Of a stretch of DNA of 64,000 bases, positions 1 to 64,000 are shown piece by piece. Position 1 is the first letter of the stretch. Every line of letters begins with the position of its first letter. The notes below the pieces were generated by a model. That model ran no database searches and had not been told where the DNA came from. It worked only from the letters and a program-made list of their open reading frames with translations. Origin of the DNA: Sphaerolaimus hirsutus. Its lineage: Eukaryota; Nematoda; Chromadorea; Monhysterida; Sphaerolaimidae. The position numbers and the translations under genes were made by a program. The stretch covers positions 28,289,927 to 28,353,926 of the forward strand of contig OZ038451.1 of NCBI GenBank assembly GCA_964036195.1. The letters run 5' to 3'.

Positions 1-204
1 CGATCGACCGTGATCGGCCGGGACGGCACAGCAGATACATTTTGTGTACGCAGCGTATGCATACCTACATGCTTTTTTGCTGGTGAGTGTGTGAATTATT
101 CCAGTTTTTCTTGTTGAACTAGTCATTTTCTGCATTAGATGTGTTGACGGAATGCATACAAACAATGAATAAAGTGAAAGTTTTCCTGGAAGTTCTGAGG
201 AAAA

Positions 205-308
205 AATAACTCCCCCCCTTGAATAGTACCCCCCCTTGAATAACTCCCCCCTCCAAAACCTCTGACGAAATAATAACGCCCCTGGGGTCTTATTCAAGGA
301 TATACGGT
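205..308. mobile_element. Decayed TA-target MITE (CCGTATT family)
   Basis: C-rich runs alternating with TTGAATAA-type spacers end in a degenerate right terminus (GGATATACGGTA). The layout matches the better-preserved elements at 4098 and 4911, but the left terminus is not recognisable. Confidence 0.4.
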
Positions 309-888
309 ATATTTTTTTTGAGAGATGTTCTACGGTTTTTAAAAATCAAAAGATCTCTCAAAAGTATAAGATTTCTTTTTATTTTCTCCAGATTTTTGTT
401 TACCTAGAGCGATTTAATTTTATTTTATTTTTTAGAGATAATCTGAAATAAAATAAAATAATATTCTCCAAAAATTAACGATTTTTCAATGCTATTTTCG
501 ACCCAACATGAAAAGTGTCAAGTGAACTCTCAGTGGACAATCTGCATGCGCAATTTCGTGTACATGTGATTTCAAGTTTCATTTTTGGGGCGCTGGCTTC
601 AATGGAATCTTCGTTGATCTTGTTATGTGCTTTTTTGCTATTAAGTGACACAATTCAATACTTTTGTTATGTGAACGCGGAAGTATAGTTTTGTCTGACT
701 ATAAAAAATGTTGTTGTCTACTTTATTTGATACCGTATTATTAAAGAAAATATGGTAACGGGGCGCACATGATTTAATTAGACAGCCAAGATTTGTTATA
801 AATAAATGCTTCTATTTTTAAATGCCACAGCTACATAGTATTTTGATTTAACCACCATGAGTAATAAAACTGTGAATTTCACTGTAAA

Positions 889-1324
889 CAGGGACGTACG
901 CAGGATTTTTGAGCGGGGGGGGCGGATTGTATACGGAGCCCGGCGAACGGGGGGGGCGGCGCCCCCCCCCCTAAATTTTGGGCCTCTAGTAAAGGAATGG
1001 AGCCATGGCGCTGGCGCCATTTGTAGGCGCCAGCGCCATGGCAGTATTGGCGTTGGCGTTGGCGCCAACGTCTACTATATAGGTATCTATTTATACCTAT
1101 ATAAATAGTAATATTACCATTTTCGGTACTTTTTAATGCTGTTAGACCGTATAAACATACATATTGGATGACGGGGTGGGGATTTGCGCGCTTGCGCGCA
1201 AAAATTTTTAAAAGTGACTACAAAATCGGTTAAGAAAAGTGCCATTCCTGGCAAATTTTTATGCCTGGCCCGGGAACGGGGGGGGCGGCCGCCCCCCCCG
1301 CCCCCCCCCCTGCGTACGTCCTTG
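889..1324. mobile_element. hAT-like MITE, CAGGGACGTA family
   Basis: The element begins CAGGGACGTACGC and ends GCGTACGTCCTTG. It is flanked by a perfect 8-bp duplication ACTGTAAA (881-888 and 1325-1332). Inside are G/C homopolymer runs, GGCGCC-rich palindromes and a GCGCGC(A/T)TGCGCGC-type motif. Related copies lie at 29562-30076 and 46412-46845. Assignment to hAT is inferred from TSD length and termini; no transposase is present. Confidence 0.8.
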
Positions 1325-1538
1325 ACTGTAAATTGTAAATTGTTTTACGTTTATCCAGGAAATTGCTGAACGTTTTAAGCATGAGCTGTCATGGAACTAT
1401 CGCACATTTGGATACTTTGTTATGTTTTATCCTGACTTTTTTCTGAACATTCAAGGTCAACCACAACAATGTGCTGTGAAATATTAAAACTTACAAAAAA
1501 TCTGCCGCGTGTGTGCTGTGCACACTTTTTCCACATTG

Positions 1539-2029
1539 CAGGGGTCTCCTAGGGGGGTTGGGGGGGGGGTGCCCCCCCCCTCAAAAAAACCGCCCAGCTA
1601 TCTATCTATACCGGAGGCAAATTTTTTGGCTACTATCCCCTTAACCCCCCCCCCCACCCCGAATCGCCCAGCTATCTACCTACCCGAAGTGATGTTTGAG
1701 AAATTTTGCCCAAATTGTTGCTCAAAATTGCTAGTCTTCATGCCTTTTTATAAATTTTCACCTCCAAAATCGTTAGTACATGTTCATACTTGCCTGTTTT
1801 TGGCTATTTTGGCTATATATGTGCTGATATACCTATTTTTAGCCATTTTTCACCTGCTTTTAGCGATTATTCTCCCTTTTCTTCCTTCTACACCCCGAAA
1901 AAGCCTATAAATTGAATCCCCACGAACCCCCCAAACACCCCCAGAAAATTTTTCAGCTATCTATCCCTTCGGAGGAGCGATTTGCTATCTATCGAACCCC
2001 TTGGTGGGCCGAAATCTAGGAGCCCCCTG
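1539..2029. mobile_element. hAT-like MITE, CAGGGGTCTCC family
   Basis: The ends are CAGGGGTCTCCTAG and CTAGGAGCCCCCTG, flanked by a perfect 8-bp duplication CCACATTG (1531-1538, 2030-2037). The interior has the CTATCTATCCC/CCGGAGGAGCGAT motifs shared with copies at 29.3, 31.5, 33.4 and 34.2 kb. Its open frames are repeat shadows. Confidence 0.8.
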
Positions 2030-2089
2030 CCACATTGACACATTTTTCCACACACTTCTAAGTGAAGTATCTTGCATAGTGGTGTGAAA

Positions 2090-2345
2090 AGTGCCATGGC
2101 GCTTTTCCGACCCCTAGCGCGAAGCGTCAATGGCGCCAGTGCAAAATGGCGCCAAGCGCCAGAAGCGCCATGGCTCTTTTTGGTTTGGCGCTAGTGCCAG
2201 GCATTTTGTTCCTGACACCAGGCGAAAATAGCGCCAAGCGTCAAAAGCGCCATGGCGCTTTTCAAGGGCATGGCGCCAAGCGCCAATAGCCGACATAATA
2301 ATGGCGCCAAGCACCAAAAGCGCCATGGCGTTTCGGTTTGGCGCG
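2090..2345. repeat. GGCGCC-rich palindromic repeat, decayed
   Basis: Repeated GCGCCAAGCGCCAAAAGCGC units lie in both orientations, as in the TAGTGATG-ended elements at 7377 and 10971. Clean ends and a target duplication are not visible here. Confidence 0.55.
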
Positions 2346-3911
2346 TTACTTCCGAAACAGCCCTGGAGAATGCCCGAAAATCAAGTGGAACACTTGTGTC
2401 ACTCATTTCCTGTCTTCATTTCCTATTCCGCCTATATGTATGTAAAACACCCGGCATTAAATTGTTCCAGCCAAAAACATTTTATTTATTTTTAGTTTAG
2501 TCATAGTTGAGATTAAAAGATGTTTGAAATATTGTGCCTAAAATAGACACACTGCCTAAATAGTTTTCCACCAAAAATAACGAAAACACATAAATCAGCT
2601 TCAAACGCATTTCAGTTTTCTAAAACGAGTTGTTTTTTATCTCCATCAACAGATAGTAGTTGACAGCCATCTCATTCCGGTCAACTCAAATACGTTCGAA
2701 GCTTATTTACTTATATTTAGCCTTCCTCTACCTATCCCGAAATAAGATAAATACACGGCCAAATGTTTCAGCTTGAAGGCCCGCTGCCAACTTAAGCAAT
2801 ATGCCGCGGTTATGCACACGCACACATCATTTGTATTTGTATGGATGATTCTCGATATGACATATGTGCACATTTTACATACAGAAGATTATTTCATGGC
2901 AGGCTTCTGTTTTTGTGGGTTTATGTAGCTGGGTGTACTCTGGTGACTTTGCACTTAAAAAGAACTCTCAATATTTGCTGATCAATTTACACTGACATGC
3001 TAATTTTTGTTGAAATTTGTGAAAATGGTGGAAAACTCATAAATCAGCTTTGACATGTTTGAGTTTACTGAAATGAGTTATTTTCATTTCCATCACTAAA
3101 AGTTGACAGACATTCTATTCTGGTAAACTCAAATGTGTTCAAAGCTTATTTCTGAGCTGATTTGTTTACAAGGGTTACATGCATCAGTAAGTGTGCTGAC
3201 AATGTAAAACATACATAGCTGCAGATGGACAGTGTCATATCACTGGAGTAGATATATTTGATATATTTTCATCATATATAATGTGCATACAATTGATATG
3301 GAAATTGTGATTTATCTCATACCAGCGTGCATTGAAACTAGGAAGGAACAAAAAAAAAAAACATTTTAAAAATGCAATCCTATGATACTCAGTGGACATG
3401 ATACTCTGTCACCACACTCATTTATGTCTCATTTTGGAAGCATGTCAATGATGATGAAGCATCTGATTTTTGAATAAAATATGAAAAATCATTGTTGTGA
3501 ATAAGTTAATGTATGTATATCATTATAACAGAGAACACTTTTTCCAACTTTTTATGAAAATAGCATGCGTAAAAATAGTTGGCACGCTTCCAGCGGGAAC
3601 CACGCGTGCAGGGTGTAAAGTGACTGGAGTATATGTAATAGCGCACATATGCAATACCCCGCGTATGTAATATGCAAAATAGTGCACCCATTTGAACCGG
3701 GCGCAGGGCACCACTGCACTGTGCACACAATAAATATGCGCAGTGCAGCGGAAAAATAAATTCCTACACCCAGGCACGTAGCTCGTTCGAAATTTGCTCC
3801 AATTTGGACAAATGCCTTTGGTTTTGGTAGTAAATGGGTGGAATTGTTGCGTGTGGTATTTACCAGGGTTCGGGTTAGCGCAGTGTGATGTAACGTAACT
3901 ATTTACATACT
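2346..3911. other. No gene recognised; remnants of a TTTACC repeat
   Basis: AT-rich sequence. Two stretches (about 2540-2715 and 2955-3165) share the CATAAATCAGCTT...GAGTTTACTG pattern of repeats at 4770, 56745, 56930 and 60330. No exon with usable splice signals was found. Confidence 0.5.
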
Positions 3912-4035
3912 ACCGTATTTCTTCTAATAGAACGGCATACCTCCAATAGAACGGCAGGTTTTGGCATTTTTTTGCACTCACGAAAACAATAGAACGGCAG
4001 CTCCAATTTAACGGCACCTCCAATAGAACGGCAGG
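3912..4035. repeat. Short interspersed AATAGAACGGCA repeats
   Basis: Several copies of the AATAGAACGGCA motif follow a CCGTATTTCTTC terminus. This matches the left arm of the complete element at 6763-7138, so it is probably a truncated copy. Confidence 0.55.
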
Positions 4036-4097
4036 TATAAATTATGTTGGGAGTGTGCCAAAACACAGGGTGTGGAAAACTGAGAGTTTTACATATA

Positions 4098-4502
4098 CCG
4101 TATTTCCTCGAAATACCCCCAGGGGTTTTTTTTCAGAGTGGAAATTTTGAGGGGGTATTTCGAGGGGGGGCTTATTCGAGGGGGGGAGGGGTATTATTTC
4201 GTCAGTAATTTTCACAAAATTCAGAGTAAAGAGTATGCATTTATACACCCAAAACGGGTAATCAACGTGTCCAAGTAGGGTATATTTGGACATATCAACG
4301 TCCATAACTACAGAAAAAATACGTGTAGCTGCGATGCACTACGAACATAATATAACATCATGTACATTGCATACATGATGTACATGTACATAATTCCAGA
4401 CGGGGGGTATTTCAAGGGGGGGGTATTTTTTCTTCAGCTCAAAAACACCTGGGCGTATTTCGAGGGGGGTTAATTCAAGGGGGGTATTTCGAGGAAATAC
4501 GG
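4098..4502. mobile_element. TA-target MITE, CCGTATT family
   Basis: The element starts CCGTATTTCCTCGAAATACC and ends with its inverted complement, GAGGAAATACGG, between TA dinucleotides. The interior mixes poly-C/G runs with GTATTTCGAGG motifs. Confidence 0.75.
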
Positions 4503-4910
4503 TAGGTATTAAAGTATATACGAATACCGTCCCGTGAACGTGACATAATTTTCTCACCTGCGTGACATAATTTTCTAATTTTTTAATTTTCTCGAATTAA
4601 TTCGCGGCACGATTTTCTCACCTGCGTTTTGCCTCTTTCTAAGCAAGCACATTCAATTTATCTAGGATCAAAGAAAATAAGCATTTTCGTATAAGCGTAT
4701 TTATTTTCCATGATTAGAATATAGAAGCAGTGTATTTAAGCGTGCACTGCGGCATAATGTCGCTGCACAGACTAGTTTACCAATGAAATTTGAAAAATTT
4801 GGTAAACTCATAAAAATTCGTTTTAATTACCGAAATGAGTTATTTTGACTCTCCGTCAACTGTAGATGACAAACTCAAATGATATTCAAAGCTGCTGAGT
4901 TAACTAGATA

Positions 4911-5339
4911 CCGTATTACCTCGAAATACCCCCAGGGGGTTTATTATTTCGCCAGCAAAATTTGAGGGGGGGATAATTCGAGGGGGGGTTTATTCGAGGG
5001 GGGGTCTATTATTTCACCAGAAATTTTCGGAAATTCCCCATACGCAGACGTAGAAAAATCGAACAATTACATAGATGTATATGTGTTTATAGGCATATAT
5101 AACTGTATATACACAAAAACCCTACTCTAACGTCACTTAATCATCAGTTTTAACGTGTGTTCTGCATTGTACAGATCACAAACTGTGGTATTTGTAATGT
5201 ACGTTCACGTTACACTCAATTTTAGAAGGGGTATTTCGAGGGGGGGGGGGGTTTATTATTTCCCCAGCCGAAATTTAGGGGGGTATTTCGAGGGGGGGGG
5301 GGGTATTCAAGGGGGGGGTGTTAATTCAAGGTAATACGG
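4911..5339. mobile_element. TA-target MITE, CCGTATT family
   Basis: CCGTATTACCTCGAAATACC at the left and GGTAATACGG at the right, both next to TA. The interior (ATGTATATGTGTTTATAGGC, AACGTGTGTTCTGCATTG) is shared with copies at 14264, 39851 and 46330. Confidence 0.75.
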
Positions 5340-6502
5340 TAATCATTTTAATGGCATTTAACTAGTGCAGCGCCGATACTGGACTTACTGTCTGCGTTAC
5401 CTCAAAACTTTTTGGAACTGAAATTTTCAACGCAATTTTTTGGAAAAAATGGTGCCTTTCTGACACTTTTGATTTTTTTGACTCCTTGTTTGTCTATAGC
5501 GAGTGTAAAATACGCAAAAGAAGTAATTCTGTAAACGCCACAAAATCATTTGATCACGATTTTGACTAAAATAATATCATTCCTCCAAAATCAGTTTACC
5601 AAATTTCCAGTTTCCAAAATCAGTTTCCCAAATTTCCAGTTTCCAAAATAGTTTTCAGTTGACGGTTGAGTTGACTTGCGCAGGTACTTATAAATATAGA
5701 CTGCCAGCTTTGCTTGGAGCGCTGAAACAGAACAGCGCGGATAATTAGCGTTGACCGGCGGTGCGCAATTGAAATTCCGATATTTTGATGACAATATCAC
5801 AACTTTGCCGGAGAAAGTTTGGTCCCACTATGGATTAAGTCCATCTGGGACCAATTCCAAAAGTTGACAAGTGACAAGAAAAGTTGCAAATATACTCGGA
5901 TGACATTACGCCGTACATTTTTCCGGAGGAAACACTCCATCATGACGTCACACCCGAAACAGTCAGCGTACGCGCAAATATTCTTTTTTTGTGGTTAGTC
6001 GGTTCATAAGTTTTCGGTTGGCCGTCTGCCAACCGAAGACATAAATCGTATCTATTTGTAGAGTATCATGTCTGCCGAGTATACGTATGTGGTATTTTAG
6101 GTTAAAATGACATCTGACAAGTACACTACAAGTGCGATTGTAAATGAAGATACTCGTGAGCGCTTGACACATCCCTTTTTGATACTTTGGTTTTTCCCGC
6201 AGCTTGTAAAATGTAACACAAATTTGCTAAATCTCCTGAAAAAAGTGTGTGCTTGTAAATTCTTTTTCTACATTTATACATGCAATTTGACAAATATTAT
6301 CCTACAATTTACAGGGTGTCTGACTAATTAGTGGAGTGGAGCCAAATTCGTGCGGTCAAATAAAAGTGGCATGACTAGTGTAAAATTTTCCAAATTTCTT
6401 GTCAAGTTGCATTTGCAACTTTTCTAAATTAGTCTTCCACTTGACTGATATTTAGGATGGAATCTATAACATGGTTCTATTGTGTTCATGCATAAATACC
6501 TG
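5340..6502. other. No gene recognised
   Basis: AT-rich sequence up to the first assembly gap. I see no convincing exon, RNA gene or complete TIR element. Confidence 0.5.
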
Positions 6503-6702
6503 NNNNNNNNNNNNNNNNNNNNNNNNNNNNNNNNNNNNNNNNNNNNNNNNNNNNNNNNNNNNNNNNNNNNNNNNNNNNNNNNNNNNNNNNNNNNNNNNNN
6601 NNNNNNNNNNNNNNNNNNNNNNNNNNNNNNNNNNNNNNNNNNNNNNNNNNNNNNNNNNNNNNNNNNNNNNNNNNNNNNNNNNNNNNNNNNNNNNNNNNNN
6701 NN
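6503..6702. other. Assembly gap (200 N)
   Basis: Exactly 200 unknown bases. The fixed length suggests a scaffolder placeholder, so the true distance and adjacency are unknown. Confidence 0.95.
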
Positions 6703-6762
6703 GAATATAGTAGGGATTGTCTGCAAAGAAGGGGTTAATATTTACATTGTGGGGTGTAAATA

Positions 6763-7138
6763 TCGTATTTCGTCTAATAGAAGAGCACTGTTCTATTTTT
6801 TACCTGCCGTTCTATTGGATGTGCCGTTCTGTTGGAGGCTGCCATTCTATTTTCACCAAATTTTTCATACATTCCTCATTTGAACATAGCCTTATGTTAA
6901 ATGAAGCTTGAGCAATATTTTAATAATATCAGAGCATCACTTTTTTATCCATTTGAATGCTTTGAACGTTATCGCCATCTATTTTTTTCTCTTTTTTTTA
7001 ATGTTTTGGCACACTCCCAACATCAATTATAATTGCCATTCTATTGTATTCGTGAGCGCAAAATTGTGCCAAAACCTGTCGTTCTATTGAAGGTGCCATT
7101 CTATTGGACGTATGCTGTTCTATTAGAAGAAATACGGT
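6763..7138. mobile_element. TA-flanked TIR element
   Basis: The left arm is TCGTATTTCGTCTAATAG and the right arm CTATTAGAAGAAATACGG, each flanked by TA. Both arms carry TTCTATT(G/A)GA and complementary motifs. It is a MITE-like non-coding element. Confidence 0.65.
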
Positions 7139-7246
7139 ACCAAAATTCTTTGAATATTTAACACTAGTGCTTTCCCAAGTAATCCCCCCAACTGTAGGTT
7201 GTGAAATGCACATAGGTATTTACCTAATATTACATTTACAACTATA

Positions 7247-7966
7247 AAGCCAGAATTACAGCTCAGCGGCGTTTGACGTGAAATGATGACGTCGTAAAAT
7301 TGATTACATCAAAATAGACAAAGGTACAGCATTGAAATTTCAGAATTAGATAGTTCTAGTAATTGTGTGTAATGTCTAGTGATGTGAAAAGCGCCAGAAC
7401 TTTAGCGCCAAGCGCCAAAAGCGCCATGGCACTTTTCCGAACCTTAGCGCCAAGCGCCAATGGCGCCATAGCAAAATGGAGCCTAGTTCCAGAAGCGCCA
7501 AGGCGCTTTTTGCTTTGGCGCTAGCGCCAAGCGCCAGCGCCAGGCATTTTGTTCCTGGCACCGGTCGAAAATAGCGCCAAGCGCCAAAAGCGCCATGGCG
7601 CTTTTTGCTTTGGCGCTAGCGCCAGGCGCCAGCGCCATGGCGCTTTTACATCACTAGTAATGTCCCAAAAATTTTTTTTCTCCAAATAATCATTTTTTAA
7701 GTATTTTAGTTATTAATTTAATGTCAAAACTTTTTGGTGATGTAAAATGTTTGATGTGAAATGTTGACATAGAATGTGTAAATTTTGATGTAAAAAAACA
7801 ACTTATTAAATAATAATTATTTTCTTATTTTTTAAGGACATTACACACAATTACTAGAACTATCAAATTCAGAAATTTCAACGCTGTACCTATGTTTATT
7901 TTGATGTAATCAATTTTACGACGTCATCATTTCACGTCAAACGCGGCTGAGCTGTAATTCCGGCTT
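7247..7966. mobile_element. Long inverted-repeat element with nested MITE
   Basis: The left arm from 7247 (AAGCCAGAATTACAGCTCAG) is repeated inverted at 7850-7966 (CTGAGCTGTAATTCCGGCTT). The arms include ATGATGACGTCGTAAAATTG and its complement and run for more than 100 bp. A GCGC-type element (7377-7656) has landed inside. Confidence 0.7.
7377..7656. mobile_element. hAT-like GCGC MITE (TAGTGATG family)
   Basis: TAGTGATGTGAAAAGCGCC at the left and GGCGCTTTTACATCACTA at the right, with a perfect 8-bp duplication GTAATGTC (7369-7376, 7657-7664). The interior is made of overlapping GGCGCC/AGCGCCATGGCGCT palindromes. Confidence 0.85.
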
Positions 7967-8624
7967 AACAAAGCATACAAGTGTGTTAGAAAAGAAGAGT
8001 AAAGCTGTTCATCAATGGGCTGGGCTGATTCATTGAATATGTATAGCTTTTGTAAATTAAATACAATTGAATAAGTATGGCAAAAAATATCCGTTCTTCT
8101 TCCATTTGGTTCTTGATATATTCGGCGGACCGTATGGAGACCTACCATAACCCATTTGAATAATGAACCAAAATTTACACAGTTTTTCATCATAATACAC
8201 TACCGTGCAGAATAGTTGAGACTTTTTGTGCTGCGTGATTAATGTTGCCAGAATTTTGAAATGGTGAATATGCAAAACATTTGGATACAATACATGGGTA
8301 CCCTGGGGGGTTGACTACACATGCCCGGGATGACCGCCCCTCGAGTTCAAATCTGCGTATATTCCTAGTGTACAAACATATTAACTCACTTTGTTCATGT
8401 TTCAGAATAGTTGAGACTTTTCTTGTTTTGGGCAGTAGCCACCCAGTATCTCACTTTAAAGTCTATATCCAATTCCTATGTTCATTTTTAACAAATCTTT
8501 TACCATGGCAACTGCTTGCCTGCATCGCTGAGCTCTGTGTTCAGCAAGCAACATTCTAAGCATGAACAGCATATGGCAATGCATATATGGAAATGTGGAT
8601 TCCAGGTTTTCTTCCCTCCATGGA

Positions 8625-9975
8625 CATCTTACCTTCGGAAGATATGATGTCCGCGGGGACATCATATCTCCGCGGTCATCATACCTTCAACATTTTCGAC
8701 ATACGAAGGTATAATGTCCGCGGTATAAACACACATTTAGTAGCGTAATAGAGGCGTCTGTTACAATGCATAGGTCTAATCGATTGATTGGAGCGCGCAT
8801 ATGTGCGCCTGTCTATGCTTTTGCAACGAATGAGTCCAGTTATGAGAACTGGCCATCTTGGATTTTTGAAGGGGTCAATGGCGTGTGCAGAAAAATACGT
8901 CTGCGCGTGAATTATATCGAATTCGCGTGCAGACGTATATAAATACAAATATGCACCCTGATATTTTGAATGTTCTATACCAAAATAAATATTCTATAGA
9001 CCATTTTCGTATTTACTTTTACTGTGATTTACTTATAGACTATACTTTTACTTTTAGATAAGTCTGCACGCGTATTACATACTTCACGCGGCAGACGTAT
9101 TTTTCCGCACATGCCATTGGCCCCGCCAAAAATCCAAGATGGCCAGTTCTCATAACTGGACACACCGTTTGCTTGTCGACTAAGAGCAAGCCAGTGCTTT
9201 TCCTCAATAGTAGCAGTCATGGCGATCACTACATAAAGTTAGTGTTGGCCACTGATAAAGGAGATACTCAATTTTTACTTCTGGTGACTGTCGCAGAATC
9301 ACCAAAAATCAGTCCATATAGCCACAAAATTTACAATTTGAATCCACTGTGAATTCCCTTGTGCAAAACGCCCCCATGTATGGAACGCACCCATGTACAG
9401 AACGCACCCATGTACAGAATGCACCCATGTACAGAACGCACCCATGTACAGAACGCACCCATGTACAGAATGCACCCATGTACAGAATGCACCCATGTAC
9501 AGAACGCACCCATGTACAGAACGCACCCATGTACAGAACGCACCCATGTACAGAATGCACCCACGTACCATGCAAACTTCAGAAAACTTGTGTGTGCCCA
9601 TGATTTGGAAATGGGTGGGTGCGTTCTGTACATGGGTGCGTTCTGTACATGGGTGCGTTCTGTACATGGGTGCGTTCTGTACATAGGTTTGTTACATGGG
9701 TATACATGGGTATACACATAAAACATTTGTTAATTTTGAACACTGTGTGAATAATATTGCTATAATTATAGCGTAAAGTCAGACGTAAATAGGCACATGC
9801 AACGCGGCAGGCAGGCGGAACAGGCGCCTCCGCGCTTCTAACGCCCAAACGTGTATCAATTTTATATTGCGAAGTGATGATGACCGTCTCCCGAGAAGGT
9901 AAGATGTCCGCCTGGAGATATGATGTCCGCCTGGACATCATACCTTCAGCAGGTAAGATGTCCACGGAGGGAAGG
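8625..9975. repeat. Concentric inverted repeats within the TA-flanked element
   Basis: The GAAGGTATGATGTCCGC motif recurs inverted near 8630-8715 and 9893-9965. GAACTGGCCATCTTGGATTTTT (8847) recurs inverted at 9127. These are nested arms around the minisatellite. Confidence 0.6.
9365..9690. repeat. 17-bp minisatellite, two opposed arrays
   Basis: The unit CCCATGTACAGAACGCA repeats about a dozen times up to about 9565, then recurs in inverted orientation at 9614-9690, forming a large hairpin. The long open frames here exist because 17-bp units permute through all frames; they are not genes. Confidence 0.9.
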
Positions 9976-10970
9976 TTTCCGGGGACCGGAAATGTGGCAT
10001 TTATTTATTTTTGCTGCAGTTTTGAATCCATTGCCAGCAACTCAGAAATGGGGGTAGGCATACAACTGAGTTTGGCTATTTGGTGTGTAAATTTTAGGTT
10101 TTGGCCTTGCTCTATTAGGGAGAAGAGTTGGCCCAACTGTGAATGAGTAATGTGCAATTATTTTGGATGGAATGAAGATGGAAGTTTGTAATTGCTATAA
10201 CTTTCGATTGGAAAGAGATATTGAAAAAATGTTTTTGTCATATTAATTCTCTCTGTCTAAAGTATGTTAAAGACTGTTCAATAACAAAATGTTCATGCTG
10301 CAAACCCCAGTAAAAAAGCATAAAATATTTAGACATTATTGAAAACTTTGAAGTGCCATAACTTTTGATTGGAAAGAGATATTGAACTCATTTTGGTTTT
10401 AAATGAATCCTCGTTATCTAAAGTATATGTTAGCATGTTCAAAAAATTAATTTTTCATGTTCAAAAACTGGGTCAAATTGACATACGGAGTTTAGACATC
10501 ACTAAACCGACCACAAAAAAAGAATCTGCTGGTACTCCCAATCATTTTAAGTGTTGAATCATTCAAATCAGGCCAGAAATGGTTGAGTTATTAAGCTTCA
10601 AAGACACTCATCCAGATTGCCCATTTTCTGTATATTTATTGACCATAATTTTATAGACCCCCTGTATCTCGGGCCTGGGGGATTATTTGAGCAAACAAAA
10701 TTTTTTCGTAGGAGCCCCTGCATTAAACCCCGACATACTCAAATGGCATCAAAATTGGGCAAGGGACAAGAAATTGGGAAGCAAAAAAGTGTGGTGGACC
10801 CCCAGCTAACTGTTTCTCTATGTGTGAAAAGTCTCAACTATTCTGCAGCACAGTAGTGTATTTCATTTGTACTATGGAATAATTAATTATGAAATTTATC
10901 ACAAGATTTGATTCATTAAATTATGGTAGGATTCTGCACATACTTGCGGTCCGCCGAGTATAGCCATGAA

Positions 10971-11113
10971 TAGTGATGGAAAAAGCGCCAGACTTTTGGC
11001 GCCAAGCGCCAATGACGCCAGAGCGTTTTAGCGCCAAGCGCCAAAAGAGCCATGGCGCTTTTTGCTTTGGCACTAGCGCCAGGCGCCAGCGCCATGGCGC
11101 TTTTCCATCACTA
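10971..11113. mobile_element. hAT-like GCGC MITE, 143 bp
   Basis: TAGTGATGGAAAAAGCGCC at the left and GGCGCTTTTCCATCACTA at the right, flanked by a perfect 8-bp duplication GCCATGAA (10963-10970, 11114-11121). Confidence 0.85.
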
Positions 11114-11203
11114 GCCATGAAAAATAAACTGCATCTGCATTGTCCAACTAAGATATACACAATTAACCCCTGTCTGTTCTTCTGATGTTAGAAGCATCAC
11201 AGT

Positions 11204-12429
11204 TAGTGATGTAAAAAGCGCCAAACTTTTGGCGCCAAGCGCCAAAAGCGCCATGGCGCTTTTGCATAGACGGCGCCAAGCGCCAGTGGCGCCGCAGCAA
11301 AATGGCGCCGAGCGCCAAAAGCGCCATGGCGCTTTTCTGGGCATAAGCGCCAAGCGCCAATGGCGCCAGGAGGCTATGGCGCCAAGCGCCAATGGCGCCA
11401 GCGCCAAAAAGATTTGCTGTCAATTACGCAGACACGGGCCACCGCAACATATTTTTATTGCTTTCTATGACTTCTACTAGGTAATATATCCTAAAACATG
11501 AACATAGCTAAATGAATGGCAAAAACATTTCTTTACTTAACACTAGGGGTAGGAATGGCACCAGGGGGCAATCCCAAGCCCTGTAAAGTGTAAAGTAAAG
11601 TGTCAAATGAAAGGCAAATGCAAAGTCAAATGTCAAATATATAGTCAAATGCAAAGTAAAGTGTCAATTATCATGCAAAGTTCAGTAATAGAATCTTTTC
11701 TTTTTTGTTTCGATCAACACTTGACGTGTCGAATGTAAAGTCAAATGCAAAGTCAAATGCAAAGTCAACTGTCAAATGTAAAGTAAAGTGTCAAATGTCA
11801 AGTAAAGTGTCAATTGTGTATCCAAATTTTTTTCATATCCAAATTTTATGTTTTGTATCCAAATCTTGTTTTTGGCCATAAAGTTTGGATACAAAAAAAC
11901 ATTAATATTGGATATGAAAAATAAGATTTGGATACACAATTGACACTTTACTTTACATTTGACATTTGACTTTGCATTTGACTTTACATTTGACAGTTTA
12001 CTTTACATTTGACATTTGACTTTGCATTTGACTTTACATTTGACACTTTACTTGACACTTTACAGGGCTTGGGACTGCCCGCTGGTGTGTGCAAAATAGC
12101 AACATCGACAGTTCATTGGACTGTCTCATAAGAATAATAATTGTAAAATTAAAAAGCTACTGAGTTTATGCAATTCACTGTCAGCTATCGCGTGGAATTG
12201 TTGATTCTTTGGCGCTTTTTTGGCGCTTTTGAAAATGCTAGTGCCAAGCGCCAATGGCGCCACCGGAAAATAGCGCCGAGCGCCAAAAGCGCCATGGCGC
12301 TTTTCGGAAGCACGGCGCCAAGCGTCAATGGCGCCACAGCATTTTAGCGCCAAGCGCCAAAAGCGCCATGGCGCTTTTTGCTTTGGCGCTAGCGCCAGGC
12401 GCCAGCGCCATGGCGCTTTAACATCACTA
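11204..12429. mobile_element. Large GCGC-family hAT-like element
   Basis: The left end TAGTGATGTAAAAAGCGCC and right end GGCGCTTTAACATCACTA are flanked by ATCACAGT on both sides (11196-11203, 12430-12437). GCGCCA blocks occupy the two ends. The middle, about 11410-12200, is unrelated DNA that includes a further palindromic element. Confidence 0.7.
11558..12083. repeat. AAAGTGTCAAATG palindromic repeat
   Basis: Arms built of AAAGT(C/G)AAATGCAAAGTC-like units run inward from GCCCTGTAAAGTG and are mirrored up to CACTTTACAGGGC. A core of ATCCAAAT(T/C)TT units lies between. Relatives occur at about 23334-23765 and 62138-62590. Confidence 0.65.
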
Positions 12430-12894
12430 ATCACAGTTATTAAGCATATAATACCTGTCTCTGTAGTTTTTAATCAATGGACAAAGTAATCCTTTAAAAA
12501 CCTCCACTGTTTTGAACAAATGCTGAATAAAAAATTACCCAGTTCACAAACTGCATGTTGCCAGGCAGCAGGAGGAGTTTGTGGTCCAATATGGATTCCA
12601 GGCCAGTTGAGAGTTCCCATTGGAGTGAACAAGCCATAATGCTCATGGACATTATTTGGTTCCTGAGATTTAAGTATCAGCAGGGAATATTATGGGCCAA
12701 AACTCAGTGGACATGTAGACCCAGTGCACATGTAGACCCAGTCCAGTGCACATGTAGACCCAGTGCTCGGGGGCCTGTGACAGGCTTTTTGAGCAGGGGG
12801 GACTGTCTGTTTACTGAGCCCAGTTAACGGGGGAGGGGGCTCAGCCCGACCCCTATCCCCTAAAATTTTACTTGCATGGTGATGGAATGGTGTC

Positions 12895-13925
12895 ATAGCC
12901 AACGATGGAAAGAACACAGAAATTGAACACAGAAACTCATGGAGTTTCTGTGTTTTTGTTTTACACAGAAACACGGAAACTCACAAATTTTGAAAAATAC
13001 AAAACTCAAATGAGTTTTTTTTGGAGAACACAGAAACACAGAAACACGGAAACACAGAAAAGTTTTTTGAGTTTTTTGAGTTTTTTTCAGCGAAGTGGTT
13101 GAATTCACATGAATTTAGCTAAACTAATTAAACAAGATAAGATAAATATGCATGTATAGTATATGTAAATAATATGTACATTATGTATTCATATTTTATA
13201 ATGGAACAAAGAAGAAATTAAAGATGGCATGCACTATTGCACATATCCTGGTGGAATTGACAATGTAAGTTTCAACGTGTTTCAGTATACCATATTACCT
13301 TGAATTAACCCCCCTCAAAATGGAATGGCAAAATAATAAGCCCCCCTCCAAATACCCCCTCTAGTTACCATGATCCTTATGCAATTTTCTGACAAAATAA
13401 TACCCCCCCTCAAATAAGCCCCCCTGTCAAAATTTGCTTGTGAAATAATAAACCCCCATTTCAAGGTAATACAGTAGTTGTAGTTAAAATCAATTCTGTA
13501 GCCTTCCATACAGTGCACATCTATTGAAGAATTTTGGAGTACTGCGTAAATTGTCATTTCTGGGCATTTTGTTGATGCTGGTGTTGTGATGTGGATGTCC
13601 TCATTGTGGACATTTTTATGGACTTTTTTGACACTTGAATGAATACACAGATGTTATGTGGGGCTAAAACATGTGCAAATCCAATATAGTATAAGAAAAC
13701 CACTGTTTCCACATCGAAAAGCCATAAATCCTAATTTTTTGGAAAATTTCGAAAAAACTCAAGTTTTTTAGTAAAAAACTAAATTTTTTTGAGTTTTTAC
13801 AAAAAACACAGAAATAAAAACAGAGTTACTCAAGTTTTTTTCGAGAAAAAAACTCAAAACACAGGTATTCATTTTTGAAAAACTCAAAACACAGAAAGTG
13901 TTTTTTTGGGAGAACTTACCCATCA
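12895..13925. repeat. AACACAGAAA / AACTCAAAA simple-repeat blocks
   Basis: Two blocks (12905-13090 and 13690-13915) of AACACAGAAAC and AAACTCAAAA motifs and their complements form imperfect hairpins. No gene is supported. Confidence 0.5.
13290..13474. mobile_element. Short TA-target MITE, CCGTATT family, decayed
   Basis: Degenerate termini CCATATTACCTTG and CAAGGTAATACAG lie between TA dinucleotides, with C-rich interior motifs of the family. Confidence 0.6.
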
Positions 13926-14045
13926 TTGGTCATAGCCACATCATTCTGATCATTTTAAGTTCTCAACCATCAAAATCGGTTGAAATATCATGGAAATATG
14001 CACTTCCGAAGGTGTGGCCACTTAGTAACTGCCCGATATAATTTT

Positions 14046-14200
14046 CGGAAATTCCAGCCCGGTGCGGTGCCTTTCGGTGCTAGCACCGGCAACCCGCCGG
14101 TGCCCTTCGGTGCCCTTCGGTGCCCTTCGGTGCCGGTGCCATTTTTTCCGAATGGCACCGGTGCCGGTGCGGTGCGGTGCCATTTTTCCCGGTGCCTTTA
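14046..14200. repeat. GGTGCC-rich repeat
   Basis: Units of CCCTTCGGTG and GGTGCCGGTGC lie next to a TTTAACATCACTA end resembling the GCGC-family terminus. It is probably a diverged member of that family. Confidence 0.5.
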
Positions 14201-14263
14201 ACATCACTAGTCATAGCACTGGCGCCATTGTCATTGGCACCAAAAATCACTGATATGTATATA

Positions 14264-15304
14264 CCGTATTACTTCAAATTTACCCCCCCCCCTTGAATTA
14301 ACCCCCCTCGAAATACCCCCCTAAAATTTGGCTGAGGAAATAATAAACCCCCTCTCGAAATACCCCCTAAAATTGAGTGTAAAGAGAACGAACATGACAA
14401 ATACCGCAGTTTGTGATCTGTAAATACAATGCAGAACACACGTTAAAACCGATGATTGAGTGACGTTAGGGAAGGGTTTATGTGTATATACAGTTATATA
14501 TGCTTTTAAACACATATACATCTATGTAATTGTTTGATTTTACTACGTGTGAGTATAGGGAATTTCCAAAAATTTCTGGCGAAATAATAGACCCCCCCTC
14601 GAATTATCCCCCCTCAAATTTTGCTGGAGAAATAATAAACCCCCTGGGGCCAGATTTAATACTCCCTACAGATTTGTAGGGTAGGGCGTACGCCCGATAG
14701 ATTTTTTTAAGTTCAGCCGCATCGACGCACATGCACCGAGAGCAAGGCGGTTTGTAAAATGTACGAAACCATCCCTTAAGGTCGCCGATATTGCAATATG
14801 ACATATATCGCTTCGATTTTGGCCCGGAAATCACGATTTCGTCATTTCTTGGCCGTCTGCCAATTCGTTTTTTATTTTATTTTGTCGGGCGGGTTACTCG
14901 CATAAGTCACGCTTTTGTACGCTCGTGCATGCATTTCTTTCTTGTCGCTGCCCTCATGGTTTCGGTTGTAGGCAGTGAACACTAAAAAAGTGATCACCTG
15001 ACTACACAAAAGCGCGACTTATGCGAGTAACCCGCCCGACAAAATAAAATAAAAAAACGAATTGACCGACGGCCATGAAATGACGAAATCATGATTTCCG
15101 TGCCAAATTCAAAGTGATATACATCATATTGCAATATCGGCGACCTTAAGAGATGGTTTCGTATATTTTACGAACCGTCTTGCTCTCGGTGCATGTGAGT
15201 CGATGCGGCTGAACTTTAAAAAATCTATCGGGCGTACGCCCTACCCTACAAATCTGTAGGGAGAATTAAATCTGGCCCCTGGGTTTTTTTTCGAGGTAAT
15301 ACGG
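14264..15304. mobile_element. TA-target MITE interrupted by a palindrome
   Basis: CCGTATTACTTCAAATTTAC at the left and GAGGTAATACGG at the right, with TA flanks. A 634-bp palindromic element (14646-15279) sits inside. The equivalent MITE before duplication copy 2 (about 46330-47160) carries a different nested insert. Confidence 0.7.
14646..15279. mobile_element. Near-complete palindromic element, GGGGCCAGATTTAA family
   Basis: Both halves carry the same sequence in opposite orientation, including GGGGCCAGATTTAAT, GGGCGTACGCCC and TTGCAATATGACATATATCG. A second copy is at 61372-61989 in an EEP-gene intron. Transcripts would form a roughly 300-bp hairpin. Confidence 0.75.
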
Positions 15305-16353
15305 TAAATATACATGCGCATAGAGTGACAGGCACGCCCTTCGGTGTATTTTGTAGAGAATTGACAGTACAAGGACCGATTTACTTATAAAACATCAGTG
15401 CGATGGAAAAATGGGTGAAATTTGGCCCACAAGCGCACTGGCACGGAGCCATATTATGCATGCTGGTGGCATGAAATCATATTTACATAGAAACGTTCTC
15501 ATGAAAGGATGCAAGCGTAAAAATGGGGAAAAAATTCTAAAAATAGCTTAAAATGGCAAATAACACATGAACTAGTGAATTTGAAGGTTAAAATGATCAA
15601 AAAGTATGAAAATCCTTGAAGTTTACATCATTAAAGACTTGAAGTTTCGTAAGTTCATGTTTACTCATGAGTAAAAGTAAAAAAATTACTTTACGTTTTC
15701 TGTACTCAGGGTATTTTATGTTTAATAAATACTTTATGTTTACGAATACTTTGAAAACAGTTCAGTACTTTTTACAACTCTGCTGCCATGCATATGATTA
15801 AAAAATCTGCTGAAAAATACTGCAAATTTTGAAAATTGACCAGTTTGAAATCAAAATCAAAATTTTTTGGGCTGTGCATTACGCCCAACAAAGTGCAAGG
15901 TGTCAAGGGAGAAACTAAAAAGTGAATGGTTTAATTGGGGAATTATCACAAACACCCAACAAAATAAATTTAAAAATGGGTTTCCAAAAAAAGAAATCAT
16001 GATTTCCAGAAAATTTATCTATAAATGAAATTTGTTTTAACTGAACCTTGATATTTTTAGGTGCATTTTCTTTAACTAATGAATTGTGTCATGCAGCAGC
16101 AGTTTGATAGGTAAGTTTTTCAAACTACCGTATTACCTTGAAATACCCCCATGGGGGTTTATTATTTCGCCAGCAAAATTTGAGGGGGGGTTAATTCGAG
16201 GGGGGGGGGGGTTTATTCGACGGTTTTTTTATTTATTATTTTGTCAGAAATTTTCCATGAAATTCACAGTTAAGAATACGCTTATTATTACACAAAAACG
16301 GTATTTAACGTGAGCAAATAGGTTATATTGGGGCTATAGAAGTACATCTGTAC

Positions 16354-17622
16354 TAGGGTGTCAGTAAAATTTTTTCACTTTACGGAAAACGGAAAACGGA
16401 AAGGTAAAAAAAAAATTTCTGCCGGAAAACGGAAAACAGAAACGTAAAAAAATTTCACTCAGCGGAAAACGGAAAACGGAAAGGTAAAAAACATTGTCGG
16501 CCGGAAAACGGAAAACGGAAAAATGAAATGCCGGAAAACGGAAAACGGAAAGCAAAATTTTCACGGAAACAGAAAAAAAATAAAGTGAAATTAGCACGGT
16601 AATAGACAAATAATATTGCAGAAGGAAAACCTGCATGCAGGTTTGCCTGTTTGGCTTTGATTGTGGTAGCTGTACATTCTGCAACTATGTATCATGCCTG
16701 TAACTTCACTTGTAGTTCAAGCTTAACTGAACCAACAAAAAATCATCAAAAAGTAGCCATAGTGGCCATAGGAAAGGAAACACTATGACAATTTCACAGT
16801 CTAGAAGCAGTGGGAATCACTGATGACCCCTATGCAATTGATGACAACATTAAATAATAATTGATTAAATGTAACAATAAACAACATGAATGAATATGAA
16901 GAAAATGAAGGGGAATGAAACCAGTTGGCGATGATCATAAACAACATTTACATCGATAACTTCATCATGAGTGTCATGAATGAAGTTGAAGCTTTAGAAC
17001 TATATTACAAAGTCAAAGCTTTATTTAACCAATGTTCTATGAACATGAGGGAATGGCTGTCAAACTCCAGATCAGTCATGAATGAAATAGCAGAAAATGA
17101 CAGGAGTCCAAAGGTGAATAAAATTGCTGCAGTAATGGGCATGAAATAAAATCACTGAACAGACATGCTGGCAATATCAACACCAAAATTGCAAATTGAC
17201 AGCATCACAACACCAACCAGACAAAACTTGAATGAATTATTGGTGTCAGCATATGACCCAATTGGGTTCACAGCACCTGTTTCACTGACCCTGAAATCCC
17301 AGTCAATGCTGCTCCAAGAGACAAAAACAACACAATGGGATGAGCCAATTGAAGATAAATACAGATTAGAAAAACCATGGAAAATGCCAGAAAACTGAAA
17401 ATCAAGCCAGAAAATGGAAAAATGGCCTGGTAAAACGGAAACGGAAAGGTAAAAAATTTTCAGCAGCCGGAAAACGGAAAACGGAAAGGTAAAATTTTTT
17501 CGGCTGCCGGAAAACGGAAAACAGAAAGGTAAAAATTTTTCGGCTGCCGGAAAACGGAAAACGGAAAGGTAAAAAATTTTCCCGCGGAAAGGCGGAAACG
17601 GAAACGGAAATTTGACACCCTA
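16354..17622 (+). mobile_element. hAT-like element with BEL/Pao cargo (TAGGGTGTC family)
   Basis: TAGGGTGTCAG at the left and TTTGACACCCTA at the right, with a perfect 8-bp duplication ATCTGTAC (16346-16353, 17623-17630). Subterminal GGAAAACGGAAAAC arrays surround an internally deleted version of the reverse-transcriptase fragment seen whole at 37062-39622. Confidence 0.9.
16680..17400 (+). pseudogene. BEL/Pao pol fragment, internally deleted
   Basis: Recognisable pieces include NNIYIDNFIMS (reverse-transcriptase catalytic region, usually YVDD/YVDN in this superfamily), MREWLSNS and [14 protein letters not shown], all typical of BEL/Pao polyproteins. Stops and a deletion after about 16850 break the frame. 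The fragment lies wholly inside the hAT-like element and is non-functional as retroelement coding sequence. Confidence 0.85.
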
Positions 17623-17855
17623 ATCTGTACACAAATGAGCATGTTAGTGTAGCTGCGATACAAATAAGTAGTAATAAATACATCATGTACACTGCATACA
17701 TGATGTACATCATTCCGGAGGGGGGGTATTTCGAAGGGGGGTTTATTATTTCCCCAGCCCATTTTGAGGGGGGGGGGGGGTTAATTCAAGGGGGGGGGGG
17801 TTAATTCAAGGGGGGATAATTCGAGGTAATACGGTACCCAAAATCCATTACTGAC

Positions 17856-18029
17856 TTGAATTGTGGTCCCCCACAATAGTCCATTGTACCATGCACTGGG
17901 GGGTGGTATCACACTTCGATTGACACTTCCATCCACATTGAGCATCACCCATGGGCCATTGAAATGTGCTGCATTCACTGAGACATTGTCCCGACGAAAA
18001 TTCATCCACCCACCCGTTTGGGCAGTTGT
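17856..18029 (-). CDS. Copy 1, exon 5
   Basis: 58 codons, phase 0 to 0, between acceptor CCCCACAG and donor GTCAGT. It contains GGWMNFRRDNVSVNAAHFNG and ends in GTTIQ. Two sequons (NVS, NRS) are present. The frame is open in both duplication copies. Confidence 0.65.
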
Positions 18030-18050
18030 CTGTGGGGAAATGGCAATTTA

Positions 18051-18120
18051 CCGTATTTCCTCCAATTACCCCCTGGCGAAGACGGGGGTATTTCGAGGGG
18101 GGTATTTCGAGGAAATACGG
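18051..18120. mobile_element. Minimal 70-bp TA-target MITE
   Basis: CCGTATTTCC and its inverted end GGAAATACGG bracket only about 50 bp. The same insertion is at 47858-47932 in the sister copy, so it predates the duplication. It lies in the intron between exons 4 and 5. Confidence 0.7.
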
Positions 18121-18230
18121 TAGATAAATTCAATGTTTGCATTCTGTCTACACAGTAGTTTTCAACGGCCACTCGTTTTCAACCAATATTTTGTAAACTC
18201 ATAAATCTGCTTGAATGCATTTCACTCAAC

Positions 18231-18607
18231 CACAATGAGCATAAGTTGTATAAAATTGTTGGACATAAGTTTTGACAAAAACTGTTGTTTGATAAATCCT
18301 GGAACTGTCAAAAAATTCTTTCCACATGGACCATGATTTGCTCCTATTAAATGGCTGAGTGAAGCACCTCCCTTTATGTTGAAAAAGTCAATTGTGTTCA
18401 AAAAATTCAGCAATTCAAGTTGACTAACTGGAAGTGCCAAGTCATGCATTGCACGTGATTTTGAAGCTGTGTTGATGTAAACCAGCTGGGCCATGAGTTG
18501 TGTTACATTGGCAATGTGCCCACACTGGGTGAATGCATCTTCAATACTGGCTATGTTTACACCGGACATCACTATGCATTTCCCACGATGGTGTACCACA
18601 AGTGTAC
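18231..18607 (-). CDS. Copy 1, exon 4
   Basis: 125 full codons after a split glycine codon, acceptor TTTCACAG, donor GTTGAG. Landmarks are HHRGKCIVMSGVNIAS, QCGHIANVTQL and GANHGPCGKNF. Length and phase are identical to copy 2. Many of the differences from copy 2 change amino acids (for example HHR to YHC), suggesting weak constraint in one or both copies. Confidence 0.7.
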
Positions 18608-18803
18608 CTGTGAAATATGCAATCTATTTTTGACTGTATTCTTTAACATCACGTGTATTGCATAGTTCTTAACATGTACCTATTTACCTTTACTCGATAA
18701 ATACGTATTCGAGTCCTGCGTAAATACGTTTACGTTTCCTTAAAAAAAAATACCGGTACTCACATACTTACATACTTTTTGAAAGTACACGAATACATAA
18801 AAC

Positions 18804-19411
18804 CAGAGTTGTTAGAATTACTGAACTTTTTTTAAAGTATATGTAAACGTAAAGTATTTTTTTTTACTCACCACAAAGTATAGAAAACGTAAAATACTTT
18901 TTTTTTACTCGTACGTACGCGTAAATGTGGGTACTTTTTTGTGAGTGTAGAAACGACTACTTTTCTTCATAGAATGTGTAAAAGTGGGCACTTTTTCATA
19001 CGTGTACAACACAACGTATGTTTTTCTATAAGCAAATGACAGATTATATAGTTTTCAAGGTCTCTTTTTTCTAGGAGATAAAAATCATCGTTCTCCCGAC
19101 TCGTTTACCACATCCATTGTCTCCACAACCATTTCGATTTGGTTGCGAATTTTGATATTTTTAAAGGCACTACCCCCGCATATCTAAAATATTCAATGGA
19201 ACCACTTCTGTCTATACATAGCAGTGTAGTTACTTTATAAATATGTCCCACATTGAATTTTCATAAATACATTTTTTGTACGCGTACGCTTTGAAAGTGT
19301 ACGCGTACAAGTGCGTACGGTATTTTTTTGAAAAGTATATGTAAATGTATTTACCGCGTACTCGCGTACGCGTATTTTTCGAATAAACGTACGTACCTTT
19401 TAACAACTCTG
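18804..19411. mobile_element. hAT-like element, CAGAGTTGTTA family
   Basis: CAGAGTTGTTAG at the left and TAACAACTCTG at the right, with a perfect 8-bp duplication CATAAAAC (18796-18803, 19412-19419). Copy 2 has the empty site with a single CATAAAAC followed by GTATTTC (near 48601-48614). The interior has TACGTAAACG-type motifs. Confidence 0.9.
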
Positions 19412-19902
19412 CATAAAACGTATTTCAGATAGGCTTTTATACAAGCTTTTTCAAGGCATAAAGGGAAAAAAGAGGGAAAAATTAATAAAGATAGGGAAAT
19501 TATCCAAAATGGCATTAAGAATAGACAAAAACACATTAACTAGTGACTTTGAAGGTAAAAAGTTGGGAAATTAGTGATGTTGTGTGAAAATTTTGCAAAA
19601 TTTCTGAAAAATACCAATTTTTATGTTTTCTGGTGACAGAAGTTATTTTCTCACGTTTACTCACGAGTAAAAGTACAAAAGTTTTACTTTACATTCTCTG
19701 TACTCGGAGGTGAGTAAAAAATAACCCCTCAATACCTACTTTACCTTTACATTTACTTTCAAAAAAGTTCAGTTCTTTTAACAACTCTGGTGTATTGGTG
19801 GAAGACAACTATGCCACTGTGCAGACTGTTTATATTTATGTATTTACGTGTTTTATGCAAAAAAACAATTCCTCACACTTCTTGTAAATGGCTGCAAATT
19901 AC

Positions 19903-20061
19903 CTGGGGTAGTTGCATGCTCTTCACAGATTTCATTGAAAGTTTTCTGGGCTCCGGCACCTTCTGGTTTACGACACATTTGTTCTGAATTTGGATCGTAG
20001 CTCAGTGGATCAGGGCCAGATTGCAATGTACACACTTGGTCTATCTTTGTGTAAGAGAATC
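19903..20061 (-). CDS. Copy 1, exon 3
   Basis: Acceptor CTCTACAG, donor GTAATT, phase 1 to 1. It encodes a segment with three cysteines (QVCTLQ, EQMCRKPEGAG, NEICEEH). The frame is intact and the splice sites are conserved in copy 2. Confidence 0.65.
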
Positions 20062-20722
20062 CTGTAGAGGTAAAAGCATAAATAAAGTGCATTATTTGAC
20101 CAATAAATGTGTGAATATGTGAATGCTTGTATTTAAGTAGTGTATAAAACACAATAATGTGCCACTGGAAATCTTTGGGGCAGAACCCCCCAAAAAAGTG
20201 TACACCAACAACTAGAAAAAAGCTTGCACAGACATTTTATGCAAGTACAAATAAAGTTACTCAATTTACATTTCCACCAAAAAAGCAGATACTGGACAAA
20301 ATAAAAGTATTTTACAAGTGTATTTTTTGCATGGGTGAAAAAGTAAAAGTTTGGTACTTTTAACAATGCTGCTCAAAAGGCAAACACAGAAGAAAACTTT
20401 TATCTCCTTGTTGAACCATCAAAAAATTGTTTGCCGACAAAGATATCATCCAAAATATTCTACAAAGACATTATTTTTGTAGAGAAAAACAAACCAATGC
20501 AATTCTCCTGTTGATGGCACAATGCAGCACCAGAAGTGTTGTAAAGAATAGAAAAACAAGATACACATAAATCTAAGCCCAACGTTATTCCCAACTGCTC
20601 CAGTGTCAAGTTTACTTTCAATTGGCAAAGAGCCAAAAAAGCTTTTTATGGAACTTGGCAACATCATGTCTCAAGTAAAACTTTCAAAAATTCAGTTTGT
20701 CAATATGTGTACAGAAAATGAC

Positions 20723-20878
20723 CATTCTTCACAACACTACATTTGAGCTTGTGGTCGACTTGGGCGACGAGCAGAGGCTCCCCTTTCTCGGCTCTGGCAT
20801 ATGCCCCAGCCCGCTGCAATTGCTGGTGCTCCTGGGAACAGCTATAACTGTGTTCTGGCAGTGCACTGAACCCGTCGC
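20723..20878 (-). CDS. Copy 1, exon 2 (candidate)
   Basis: Acceptor CAACCCAG with phase 1, matching exon 1. It encodes DGFSALPEHSYSCSQEHQQL and continues open to a possible donor GTCATT. Both other strand readings are partly open too, so this exon rests on phase agreement and composition; the donor is weak. Confidence 0.45.
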
Positions 20879-21070
20879 CTGGGTTGAGTTTTCAGAAGAT
20901 TTTTAAATAGGGATTAATATTTATAAACACCTGCCCTAACAAGTCCGGCCCCTATTTTTGTTTTCACTTCACATGCCTATCTCCGGTTGTGGGAGGGGTG
21001 GAAAGCTAATATTTGTGGGGTATATAGGTGCAACCCCCAACTACTCCTCATGAATGGATGGGGCAGTGGC

Positions 21071-21722
21071 TAGGGTGTCAAATTTCCATTTTCCATTTTC
21101 CATTTCCGTTTTCTGCAGGCAAATTTTTTCCGATTTCCGTTCCGTTTTCCGGCTGCTGAGATTTTTTTTCCGTTTTCCGTTCCGTTTTCCGGCAACATTT
21201 TTTTCCGTTTCCGTTTTTCCGGCTCATTTTCCGTTTTCCAGCTAAATTTTCAGTTTTTCCACCTTTTTCCGTTTTCTGCCTCTATTTCCAGTTTTTCTGC
21301 TTTTTTCCATTTTCCGCCTCAATTTTCCATTTTTCCGCCTCATTTAACCTTTTTCTGGCTCAACTTTCTGTTTTCTGATCAGCCAAACTGGTAAAAATTC
21401 ATGCAGATTGTCAATGATGTAAAAAAATTTCTGTTTCCAGCAAAATTACTGCAAATTTTTGCCACTTCCAGCAAAATTTCAGCCAATTTTATCTGTTTTC
21501 CGGCAAAATTTCAGCAAGTTTTTCCATTTCCATGCAAATTTGATTTTTCCGTTTCCATTTTTCCGGCCTCTTTTTCCGTTTTCCGGCCGCTGAAATTTTT
21601 TTTCTGTTTCTGTTTCCGTTTTTCGACAAGTGTTAATTTTTTTCCGTTTTCCGTTCCGTTTTCCGGCCGCTGAAATTTTTTCCATTTCCGTTTTCCGTAA
21701 AAAATTTTTTTTTGACACCCTA
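21071..21722. mobile_element. hAT-like element, TAGGGTGTC family, no cargo
   Basis: TAGGGTGTCAAA and TTTGACACCCTA ends, with a perfect 8-bp duplication GCAGTGGC (21063-21070, 21723-21730). The interior is TTTTCCGTTTTCCGG-like arrays with no BEL fragment. It is shared with 50259-50991, so it inserted before the duplication. Confidence 0.9.
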
Positions 21723-21871
21723 GCAGTGGCTACTCACTAAAGAGGGGGTCGCTGTACATGTTGCACAGGCCCGGCCCCCAATTGATTTCTTACGCTACGG
21801 CTTGAAAAAGGGGCGCCACAGGAAATAGGCACCATGGCGCGGCACCCTATGGCTACCTCAAATGGCGCCAA

Positions 21872-22204
21872 CAGTGAAATGTAGCTCTCTGACAACTCGC
21901 TGCCAACTTGCTTGCCAAGCATGAAAATTAGTGGCAGCTCGCTGACAAGAAAGTGCAGCTTGCTGACAGCTCGCTGCCAACTTTCAAGTGCCTTGGCAGG
22001 TTTCAGCTCTCTGACAACCAGTGCAACACATGCTATTAATATGTGTGCAGCTTGCTGACAACTCGCTGCCAAGTGTGCAGCTACTGTGAAAACACATGCC
22101 AGCTCGCTGCCACTTGCTGACAACTATGTTCCAACTCGCTGCCAACAGTAAACAAATTGTTGTCAGCGAGTTGGAGGCAAGTTGTCAGAGAGATACATTT
22201 CACT
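21872..22204. repeat. Inverted repeat of GACAACTCGCTGCCAAC units
   Basis: Begins ACAGTGAAATGTAGCTCTCT and ends with the inverted AGAGAGATACATTTCACTGT. The interior repeats the CTCGCTGCCAACT motif. A shortened counterpart is in copy 2 at about 51140-51433. Confidence 0.65.
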
Positions 22205-22714
22205 GTCACTAGTCACTAGTGCCATGGCGCCATTCCGTCACTAACATTTCACAAACACTCACCCCTTAAGTGGCAAACAAGAAAAATTACTTCTGCAAAT
22301 TTTAAAATGCACCCTTTGCTTTTACTTTTCACACACTTCACATGCTGGTTAAGTATGTTTTTAAGAGAGGGGTGGGGGGTAAAGTTCCAAGTTGCGTAAA
22401 AGCTTTACCTCCATTGGAAATTTCAATTTAGGTGAATTTTATGACATCACAATGACGTCATCACGGGAACTACAATTGTCAAAAATTTACAAATTTTAAT
22501 TCACCCTAAGTAAATTTTCTAATGGAAGCATTTTTGAGGTAAAGTTTTTTATGCAACTTGGAACAGGAAAACCCTCCTCTGTAAAACATCCTAAACCAGC
22601 GTGAGAAGTGTGCAAAAAATGAAAGCAAAAAGTGCATTATAAAATTTGGAAAAAATATTTCTCAAAGGGGGTGGGTAACAAGGGCAAACCATCTGGAAAA
22701 AAGTATTTAAATAT

Positions 22715-22799
22715 TTAAGTGTTTTTCACAGATGACTATTAATTTCTGGTGAGTTTTGAATACATCTTCACCTATTGCTGCCTTCCAAACTGTTTCAGC
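22715..22799 (-). pseudogene. Possible THAP-domain fragment
   Basis: Minus-strand frame AETVWKAAIGEDVF followed by VICEKHL (CEKHF in copy 2, 53847-53932). The W and Cys-x-x-His-Phe arrangement resembles the C-terminal half of the THAP zinc finger found in P-element-type transposases. Only one short exon-sized piece is visible, so the assignment is tentative. Confidence 0.3.
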
Positions 22800-22941
22800 A
22801 TTTAAAAAACATTTTCACAAGGTTTGGTTTGCTCTGCCGCTGGGAAAAAATTCATGGAAATCGATTTTTTGAATTCGCAGCCCCTTCCATTCATGAGGAG
22901 TAGTGGGGCGGGGGGTTGCACCTATATAAATACCTCCCAAG

Positions 22942-23999
22942 CAGGGTTGGTTTTATAAAAATTCACTTTAGTAAAATTGTATAAAATTTGTATAAAAATT
23001 TTATTTTATTTTAATTTTATTCTTGTTTCATTTTATTTTATTTTATTTTATTCCCTAAAGTCATTAATAAAATAAAATAAGACATTTTACAAAAATTTTA
23101 CAAAAATTGTACAAAAATTTTACAAAAAATCATAAACATGCATGCAAGGCCAGAAAAATGTTATAATTAGACCTGAAACCTGAACATACATGAAAAACCT
23201 GTGACAAATTTTTCCCTTACTTTTCAAACGTTGCATGCAGTACGTATTGTTAGCTAGCTGCAAGTGTAAAGTTACAATTTTTGATAAGAATAATTTGCAT
23301 TTTCAGTAGAAGGACTACTGGAGTGTGCTGGGCACATTTGTAAAATGTCATGCAAAGTGTCGATTGTCATGAAAAATGTAAAGTAAAGTATCAATTGTCA
23401 TGCAAAATGTCAAGTGTCATGTAAAATTTCAAGCAAAGTGGCAATTGTCATGACAAATGTCATGCAAAGTTCAAATTGTGTATCCCAATCGTGTGTTTTT
23501 GTATCCATAGTATGTTTTATATCCAAATCTTATGTTTTTGTATCCAAATGTTCACATAAGATTTGGAGTCAACAACAACATAATTTGGATACAAAACATA
23601 AGATTTCGAAATAAAACATGAGATTTGAACACAATCTGCTTGACAATTGATACTTTAATTTTTACATGTCATGACAATTTATACTTTACTTTACATTTGT
23701 CATGACAATTGACACTTTGCACGACATTTTACATGACATTTGACACTTTACAATGCTTGGAACTGCCCCCAGATCCATGAATAAACAGGTAGAGACTCAA
23801 GCAATGAGACAAAATTTTACAAAAAATATGAATTTTTATACAATTTTACAAAAATACAAATTTTTATACAATTTTACAAAAATTCGAATTTTTATACAAT
23901 TTTTATTTTTATTCTTAAATTTTCCATTTTATTTTATTTTATTTTATTCTTGAATATTCCATTTTATTTTTATTTTTTTCTGAGATTTTGCCAACCCTG
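22942..23999. mobile_element. hAT-like element, CAGGGTTGG family
   Basis: CAGGGTTGG and CCAACCCTG ends with a perfect 8-bp duplication CTCCCAAG (22934-22941, 24000-24007). Copy 2 retains the single CTCCCAAG site (near 54061-54069). The interior holds TTTTATTTTATT tracts and a nested AAATGTCATG palindrome (about 23334-23765). An end fragment of the family is at 43281. Confidence 0.92.
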
Positions 24000-24550
24000 C
24001 TCCCAAGTATTAGCTTTCCACCACCCCCACAGCCAGAGACATGGCATCTGAAGTGAAATCAAAACTAGTGGGCCGGACTTGTTCCGGATGGTGTTTAGAT
24101 AACATAATCATGCATACCAGATGACATTTTTTATTGTTGTTGCTGTTGGTATATTTGTTTTATGCAGCCTGGTATATTTGTTTTAAGAAAATTTCTCCAG
24201 GTTTATCTAGAGACATTTGATTATATCTAGTTTTTAGGTGAAGAAAACAAAAAGTATATGTGGGTATCCTATAATTTCTCTGTTTTTTTTTCAGTGAGAT
24301 TGAACTTAATTTAATTCTTTGAGAGATATTCTGACTTCTGAGATTATATTTAATTATATTTGCTGGAAAACCCCCCAAATTTTTGGAATGTTAAATGAGA
24401 TCTATTGATGACAATTAATGTTTGTCCAAGGCAATGAGGCTAATTGACATCAATGTGTCCAACACAACAAATCATCAATTTTCATAAAAAAGGATGGTTG
24501 AAAGCTGGAAAATTTTGTCATCACACCGAGGCCATCTGAACGAGGGTGCA

Positions 24551-24920
24551 CTGATACGCACATCTGCCCGATACGCACATTTGCCCGTTTTTTCCACTTG
24601 ACACTTTTGAAAGTGATTTTCAGATATCAGTAAAGTGAAAAAGTTGCGCAATGACATTAGTGAACTTTTTTCACTTCACTCATATCTGAAAATAACTTGA
24701 AAATGTGTCAAGTGAAAAAAAACAGTGAAAAATGGCTATTTTTGACCGTTTTTTCACTTGACACTTTTTCAAATGATTTTCAGATATATGAGTGAAGTGA
24801 AAAAGTACACTAATGTCATTGCGCAACTTTTTTCACTTTACTCATATCTGAAAATCACTTGAAAAGGTGTCAAGTGAAAAAAACGGGCAAATGTGCATAT
24901 CGGGCAGATGTGCGTATCAG
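24551..24920. repeat. Palindromic element, CTGATACGCACATCTGCCCG family
   Basis: The left end is mirrored by CGGGCAGATGTGCGTATCAG. Alternating TTTTTCACTTGACAC and GTGTCAAGTGAAAA arms form a multi-hairpin structure. Shared with 54604-54948. Confidence 0.65.
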
Positions 24921-25293
24921 GCCTGCCCCATCTGAACGCCTTTATTGATATTCACCTTTTACTTTGATGAGAAGCTGGAGTAGTATCCAAACATTGAACA
25001 AATTTGTTATGCTCATTTTGCCACCACTCTTTCAACGTGATTTCTAGTTCTACCTGCCGTTCTATTGGAGTTATGTCGTTTTATTAGAAGAAATATGGTA
25101 TTTTGGTTTCCACTATCGGTGAATCTTACCGTTTGCAAAGATGTCCTTAGAAACATACAAAAAGCATATACCTAGCTTTACATGTTACAAATAATACTAA
25201 AGTTTTGAGTAGATGACATAAGTGCAATGCAATCGTTTCTGACGTTCAAGCGTTGCGACAAAAACATCAAGAATGTGCCGTTTATCCTGGAAT

Positions 25294-25370
25294 TAGGGTG
25301 TCAAATTTCCGCAGGCAAATTTCCGTTTTCCGCAGGCAAATTTTTTCCGTTTTCCGTTCCGTTTTGTGGG
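25294..25370. mobile_element. End fragment of the TAGGGTGTC family
   Basis: TAGGGTGTCAAATTTCCGC followed by TTTTCCG motifs, with no right terminus. The same truncated piece is at 55317-55372, so truncation predates the duplication. It lies just beyond the exon-1 donor of the duplicated gene. Confidence 0.65.
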
Positions 25371-25408
25371 CTGCATGATATAGACTTTTCTGAATAAAAC
25401 ACCCCAAC

Positions 25409-25562
25409 CTGCCGTCGTCAATAATAAAAAGAAATTGTACCAAAGTATTATATAAAAAAAGCAATTCCGATCACAATCATCGACTCGAGTTGTGGAGCCT
25501 CAATCCCTCAATTTCGATGACTTTTCCACCGCGACGCCATTAGAAACCAGCGCCATTTCCAT
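25409..25562 (-). pseudogene. Copy 1, exon 1 with in-frame stop
   Basis: ATG at 25562-25560, then the same frame as copy 2 up to codon 20. Codon 21 (25502-25500) is TGA instead of TGT. The downstream hydrophobic stretch and the GTTGGG donor are still recognisable. Confidence 0.65.
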
Positions 25563-25670
25563 GGCGTTTTCGCAACGCTATATACTTGGCAGCCGAAATG
25601 TGAAGATGCATGTGTCAGTCTGATAACTTGTGAAAGTACTCGCGCGTGGCTCAAAACACTTTTGTATTTA

Positions 25671-26091
25671 CCGTATTTCCTGGAAATACCCCCGGGGGGT
25701 TTATTTTTTCAGAGTGAGAATTTTGAGGGGGGGCTAAACGAGGGGGAGGGGGATTTCGAGTGGGGGTTTATTATTTCGCCAGAAGTTTTTTGAAATCCCA
25801 GTACTAAAATGTCGTCTGAAACGTACACAGACGTCGAAAAATGCAACAAAAATCGTCATTTATAAGACATTTATAAGTGCGTAAACGTACAAACACTGTT
25901 CTCACATAACAGAGTCAATGTTTTTAACGTGTGTTCTGCATTGCCCGGATGACAAACCGCAGCCTTTGTTATTTACGTTCTCTACTCACTAAATTTGGGG
26001 GGGGGTATTTCGAGGGGGGGGGTTTATCAGTTCATAGTGTTCATTTTGAGCGGGGGATTTCGAGGGGGGGGGGTATTTCGAGGAAATACGG
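25671..26091. mobile_element. TA-target MITE, CCGTATT family
   Basis: CCGTATTTCCTGGAAATACC and GAGGAAATACGG termini between TA dinucleotides. Its left end is exactly where similarity between the two duplication copies stops. Confidence 0.75.
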
Positions 26092-27721
26092 TAGTAACCT
26101 GCGGCAGTGAAATTAGCACACATTTGGGTTGCTTGCACTAATGATGGCAAACAAAAATTAGAAAATTCAAAAACGTTTTAGAATTTTTTGGACTTAACGA
26201 ATCTTTGTTCGACTCCTAGAAAATAACACAAAAATCTATTTTGTCTAGGGAAATTCGAAAATTCGAATTTTTCACTGTATTTTCGGCTGAAAACGCTTAT
26301 AAAATTCAGGAATACAATTCAAAACAACAATTTCAGATGAATCTATTCAAAGCGGGCATAACAAATATTCTACAGAATTTTCGCAACACTACATAAGGCG
26401 CCAGGCATTTTTGCGTATAGAAAGGCTCCCTGGTTACTTGGCTGCGCAGATGTCAAGATTAATCGCCAGTCTGATAACAATTGAAGTTCGAGCATTCTGC
26501 AAAATACTTGAAGCCGATATCTACTTATAGCTAAGAAGTCTACTTCTAAATGTCGATATCTACAAAAAAAGATTTCGAGAAAATTGGCTTTGTTTCATTC
26601 CCAATCAGTGTCTCCTTGACTATTGTTAAGTTTCAAATGTTGATTATAAAGTGTCACATTTTCCGCCTCTGCACGCAACGTATGTGAGCAGTGGCACTTT
26701 CACAAGATGAATTTGGACAGGAACAAAAAACATTCAGGAAGAAGTCCGGCAAAAAAGTGTACTTATCGACTTCTTGCCCGCGACAAATTTTTTGTTTCCG
26801 GCCCCATTAAATTTGCCATATGAGCAATATATTCACTTATCGAATTTTAGAAGTCAGCGTCCCACGTGGTGTCAACGCGTTTTATAATGAATTTTTCCCA
26901 CAAAGAGTGGAATTATCGACTTCTTGCATGATAGAACATAAATTATCAACTTGTTACAGAAGATTTTTGAAAATTGTTCATAATTGCAAAAATGTGACAA
27001 TTAAAAAGAGACAGTAAAAATTCAGTTACTCGATTCAGAATTGAGAAAATGATGAAAGAACCGATTCTAAATGTGTTTTCCGTTTTTTACTCAACTTTCA
27101 TGTTATCGACTTTTATAAATGGATTTTTTTCAAATCTTTAAGCAGCTGATAATGGAAGCTAAGCGCATTCGTCAAGTTGAATGATTGGCCCTACACGAGA
27201 GCGAAAGCCCTAGTTAACAACGACACCAAATGTCAACTGGTTCCGATCCCAATTCGGAGCTTTGGGCCCCCACACACTGGATGTCAACTGAATTCGTGTC
27301 AACTAAATGTCAACTGAATTTAAGTGATACTGTGATTTCAACTTATCTATCTGATAGAGCATAGTTAATTTTACATCATGACAATTCATTTTCATTGTTC
27401 CTGTTAAGTGTGATGCTTTTTACAAACGTCTTGTTTTATTCAATTGACACTGAGTTGACGCGAATTTGCGATGTCAACTAGTGTGTGGGCCCAATCTGAC
27501 AGACAAAAAGTGGTTCGAGGGCTCATCAGCTTTTTTTGATTCGGATCAGAACCTGTTGACAGTTGTAACGTTGTCAACTAGTGGGTGTAGGACTATTTGC
27601 GATTTGGAAACAAGGGAATTGCCGTTTCGTTAATTCATGGGATAGCTGTGTAATGAAACAGCGATGAATACAGAAACAATAACAAACATAGGTATGATTA
27701 AAATCTGATAACAAAAACAGT
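26092..27721. other. Intergenic, 3' side of GNL3L
   Basis: No exon found. About 27195-27585 is an inverted-repeat element with GTCAACTGG and GTTGTCAACTAGTGGGTGTAGG motifs, a relative of the half-copy at 35862-36005 inside a GNL3L intron. Confidence 0.5.
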
Positions 27722-27807
27722 TTAAAAATGTTCATCAAAGTTGTATTTATCATCCAAATCCATGGCTCCCTTGTCCAGCATAGCAACGACTTTTCCGGCC
27801 ATTTTCA
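27722..27807 (-). CDS. GNL3L: GNL3L last coding exon
   Basis: Acceptor TTTTTCAG. Two bases complete a split codon, then [20 protein letters not shown] and an acidic, Phe-containing end before TAA at 27724-27722. Confidence 0.8.
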
Positions 27808-30800
27808 CTGAAAAATATTTTTTTTTAAATTGGAAACAACACCTGAAAAATGATACCTCGAATCACGAATAGTCCAAGAAACTTCCAATAAAAGATCGGC
27901 CAGCTATCTGCAGCGAATTCTAAGAAACTTTGGCACAATTTTCGTTCAAAACCGCTCATTTTCATACTTTTAGCCAACATTCTCTTTCAAAATATGCGCC
28001 TCATGGTCTATTTCCTCATGCGCCTTTCATGTGACTCATTGTCTATTTTTGGCCATAAATGAGTTTTAATCGAAAAACCCAAGCAAGCTTCCTGAAACAT
28101 ATATCCCAGGAACCAGTCCCACTTTCTCCGTTATGCAGATTCCAATCAAAAATTCCCACACAAAACCAACGATTTCGCTTTTTCTTCTTCCTCAAAGCCT
28201 TCAAAGCCATTTTCTGTCTCTTATCCAATTGTTGGTTGCCTGCCAATTTTGCAGCGGCGCCGCCAAGTGCAGAAGTCACTAGATCCAAGTTTGGCGCCGT
28301 TTTGGCGCTGGCGCCAGCGCCAGGAGTTGGCGCCATTTCCGCGTCGCATTGCATCTCGTCGGAATCGGACAGCTCTTCTACCACCATTTCCTGATTGACA
28401 AGGTGGATAAAAATTGCTGGTGAAAATTGACAAGTGATAAGAAGTAGTAAATTTAGATTGAAAGTATGCAGATGTCAGAAAATACGTATCATTAAAAATA
28501 CGTTTACTTATCATCCTGAAACTTATACTCAATCAATGCGATAGATGTTTCCATCCTTGCCCAAAAAGTGCAAAAATTAAACTCCCAATGTGGGGCTCGA
28601 ACCCACGACCCTTGGATTAAGAGTCCAATGCTCTACCGACTGAGCTAACCGGGAGACAATGGCAGGTGCAGAAACATGACTTATTGTGTTGTCCCTATTG
28701 GCTCAACGTACACCAGTTGACAAAGACAGCAAATTGACAACGATTGACATATTTTCATCCCTGACCAAAAAAGTGCAAAAGGTAAACTCCCAATGTGGGG
28801 CTCGAACCCACGACCCTTGGATTAAGAGTCCAATGCTCTACCGACTGAGCTAACCGGGAGACAATGGCAGGTGCAGAAACATGACTTATTGTGTTGTCCC
28901 TATTGGCTCAACGTACACCAGTTGACAAAGACAGCAAATTGACAACGATTGACATATTTTCATCCCTGACCAAAAAAGTGCAAAAGGTAAACTCCCAATG
29001 TGGGGCTCGAACCCACGACCCTTGGATTAAGAGTCCAATGCTCTACCGACTGAGCTAACCGGGATATAACAACAGAGGCAGAAATGTGACCTATGACGTT
29101 GTTCCATTTTGCTCCACGCATAGCAGATGACAAAGACAGCAAATTGCCAACTGGTACCATCACAATTCAAAGCTCGCTCACGAGTAAATACCACCACACT
29201 TTCTGATAAATTCATGGCGAATCAAAAGGCCAGAACGACATCGAGCAAATAAAAATAAACATTTTTTTTTAATTTCAGGACACTACCAAATATCGTTTTC
29301 AAAATACCGTCAAACCGTATCTTGAATTTTGACCCTCTGAGTGGTTGGATAGATAACAAATCGCTCCTCTGGAGGGATAGATAGCTGTAAAATTTTCTGG
29401 GGGGGGGGTTGTGGGCGGGTTTGGGGGGTTTGGAGGGGGGGGGGGTTGTGGTGGTTCGATATATAGGTTTTCGGGGTATAGAAGGAAGAAAAGGCTGAAA
29501 AATCGCTCAAAGTAGGTGTAAACTAGCTCAAAATGGGTATACAAGAGCATATAGTACTAAACAAGGACGTATCCAGGGGGGGGGGCGGGGGGGGCTGCAG
29601 CCCCCCCCCCTTCCCGGGGTGAGACCTAAAACGTCCCGGAAAGGGGGGGGGGGCGGGGGGGGCTGCAGCCCCCCCCCCTTCCCGGGGTGAGACCTAAAAC
29701 GTCCCGGAAAATCCGACTTTTCCTATATATTTTTCGATGTTTCTGAAAATTTTTGCGCGCTAGCGCGCAATTGCTTCTCCGCGCATGGTATTTTCAACGG
29801 ATCGGTCCTTTTAGACCAAAATCGTTGAAAATGAACACATTTTTTGCGAGTTTCGCTGTATATGTATGCATATTTACATACATATAAAGCGGTTCCTGGT
29901 GCTGGCGCCAACGCCAATGGTGCCATGGCGTGGCGCCTATGTATGGCGCTAGCGCCACAACGCCTTTCCGTCCTTATATAGGGAAAAAATTTAGGGGGGG
30001 GGGCTGAGCCCCCCCCGTTCGCCGGCCCCCGTAAACAAGCAGACCCCCCCGCTCAAAAATCCTGGATACGTCCCTGGTACTAAATACAGCTGAAAATAAA
30101 AAATAGGAACCAGAACCATGATTTTGGAAGTGAAAATCTATAAAAAGGTATGAAAAATATCGATTTTGAGCGAAAATTGGGGTATAGTTTCGCGAAAATC
30201 GCTCCAGATAGGTAGATAGCTGGGCGATTTGGGGGGGGGGGGTGTTTAGGGGGTAGTAGCCCAAAATTTTGCCTCCGGGATAGATAGCTGGGCGGTTTGG
30301 CTGTCTGAATCTGCGCCAAGCTGTGCCCCAACCCCCCCCCCCCATTCGAGAGCCCTGACCGTCACATAAATACACCAAAACCTACTTACCCCTTGCGGTA
30401 TACTGGCAGCCTGAATTTTCGGCGGTTGCAGCTCGCATGCGTCAGCCATCCCCTCGTCAGTCATTTCTGCAATGGAAATTTTGGAATTTTTCGTTATTTT
30501 TGATTTTAAGGCCCACAAAAATCTTGATACTACAACCCAGTGTTGACACGACGTATCGAATATATAGTAGGTAAATTTTTTATTTCGAATATTTATGCCA
30601 GAACTTTGGAAATAATTTGAATACCAACACCAAAGCAAATATACCGCAAATCCTCGAATAAGACCCACCCCGCCTCGAATAACCCCCCCCCCCTATTAGC
30701 GGGGTGAGCACAAAAATAACTTCCCCTCGAATAACTCCCTCTCTTGAATAACGCGTCCCCTCTGGATGAAAACGTGTATGCAGTGTATACACATATTTTT

Positions 30801-33800
30801 CTTGTTGTTGGAAAGTTAAATACCTGAATTACATGAGTCTACAGACTGCACCCATACAATGAATTATGTTTAAGATTTACGAGAATAACTCCCCCCTCGA
30901 AAACATCTGAGGAAAAAATAACTCCCCTGGGGTCTTATTCGAGGATTTAGGGTGCATTATTTTTGACAAACATTGATCAAATGTCGATATATAAAGGTGA
31001 ATTAGTTGATCTCAAACCGGGATCCAAGCGGTACAACGAGTCTCGCACAACTGTGACATTTTCTAGCCCATACACCGACAAAATTAACTGCCATTTGAAG
31101 TGCATTTGAACACGCATCGGCACCAGACCAAAATGTGGAATTACAGCTTGCAGTAAAAAGCAAACGTAAAATTCCACCGCAAAATTAATTACATAGACAA
31201 ATTTATGACAAGCCAAGGGTCTCCTAGATTTTGACCCTCCGGGGGTTGGATAGATAGCTGAGCGGCCCCCGGGATAGATAGATAGCTGGATAATAAACTG
31301 GCACTGTCATTAGCGGAGATCGGAAATGATTTACTCTGATAAACACAAATGTGTTTTAAACACATTTATCAGTATCCAAAATTTCGCCCGTAAAGTAGTG
31401 TCCGTGGCTAGTTTTCCCCAAACATTGAAATTCTCCCTTCTAAACCTCGAGAAAGCCCCGTGAACGTTCCCAAAAAATTTCCTTCAGCTATGCAGGGGTC
31501 TCGAATGGGGGGGGGGGGTTGGGGGGGGGGTTACCCCCCCCCCAAACCGCCCAGCTATCTATCTATCCCGGAGGCCGCTCAGCTATCTATCTATCCCGGA
31601 GGCAAAATTTTGGGCTACTACCCCCTAAACCCCCCCCCAAATCGCCCAGCTATCTACCTATCTGGAGCGATTTTTCAGAAACTATACCCAATTTTCGCTC
31701 AAAATCGCTATTTTTCATACCTATATATAGATTTTCACCTCCAAAATCACTGGTTCATGCGTCTAACTGCCTATTTTCAGCTATTTTAAGTACTATATGC
31801 TCTTGTATACCCATTTTGAGCTATTTTACACCTACTTTTAGCGATTTTTCTCCCTTTTCTTCCTTCTATGCCCCGAAAAAGCCAATATATCGAACCACCA
31901 CAACCCCCCCCCAGAAAATTTTTCAGCTATCTATCCCTCCGGAGGAGCGATTTGCTATCCATCCAACCACTCGGAGGGTCAAAATTCAAGATACCCCTGC
32001 AGCTATGTATCCCTCCGGAGGATCCATTTGCCAACTATTCAACCCCCGGGGGTGATAATTTTGGAGACCCCCGTCGCAACCAGGAACCCCCCAACCTTTT
32101 ACAACGGCGTCAGTATCCGTATTCAACGCATCAATGTCAAATTCCGCGGCCATTTCGGAAACTATTTGCGAATCCTGAACGCCAAGGCCGCTGGAAACGT
32201 CGTCCGCCGGGGGCAGAGTGTAGTAGCGGATTTTGCCGCTGTTCCAATCTTGCAATACCTGTATGTAAGGGAAAAGTGAACTTTTTTGGGAAAAGTTGAC
32301 AAGGGAACAAATTTTTGGGCAACTCGATGTGAGGGAATTAGGGTTGGCCGATGTTTTTTTTAAAACGTTTTTTTTTTTTAAACGTTTTTTTTTTTAAAAA
32401 ACATGACCTCCGAAATGTTTTTTTTTTTAAAAACATCGGCCGAAATACAGTACTAAGCACTAGGTATTTTGCAAAATTTTTGCGCGCAAGCGCGCAATTT
32501 CACACACAAATTGACATTGGTGGTTGTTTTCATTGGTTTTGTTGCATTTTTAGTATCAAAACATCCATTTCTATGTGCTACCATGGGTGAATAAGCCGAC
32601 ATATGTTGCTGTAATATATAATATTGAGGTAATGTGCTTCCATGTACCTCCACAGTGTGTAACTTCACTCCCAAAGTAACAACCTCCTTTTATAACCCTG
32701 TTTGATCACCATTCCGTGCCAAACTTTACCTGAAGTCACGAACATTCGACTATAAGGCGATATACGAACGATATGTCGACAAAAAATGGATATTTTTGAA
32801 ACAAATCACCACTTATAATGCTATCCCATGGCTCCACAGCCATTATATGGTCATATTTAACATCACAGAGTATTGCCAGTGTCTGATATACCTATATATG
32901 TTGACACTAGGTCATATCTGGGAGCTTTTAAAAAAAACGTTTTTAAAAACAAACAAACATCGAGTTAAAAAAAACGTTTTTTTTTCCAACCCTACTTCCT
33001 ATTAGGTATTTCCTCGGAACTGAGGAACGGAACGGGGTTTATTCGAGGGAACTCGAAACGGGGTTTATTCGAGGGGCTTTATGCATTATTAATCATTTTT
33101 GCTGTCCATCGAACCCTCGCGAGGGTCAAAATCATGGATCCCCCGACATACAAATCAATCACCATACCCATAATTCATCAAAAACTGGAACAATAACAAA
33201 ATGACATCGTAAAACAACCTTTTTGGCGGCGGCGTTCAAATCCGGCTTGGCGCCCTTGCGCAGCTTGCCCGTCTTGCGCGCGATCAGCGACAGGAACTCG
33301 GAGCTGTCCGCGAACTCCCCGATGCGGTACAGCAGCATCAGCTGGGGTGGGGGCAATTGAAGTGGCATATTGAAATTTGCAGTTGAAAGGGGGAGGCACT
33401 CTCACTCCGAAATCGACCGGTTATCCCGGAGGCGATTTTCTAACTAACATACCCTGATCCATTTGGAGCGATTTTTAAAATAGAAATTTAGCTCAAATTT
33501 GTGCACATTTTGCCCATTTTCACTTTCAAAATTACTAGTTCATGCGCTTTTTACTCATTTTCACCTTCTTTTGACTATAAATGTGCTTGTATACTTTTTC
33601 ACATATTTTAAGTGATTTTCCACCATTTTCTGCCTACACACCCCGAAAAAGCCTTTATATCGAAGCCCCCCCCCCCGCAGAAAAAAATCCAGCCATCTAT
33701 CCCTCCGGAGGAGCGATTGCTATTTTTCTATTCAACCCCCCGGGGGTCAAAATCCAGGAGCCCCCTGGATGCCGATCCAGAAGGAACTGGGGTGCCCACA

Positions 33801-36800
33801 GACACCCCCACCCCAACCCCAAACCAACAGTTTTCCTACTGCACCGATTCACAATGGCCTCCACAGGGATCACAGGATCGTCCAACTGCTCAACTTTGAC
33901 AGCGTTTTTAAGGGCCAAATCCGCAGGCGACAATTGGCTGTCCAGAGAGAGCACCATGCCGGGGGAATCCAGCAGGCGAATGTGGCGACCTAGTTCGATC
34001 TCTTGCAGACCTCTGGGAAGTTTTTTTTTTTTTTTGGGGGGGGGGGTAAAGTGACGTGATGGGAAAGTGACTGAATTACACTTGGTAAGTTTTCAGTGGC
34101 CACGACAACTATTACATCATCTCATAAAGTTTATGTTCTGAACACATGAGTTCAGGGGTAGGAAAGGGGGGTTGGGGGGTGGCTACCATCCCTATATAAT
34201 GAACCCGCGAACCCCCCCAGAAGTTTTTTTCATTCATCTATCCCTCAGGGGTCTCCTAGATTTCGGCCCTCCGGGGGTTGGATAGGTAGCAAATCGCTTC
34301 TCCGGAGGGATAGATAGCTGAAAAAATTATCTGGGGGGGGGTTCGCGGGGGTTCACTATATAAGCTTTTTCGGGGTCGAAGAAGAAAAGGAAGAAAAGGG
34401 TAAAAAATCGCTAAAAGTAGTTGAAAAACGGCTAAAAATAGGTATATAAGCACATATATAGCCAAAATAGCCGAAAACAGGCAATAATGAACGTGTACTA
34501 ACGATTTTGGAGGTGAAAATATATTAAAAAAGCATGAAAAGTAGTAATTTTGAGCAACAATTTGGGCAAAATTTCTCAAAAATCGCTCTGGATAGGTATA
34601 TAGCTGGGCGATTGGGGGGGGGGGTTAGGGGATAGTAGCCAAAAAAATTGCCTCCCCCAACTCCCCCTAGGAGACCCCTGTTGGCAATAGTGGTGACTAA
34701 AATTTTATGTTTCAGTTTGTTCGTCGAAATGAATTCAAATTTCAACTGCAAACCAAATATTCAAGAAACAGTGACACATTGAAACGCATGATCAACTTAT
34801 ACAAATTTCGGTACTGTATCAAAAGATCAAGTACAAAAATGACGTCAAAACTAGGGTTGGCCGATGTTTTTTTTTAAACGTTTTTTATTAAAAAAAAACG
34901 TTTTTTTTTTTTAAAAACACGACGTCCGAAATGTTTTTTTTTAAAAAAAAACATCGACCGAAATTTTTAGTACTAAGCACTAGGTATTTTGCAAAATTTT
35001 TGCGCGCAAGCGCGCAATTTCAGACACAAATTGACATTGGTGGTTGTTTTAATTGGTTTTGTGGCATTTTTAGTATCAAAGTATCCATTTCTATGTGCTA
35101 CCATGGGTTAATAAGCCGTCATATGTTGCTGTAGTATATAATATTGAGGTAATGTGCTTCCATGTACCTTCACAGTGTGTAACTTCACTCCCAAAGTAAC
35201 AACCTCGTTTTATAACCTTGTTTGATCACTATTCCGTGCCCAACTTTACCTGAAGTCACGAACATTCAACTATAAGGCGATATACGAACGATATGTCGAC
35301 GAAAAATGGATATTTTTGACACAAATCACCACTTATAATGCTATCCCATGGCTCCACAGACATTATATGGTCATATATAACATCACAGAGTATTGCCACT
35401 GTCTGATATACCTATATATGTTGACACAAGGTCATATCTGGGAGCTTTTAAAAAAAACGTTTAAAAAAAACATCGAGTTAAAAAAAAACGTTTTTTTTCC
35501 AACCCTAGTCAAAACACCCTATCATTGAGTTGAGTTTTTAAGTCGTTTTCCCAAAAAAATCCCCCCAAACCCACTTAGTAATCCCAGGCGTGGCGCCCAC
35601 ATTGCAAGCCCTTTTCCTTTTCAACGAATTAATCACTGAGCTTTTTCCGACATTCGGGAAGCCCACAACGCCCACTCGAATGCTAGTTTTCACGTCGTGA
35701 TGTCGACAATAATTGCCCAATAATTTCATGATCAATTCCGCACCGACGCACGTGCTTGGGGATGATTGTTGCTTTGTCGACTGGGCGAATGAAGTGCGAC
35801 CCTGGGATTGGAAGGTTTTTGGCAGGTTGCCAAGTGGGGACATAAGTTGTGTGTTAGATTATTGGGCCCACACACGCTAGTTGACATCGACACCAAATGT
35901 CAACTGGTGCCGATCCCGATTCAAAGCTTGCTGACCAGTGGACGGACGACGTTCAAACGCACGATTTGAATTAGGAACAGAACCAGTTGACATTTCGCAA
36001 GTCAGCATACGATAAATTTTTTTGGGAAAAGAGGTGAAGAATAAACCTAATTAGGTATAATATGGCTTGTCGGTAAACGGTACGGTAGATTTCCATTTTT
36101 CGGTAAACCATACGGTAATTGTTAAAAGTTACTGTAAACGGTACAGCACGATAAATTTTCTAATTTTACCGTATGGTGCGGTAAATTACCGCCAAAAACC
36201 GACCCCAACACGCTGCGAAACCTCAAACAAAGCAAAAATTGCACAAACCAGATGTTTTTCCTGCTGCTGAGTGGCAGCTTTGAAAGCGATAGTGGGAAAC
36301 TGACGCCGCAAATATTTCAGCCACAATTCCACATTTTCCTTTGGCACTAAATCGATTTTATTCAAAAGCAAAACTAGTCGTTTATTCGATCCAATTATCA
36401 TTTCTTCAGTTTCAACATTGCGACTGCCCAGGGGATCGCGCGCGTCTAATACCTGGAATAGAAAATGTATTTACCCATATTTTTATGGGTCAATTCAGCA
36501 AGTTGAGAAGTGAAAAACCATTATATAAGTAAGGAGTAAAGAGTTAAACGAAATGTAAGTTTATAAGTGAGAAGTTAAAAGCAAAACGAATTTCTATACA
36601 CCGTATTTCCTCGAAATACCCCCCCTCTCGAGACCATGAAACAATCACCCCCCCCCCCCCAGATTGAGTGTAAAAAGAACGTACATGACAAATACTGCAG
36701 TTTGTGTTCTGCGTAGTGCAGAACACACGTGAAACAATGTCGTATTCACGTTAGAACAGTGTTTATACCATCTACGTACTAATATTAGTATACAGGAGTC

Positions 36801-39800
36801 TATACATGTCAGTTATTGATGCATTTATCTACCCCAGTGTACATCACAAACGACGATGTTGTACTAGGATTTGAAAAAATTTCTGCCGAAATACGAACGC
36901 CCCCCCCCTCGAAATACCCAACCTCGTTTAACCCCCCCCCTCTCGGGACCACTATGAAACAATCACCCCCGGGGGGTATTTCGAGGAAATACGGTAAAAT
37001 TGAAGAAAAAAAAGTGAAAAGTGAAGATCAATGTAAAAAGTCAGTAAATATTGGTATTACGTAGGGTGTCAAATTTCCGTTTCTGTTTTCCGTTTCCGCC
37101 TTTCCGCAGGAAAATTTTTTACCTTTCCATTTTCCGGCAGCCGAAAAATTTTTACCTTTCCGTTTTCCGTTTTCCGGCAGCCGAAAAATTTTTACCTTTC
37201 CGTTTTCCGTTTTCCGGCAGCTGAAAATTTTTTACCTTTCCGTTTCCGTTTTTCCGGCCCATTTTTCCGTTTTCCGGCTGAAAAATTTTTACCTTTCCAT
37301 TTCTGTTTTACCAGGCCATTTTTCCATTTTCTGGCTCGATTTTCAGTTTTCTGGCATGTTTCCATTGTTTTTCCAATCTGTATTTATCTTTAATTGGCTC
37401 ATCCCATTGTGTTGTTTTTGTCTCTTGGAGCAGCATTGACAACTGGGATTTCAGGGTCAGTGAAACAGGTGCTGTGAACCCAATTGATTCAAGTTTTGTC
37501 TGGTTGGTGTTGTGATGCTGTCAATTTGCAATTTTGGTGTTGATATTGCCAGCATGTCTGTTCGGTTATTTTATTTCATGCCCATTACTGCGACAATTTT
37601 ATTCACCTTTGGACTCCTGTTGTTTTCTGCTATTTCATTCATGACTGATCTGGAGTTTGATAGCCATTCCCTCATGTTCAGAGAACATTGGTTAAATAAA
37701 GCTTTGACTTTGTAATATAGTTCTAAAGCTTCAACTTCATTCGTGACACTCATGATGAAGTTATCAACGTAAATGTTGTTTATTTTCATTGCCAACTTGT
37801 TTCATTCCCCTTCATTTTCTTCATATTCATTCATGTTGTTTATTGTCACATTGAAATGGTATTTTATGACTGCTCCCAAAATTGCTGGGCTGCAGACAAG
37901 TCCAAACAGTACACGTTTAAAACAAAGTACTATAAGTTATTTTCAGTTACTGGTTTTGAGGCATCTTTCAGCCAGAAAAATTGTGTGTAGTCTCTAGCTT
38001 GGTTAGGGTTGGAAAAAAACGTTTTTTTTTAACTCGATGTTTTTTTTAAATAAAAAACGTTTTTTTTTAAAAGCTCCCAGATATGACCTTGTGTCAACAT
38101 ATATAGGTATATCAGACAGTGGCAATACTCTGTGATGTTATATATGACCATATAATGTCTGTGGAGCCATGGGATAGCATTATAAGTGGTGATTTGTGTC
38201 AAAAATATCCATTTTTTGTCGACATATCGTACGTATATCGCCTTATAGTCGAATGTTCGTGACTTCAGGTAAAGTTTGGCATGGAATAGTGATCAAACAA
38301 GGTTATAAAAGGAGGTTGTTACTTTGGGAGTGAAGTTACACACTGTGGAGGTACATGGAAGCACATTACCTCAATATTATATACTACAGCAACATATGAC
38401 GGCTTATTAACCCATGGTAGCACATAGAAATGGATACTTTGATACTAAAAATGCCACAAAACCAATGAAAACAACCACAAATGTCAATTTGTGTGTGAAA
38501 TTGCGCGCTTGCGCGCAAAAATTTTGCAAAATACCTAGTGCTTAGTACTAAAAATTTTTCGGACGTCATGTTTTTTTTTAAAAAAAAACGTTTTTTTTTT
38601 AATAAAAAACGTTTAAAAAAAAACATTGGCCAACCCTAAGCTTGGTCATGCAATCCTATTTGCAAAAATGCCTTTTCAATATCAGCAATTAATGATAGAT
38701 TGCCTGCCCTGAACCTCAGGAGCAGGCCCAGTGCTAATGGTGTTGTAATTGGTCCTCTAAAAAGGCACTTGTTGAAACTGGGCTTACCTGCTGACCCGTC
38801 GTACACGATTCTGCATGATGTCGATTTGCCCGGCGTGATTACTGGCTGGTGTGGCAGGTAATGAATCCCCTTGTTGTCTGTTTTGTCATCACAGATCTCA
38901 ATTATTCCCTTTTCTAGTTGGTCATCCAAAACTTTCCGGTATTGTTCGAATAAGTTTGGATCTTTGTTGAATTTTCTTATCAGTGATTTAAACCGCGCCA
39001 AGGCTTCTGCTTCACTGATACTCTCTTTATACAGCCAGTCAATATAGTATCGTTTGTTGTTGTTGTTGAATTTTATGCTATTTATTATCATCTCCTCTGC
39101 AATGTCGTCATCAATTGCATAGGGGTCATCAGTGATTCCCACTGCTTCTAGGCTGTGAAATTGTTGTAGTGTCTCCTTTCCTATGGCCACTATGGCTACT
39201 TTTTGATGATTTTTTGTTGGTTCAGTTAAGCTTGAACTACAAGTGAAGTTACAGGCATAATCCATAGTTGCAGAATGTACAGCTACCACAATCAAAGCCA
39301 AACAGGCAAACCTGCATGCAGGTTTTCCTTCTGCAAATTTGTCTATTACCGTGCTAATTTCACTTTATTTTTTTCCGTTTCCGTGAAAATTTTGCTTTCC
39401 GTTTTCCGTTTTCCAGCATTTCATTTTTCTGTTTTCCGTTTTCCGGCCAACAATTTTTTTTTACCTTTCCGTTTTCCGTTTTCCGCTGAGTGAAATTTTT
39501 TTACCTTTCCGTTTTCCATTTTCCGGCAGAAATTTTTTTTTACCTTTCTGTTTTCCGTTTTCCGTAAAGTGAAAAAATTTTACCTTTCCGTTTTCCGTAA
39601 AAAAATTTTTTTTGACACCCTAGTATTACGTAGATAAAATTGTACCACAAGTCTAAATAATAGAAATCCAACCTCAAAGACGACATCAGCTCTTTCAATG
39701 ACTTTCTTAACTTCATTGGCATACGTTTTAGTCCCAAGTTTGCTGGGTGCTTTCGCTTGACGCTCGCGGCTTTTCGTTTGAGCCTGAATTTTTTTTAAAG

Positions 39801-41779
39801 TGACAACCTGGGAATGTTATGTGAAAAGTGACAACTTGAAAACATCAATACCGAATTACCTCGAAATACCCCCAGGGGGTTTATTATTTCGCCAGCAAAA
39901 TTTGAGGGGGGGGGGGATAATTCGAGGGGGGTTTATTCGAGGGGGGGGGTCTATTTTTTCGCCAGAAATTTTCGGAAATTCCCCATACGCAGACGAAGAA
40001 AAATCGAACAATCACATAGATGTGTTTATAGACATATATTACCGTATATACACAAAAACCCTTCCCTAACGTCACTTAATCATCAGTTTTAACGTGTGTT
40101 CTGCATTGTACAGATCACAAACTGCGGTATTTGTCATGTACGTTCACGTTACACTCAATTTTAGGGGGGTATTTAAATACAAAACGGGGGGGTTTATTAT
40201 TTCCTCGGCCGAAATTTCGGGGGGTATTTCGAGGGGGGGGGGTAATTCGAGGTAATACGGTATTCTTCAAAAGATGCAAAATCGAAAACACTGGCAAACC
40301 CGCTGAAAAAGAGTTCAAAATTTTACCTGTTTCTTTTCAAAAATGACTTTTCAATTTTTTTCAAAAATAGTTTCAAATTTTCAAGCTCATTTTTTTGCGT
40401 TCCATCGTCACACTGACCTCGTTAGATTTCTGAAGTGATTCCGCTCTGTTTGCCAAATCGGCCAAAGTTGCAGGTTCTTTGGATCCATCAGTATCTTTTG
40501 AAGCATTTTTCCGCGCCTCAGTCACTTTTTTTTCACGGTCTGCCTGAAAATAAATTCTTTTCTATGGATATGTAGTAACATCACAAAGTACTGACATACC
40601 TGATATACCTATATAAATGTATTGGCCAATCACCATATTTGCTTTGAAAAACATCCCGGTTCAAAAAAAACATATTGTTTTCTAAAGGGCGACAAAAACT
40701 CAACTTTTCCGACGCTACAATGTGCCTACACACACTAGTTTTCACCGTGACTTCGTGTGAAAACTGAAATTTTTTCAAATGCAAATTTATGAGCACGGTT
40801 GACTGATTGGCGCTACGCACACTGAAGCCGAAATATTCGGCATACGCACGTTTTTGACAAATGCCGAATTAAATGCTGAATAGAAAAAAACTTGCTGAAC
40901 TCAAATCGTCCGTACTCTTGAAAATTAGGCGGTTTGTCAATTCAGCATGTATTTCAGCATTCAAAAGATGCGTACACTTTTTCATGCGGAAACCATTCGG
41001 CAAAATCAAATGAAATGTTGAATGCTGATTACGCTCAAATTCGTCCGAATTCGTCCAAATATCGTGCGCACGTTTTCAAAATTCAATATGGCAGCCCCTA
41101 AAATGCCGAATTTAAAACGTCCGAACGGCAATTTTTCAATTCGGATTCGGCAGATGAAAACGTGTGTATGCCGAATATTTCGGCTTCAGTGTGCGTAGCG
41201 CCATTGAATTTAAATTAAATTTGAATTTACATTAATAAAAGTTAAATTTACAAATTTGAAAACTAGAAGACATATAGTACACAATAAGAGTAGGCTGAAT
41301 GTGGCCATGTGGCCATTTCAGTTTTCACACATGTCACGGTGAAAACTAGTGTGTGTAGGGCCATTAGGGTTCAAACCGGATGCTGATCTCGAAATTTGAA
41401 AATAACAATCCGAATAAAATGCACGCAATCCTGATACTTAAAAATCGATTATCTAGCCTAGAAGTGCGTTTTAGACCTTTTTGTGAAAGAGTGAGATTAA
41501 AGATTTTTTGCCCAAAATCCCGATCCCGGAAATTATGAATGCCAATCTCAATCCGGATCCGGAAAAGTCAACCCCATTTGAACCCTACCCTAATCACATC
41601 AAATCCGACCCTTGAAAATCCTTAAAAATGTACCTTTCGCCTATCCTTAGCCGCTACCCTAGCAGCCTCTTTCACCTGAGCAACATCCTGGCGCACTTTT
41701 TCCGCCTCCTTCAAAATGTCCTCCTTAAATGGACAGCTATTTGGCACGTGTATGGGCTTGGGGCCGCGCTTGGCTGCAC
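27722..41779 (-). CDS. GNL3L: Nucleostemin-family GTPase (GNL3/GNL3L), N-terminus missing
   Basis: A nucleolar, circularly permuted GTPase that acts in large ribosomal subunit maturation. Eleven minus-strand exons (41634-41779, 40418-40543, 39673-39783, 36249-36452, 35575-35801, 33829-34012, 33219-33341, 32096-32258, 30390-30466, 28171-28390, 27722-27807) join in phase to give 554 residues plus a stop. In order they show the VPNSCPFKE segment, VLDARDP (G5), LNKIDLVP (G4), GFPNVGKSS (G1 P-loop), ATPGIT (G2) and LLDSPGM (G3). A C-terminal domain with [14 protein letters not shown] and a lysine-rich tail follow. The permuted motif order plus TQQQ after G4 separates it from GNL2 and LSG1. The Lys/Arg-rich first segment expected upstream of 41779 was not located. 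Introns are full of mobile elements. Confidence 0.93.
28171..28390 (-). CDS. GNL3L: GNL3L exon: acidic then basic tail
   Basis: Starts after TCAATCAG with [14 protein letters not shown] and ends in [12 protein letters not shown], a probable nucleolar-localisation stretch. Donor is GTTGGT. An AGCGCC-rich stretch encodes an Ala/Gly/Pro linker and resembles the GCGC repeats elsewhere in the window. Confidence 0.8.
28582..28654 (-). tRNA. tRNA-Lys (anticodon CUU), copy 3 of array
   Basis: 73 nt cloverleaf on the minus strand. Acceptor stem TCCCGGT pairs with ATTGGGA (with G-U pairs), discriminator G. D-arm TAGCTCAGTCGGTAGAGC, anticodon loop ACTCTTAAT, T-arm GTGGGTTCGAGCCCCAC. A/B boxes are intact. 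A T5 run about 5 nt after the 3' end (28573-28577) would stop RNA polymerase III. Confidence 0.95.
28787..28859 (-). tRNA. tRNA-Lys (anticodon CUU), copy 2 of array
   Basis: Same mature sequence as the copy at 28582. A TTTT tract follows the 3' end after GTTTACC (minus strand), a pol III terminator. Confidence 0.95.
28992..29064 (-). tRNA. tRNA-Lys (anticodon CUU), copy 1 of array
   Basis: Identical mature tRNA. Upstream DNA differs from the other two copies, with fewer shared bases, so this is probably the ancestral unit. A TTTT terminator follows. Confidence 0.95.
29314..30358. mobile_element. CAGGGGTCTCC-family element with nested hAT-like insert
   Basis: Family motifs (CTATCTATCCC, CCGGAGG, ATCGCTCC) flank a nested element at 29562-30076. 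Ends are worn: ATCTTGAATTTTGACCC at the left and CGAGAGCCCTG at the right, with near-duplicate flanks ACCGTCAA/ACCGTCAC. Confidence 0.5.
29562..30076. mobile_element. hAT-like MITE, CAGGGACGTA family
   Basis: CAAGGACGTATCCAGG at the left and CCTGGATACGTCCCTG at the right, with a perfect 8-bp duplication GTACTAAA (29554-29561, 30077-30084). A block of about 65 bp near the left end (GGCTGCAGCC...CCCGGAAA) is tandemly doubled. Confidence 0.85.
30390..30466 (-). CDS. GNL3L: GNL3L short exon
   Basis: 77 nt, acceptor CCATTGCAG, consensus donor GTAAGT. It encodes [20 protein letters not shown]-type acidic linker after a split Glu codon. Confidence 0.8.
30643..30955. mobile_element. Decayed TIR element related to the CCGTATT family
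   Basis: CCGCAAATCCTCGAATAAG at the left and TTATTCGAGGATTTAGGG at the right, with poly-C tracts inside. It lies in the intron 30467-32095. Confidence 0.5.
31493..31999. mobile_element. hAT-like MITE, CAGGGGTCTCC family
   Basis: CAGGGGTCTCG at the left and GATACCCCTG at the right, with a perfect 8-bp duplication CAGCTATG (31485-31492, 32000-32007). It is inside a GNL3L intron, about 100 bp from the exon at 32096. Confidence 0.85.
32096..32258 (-). CDS. GNL3L: GNL3L exon: DWNSGKI motif
   Basis: Acceptor TTACATACAG, donor GTTGGG. It encodes [20 protein letters not shown] then an acidic [14 protein letters not shown] stretch, the conserved C-terminal block of nucleostemin proteins. Confidence 0.9.
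32339..32994 (+). mobile_element. hAT-like element, TAGGGTTGG family, copy 1
   Basis: TAGGGTTGGCCGATG at the left and TTCCAACCCTA at the right, 656 bp. Subterminal AAAAACGTTTTT arrays are present, and a GCGCGCAAGCGCGC palindrome lies at about 32481. No matching target duplication is visible. It ends 80 bp upstream of the exon that starts at 32258. Confidence 0.8.
33219..33341 (-). CDS. GNL3L: GNL3L exon: [13 protein letters not shown] motif
   Basis: 41 codons, acceptor CACCCCAG, donor GTTGTT. It encodes [20 protein letters not shown] and [17 protein letters not shown], the conserved helical region after the GTPase core. GC content is clearly higher than in the introns. Confidence 0.9.
33418..33775. 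mobile_element. Decayed CAGGGGTCTCC-family MITE
   Basis: TATCCCGGAGGCGATTTTCTA at the left and CAAAATCCAGGAGCCCC at the right, with CTATCCCTCCGGAGGAGCGA inside. It fills most of the intron 33342-33828. Confidence 0.55.
33829..34012 (-). CDS. GNL3L: GNL3L exon: G3 motif
   Basis: Acceptor ACTTCCCAG, donor GTTGGT. Starts by completing the Lys after ATPGIT, then [19 protein letters not shown] with the DxPG (G3) element, followed by [20 protein letters not shown]. Confidence 0.92.
34246..34680. mobile_element. hAT-like MITE, CAGGGGTCTCC family
   Basis: Perfect termini CAGGGGTCTCCTAG and CTAGGAGACCCCTG. No target duplication is seen (CTATCCCT versus TTGGCAAT), perhaps because it landed in another family member whose left half is at about 34135-34245. 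Confidence 0.75.
34852..35507 (+). mobile_element. hAT-like element, TAGGGTTGG family, copy 2
   Basis: 656 bp, with a perfect 8-bp duplication GTCAAAAC (34844-34851, 35508-35515). Nearly identical throughout to 32339-32994. Its right end lies 67 bp from the exon at 35575. Confidence 0.92.
35575..35801 (-). CDS. GNL3L: GNL3L exon: P-loop (G1) and G2
   Basis: Acceptor CAATCCCAG, donor GTGGGT. It encodes [20 protein letters not shown] and [19 protein letters not shown], then [11 protein letters not shown]. The P-loop GxPNVGKSS is intact. Ends within the Lys codon completed in the exon at 34012. Confidence 0.95.
36249..36452 (-). CDS. GNL3L: GNL3L exon: G5 and G4 motifs
   Basis: 68 codons, acceptor TATTCCAG, donor [24 protein letters not shown] (G5) precedes [16 protein letters not shown] (G4) and [10 protein letters not shown]4 and G5 ahead of the P-loop show the circular permutation. 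Confidence 0.95.
36601..36994. mobile_element. TA-target MITE, CCGTATT family
   Basis: CCGTATTTCCTCGAAATACC and GAGGAAATACGG termini in the 3.2-kb GNL3L intron. Confidence 0.7.
37383..37995 (-). pseudogene. BEL/Pao pol fragment, C-terminal part
   Basis: [20 protein letters not shown], the YVDN form of the catalytic motif C, and [19 protein letters not shown]. Upstream pieces match the fragments at 52000-52400. Several stops and frame changes are present. RNase H and integrase are not seen. Confidence 0.85.
38004..38638 (-). mobile_element. hAT-like element, TAGGGTTGG family, copy 3, nested
   Basis: 635 bp, inverted relative to copies 1, 2 and 4, with a perfect 8-bp duplication AGCTTGGT (37996-38003, 38639-38646). 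The related element at 51459-53354 has the uninterrupted sequence TCTAGCTTGGTCATGC, giving a direct empty site. Confidence 0.95.
38647..39301 (-). pseudogene. BEL/Pao pol fragment, N-terminal part of RT
   Basis: An uninterrupted frame of about 218 residues. It contains [60 protein letters not shown] and [14 protein letters not shown] (catalytic motif A Asp). These are diagnostic of BEL/Pao polymerases. It is cut at 38646 by the nested element. No gag or protease segment is recognised upstream. Confidence 0.9.
39673..39783 (-). CDS. GNL3L: GNL3L exon: [12 protein letters not shown]
   Basis: 37 codons, acceptor AAAATTCAG, donor GTTGGA. It encodes [19 protein letters not shown], which leads directly into VLDARDP of the next exon, as in all nucleostemin relatives. 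Confidence 0.92.
39851..40260. mobile_element. TA-target MITE, CCGTATT family
   Basis: CCGAATTACCTCGAAATACC and GAGGTAATACGG. It makes up about two-thirds of the intron 39784-40417. Confidence 0.75.
40418..40543 (-). CDS. GNL3L: GNL3L exon: coiled-coil linker
   Basis: 42 codons, acceptor TTATTTTCAG, donor GTCAGT. It encodes [16 protein letters not shown] and [16 protein letters not shown], similar in position and charge to the linker before the GTPase domain in family members. Confidence 0.8.
40733..41362. mobile_element. TIR element, CCTACACACACTAG family, with nested palindrome
   Basis: Left CCTACACACACTAGTTTTCA and right TGAAAACTAGTGTGTGTAGG. Inside, GGCGCTACGCACACTGAAGC (about 40809) and its complement (about 41203) delimit a second TIR element built of ATGCCGAAT motifs. 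A relative is at 59390-60298. Confidence 0.7.
41634..41779 (-). CDS. GNL3L: GNL3L exon: VPNSxPFKE segment
   Basis: Acceptor CATTCAAG, donor [26 protein letters not shown] is the conserved block that precedes the coiled coil in nucleostemin proteins; [16 protein letters not shown] follows. The first two bases complete a codon from an unlocated upstream exon. Confidence 0.88.
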
Positions 41780-41819
41780 CTTGAATGGGTGGATTTTTAT
41801 GTGTTGTGGGGGATGTGTG

Positions 41820-42475
41820 TAGGGTTGGCCGATGTTTTTTTAAACGTTTTTTTTAAACATGACGTCTGAAATGTTGTTTTTTTTAAAAAAACATCGGCCG
41901 AAATTTTTAGTGCTAACCACTAAGTATTTTGCAAAAATTTTGCGCGCAAGCGCGCAATTTCACGCACAAATTGACATGGGTGGTTGTTTTCAATGGTTTT
42001 GTGGCATTTTAGTATCAAAGAATCCATTTCTATGTGCTACCATAGATAAATAAGCCGTCATATGTTGCTGTAGTATATAATATTGAGGTAATGTGCTTCC
42101 ATGTACCTCCACAGTGTGAAACTTCGCTCCCAAAGTAACAACCTCTCTTTATAACCTTGTTTGATCACTATTCTGTGCCAAACTTTACCTGAAGTCACGA
42201 ATGTTCGACTATGAGGCGATATACGAACGTGTCGACAAAAATGGATATTTTGACACAAATCACCACTTATAATGCTATCCCATGGCTCCACAGCCATTAA
42301 ATGGTCATATTTTACATAACAGATTATTGCCACTGTCTGATATACCTATATATGTTGACTTTAGGTCATATCTGGGAGCTTTAAAAAAAAACGTTTTTTA
42401 TTTTAAAAAACGTTGTTTTTTCAAAAAACTTTTTTTTAAACATAGAGTTGAAAAAACGTGTTTTTTCCAACCCTA
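41820..42475 (+). mobile_element. hAT-like element, TAGGGTTGG family, copy 4
   Basis: 656 bp with a perfect 8-bp duplication GATGTGTG (41812-41819, 42476-42483). Its end is only 40 bp from the acceptor of the GNL3L exon at 41779, within or beside the usual branch-point zone. Confidence 0.92.
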
Positions 42476-42896
42476 GATGTGTGTGAGATGTTCATTGGTG
42501 GGTGGGATTTTGGATAGTTTTTAAATGCTGGTGTGTGAAAAAACAAATGTTCGGCACCCCGTTTGAGTCGATCATGGATGGCCGGAGGTTTTTACCGCTT
42601 AAAAACGTTGTTATTCAAAAAGCATTGAAATTTTTTTCCATATTTATTTGTCTAGATACTCAGCAAATCTTTGTATAATTTCACAAACAAATAAACATTG
42701 GGCATTGTTTCCATTCGTAACTTTGATGCCAAAGTCAGCGTTCTGGCACGCTACCATGTAACGATAGTGTAATTTTTTACTATACCACGCTCATTCAATA
42801 ATTTGGCACAGTGCCAAGTGGTTTATACACCACGAGTGTCCTGTATGGTAATCAGATTGACTTTCGTATTCTTTTCAGAATCTGAAATATATACGG

Positions 42897-43270
42897 TAGA
42901 TGTTACCGTAATCCTCTGAATAAAACTACCGTAATCCTCTGAATAAAACTACCGTAATCCTCTGAATAAAATACCGTAATCCTCTGAATACAGTTACCAT
43001 AATCCTCTGAATATACCTACCATAACCCACTGAATATACCCACTGTAACCCACTTGCTTTTGTATTCTTATGAATAAAACGTTACTGTGCTCCACTGAAT
43101 ATAACTACTGTACTCTCATGAATAAAATGTTACCATAATCCACTGAATATAACTCCCATAACCCACTCGCTATTGTAATCCCACAAATAAAAGGTTATGG
43201 TGATCATACACTACCATAATTCTTCAAATATAAGGTTATGGTACTCTATCACTGAATAAAACATTACTGT
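42897..43270. repeat. Degenerating 23-bp tandem repeat
   Basis: Units of TACCGTAATCCTCTGAATAAAAC are nearly perfect at the left and increasingly diverged towards 43270. Confidence 0.8.
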
Positions 43271-43280
43271 AGTCATGTTC

Positions 43281-43345
43281 AGGGTTGGTTTTAGTAAAAT
43301 TATTTTTACTAAAATTGTAGTAAAATTGCATAAAAATTGTATGGT
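43281..43345. mobile_element. End fragment of the CAGGGTTGG hAT-like family
   Basis: CAGGGTTGGTTTTAGTAAAA then AAAATTGTA repeats, like the left end at 22942. No right end is visible; sequence next to it matches 14215-14275. Confidence 0.6.
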
Positions 43346-44823
43346 GTCATAGCACTGGCGCCGTTGTCATTGGCACCAAAAATCACTGATATTTATATAC
43401 CGTATTACCTCAGATTAACCCCCTTGTCAGATATTTTACATTTTTTACTAATTTACTAATTTCCGTTTTTCCTTCTCAATTACGCCACTCGTTGGATTGC
43501 TGTGGTGGGGAAATGGCATTTATGGTCCTTATGCGCTGAATGCGTGTTAATTAATTAATGAGTTGTTTTATGGTACGGGGATTTTGACACACAAATCAGG
43601 AACAGCACCAGTACCCCTTGAGGTCCTGGCTAGTTCCTGAGGACGGACATGTCAACTTACCAACCCTTTCATAATTCGGCCAATGTGGTGTTTCGGTTAA
43701 TTGTTAATTAACTTTCAATTAAATCAGAGGTTCAGTTAATTATTAAGCAATTGGTAATGCTTCAGGGGGACCAATTTGGTTGCACGGGAACTTTATTTTA
43801 GCAAATACTTTGGAGTCAAATCACATTAGCACAAATGAGTTGTAAACCTCTAGTGGGTGCAAAAACTGCAAAATCAGCACATTTTAAAATCATCAAAATT
43901 TTACCGTATCACAATCAAATAATAATTTCAAGACACAACAATTGACCATAAATAAACAAATTAAGGCAAAATAGTGATCACGTGAAAGCTGTAATTAAAT
44001 ATGAAAATGAGACATACAGGCGAATAACTGTCAGGTAAAAAAATAGAAAAATGAAACAATGTGGATTCAAGAATGACGGGGGCAATACATAATCAACTAC
44101 TGCACTAATTAACACTATTAGACGTGTCACAAATGGGCTTCTATTCCCTAGTTACAGTACCAATTGGAACAGGTGGTGTGTCACTATGTTATCACCCTGC
44201 GCCGCTTAGGCAAAAATATTTCATTGCCCACCCAACCAAGGTTGTTGAAAATATGTTCCGCGGGGGTTTGTTCAAGGTTACATCATTGCTGGGTAATGGG
44301 TGGGAACTTTGGGCGAAAGTACGTACTACAACGACACTAGCACTTTTGAGTTCACCAGATCACCCTGGGTGATGGGAATTTTAATTCGCACCACTGTGCT
44401 CTTCACTTCATGCTGTGCTCTGCATGTGTCTTGGGTACGCAGTCTTTTGAGAAAATTGGTTGAGTGCCACTTTCCCACCTATTCCTAAGTAAAATACACT
44501 TGGTCAGGGGGAATTTCAAAGGTTATCCAGTGGGGCGCTAAAGCGTGCTAACAAAGTACCCACCTTTCTAACTTGACAAAAATTTCAAACTCCTTTTAAG
44601 CCCATTTTCAGACACTACACCTTCAAGAGAAAAATGCAGTCAGTCAAAAAAATCAAATGAATGTCAAAACTAAAATAATGGAATTACTAATCCAATCCAC
44701 TCTACCTACTCATGAAATAGAAAAAGCAAAATGACAAATTAAAAAGAAAATACGTGGGGATAATGAACGTGTAATTAATGGAAAAATAAAAAATGTTTCA
44801 TGGCCACAGCAATTTCCATTCAG

Positions 44824-44992
44824 GTGTACCGTCTTGGGGCTGCAGCCTTGTTGGCGGAGTGGCGGTGCGCAGCAAACTTCGCGTTCACTGTGACTTCCCT
44901 GTGCACCGCAATTCTTCATTTGGTTGCGTATTGTGATGAAGCCACCAAAGTCAGCGTCTTCTACCACCGATTCAGGCAACTCCAAGACCGTA
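44824..44992 (+). other. Candidate exon, strand uncertain
   Basis: A GC-richer island with acceptor AATTTCCATTCAG before 44824 and consensus donor GTGAGT after 44992. The plus frame begins VYRLGAAALLAEWRC. The minus strand is also open through here with a cysteine-rich reading, so neither strand nor product can be settled. Confidence 0.25.
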
Positions 44993-46329
44993 GTGAGTGA
45001 CGGCCTTTAGAGTGGTTTGATTTCCCGTTGTAGCCGAACGTCCACTTGTCGACAGCCAAGTTGAGTTTATTTCATGGTTGCATGTTGAAAAGGGGTTTTG
45101 AAGTTGTTTCAGGTATTTTATTTCGATCAGATACAGCTTGAATACAAAAGCGCAAAGTTAGCGAGCTTCCTAGTCGACGTTTCTATTGCTAGCTTATTTT
45201 CTGGGTCGGGACTTGGGTCATAAGACTGAAGTAAAAACTTCAAAAGTTGCTGAGACAAGGAAATTGTGTATAAAAACATGGCTACAATAATTCCCTAAAT
45301 ACAAATGCACAAATAAGACACAAATGCACCAATAAGACACATTCAGCCAAAACAGTTGGCTTAAACTACACTCATGTACATTCAAATAAGTATGGTAAAG
45401 AAATACCAGGTACAAATTGGGCGAATAGAAAAACTATTAATCTTGTGAGGCGCTAAGTCGGCAAACTTGGGCAAGCTGCTAATATGTTTCAATTTGTCAG
45501 AAAACATTGACGCAATTTGGAAACTTATTTGATAGAGTTGGAAATTGTAAATAGCAATGCGAATGTTCCTAATGAAGTAAGTAGAACAAGGTATATTCAA
45601 CATAATAATAATCACTTCCTGAAAACGTATATTTAATAATTAGCAAGTTGGGACTTATTCAAGGTAAATGGGTATTTTAATTGAGCATGGTTAATATAAT
45701 ATACTTGATATAATTCGAGCAGGGTATTCACTGTGAAATGTCAAAGTAATGTAAATATATAAAGCATTGTGAAGCTATAATAAATATGCCTACGTGAAGG
45801 GCTTAGTAAATACGTGCTAGTCACACACAGGGCACCATTTCTCTATTAGGATGCTCATTCAAAGAAGTTATGTGAAGTAATGTACCATAAATATTATTTA
45901 TAAGATTTGTATTTCCCAAATGGCAAGTAAACTAAACATGTGTGTATATAATAATAATCAGAAAATTATGGCAAGTCAAATGAGCCTAATTTTATGTTCA
46001 TAAACCTAATTATAACATATTTGACCTTTTAATCTAAATATTTCACATAAACTTATAAATAACTTATAAGACACTTTCTCAATCAAATATTCCCCATGGA
46101 TAAATAATATAGTGTAGGAAATATATTTTGCATGGTAAATTAATATAGTGCATGAAATAGATAAAGTGCGTGAATATAATTGTTGAACAAAATAAACCTT
46201 ATTATCAATTCTCTGTATTTCTTTATCCATCCATTTTGCCACGGTCAACAAACGTATGGTCATTCTTGAGTTGTCAGGTTGTCTGCACTTGGGGTCGTTA
46301 TGTTTTCATGCATGGTTTACTAGCCATAT

Positions 46330-47160
46330 TTCTACCCACACCCTCCCCCTTGAATATACCCCCCTCGAAATACCTCCTAAAATTTGGCTGAGGAAATAAT
46401 AAACCCCCCTCCAGTGGCGTAGCCAGGGGGGGGGCGGGGGGGGGGCGGCCGCCCCCCCCCCTTCCCGGGTGAGACGTGAGAAATGTCGTGAAATGTGTTC
46501 TGGTGCAACGATTTTGAGGCAATTTTTCAAAAATTTGGCGCGCAAGCGCGCAATAAACCGTAACACCAAAGGCATTTTCTCTTTGCAGGTCGCAACGGCT
46601 TCAAGCTCGTTGAAAATGCACTCAAATGTTCATTTTCGCTGTATACATATGTAAAATACATACATATACAGCGGTCTGTGGCGCCTATGCGCCATGGCGC
46701 GGCGCCAATGAATGGCGCCAGCGCCATGGCGCCATTCCCCTACTACATAGGTCTAATTTTAGGGGGGGGGGCGCCGCCCCCCCCGTTCGCGGGGCTCCGT
46801 AAACAATCCGCCCCCCCCCGCTCAAAAATCCTGGCTACGCCACTGCCCCCCTCGAAATACCCCCTAAAATTGAGTGTAAAGAGAACGTACAAGACAAATA
46901 CCACAGTTTGTCATCTGTACAATGCAGAACACACGTTAAAACCAATGATTGAGTCACGTTAGGGAAGGGTTTGTGTGTATATACAGTTATATATGCTTAT
47001 AAACACATATACATCTATGTAATTGTTTGATTTTACTACGTGTGAGTATGAGGAATTTCCAAAAATTTCTGGCGAAATAATAGACCCCCCTCGAATTATC
47101 CCCCCTCAAATTTTGCTGGAGAAATAATAAACCCCCTGGGGTTATTTTGAGGTAATACGG
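46330..47160. mobile_element. TA-target MITE with nested hAT-like element
   Basis: The right terminus GAGGTAATACGG is intact. The left is worn. An element of the CAGGGACGTA family (46412-46845) sits inside. It marks the left edge of duplication copy 2, as 14264-15304 does for copy 1. Confidence 0.65.
46412..46845. mobile_element. hAT-like MITE, CAGGGACGTA family
   Basis: CAGTGGCGTAGCCAGG at the left and CCTGGCTACGCCACTG-like right end, with a perfect 8-bp duplication CCCCCCTC (46404-46411, 46846-46853). Confidence 0.8.
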
Positions 47161-47660
47161 TAAATATACATGCGTATAGAGTGACAGGCACGCCATTCGG
47201 TGTATTTTGTAGAGAATTGACACTACAAGGACTGATTTACTTATAAAACATCAGTGCGATGGAAAAATGGGTGAAATTTGGCCTACAAGCGCACTGGCAC
47301 GGAGCCATATTATGCATGCTGGTGGCATGAAATCATATTTACATAGAAACGTTCTCATGAAAGGATGCAAGAGTAAAAATGGGGAAAAACGCATTACGCC
47401 CAACAAAGTGCAAGGTGTCAAGGGAGAAACTAAAAAGTGAATGGTTTAATTGGGGAATTATCACAAACACCCACCAAAAAAATTTAAAAATGGGTTTCCA
47501 AAAAAGGAAATCATGATTTCCAGAAAATTTATATATAAATGAAATTTGTTTTAACTCAACCTTGATATTTTAGGTGCATTTTCTTTAACTAATGAATTCT
47601 GTCATGCAGCATCAGTTTTTATAGGTTAGTTTTTCAAACTACCCAAAATCCATTACTGAC

Positions 47661-47834
47661 TTGAAGTGTGGCCCCCCACAATGGTCCATTGCACCATGCA
47701 CTTGGTGGTGGTATTACACTCCTATTGACACTCCCATCCACATTAAGCATCACCCATGGGCCATTGAAATGTGCTGCATTCACTGAGACATTGTCCCGAC
47801 GAAAATTCATCCATCCACCAATTTGGGCAAGTGT
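47661..47834 (-). CDS. Copy 2, exon 5
   Basis: 58 codons, phase 0 to 0, donor GTCAGT. GGWMNFRRDNVSVNAAHFNG is unchanged from copy 1; differences cluster at the ends (GATLQ versus GTTIQ). Confidence 0.65.
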
Positions 47835-50800
47835 CTGTGGGGAATGATGGCCATTTACCGTATTTCCTCGAATTACCCCCCGGCGAGGACGGGGGTATTT
47901 CGAGGGGGGGGGGGTATTTCGAGGAAATACGGTAGTTAAATTCAATGTTTGCATTCAGTCTACACAGTAGTTTTCAACGGCCGCTCGTTGTCAACCAATA
48001 TTTTGAAAACTCATAAATCTGCTTGAATGTATTTCACTCAACCACAATGAGCATAAGTTGTATAAAATTGTTGGACATAAGTTTTGACAAAAACTGTTGT
48101 TTGATAAATTTTGGAAATGTCAAAAAATTCTTTCCACAGGGACCATGATTTGCTCCTATTAAATTGCTGAGTGAAGCACCTCCCTTTATGTTGAAAGAGT
48201 CAATTGTGTTCAAAAAATTCAGCAATTCAAGTTGACTAACTGGAAGTGCCAAGTCATGCATTGCACGTGATTTTGAAGCTGTATTGATGTAAACCAGTTG
48301 GGCCCTGAGTTGTGTTACATTGGCAATGTGCCCACACTGGGTGAATGCATCCACAGGTGTGGCTATGTTTACACCGGATATCAGTATGCATTTCCCGCAA
48401 TGATATACCACATTTGTACCTGTGTGATATGCAATCTATTTTTGACTGTATTTTTTATCATCACATGTATTGCATAGTTCTTAAAACGTATTTACGTTTC
48501 CTCGATAAATACTCGAGTACTGCGTAAATATGTTTATGTTTCCTTGCGTAAAAATACCGGTACTCACATACTCATGTACGTTTTGAAAGTACACAAGTAC
48601 ATAAAACGTATTTCAGATCTGCTTTTATACAAGATTTTTCAAGGAATAAAGGGAAAAAAGATAAAAAATAATAAAGATAAGGAAAATATCCAAAATATCA
48701 TCAAAAATAGACAAAAACAAATTAACTAGTGAATTTGAAGGTAAAAAGTTGGTAAATTAGTGATTTTGTGCCAAAGATTTGCAAAATTTCTGATAAATAC
48801 CAAGTTTTACGTTTTCTTGGGACAAAAGTTATTTTCTCACATTTACTCAAGAGTAAAAGTAAAAAAGTTTTACTTTACATTCTCTGTACTCGGAGGTGAG
48901 TAAAAAATAACCTCTCAATACCTACTTTACGTTTACATTTACTTTCAAAAAAGTTCAGTTCTTTTAACAACTCTGGTGTATTTATGTAAGACAACTATGC
49001 CCACTGTGCAGGCTGTTTATATTGATGTGTTTATGTGTTTTATGCAAAAAAACAATTCCTCACACTTCTTGTTGCAGGCTGCCAATTACCTGGGATAGTT
49101 GCATGCTCTTCACAGATTTCATTGAAAGTTTTCTGGGCTCCGGCACCTTCTGGTTTACGACACATTTGTTCTGAATTTAGATCGTAGCTCAGTGGATCAG
49201 GGACAGATTGCAATGTACACACTTGGTCTATCTTTGTGTAAGAGAATCCTGTATAGAGGTAAAAGTATAAATAAAGTGCTTTTTTTGACCAATAAATGTG
49301 TGAATATGTCAATGCTTGTATTTAAGTAGTGTATAAAACACAATAATGTGCCACTGGAAATCTTTGGGGCAGAACCCCCCAAAAAAGTGTACACCAACAA
49401 CTAGAAAAAAGCTTGCACAGACATTTTATGCAAGTACAAATAAAGTTACTCAATTTACATTTCCACCAAAAAAGCAGATACTGGACAAAATAAAAGTATT
49501 TTACAAGTGTATTTTTTGCATGGGTGAAAAAGTAAAAGTTTGGTACTTTTAACAATACTGCTCAAAAGGGAAACACAGAAGAAAACTTTTATCTTGTTGT
49601 TGAACCATCAAAAAATTGTTTGCCGACAAAGATATCTTCCAAAATATTCTACAAAGACATTATTTTTGTAGTGAAAAACAAACCAATGCAATTCTCCTGT
49701 CGATGGCACAATGCAGCACCAGAAGTGTTGTAAAGAATAGAAAAACAAGATACACATAAATATAAGCCCAACGTTATTCCCAACTGCTCCAGTGTCAAGT
49801 TTACTTTCAATTGGCAAAGAGTCAAAAAAGCTCTTTATGGAACTTGGCCACATCATGTCTTAAGTAAAACTTTCAAAAATTCAGTTTATCAATATGTGTA
49901 CAGAAAATGACCATTCTTCACAACACTACATTTGAGCTTGTGGTCGACTTGGGCGACGAGCAGAGGCTCCCCTTTCTCGGCCCTGGCATATGCCCCAGCC
50001 CGCTGCAATTGCTGGTGCTCCTGGGAACAGCTATAACTGTGTTCTGGCCGTGCACTGAACCCGTTGCCTGGGTTGAGTTTTCAGAAGATTTTTAAATAGG
50101 GATTAATATTTATAAACACGTGCCCTAACTAGTCTGGCCCCTATTTTTGTTTTCACTTCGCATGCCTATCTCCGGTTGTGGGAGGGGTGGAAAGTAATAT
50201 TTGTGAGGTATATAGGTGCAACCCCCAACTACTCCTCATGAATGGATGGGGCAGTGGCTAGGGTGTCAAATTTCCGTTTTCCGTTTCCGTTTTCTGCAGG
50301 CAAATTTTTCCATTTTCCATTCCGTTTTCCGGCTGCTGAGATTTTTTTTCCATTTTCCATTCCGTTTTCCGGCAACATTTTTTTTCCGTTTCTGTTTTTC
50401 CAGCTCATTTTCCGTTTTCCGGCTAAATTTTCAGTTTTTCTGCCTTTTTTCCGTTTTCCGCCTCAATTTCCAGTTTTTCTGCCTTTTTTCCATTTTTCGC
50501 CCCAATTTTCCATTTTTCCACCTCATTTTGATTTTTTCTGGCTCAACTTTCTGTTTTCTGATCAGCCAAACTGGTAAAAATTCATGCAGATTGTCAATGA
50601 TGTAAAAAATTTTCGTTTTCCAGCAAAATTACTGCAAATTTTTTCCACTTCCAGCAAAATTTCAGCCAATTTTATCCGTTTTCCAGCAAAATTTCAGTAA
50701 GTTTTTCCATTTCCGTGCAAATTTGATTTTTCCGTTTCTATTTTTCCTGCCTCTTTTTCCGTTTTCCGGCTGCTGAAATTTTTTTCCATTTCCGTTTCCG

Positions 50801-53800
50801 TTTTCCGACAAGTGCAAATTTTTTTTCCGTTTTCCGTTCCGTTTTCCAGCCGCTGAAATTTTTTTCCATTTCCGTTTCCGTTTTCCGACAAGTGCAATTT
50901 TTTTTTCCGTTTTCCGTTCCGTTTTCCAGCCGCTGAAATTTTTTTCCGTTTCCGTTTCCATTTTCCGTAAAACAGTTTTTTTGACACCCTAGCAGTGGCT
51001 ACTCACTAAAGAGGGGGTCGCCGTATATGTTGCACAGGCCCGGCCCCCAATTGATTTCTTACGCAACGGCTTGAAAAAGGGGCGCCACAGGGAATAGGCA
51101 CCATGGCGCGGCACCCTATGGCTACCTCAAATGGCGCCAGCAGTGAAATGCAGCTTGCTGACAGCTCGCTGCCAACTTTCAAGTGCCTTGGCAGGTTTCA
51201 GCTCTCTGACAACCAGTGCAACACATGCTATTAATATGTGTGCAGCTTGCTGACAACTCGCTGCTAAGTGTGCAGCTACTGTGAAAACACATGCCAGCTC
51301 GCTGCCACTTGCTGACAACTCAGTTCCAACTCGCTGCCACTCGCTGACAACTATGTTCCAACTCGCTGCCAACAGTAAACAAATTGTTGTCAGCAAGTTG
51401 GAGGCAAGTTGTCAGAGAGATACATTTCAGTGTCACTAGTCACTAGTGCCATTGCGCCTAGGGTGTCAAATTTCCGTTTCCGTTTTCCGTTTCCGCCTTT
51501 CCGCAGGAAAATTTTTTACCTTTCCGTTTTCCGTTTTCCGGCAGCCGAAAATTTTTTACCTTTCCGTTTTCCGTTTTCCGGCAGCCGAAAAAATTTTACC
51601 TTTCCGTTTTCCGGCAGCTGAAAATTTTTTACCTTTCCGTTTCCGTTTTTCCGGCCCATTTTTCTGTTTTCCGGCTGAAAAATTTTTACCTTTCCGTTTC
51701 CGTTTTACCAGGCCATTTTTCCATTTTCTGGCTCAATTTTCAGTTTTCTGGCATTTTTCCATTGTTTTTCCAATCTGTATTTATCTTCAATTGGCTCATC
51801 CCATTGTGTTGTTTTTGTCTCTTGGAGCAGCATTGACAACTGGGATTTCAGGGTCAGTGAAACAGGTGCTGTGAACCTAATTGGGTCATATGCTGACACC
51901 AATAATTTATTCGAGTTTGTCTGGTTGGTGTTGTGATGCTGTCAATTTGCAATTTTGGTGTTGATATTGCCAGCATGTCCGTTTGGTGATTTTATGTCAT
52001 GCCCATTACTGCGACAATTTTATTCACCTTTGGACTCCTGTCGTTTTCTGCTATTTCATTCATGACTGATCTGGAGTTTGACAGCCATTCCCTCATGTTC
52101 ATAGAACATTGGTTAAATAAAGCTTTGACTTTGTAATATAGTTCTAAAGCTTCAACTTCATTCATGACACTCATGATGAAGTTATCGACATAAATGTTGT
52201 TTATTATCATCGCCAACTGGTTTTGTCCCCCTTCATTTTCGTCATATTCATTCATGTTGTTTATTGTCACATTTAACTGGTATTTTAGGACTGCTCCCAA
52301 AATTGCTGGGCTGCAGACAAGTCCAAACAGTACGTGTTTAAAATGAAGTACTATTTAGTTATTTTCAGTTACTGGTTTTGAGGCATCTTTCAGCCAGAAA
52401 AATGGTGTAGTCTCTAGCTTGGTCATGCAATCCTATTTGCAAAAATGTCTTTTCAATATCGATCTCAGGAGTAGGCCCAGTGCTAATGGTGTTGTAATTG
52501 GTCCTCTAAAAAGGCACTCGTTGAAACTGGGCTTACCTGCCGACCCATTGTACACGATTCTGCATGATGTCAATTTGCCCGGCGTGATTACTGGCTGGTG
52601 TGGCAGGTAATGAATCCCCTTGTTGTCTGTTTTGTCATCACAGATCTCAATTATTCCCTTTTTCTAGTTGGTCATCCTAAACTTTCCAGTATTGTTCGAA
52701 TAAGTTTGGATCTTTGTTGAATCTTCTTATCAGTGATCTAAACTGCACCAAGGCTTCTGCTTTTGCCATGGGCAGGTCACTGATACTCTCTTTATACGGC
52801 CAGTCAATATAGTATTGTTTGTTGTTGTTGTTGAATTTTATGCTATTTATTATCATCTCCTCTGCTATTGTCATCAATTGCATAGGGGTCATCAGTGATT
52901 CCCACTGCTTCTAGACTGTGAAATTGTCGTAGTGTTTCCTTTCCTATGGCCACTATGGCTACTTTTTGATGATTTTTTGTTGGTTCAGTTAAGCTTGAAC
53001 TACAAGTGAAGTTACAGGCATGATCCATAGTTGCAGAATGTACAGCTACCACAATCAAAGCCAAACAGGCAAACCTGCATGCAGGTTTTCCTTATGCAAA
53101 TTTGTCTATTACTGTGCTAATTTCACTTGTTTTTTTTTCCGTTTCCGTGAAAATTTTGCTTTCCGTTTTCTGTTTTCCGGCATTTCATTTTTCCGTTTTC
53201 CGTTTTCCTTTTTCCAATTTTTTTTTACCTTTCCGTTTTCCGTTTTCCGCTGAGTGAAATTTTTTTACCTTTCCGTTTTCCGTTTTCCGTAAAGTGAAAA
53301 ATTTTTACCTTTCCGTTTTCTGTTTTCCGTAAAAAAATTTTTTTTGACACCCTATATGCGCCATTCCGTCACTAACATTCCACAAACACTCACCCCTTAA
53401 GTGGCAAACAAGAAAAATTACTTCTGCAAATTTTAAATTGCACCCTTTGCTTTTACTTTCCACACACTTCACATGCTGGTTAAGTATGTTTTTAAGAGAG
53501 GGGGGGGGGGGGTAAAGTTCCAAGGTGCGTAAAAACTTTACCTCCATTGGAAATTTCAATTTGGGTGAATTTTATGACATCATAATGACGTCATCACAGG
53601 AACTACAATTGTCAAAAATTCACAATTTTTAATTCACCCTGAGTAAGTTTTCTAATGGAAGCATTTCTGAGGTAAAGTTTTTTACGCAACTTGGAACAGG
53701 AAAACCCTCCTCTGTAAAACATCCTAAACCAGCGTGAGAAGTGTGCAAAAAATGAAAGCAAAAAGTGCATTTTAAAATTTGCAAAAAATATTTCTCAAAG

Positions 53801-55564
53801 GGGGTGGGTAACAAGGGCAAACCATCTGGAAAAAAGTATTAAAATATGAAAGTGTTTTTCACAGATGACTATGAATTTCTGGTGAGTTTTGAATACATCT
53901 TCACCTATTGCTGCCTTCCAAACTGTTTCAGCATTAAAAAATTTTTTTCACAAGGTTTGCTCTGCCGCTGGGAAAAGTTCATGTGAAATCGATTTTTTGA
54001 ATTCGCAGCCCCTTCCATTCATGAGGAGTAGTGGGGCGGGGGGTTGCACCTATATAAATACCTCCCAAGTATTAGCTTTCCACCACCCCCACAGCCAGAG
54101 ACATGGCATCTGAAGTAAGATCAAAACTAGTGGGCCGGACTTGTTCCGGATGGTGTTTAGATAACATAATCATGCATACCAGATGACATTTTTTATTGTT
54201 GTTGGTATATTTGTTTTATGCAGCCTGGTATATTTGTTTTAAGAAAATTTCTCCAGGTTTATCTAGAGACATTTGATTATATTTAGTTTTCAGGAGAAGA
54301 AAACAAAAAGTATATGTGGGTATCCTATAATTTCTCTGTTTTTCAGTGAGATGGAACTTAATTTAATTCTTTGAGAGATATTCTGACTTCTGAGATTATA
54401 TTTAATTATATTTGCTGGAAAACCCCCCAAATTTTTGGAATGTCAAATGAGATCTATTGATGACAATTAATGTTTGTCCAAGGCAATGAGGCTAATCGAC
54501 ATCAATGTGTCCAACACAACAAATCATCAATTTTCATAAAAAAGGGTGGTTGAAAGCTGGAAAAAAATTTTCATCACACCGAGGCCATCTGAACGAGGGT
54601 GCACTGATACGCACATTTGCCCGTTTTTTTCACTTGACACTTTTTAAAGTGATTTTCAGATATCAGTAAAGTGAAAAAGTTGCGCAATGACATAAGTGAA
54701 CTTTTTTCACTTCACTCATATCTGAAAATCACTTGAAAATGTGTCAAAAAACAGTGAAAAATGGCTTTTTTTGACCGTTTTTTCACTTGACACTTTTTCA
54801 AGTGATTTTCAGATATGAGTGAAGTGAAAAAGTACACTAATGTCATTGCGCAACTTTTTTCACTTTACTCATATCTGAAAATCACTTGAAAAGGTGTCAA
54901 GTGAAAAAAAACGGGCAAATGTGCGTATCGGGCAGATGTGCGTATCAGGCCTGCCCCATCGGAATTATTGATATTCACCTTTTACTTTGATGAGAAGCTG
55001 GAGTAGTATCCAAACATTGAACAAATTTGTTATGCTCATTTTGCCACCACTCTTTCAACGTGATTTCTAGTTCTACCTGCCGTTCTATTGGAGTTATGTC
55101 GTTTTATTAGAAGAAATATGGTATTTTGGTTTCCACTATCGGTGAATCTTACTGTTTGCAAAGATGTCCTTAGAAACATACAAAAAGCATATACCTAGCT
55201 TTACATGTTACAAATAATACTAAAGTTTTGAGTAGATGACATAAGTGCAATGCAATCCTTTCTGACGTTCAAGCGTTGCGACAAAAACATCGAGAATGTG
55301 CCGTTTATCCTGGAATTAGGGTGTCAAATTTCCGCAGGCAAATTTTTTCCGTTTTCCGTTCCGTTTTGTGGGCCGCATGATATAGACTTTTCTGAATAAA
55401 ACACCCCAACCTGCCGTCGTCAATATTAAAAAGAAATTGTACCAAAGTATTATATCAAAAATGCAATTCCGATCACAATCATCGGCTCGAGTTGTGGAGC
55501 CACAATCCCTCAATTTCGATGACTTTTCCACCGCGACGCCATTAGAAACCAGCGCCATTTCCAT
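47661..55564 (-). CDS. Duplicated anchor-type protein gene, copy 2 (open frame)
   Basis: Exons 55411-55564, 49912-50067, 49090-49248, 48043-48419 and 47661-47834 join in phase (1-1, 1-1, 1-1, 0-0). Exon 1 starts MEMALVSNGVAVEKSSKL, followed by a hydrophobic stretch, IFDIILWYNFFLILTTA (residues 35-51). It could be a type II signal anchor or an uncleaved signal. Later exons carry several cysteines and three N-glycosylation sequons, consistent with a lumenal or extracellular domain. I do not recognise the family. The C-terminal exon(s) below 47661 were not found. Copy 1 has a stop in exon 1, so this is the more likely functional gene. Confidence 0.6.
47858..47932. mobile_element. Minimal TA-target MITE, sister of 18051-18120
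   Basis: CCGTATTTCC and GGAAATACGG ends with a short G-rich core. Same site as in copy 1. Confidence 0.7.
48043..48419 (-). CDS. Copy 2, exon 4
   Basis: 377 nt, same length and phase as copy 1. Contains GKCILISGVNIATPVDAFTQ, the NVT sequon and GANHGPCGKNF. Confidence 0.7.
49090..49248 (-). CDS. Copy 2, exon 3
   Basis: Acceptor CTATACAG, donor GTAATT, phase 1 to 1. Cys-containing segments QVCTLQ, EQMCRKPEGAG and EICEEH are conserved with copy 1. Confidence 0.65.
49912..50067 (-). CDS. Copy 2, exon 2 (candidate)
   Basis: Acceptor CAACCCAG, phase 1. Encodes NGFSARPEHSYSCSQEHQQL. Same reservations as the copy-1 exon: another frame is also open and the donor GTCATT is weak. Confidence 0.45.
50259..50991. 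mobile_element. hAT-like element, TAGGGTGTC family, no cargo
   Basis: Perfect 8-bp duplication GCAGTGGC (50251-50258, 50992-50999), orthologous to 21071-21722. It is longer because an internal unit of about 80 bp (GACAAGTGCAA...CCGCTGAAA) has doubled since the duplication. Confidence 0.9.
51705..52440 (-). pseudogene. BEL/Pao pol fragment, C-terminal part
   Basis: Frame with [28 protein letters not shown] and SAYDPIRFTAPVSL. It is uninterrupted between 51992 and 52300, then broken. Confidence 0.85.
52441..53064 (-). pseudogene. BEL/Pao pol fragment, N-terminal part
   Basis: Same region as 38647-39301 but with a deletion that removes motif A (around 52460) and frame changes near 52670 and 52870. 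Confidence 0.85.
53847..53932 (-). pseudogene. Possible THAP-domain fragment, copy 2
   Basis: AETVWKAAIGEDVFKTHQKF followed by IVICEKHFH: W...Cys-x-x-His-Phe spacing as in THAP fingers. Better preserved than copy 1 at the HF position. Confidence 0.3.
54604..54948. repeat. Palindromic element, sister of 24551-24920
   Basis: CTGATACGCACATTTGCCCG at the left, CGGGCAGATGTGCGTATCAG at the right, with the same TTTCACTTGACAC hairpin arms. Confidence 0.65.
55411..55564 (-). CDS. Copy 2, exon 1 with hydrophobic anchor
   Basis: 51 codons plus one base, donor GTTGGG. Start ATG at 55564-55562. A 34-residue polar N-terminus with four cysteines is followed by about 17 hydrophobic residues. Confidence 0.55.
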
Positions 55565-55668
55565 GGCGTTTTCGCAACGCTATATACTTGGCAGCCGAAA
55601 TGTGAAGATGCATGTGTCAGTCTGATAACATGTGAACGTTATCGCGCGTGTCTCAAAACACTTTTGTA

Positions 55669-56544
55669 TTAGGTTGTAAACTAAATAACCTTAATTTTTT
55701 GTGATTTCACATTCATGCGTCCCATTCTGTTGTAAATTGGCGGATATTAATGCTGTTCGAGTATGTTGGGGGTTGGCGTTGGGTCTATGACGAAATCTTT
55801 TTGTTTCCTCGAATAATCCCCCAGTCCCGAGATAAGGGGGGTCTATAAAAAGATGTCATTTTGAATGGCCGATCTGGACGTTGGGCGGATCTTTTGAAGC
55901 TCCATACATCAGCCATTTCTGGGCCGATCTGGGTCGATAAATGCTTAAAATGATCTCAGTAACCTGGAGATTCCATTGTGATCTTCAGATCATCTGTACA
56001 TACATAACTAGATTTCCCATACAAGAAAATATTGCAAACTCTTGTATGAAATTATCATTTTGAAAATGCATATAGATAACCTGAGCATCACAATGGAATC
56101 TGCAGGTTATTGTGATCATATTAAGTGTTCATCGGTGAAAATCGGCTGAGAAACGCTCGAGTTTTGACGTTGCACACATCATTCTTCATGCGGTTATTTA
56201 TGTGGATGGGAGGCGAAAGTTTGAAGTGCTATAACTTTTGATTGGAACGAGATATTGAACTCATTCTTTTGGTATACCACTTCTTGTGGTCTAAAGTATA
56301 CTATAGAATGTTCAGATAAATTTATTTTACGCGTTTAAAAACCGGGTCAAATCGGCATAAGGAATTTAGACATTACTAATGCAACATCAAAAATAGAATC
56401 TGACGGTTGTCCCGATCATTTTAAGTGCTGAATGGTCCAAATCAGCCAAGAAATGACCGAGTTATTAAGCTTCCAACTCAATCAGCATGATCGGCAATGC
56501 AACATGACCACGTTTTTATAGACCCCCCTTATCTCGGGACTGGG
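55669..56544. other. No gene; partial copy of the 10.2-10.7 kb repeat
   Basis: About 56220-56544 matches 10360-10700 (CTATAACTTTTGATTGGA, GAGATATTGAACTCATT, ATCTCGGG) and runs into the N gap. The rest is unassigned. Confidence 0.55.
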
Positions 56545-56744
56545 NNNNNNNNNNNNNNNNNNNNNNNNNNNNNNNNNNNNNNNNNNNNNNNNNNNNNNNN
56601 NNNNNNNNNNNNNNNNNNNNNNNNNNNNNNNNNNNNNNNNNNNNNNNNNNNNNNNNNNNNNNNNNNNNNNNNNNNNNNNNNNNNNNNNNNNNNNNNNNNN
56701 NNNNNNNNNNNNNNNNNNNNNNNNNNNNNNNNNNNNNNNNNNNN
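56545..56744. other. Assembly gap (200 N)
   Basis: Exactly 200 N, the same length as the gap at 6503. Its left flank is a dispersed repeat, so the join could be repeat-driven. Confidence 0.95.
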
Positions 56745-57085
56745 CTGGAATGAGTTAACTGCAGTTGACGGACACCTCATTTCGGTAAACTCACATGCAT
56801 TGAAAGCCAATTTATGGGTTTACCAGCACACAGTTTGCAGTTTAGCGTGTGTACCCCCCTTGTTTGTATCACTTCACGCACAGACTACAGATCATTTTTC
56901 ATTCAAAGTTTTTTCAATCAAGTTAATCAATAAATCAGTGTTAAATGCACTTAAGTTTACTGGAATGAGTTTTTTATACTCTCCGTAAACAATAGTTGAC
57001 GAAAACCCTATCACAGTAAACTCAAATGCCATTCAAAATTGATTTATGAGTTTGCAATTTTTCACATTTACCGGCAGCAGACTAG
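56745..57085. repeat. TTTACC-family repeat copies
   Basis: Two partial copies with GGAATGAGTTAAC, CATTTCGGTAAACTCA and ACTCTCCGTAAACAATAGTTGACG motifs, like those at 4770 and 60330. Confidence 0.5.
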
Positions 57086-57547
57086 TGTGCAGCGCCAATC
57101 ACCAGTAAATTTCTAGATTTATAAAACCCTGCGCAGTGTCGATCCACGCTTGTCGATTTGCACGCGTAAATCGATTCATGCAAATCGATGCGTGGACCTT
57201 TATCGATATTCCGAGAACCATATGCCGGTGCGTGTTTACATTTTCGGAACTTGTGATGTGTGCGATCGGGCCGGAAGCGGCGAATTGGCATTGAAATTGA
57301 GTTTATGTGCTGAGTGATATTTATTGAGTTTATCACTTGCTGCACGCTGGACTGGGTACAATGGTATTCTTTGATCATGATGTTATAGGTATATCCATTT
57401 TGTGTGTGTATATGCCATCATGTATTCTGTTTGGTGATGCGGTAATTGAGCTGTAGGAGTTTTGATTTCTCAAAGGAACACTTAAATGTAGTGATGGATT
57501 TGGATTGGCGCCGTGTGAGTGCGCACGACGGTAAGGACACACGAGTA

Positions 57548-57755
57548 AACCACTGCTACTGTGTAGTGAGTAAACCATTACCTAATTCTAGCCGTTATGT
57601 TATGTGTAATGAGTAAACCATTACCTAATTCTAACCCATAATGTTATGTGTAATGAGTAAACTATTACCTAATTCTAGCCCATAATGTTATGTGTAATGA
57701 GTAAACCAATACCTAATTCTAGCCCATTATGTTATGTGTAATGAGTAAACCATCT
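57548..57755. repeat. 44-bp tandem repeat, about four copies
   Basis: Unit GAGTAAACCATTACCTAATT followed by CTAGCCCATAATGTTATGTG and TAAT, with small length changes. Confidence 0.85.
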
Positions 57756-57759
57756 ATGT

Positions 57760-59253
57760 GTAAACCTCTATGATTAATGTGTGAACTCTTTATGCATTAC
57801 CTGAATCACACAACTGCAATCATACTTGAAGTGCACACTTAATTTGCAAAGGCAGAATTTAAATGCATGAAGAACCAATAAATTTACCAAAAATATTTCA
57901 ATGTCTGGCAATAAAATCTGCTGCATGCTTTGTCATTTTCCATTAATGACATTGGATTATCAGGCATTTTGCTTTGTTCTATGCCAATCCAATGGGTGTA
58001 ATGCTGCCACACAAGCTAGTTTTGAAAACTCAATCAAAATGGTGTTGATCTTTTTAACTGGACTGTACTGATCATTTTTCATGCAGTGGAGTTCATGGAA
58101 TGATCATTTTTGTAAAGTTATAATTGCATTATAACACTGAGTCTAAATGGTTGGTTATGGGATGGTGGAAGGATTAATCCATCTTCACACCTCCATTCAG
58201 TTTTTGAATGAGTTTTAAAATTGAAACCATGAAAACTTGCTTGTGTGGCCACAATGTGACCACAGCTCAATATCCTCCCACAATATCTCTTCATGATCAT
58301 TTTTTCTGCATGAAACATTTCCACTTTTCCTCTAGCAATGAACCTGCAAGTATCTGTGGAATGAGTAAACCCCATGTGAAATCAATCAACCAATTCTATT
58401 TTACTATGTGGGATGAGTACTCTGATTGGTTTACTCAATCCAGGGTTTACTCATGCGGGGTTTACTAGTGACAAGCGGCCCCCAAGGTAGATACTCCCAG
58501 AAAAGTACTGATTCGCAGACTTACATATACTGTTTCAGAGTATCCTAGTGTGAAAAATTCTATTTTTAAGCTGATGCACTGTCTAATTGGGTAAAAACAC
58601 AAAAGTCTGTTCTGCATTTTACAGGAACTTCATGAAAAGTATTTTTCTTTTACATTATTTAGCATAAAAATATCTGAAAATAAAGAAGCCGTTCAGTGAT
58701 AAAATGTAATAAGAAATGAGTAAGGGAACTATGCATGCAAATGGGAAATGATAAGATAGTGTGACTTTGGCAGAAAATTTAAACAAAAGTCATGAGAATA
58801 CGCACTAACAAAAACGGCATAAAAACGAATGACATTTAAAACTTGATCTGAAAAAATGATCTCCCACAGGCCACAGCAAATGTTACATTCAGAAATACCA
58901 TAATTTGTTGTATTATATCCCCTCTAATAGAACTTGCAAACTGTGGAAAAAGCCTGTGACAGCGATTTAGCGTAAAAAGTACCCCCCCCCCCCCATAAAA
59001 CGCATCCCTTTAAATAATTCTACACTCAAAAATGTCAAGTGAAAAAACCCATTCTAAAGTATTTATTTTACGCCAATGTTCAGGAAAATCAATAAACAAT
59101 GGGTATTTACATAAGATTAAAATTATGTAAATTAGCAGACCACAAACACTATGTACTATTTTTAAAAAAACGAAAGAAAAAACCAATCTTCACGGAAAAA
59201 AATAATATACACGGAACATTCATATTCTCCTTCCTTCGATTTCGATCTCAAAA
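57760..59253. other. No gene recognised upstream of the EEP gene
   Basis: AT-rich. A GAGTAAACC motif recurs around 58365-58470. The segment before 59254 should hold the EEP promoter, but no clear TATA or initiator element can be assigned. Confidence 0.5.
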
Positions 59254-59352
59254 ATGCGTCACAATGTAAATTTCAAATTGACCATTGCAGCCATTCTGGC
59301 TGTTTTGCTCACATTTACTCATTTAACGTCTTGTGGAACTGATGGGGAACCA
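59254..59352 (+). CDS. EEP gene exon 1: signal peptide
   Basis: 33 codons from ATG. A short basic N-terminus, about 17 hydrophobic residues, then TSCGTDGEP. Consensus donor GTAAGT. Confidence 0.8.
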
Positions 59353-62300
59353 GTAAGTTGCATATTGAAAAAAGCTTTTTTGTCACATTGACCCTACACA
59401 CACTAGTTTTCACCGTGACTGATGGGTAGATTCTCGATGATCATCTGTGCAATGATCATCTGTACCGATGATCATCCAATTGAGATGATCATTCATACAT
59501 GGTGGATGATCATCAGTACATAATTCTGAACACCTTGATGATCACAGAAAGTCATCATGTACTGATGAACATCCTCACGTCACTTGTGCGTCTTTTCTGT
59601 TGTGACATATGTCGGCAAAGGTCAAAGGTTGAAACTAAGTGTATTAATCTGCGGCGTTTTTTTGGACTGGATTGCACATACAACAGGCGTCAATTTGAAG
59701 CATGCAGTGACATCAAAGCAATCAACATTTGTTTGAGAAAATCAAGTTATGGACACATAATCTCTTTGAATGTCCTATAAATGTCCTATTCCTATGTCCT
59801 ATTTTGAATAAAATAGCACCCTATTGAATGACAAGTAATCATTTTATGACATCCTATCAAATGCAACAAAATTTATATTTGTATTTTAAAAATACATAAT
59901 CTCCATTGTGTATTCTGATCTTACCACATGCACTAAATACACATGGGAACTTGGATGATCATCAGTACATTGAGGATGATCATCAGTACATGGGAAGTAA
60001 TGAACATCTCGCACTGTAGGATGATCATTCGTACATGGGTGGGGATGTTCATTGCGGAGATGATCATCAGTACCCTCCCGACTGATGTGAAAACTGAAAT
60101 GGCCACATGGCCACATTTAGCCTACTCTTATTGTATGCTATACGTGTTTTAGTTTTCAAATTTTCAAAGTTTAAGTTTCATTAAATTGAATTCAAATATA
60201 AATTTAATTCAAAAATTCAACCGTTTTCACTAATTTGCATTTTAAAAATTTTCAGTGTTCACACGAAGTCACAGTGAAAACTAGTGTGCGTAGGCACAAT
60301 GTCGCTGCAGACATAGAAAAGTTTGAACTAAAAAGTTAGTCAACTCATAAATCAGCGTTTAATACATTTGAGTTCACTGTAATGAAGTATTTGTTCTCTC
60401 AATCATCTGTAGTTGAGGAACACCTGATTCCAGTAAACTAAAAAGCCATTCAAAGTTGATTTATGAGTTTACTAGATTTTAAGTTTACTGGCAGTAAACT
60501 AGTGTGTGCAGCGCCCTTTACAGCACCCTCCCATACCATAAATTCAACAACCACTTTTGGAAAAAATTCGAAATTCGAAAAGTGATTTTAGAACAAAACA
60601 CTTTAAAGTTTAAACACTCATTTCCAGAACGTTTACTACATTTTTTCTGCCATATTGAACCCACACACACTAGTTTACCAACATGAAATGCTCGACCATT
60701 TTGCTAAACTGTTTTGACAAAACACTACGAAACACCGTACAACTCTGTAGTCTGTACAGTGTTTCGTATTGTTTTGTCAAAACAGTTTACCAAAATGGTC
60801 TAGCATTTCATGTCGGTAAACTAGAGTGTGTGTGTTGGCAATATCTTTCCCACCATTCCAGGCAAAAGAGAAAACATCAAAGCACAATTTCCGCGTAATG
60901 ACATTCAACACTTATCGCTGCGGCAGTTATGTCGTGAATGGCAGAGATAAAGTTGTGAAGCACATTCAAAAAGTTGATCCTGATGTTGTCATGTTGCAGG
61001 TGGGGGGGGGGGTTGATTTTGATTGTTTTTTTTTCTACTGTAGAGTCTTGAATAGACCCCCCCGGGGGTTATTTTGAGTCGGACAATGTCGATGGCGTGG
61101 TGTTAACACAACATGGTGAATTCAGGAGTTTTATTCCAGGTCAGGTGCCAGTTCCGCAAAATGAGAAGTGAGAAGTGAAATGGCAAAGGCGAAGTGAAAT
61201 GGCAAGTGAATTGGCAAGTGAAATGGCAAAAGCGAAGAGAAATTACTTTTTATTTTTGTTTTTTTTTCACTTCGCTTTTGCAAATTCACTTGCCGTTTCA
61301 CTTTGCCTTTGCGCTTTTACTTTGCCTTTGCCATTTCACTTCTCACTTCTTATTTTGCGGAACTGACTCTAGGGGCCAGATTTAATTCTCCCTACAAGGC
61401 GTACGCCCGACAGATTTTTTTAAGTTTAGCCGCATCGACGCACATGCACCGAGAGCAAGGCGGTTTGTAAAATATACGAAACCACCCCTTAAGGTCGCCG
61501 ATATTGCAATATGACGTATATCACTTCGATTTTGGCACGGAAATCATGATTTCGTCATTTCTTGGCCGTCGGCCAATTCGTTGTTTATTTTTTTGTCGGG
61601 CGGGTTACTCGCATAAGTCGCGCTTTTGTGTAGTTAGGTGGTCACTTTGTTAGTGTTCACTGTCTGCAACCGAAACCATGAGGGCAGCGACAAGAAAGAA
61701 ATGCATGCACGAGCGTACAAAAGCGCGACTATTGCGAGTAACCCGCCCGACAAAATAAAAACAAAAGCGAATTGGCAGACGACCAAGAAATGACGAAATC
61801 GTGATTTCCGGTCCAAAATCGAAGCGATATACGTCATATTGCAATATCGGCGACCTTAAGGGATGGTTTTGTATATTTTACAAACCGCCTTGCTCTCGGT
61901 GCATGTGCGTCGATGCGGCTGAACTTTAAAAAATCTATCGGGCGTACGCCCTACCCTACAAATCTGTATGGAGAAGTAAATCTGGCCCCTGGGGTGTTAT
62001 TCGAAGCAATACGGTATTTTTATCCCATCACAGTCGGGTACTTATTTGCAGGAGATAAACTACAATGACGCGCACTGTTTCTCAAATCTATCCCTAGCCC
62101 TTGGACCAAAATACAGAGGTGTTCTCAGGTGGCACCCCCAGACCCTGTAAAATGTCCTGTGAAATGTAAAATGTCATGCAAAGTGTCAAAACTAAAATTC
62201 ATGTAAAATGTCATGCAAAGTGGCAAAATGTAAAACGTCAAATGTCATGCAAATTGTCTAAAGTCATTTAAAATGTCATGCAAAATGGCAAACTGTAAAA

Positions 62301-62773
62301 CGTCAAATGGCATGCAAAGTGTCTAAAGTCATTTAAAATGTCATGCAAAATGGCAAACTGTAAAACGTCAAATGGCATGCAAAGTGTCTAAAGTCATTTA
62401 AAATGTCATGCAAAGTGGCAAACTGTAAAACGTCAAATGTCATGCAAATTGTCTTAAGTCATTTAAAAGCGTCATGCAAAATGGCAAACTGTAAAACGTC
62501 AAATGGCATGCAAAGTGTCTAAAGTCATTTAAAATGTCATGGGAAAAGGCAAACGTACGTTTATATTGCATGACATTTTACATCTTCTAGGGCATATTGC
62601 AGGGTGTGAGAGTGCCCCCCCCCCCCCAGAAAGCACAGCTCATTTCCCGATGACGCAATTTTCTCGAAATGGCCAATTTTTGGCGATACGTTCACGCAAA
62701 CGGAATATGGCGTCGGTGTGAAAATTATGTTCTTTGCACCTGAAGCTGGAAGATACGTAAATATGACTGTGTG
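59254..62773 (+). CDS. Secreted EEP-fold nuclease/phosphatase, 5' part
   Basis: Exons 59254-59352, 60862-60999, 62052-62128 and 62639-62773 join in phase (0-0, 0-0, 2-1) and the last ends in phase 2 at a GTGAGT donor. The product starts with a signal peptide (LTIAAILAVLLTFTHLTSCG). EEP landmarks follow: VMTFNTYRCG (metal-binding Asn), DPDVVMLQEI across a junction (metal-binding Glu), DDAIFSKWPIF, and YGVGVKIMFFAPEAGRYVNM. The catalytic His/Asp half (expected THL and SDH motifs) lies beyond the window. The fold is shared by DNase I-like nucleases, sphingomyelinases and inositol phosphatases, so the substrate cannot be assigned. Confidence 0.85.
59390..60298. mobile_element. TIR element, CCTACACACACTAG family, with GATGATCATC core
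   Basis: CCTACACACACTAGTTTTCA at the left and TGAAAACTAGTGTGCGTAGG at the right. A nested block between about 59418 and 60085 contains many copies of the palindrome GATGATCATC followed by (A/T)GTAC. It lies in intron 1, 38 bp from the exon-1 donor. Confidence 0.7.
60300..60512. repeat. TTTACC-family TIR repeat
   Basis: Contains CAACTCATAAATCAGCG and the mirrored GATTTATGAGTTTAC, ending in GTAAACTAGTGTGTGCAGCG. It abuts the previous element. Confidence 0.55.
60661..60838. repeat. 178-bp near-perfect palindrome
   Basis: CCACACACACTAGTTTACC at the left and GGTAAACTAGAGTGTGTGTG at the right. The inner arms GACAAAACACTACGAAACACC and GTGTTTCGTATTGTTTTGTC enclose a loop of about 20 nt. It ends 23 bp before exon 2. 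Confidence 0.85.
60862..60999 (+). CDS. EEP gene exon 2: FNTYRCG motif
   Basis: 46 codons, acceptor CACCATTCCAG, donor GTGGGG. Ends DPDVVMLQ, immediately before the catalytic Glu. Confidence 0.88.
61149..61366. repeat. AAGTGAAATGGCAA inverted repeat
   Basis: CAGTTCCGCAAAATGAGAAG at the left is mirrored by CTTCTTATTTTGCGGAACTG at the right, with a CACTT/AAGTG-rich stem. A fragment of the family is near 63606. Confidence 0.65.
61372..61989. mobile_element. Near-complete palindromic element, GGGGCCAGATTTAA family
   Basis: Second copy of the element at 14646-15279, in EEP intron 2. Same end, GGGCGTACGCCC, and TTGCAATATGACGTATATC motifs in both arms. Confidence 0.75.
62052..62128 (+). CDS. EEP gene exon 3: catalytic Glu
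   Basis: Acceptor TTATTTGCAG. Begins with the Glu that completes LQE: EINYNDAHCFSNLSLALGPK. Donor GTGGCA, phase 2. An alternative acceptor 24 bp upstream would break the LQE motif. Confidence 0.8.
62138..62590. repeat. 65-bp tandem repeat in EEP intron 3
   Basis: Units of ATGCAAAATGGCAAACTGTA + AAACGTCAAATGGCATGCAA + AGTGTCTAAAGTCATTTAAA + ATGTC. About five copies fill most of the intron. Confidence 0.85.
62639..62773 (+). CDS. EEP gene exon 4
   Basis: Acceptor AAAGCACAG after a poly-C tract, consensus donor GTGAGT. Contains DDAIFSKWPIFGDTFTQTEY and GVGVKIMFFAPEAGRYVNMT. Confidence 0.88.
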
Positions 62774-62861
62774 GTGAGTGATTTTTTTGGATATTTAGAT
62801 TTTTTAATGCGGTACGTTCACTATTAAAAGTCGATAACTCCAAAATTTCAAAAATTGAGTA

Positions 62862-63281
62862 CCGTATTTCCTCGAAATACCCATAGGGGGTTTATTTTTC
62901 AGAGTGAGAATTTTGAGGGGGGTATTTCGAGGGGGGGGGGTAAGTCGAGGGGGGGTAATTTTTTCGCCAGAAATTTTTTGAAATCCCAGTACTAATTCGT
63001 TGTTTGTAACGTACGCAGACGTAGAAAAATGCAACGATAATCGACAAGAATAAGTGTTTATATACTTATATAAGACTGTAGATGGCAAATATAAACACTG
63101 CCTTAACGTAACACAGTCATTGTTTTAATGTGTGTTCTGCATTGCCTGGATAACAAACGGCAGCTTTTGTGATGTACGTTCCGTTTACACTCAATTTGGG
63201 GGGTATTTCGAGGGGGGTCTATTAATTCATAGTGTCCATTTTGAGGGGGTATTTCGAGGGGGGTAATTCGAGGAAATACGG
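62862..63281. mobile_element. TA-target MITE, CCGTATT family
   Basis: CCGTATTTCCTCGAAATACC and GAGGAAATACGG termini beside TA. Situated in EEP intron 4. Confidence 0.75.
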
Positions 63282-64000
63282 TATTACAAAGCATGGGAGG
63301 GAATGGCATCTACAATCTGCCCCACACATTTTCCACCATTTTCAAGAACAAATTTCAAGGTCACTTACCCATTTTTAAAGTGTCACAATTTAACTCTTTT
63401 GGGGCAATTACGAACAAATTTTCAAAAATCTCCGGTGTGAAGTCGATAACTCCATGAAGTATCCGGAGAAAAGTCTATTAGTCCATCATTTTTTACGAGA
63501 TAAACAGTGATAAATGTGTCAAGTGCATGTGCATGTGGGAAGCCAATTTTCAAAAGTTGATAAGTGATAAGGGGATAATTGGGCATGTAAATCTATTAGA
63601 GCAGGGGCCAATTCCGCAAAAAGGGAAGTGGAAAACGAAGTGGAAAGCGAAGTGAAAAATAAATAAAAATAAAATAAAACAGCTGCCAACATAAATTTTT
63701 GGCACGCGGCCAAGTTTATGTACCGGGCATCGCCGGGATTTTCTATCGATGAAATTGTTCCCATTTTTCTTTTATCTTCACCCACTTGCCATTTGTTTTT
63801 AACTTTTCACATCGTTTTCTTCTCCGCCGTCAGAAACAAAGTCGAATTCATACTTATATACTGTATTCATTCCTATATACTGTATCCTGTGCGGAAGGAC
63901 CAGACCTTAACTTGGCTGTCCCCTTATGTATGAGTTGATTTTTTTAAATTGCTCTTACGTTGATCCGCTCTACCCTGAAATTAAATAAAATTAAATTACT
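63282..64000. other. No exon recognised; EEP intron 4 presumably continues
   Basis: A CAATTCCGCAAAAAGG fragment near 63610 belongs to the 61149 repeat family. No THL- or SDH-encoding exon was found before the window ends. Confidence 0.5.

Follow-up and report, generated by a model that had tools for sequence, protein, structure and literature searches.

How did a reverse transcriptase (RT) sequence of BEL/Pao type come to lie between the ends of a hAT-like DNA transposon, at three places within 64,000 nucleotides of the genome of the nematode Sphaerolaimus hirsutus? This question was raised by the stretch of DNA analysed here (C2:28289927-28353926, below called the window), for which the original prediction held that a DNA transposon captured retroelement sequence once and then mobilised it to at least three sites. 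The analyses presented here make it very probable that a non-autonomous hAT element took up a piece of BEL/Pao pol a single time, in the place of a transposase segment, and then spread this piece as its cargo.

The three elements, A, B and C (Table 1), were found to have the exact ends TAGGGTGTCA and, as its reverse complement, TGACACCCTA, at the positions where they had been predicted. Exact 10-mers of these terminal inverted repeats (TIRs) occurred 12 times in the window, where 30 first-order Markov simulations gave 0.17 on average, and the inverted ends extended over 10 bp in A and over 12–13 bp in B, C and the cargo-free members D1 and D2. Perfect 8-bp target site duplications (TSDs) flanked A (ATCTGTAC/ATCTGTAC) and B (GTATTACG/GTATTACG), and the flanks of C (ATTGCGCC/TATGCGCC) were alike at 6/8 positions. 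At either end of the elements lay direct arrays in which CCGTTT (AAACGG when read from the opposite strand) was frequent, with 18, 18 and 21 copies in A, B and C, respectively, and 14 and 20 in D1 and D2, counted over the outermost 300 bp at both ends, to be compared with 0.51 per kb, counting both orientations, in the window outside the elements. These results confirmed the common TIRs, arrays and 8-bp TSDs that had been claimed for the three elements, as well as one later internal deletion, with A lacking about 590 bp and showing a little filler sequence where the break occurred. The greater length of B as compared with C is due to a nested 635-bp insertion, an element from a different family, its TSD AGCTTGGT being found at 37996-38003 and 38639-38646, with the same site empty in C. 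B itself lies in an intron of a GNL3-like gene; the exon 3' of this intron matched GNL3 (E 9.9e-20), and the exon 5' of it gave no match in the PDB.

Table 1. Positions, within the window, of the elements, their parts and their target sites.
Feature	Position	Strand	Remarks
Element A	16354..17622	+	RT reads on + strand; TSD ATCTGTAC; internal deletion near 16850-16865
Cargo-free member D1	21071..21722	+	652 bp; TSD GCAGTGGC
Unoccupied target site of C	about 22224..22231		ATGGCGCC, in second copy of surrounding DNA
Further member, 5' end only	25294..25370	+	pairs with 55317 in duplication; inner limit by eye
Intron of GNL3-like gene holding B	36453..39672	-	splice-like GT and AG; limits counted by eye
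TSD of B, left	37054..37061		GTATTACG
Element B	37062..39622	-	non-autonomous hAT; RT fragment reads on - strand; holds nested element
Left arm of B	37062..37343	+	TIR and TTTTCCG array (AAACGG hexamers on - strand); inner limit is end of L047 homology, mapped by eye through L003
Left hAT/BEL junction zone in B	37343..37366		ends of L047 and array-like homology; edge of Peptidase_A17 match; approximate, mapped by eye from C and L003, arrays repetitive
BEL/Pao pol fragment in B	37366..39151	-	RT to start of Peptidase_A17; split by nested element
Nested element in B	38004..38638		635 bp, other family; TIR TAGGGTTGG; 8-bp TSD AGCTTGGT
Right hAT/BEL junction zone in B	39151..39199		between BEL protein match and hAT DNA match
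Right arm of B	39199..39622	+	hAT-derived stretch with palindrome AAACCTGCATGCAGGTTT, array, TIR; homology to L047, L043, L048
TSD of B, right	39623..39630		GTATTACG
Cargo-free member D2	50259..50991	+	TSD GCAGTGGC and flanks as D1
Element C	51459..53354	-	structure as B, without nested element; TSD 6/8
BEL/Pao pol fragment in C	51763..52914	-	ends mapped by eye

The window also contains a direct duplication, with about 14.3-25.7 kb aligning onto 46.8-55.7 kb. This pair of regions is either a true duplication or two alleles juxtaposed by the assembly, and the comparison of occupied with empty sites, as for C, is valid either way. Element A was discarded as a clean empty-site case, as it lies inside a further insertion which the second copy of this region lacks. 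D1 and D2 had been taken for two separate cargo-free members; because their TSD and flanks are the same and both lie within the duplication, they instead represent one insertion that was copied together with its surroundings. At 25294 and at its counterpart 55317, a 5' end alone was found and no complete element.

We asked what kind of transposon these ends belong to by searching the genome of the window (348.5 Mb, 762 contigs), whose loci are here given L numbers. The hAT dimerisation domain PF05699 gave 28 matches (108 scored), and 9/28 of these loci (L043, L044, L047, L048, L062, L063, L064, L067 and L070) lay in elements having the same TIRs and arrays as those in the window, with a TSD of at most one mismatch. 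Within such same-TIR elements the domain was matched at up to E 1e-15, and the two best matches in the genome (L043 and L044) were among the nine, the third best (L045) not. A TIR pair without TSD was seen at L061 and one good TIR only at L057, and the other 17 loci had no such TIR pair within the 3.1-3.2 kb read about this one domain, larger elements among them thus possibly ending outside. The carrier is a hAT element, as given by its 8-bp TSDs, by its short TIRs (hAT TIRs being short, 10-25 bp, in the excerpt of PMC3942097) and by the transposase in same-ended elements. The predicted autonomous partner with a hAT transposase and the same TIR was accordingly found in part: same-TIR elements bearing transposase exist, with the transposase in the form of remnants of which the longest was 120 aa, and no intact autonomous hAT copy was seen. 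The arms of L043 could be aligned with D2 at 88-92%, and D looks from this alignment like an internally deleted relative, with one more D-like element located beside the cargo copy L027.

As to the identity of the cargo, the Pfam family Peptidase_A17 was matched above cut-off by pieces of A and C. RVT_1 was matched by the natural 388-aa frame of the genome copy L016 at E 2.6e-6 (27.7 bits, just under the cut-off of 29.6) and by the natural frame of L018 at 5e-4; only these long natural frames gave an RT match in Pfam, the short pieces from the window giving none. No gag, protease or integrase family was matched by the cargo pieces scanned. By these protein matches the cargo is a fragment of BEL/Pao pol, extending from the RT into Peptidase_A17, of which it includes the first third, and being about 1.25 kb long in the full copy L003. 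The original prediction, of an RT part of BEL/Pao without LTRs, gag or integrase, thereby agreed with the RT and Peptidase_A17 matches and with the lack of gag and integrase, and had to be corrected at one end, where 170-210 bp on the inner side of the right array proved to be hAT sequence. A protein stretch located there was considered as the protease end of BEL and rejected, the same DNA being present in the hAT elements L047, L043 and L048. NCBIfam matches for a 242-aa piece, far below cut-offs, were discounted.

BEL elements are abundant in this genome, with PF18701, the C-terminal part of BEL pol, giving 1254 candidates, 150 of them scored and many of these within open frames about 2900 aa long. 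A 1.8-kb piece on the RT side, upstream of the best PF18701 match (L071), matched the 388-residue frame of L016 (query P0001) at 43% over 298 aa (E 1.8e-81), and the two have in common the motif YVDN at the RT active site. No meaningful DNA similarity was found between the cargo and this piece, and L071 is by this comparison a cousin of the cargo, not its parent; a direct BEL parent was not found, one of the 150 scored BEL places having been read. Searches elsewhere gave no RT match in the PDB with either the cargo pieces or the 388-aa frame, no confirmed cargo relatives in genome_contigs or viral_contigs, no phage match, and no array or TIR strings in viral_contigs. One TIR 18-mer was matched in a Planctomycetota contig, which by our own estimate is about chance level. 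Two AlphaFold predictions made on cargo pieces had mean pLDDT values of 49.9 and 37.4, too poor for a fold search.

We next turned to the copies of the cargo elsewhere in the genome. With a 701-bp cargo probe, 1244 candidates were obtained at first look, and the best 40 of these were scored; one was B and the other 39 were all read. Although picked by cargo sequence alone and outside the window, all of these (39/39) had both TIRs with at most one mismatch, and 36/39 had an 8-bp TSD with at most one mismatch, the exceptions being L017, L021 and L039; the cargo has thus been inserted many times, with TSDs of the copies' own. Selection by likeness to the probe makes deleted copies such as A under-represented among the 39, the test for TIRs being independent of that selection. 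Pairwise divergence among the first 29 cargo copies ranged from 0.7% to 4.4%, with a median of 3.4%. Using P0001 in a protein search, 106 of 4259 candidates were scored, which is the number of full-length cargo matches among those scored and not the total copy number. All 106 covered 386-388 residues of the query at 93-100% identity, in open frames of 387-478 aa; a few of them, located on small contigs and equal in score, may be duplicates produced by the assembly, and the reading of TIRs was confined to the 39.

These copies bear upon the question of whether the elements could be BEL elements, or retrotransposed sequences, with the TIRs being part of LTRs. We found no point in favour of that notion and give it practically no credence, considering that the same TIRs occur on cargo-free and transposase-bearing elements, that the TSDs are 8 bp long and that no open frame of BEL length was present among the 106 scored matches. 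Full-length BEL elements carrying these TIRs in their LTRs had been named as what would speak against a captured cargo; the one BEL pol piece read was kin to the cargo at the protein level only (43%).

Aligning the border segments with BLAST, we found the border between array and cargo to be spanned on the right in 39/39 copies and on the left in 38/39 (L019 being the exception). The borders being common to the copies, there was one capture, with fixed borders, followed by spread, just as had been proposed, and insertion of cargo independently at different points, which would have contradicted that proposal, was not what the copies displayed.

What the cargo replaced could be seen in L047, the closest relative by its arms, having a mean arm distance of 0.187, as compared with 0.28-0.31 for the other 11 cargo-free or transposase-bearing elements and 0.04 within the cargo group. 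Homology to L047 extended on the left through the array, as far as about position 37343 of B, and on the right beyond the array, as far as about 39200. Between these limits the about 1.25 kb of BEL pol (as in L003) takes the place of about 495 bp of L047, including its transposase remnant (L047 289-522); L047 itself is short, and 495 bp is not necessarily the size of the segment originally replaced. With the 119-aa transposase piece as query, 0/39 cargo copies were matched at E 0.01. At the right junction the BEL protein match starts at residue 72 of P0001 and the hAT DNA match stops near residue 56.

An alternative to direct uptake of a pol piece is that a hAT copy was first invaded by a complete BEL element, with deletions then removing LTRs, gag and integrase before the hAT element spread, a scenario departing from the main reading in the capture step only. 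In its favour, the genome is rich in long BEL frames, and nesting of elements does occur here, as illustrated by the 38004-38638 insertion within B. However, both ends of the cargo fall inside the pol frame, directly against hAT sequence, leaving no room for an LTR there, and relative to L047 the hAT segment was replaced and not merely interrupted. One common large deletion could still mimic such a replacement, and we regard this order of events as unlikely, though deserving of consideration.

A second alternative is that two neighbouring hAT elements became fused around a BEL fragment, as proposed for plant Pack-TYPE elements (excerpt of PMC8903248) and seen in the compound Ds-l4-483 (excerpt of PMC3260210). 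This could be reflected in a TIR-like 10-mer at the right junction, at B 39149, which has 2 mismatches (3 in C), the best right-junction match having 2 mismatches in 15/39 copies and 3 in 24/39. However, a 2-mismatch match was also found in 83/400 random 210-bp stretches, and the copies share one ancestor, making the 10-mer a single observation. No array follows it, unlike the real left TIR, the best TIR-like 10-mers at the left border have 3-5 mismatches, and the right-arm homology to L047 continues past the array into the hAT interior. A fusion of this kind is therefore quite improbable in our view.

The ancestry of the copies was also analysed by a tree of their arms. With the 200-bp arms concatenated, the 42 cargo copies (the 39 together with A, B and C) formed one group against 12 others, with a support of 0.99; the 12 were the nine transposase-bearing elements, D1, D2 and the neighbour of L027, with L061 dropped for having no TSD. 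The right arm alone supported the cargo clade at 0.72, and with the left arm alone the split was absent, because L047 then falls inside the cargo group. In this sample of copies, the single cargo clade that had been expected was hence seen with the concatenated arms and with the right arm, and not with the left arm alone.

Is the RT then a functional part of the element? In the L016 frame, 29 copies displayed 247 distinct variants, being 68 synonymous, 163 replacement and 16 stop-creating changes, to be compared with 65.6 +/- 6.0 synonymous changes and 12.9 +/- 3.0 stops in a null made from 500 context-matched relocations. The two other frames behaved alike, and the use of L018 or L029 as reference gave agreeing results. 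The pooled pN/pS was 0.52, which alone would hint at constraint and which, by the context-matched null, is compatible with mutation bias. The differences between B and C were spread evenly over the codon positions (7/9/7 and 6/7/8). Of the 29 copies, 17 had in common a stop at residue 312, four further stops were each common to 2-5 of the 29, and 5/29 copies, one of them with a large deletion, had no stop in the L016 frame. Maintenance of the RT by selection, as a working part of the element, could find some backing in the pN/pS value and in the 34/106 scored cargo copies without a stop in the 388-residue frame (counted by eye); synonymous and stop changes nonetheless fit the neutral expectation, and the stops common to several copies imply that stop-bearing lineages kept spreading, making such a role for the RT highly improbable. 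The RT frame decays neutrally and the RT is a passenger, because the changes look neutral and one in-frame stop is common to 17/29 copies.

The course of events began with a single capture of about 1.25 kb of pol in the central segment of a hAT copy, where the closest relative holds transposase sequence, presumably by template switching or gap repair inside that copy. An intact hAT transposase acting in trans would subsequently have cut and pasted the copies by way of their TIRs and hexamer arrays, with the RT presumably taking no part in the mobility. One may also speculate, and we do so tentatively, that this hAT family serves as an archive, preserving and multiplying the polymerase of a BEL/Pao lineage that is now gone as an LTR element here. 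If true, a DNA transposon would have outlived and out-copied the retroelement that it engulfed at the expense of its own transposase.

Finally, we compared these elements with known systems, on the basis of excerpts of the papers cited. Plants offer well-documented examples of capture by TIR transposons, and multicopy animal captures are rare in print, with four multicopy cases (1.4%) among the animal Pack-TIRs of Tan et al. 2021 (PMC8277862). Of the kinds described in the literature, these animal Pack-TIRs come nearest to the present elements. In frogs, Pack-hAT-N8_XT is a hAT capture found on three chromosomes (PMC8277862). Like that element, those described here are animal hAT-type TIR elements with foreign sequence multiplied at loci with distinct TSDs; unlike it, their cargo is retroelement pol with its parent not found, and 106 full-length matches were scored versus three chromosomes. 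The definition of a Pack-TIR demands non-TE cargo whose parent has been identified (PMC8277862), and with a TE-derived cargo and no parent found, the present lineage falls outside it; it works like a multicopy Pack-TIR, the repeated transposition of one capture being seen in its TIRs, TSDs, borders and arm tree. Because that survey, as excerpted, defined cargo as non-TE, captures of TE sequence would be missed by it. Template switching or gap repair is the capture route proposed there for animal Pack-TIRs (PMC8277862).

Plant Pack-TYPE elements (PMC8903248) are likewise non-autonomous elements with TIRs which take up DNA and mobilise it, with hAT among their superfamilies, differing in their plant hosts, coding cargo and favoured tandem insertion, to which the weak and array-less TIR-like 10-mer at one junction is the only counterpart here. 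Compared with BEL/Pao elements (Belpaoviridae; PMC8742986, PMC3118150), the cargo corresponds to an RT-to-Peptidase_A17 fragment of such a pol, with the difference that this fragment alone is present and is moved as DNA between hAT ends. Among titles and abstract beginnings in the open-licence part of PMC, no multicopy hAT lineage with BEL/Pao cargo was recognised, and the family may have a Repbase entry. The present case also cautions that RT fragments counted in animal genomes may be mobilised by DNA transposons.

Parallels in structure are also found in the Ac/Ds system of maize. There, the Ac transposase binds the hexamer AAACGG (Du et al. 2011; PMC3260210). The same hexamer is dense in the arrays described here, and the present elements may belong to an Ac-like group of hAT. 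Like Ds-l4 and Ds2 (PMC3260210), the present elements are non-autonomous hAT elements with 8-bp TSDs and AAACGG arrays, the Ac TIR being (C/T)AGGGATGAAA and that found here TAGGGTGTCAAA. Ds-l4 and Ds2 have variable filler in the transposase's place, with one compound element containing a fragment of an LTR-retrotransposon polyprotein (PMC3260210). That case is, in the excerpt, a single compound element, whereas a multicopy lineage descends here from one RT capture. The present family is thus a clear case of one mobile element carrying another, but not an unprecedented one, and a single, highly multiplied capture together with a transposase-holding relative means that one can test directly how the capture took place, in which order the events occurred and whether the cargo is a passenger.

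Element B, one of three non-autonomous hAT elements (A, B and C) carrying a BEL/Pao reverse transcriptase (RT) fragment, makes up 2561 bp of a 3220-bp intron in a GNL3-like gene, with its RT frame in sense orientation relative to that gene. In a PDB search, the piece at 36186-36470 hit a chain that bears the name guanine nucleotide-binding protein-like 3, with an E-value of 9.9e-20. The exon 5' of the B-holding intron gave no match in a PDB search, and this exon and those further 5' were assigned by reading and splice sites.

Within the hAT-derived interior of A, B and C, a perfect palindrome adjoins the right CCGTTT/AAACGG hexamer array, and its core is conserved in three transposase-bearing elements found elsewhere in the genome (L043, L047 and L048). 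The palindrome is possibly a protein-binding site. A second element family in the window is probably also hAT, with 8-bp target site duplications (TSDs) seen by eye in two of its four copies (AGCTTGGT and GTCAAAAC).

Features of the window, with positions
Feature	Position	Remarks
Split gene resembling GNL3/nucleostemin	35538-41852	- strand; PDB match of one piece, reading and splice sites
Perfect 18-bp palindrome AAACCTGCATGCAGGTTT	16627-16644 (A), 39308-39325 (B), 53071-53088 (C)	
Second element family	32336-32994, 34852-35507, 38004-38638, 41820-42437	TIR TAGGGTTGG; 8-bp TSD
Direct duplication	14349-25670 and 46846-55670	
Three tandem 205-bp repeats	28548-29151	one tRNA-Lys(CTT) gene in each, - strand
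Palindrome-rich repeats around AAAAGCGCCATGGCGCTTTT	7403-7605, 11230-11400, 12221-12429	

Local divergence between the copies of the direct duplication was 0.7-7.4% over five compared stretches; they could have arisen by segmental duplication, or they could be alleles that the assembly set one after the other. Genome-wide, PF18701 matches (150 of 1254 candidates scored) pointed to a very large number of BEL/Pao copies whose reading frames span about 2900 amino acids, which suggests a recent spread of BEL/Pao elements in this genome.
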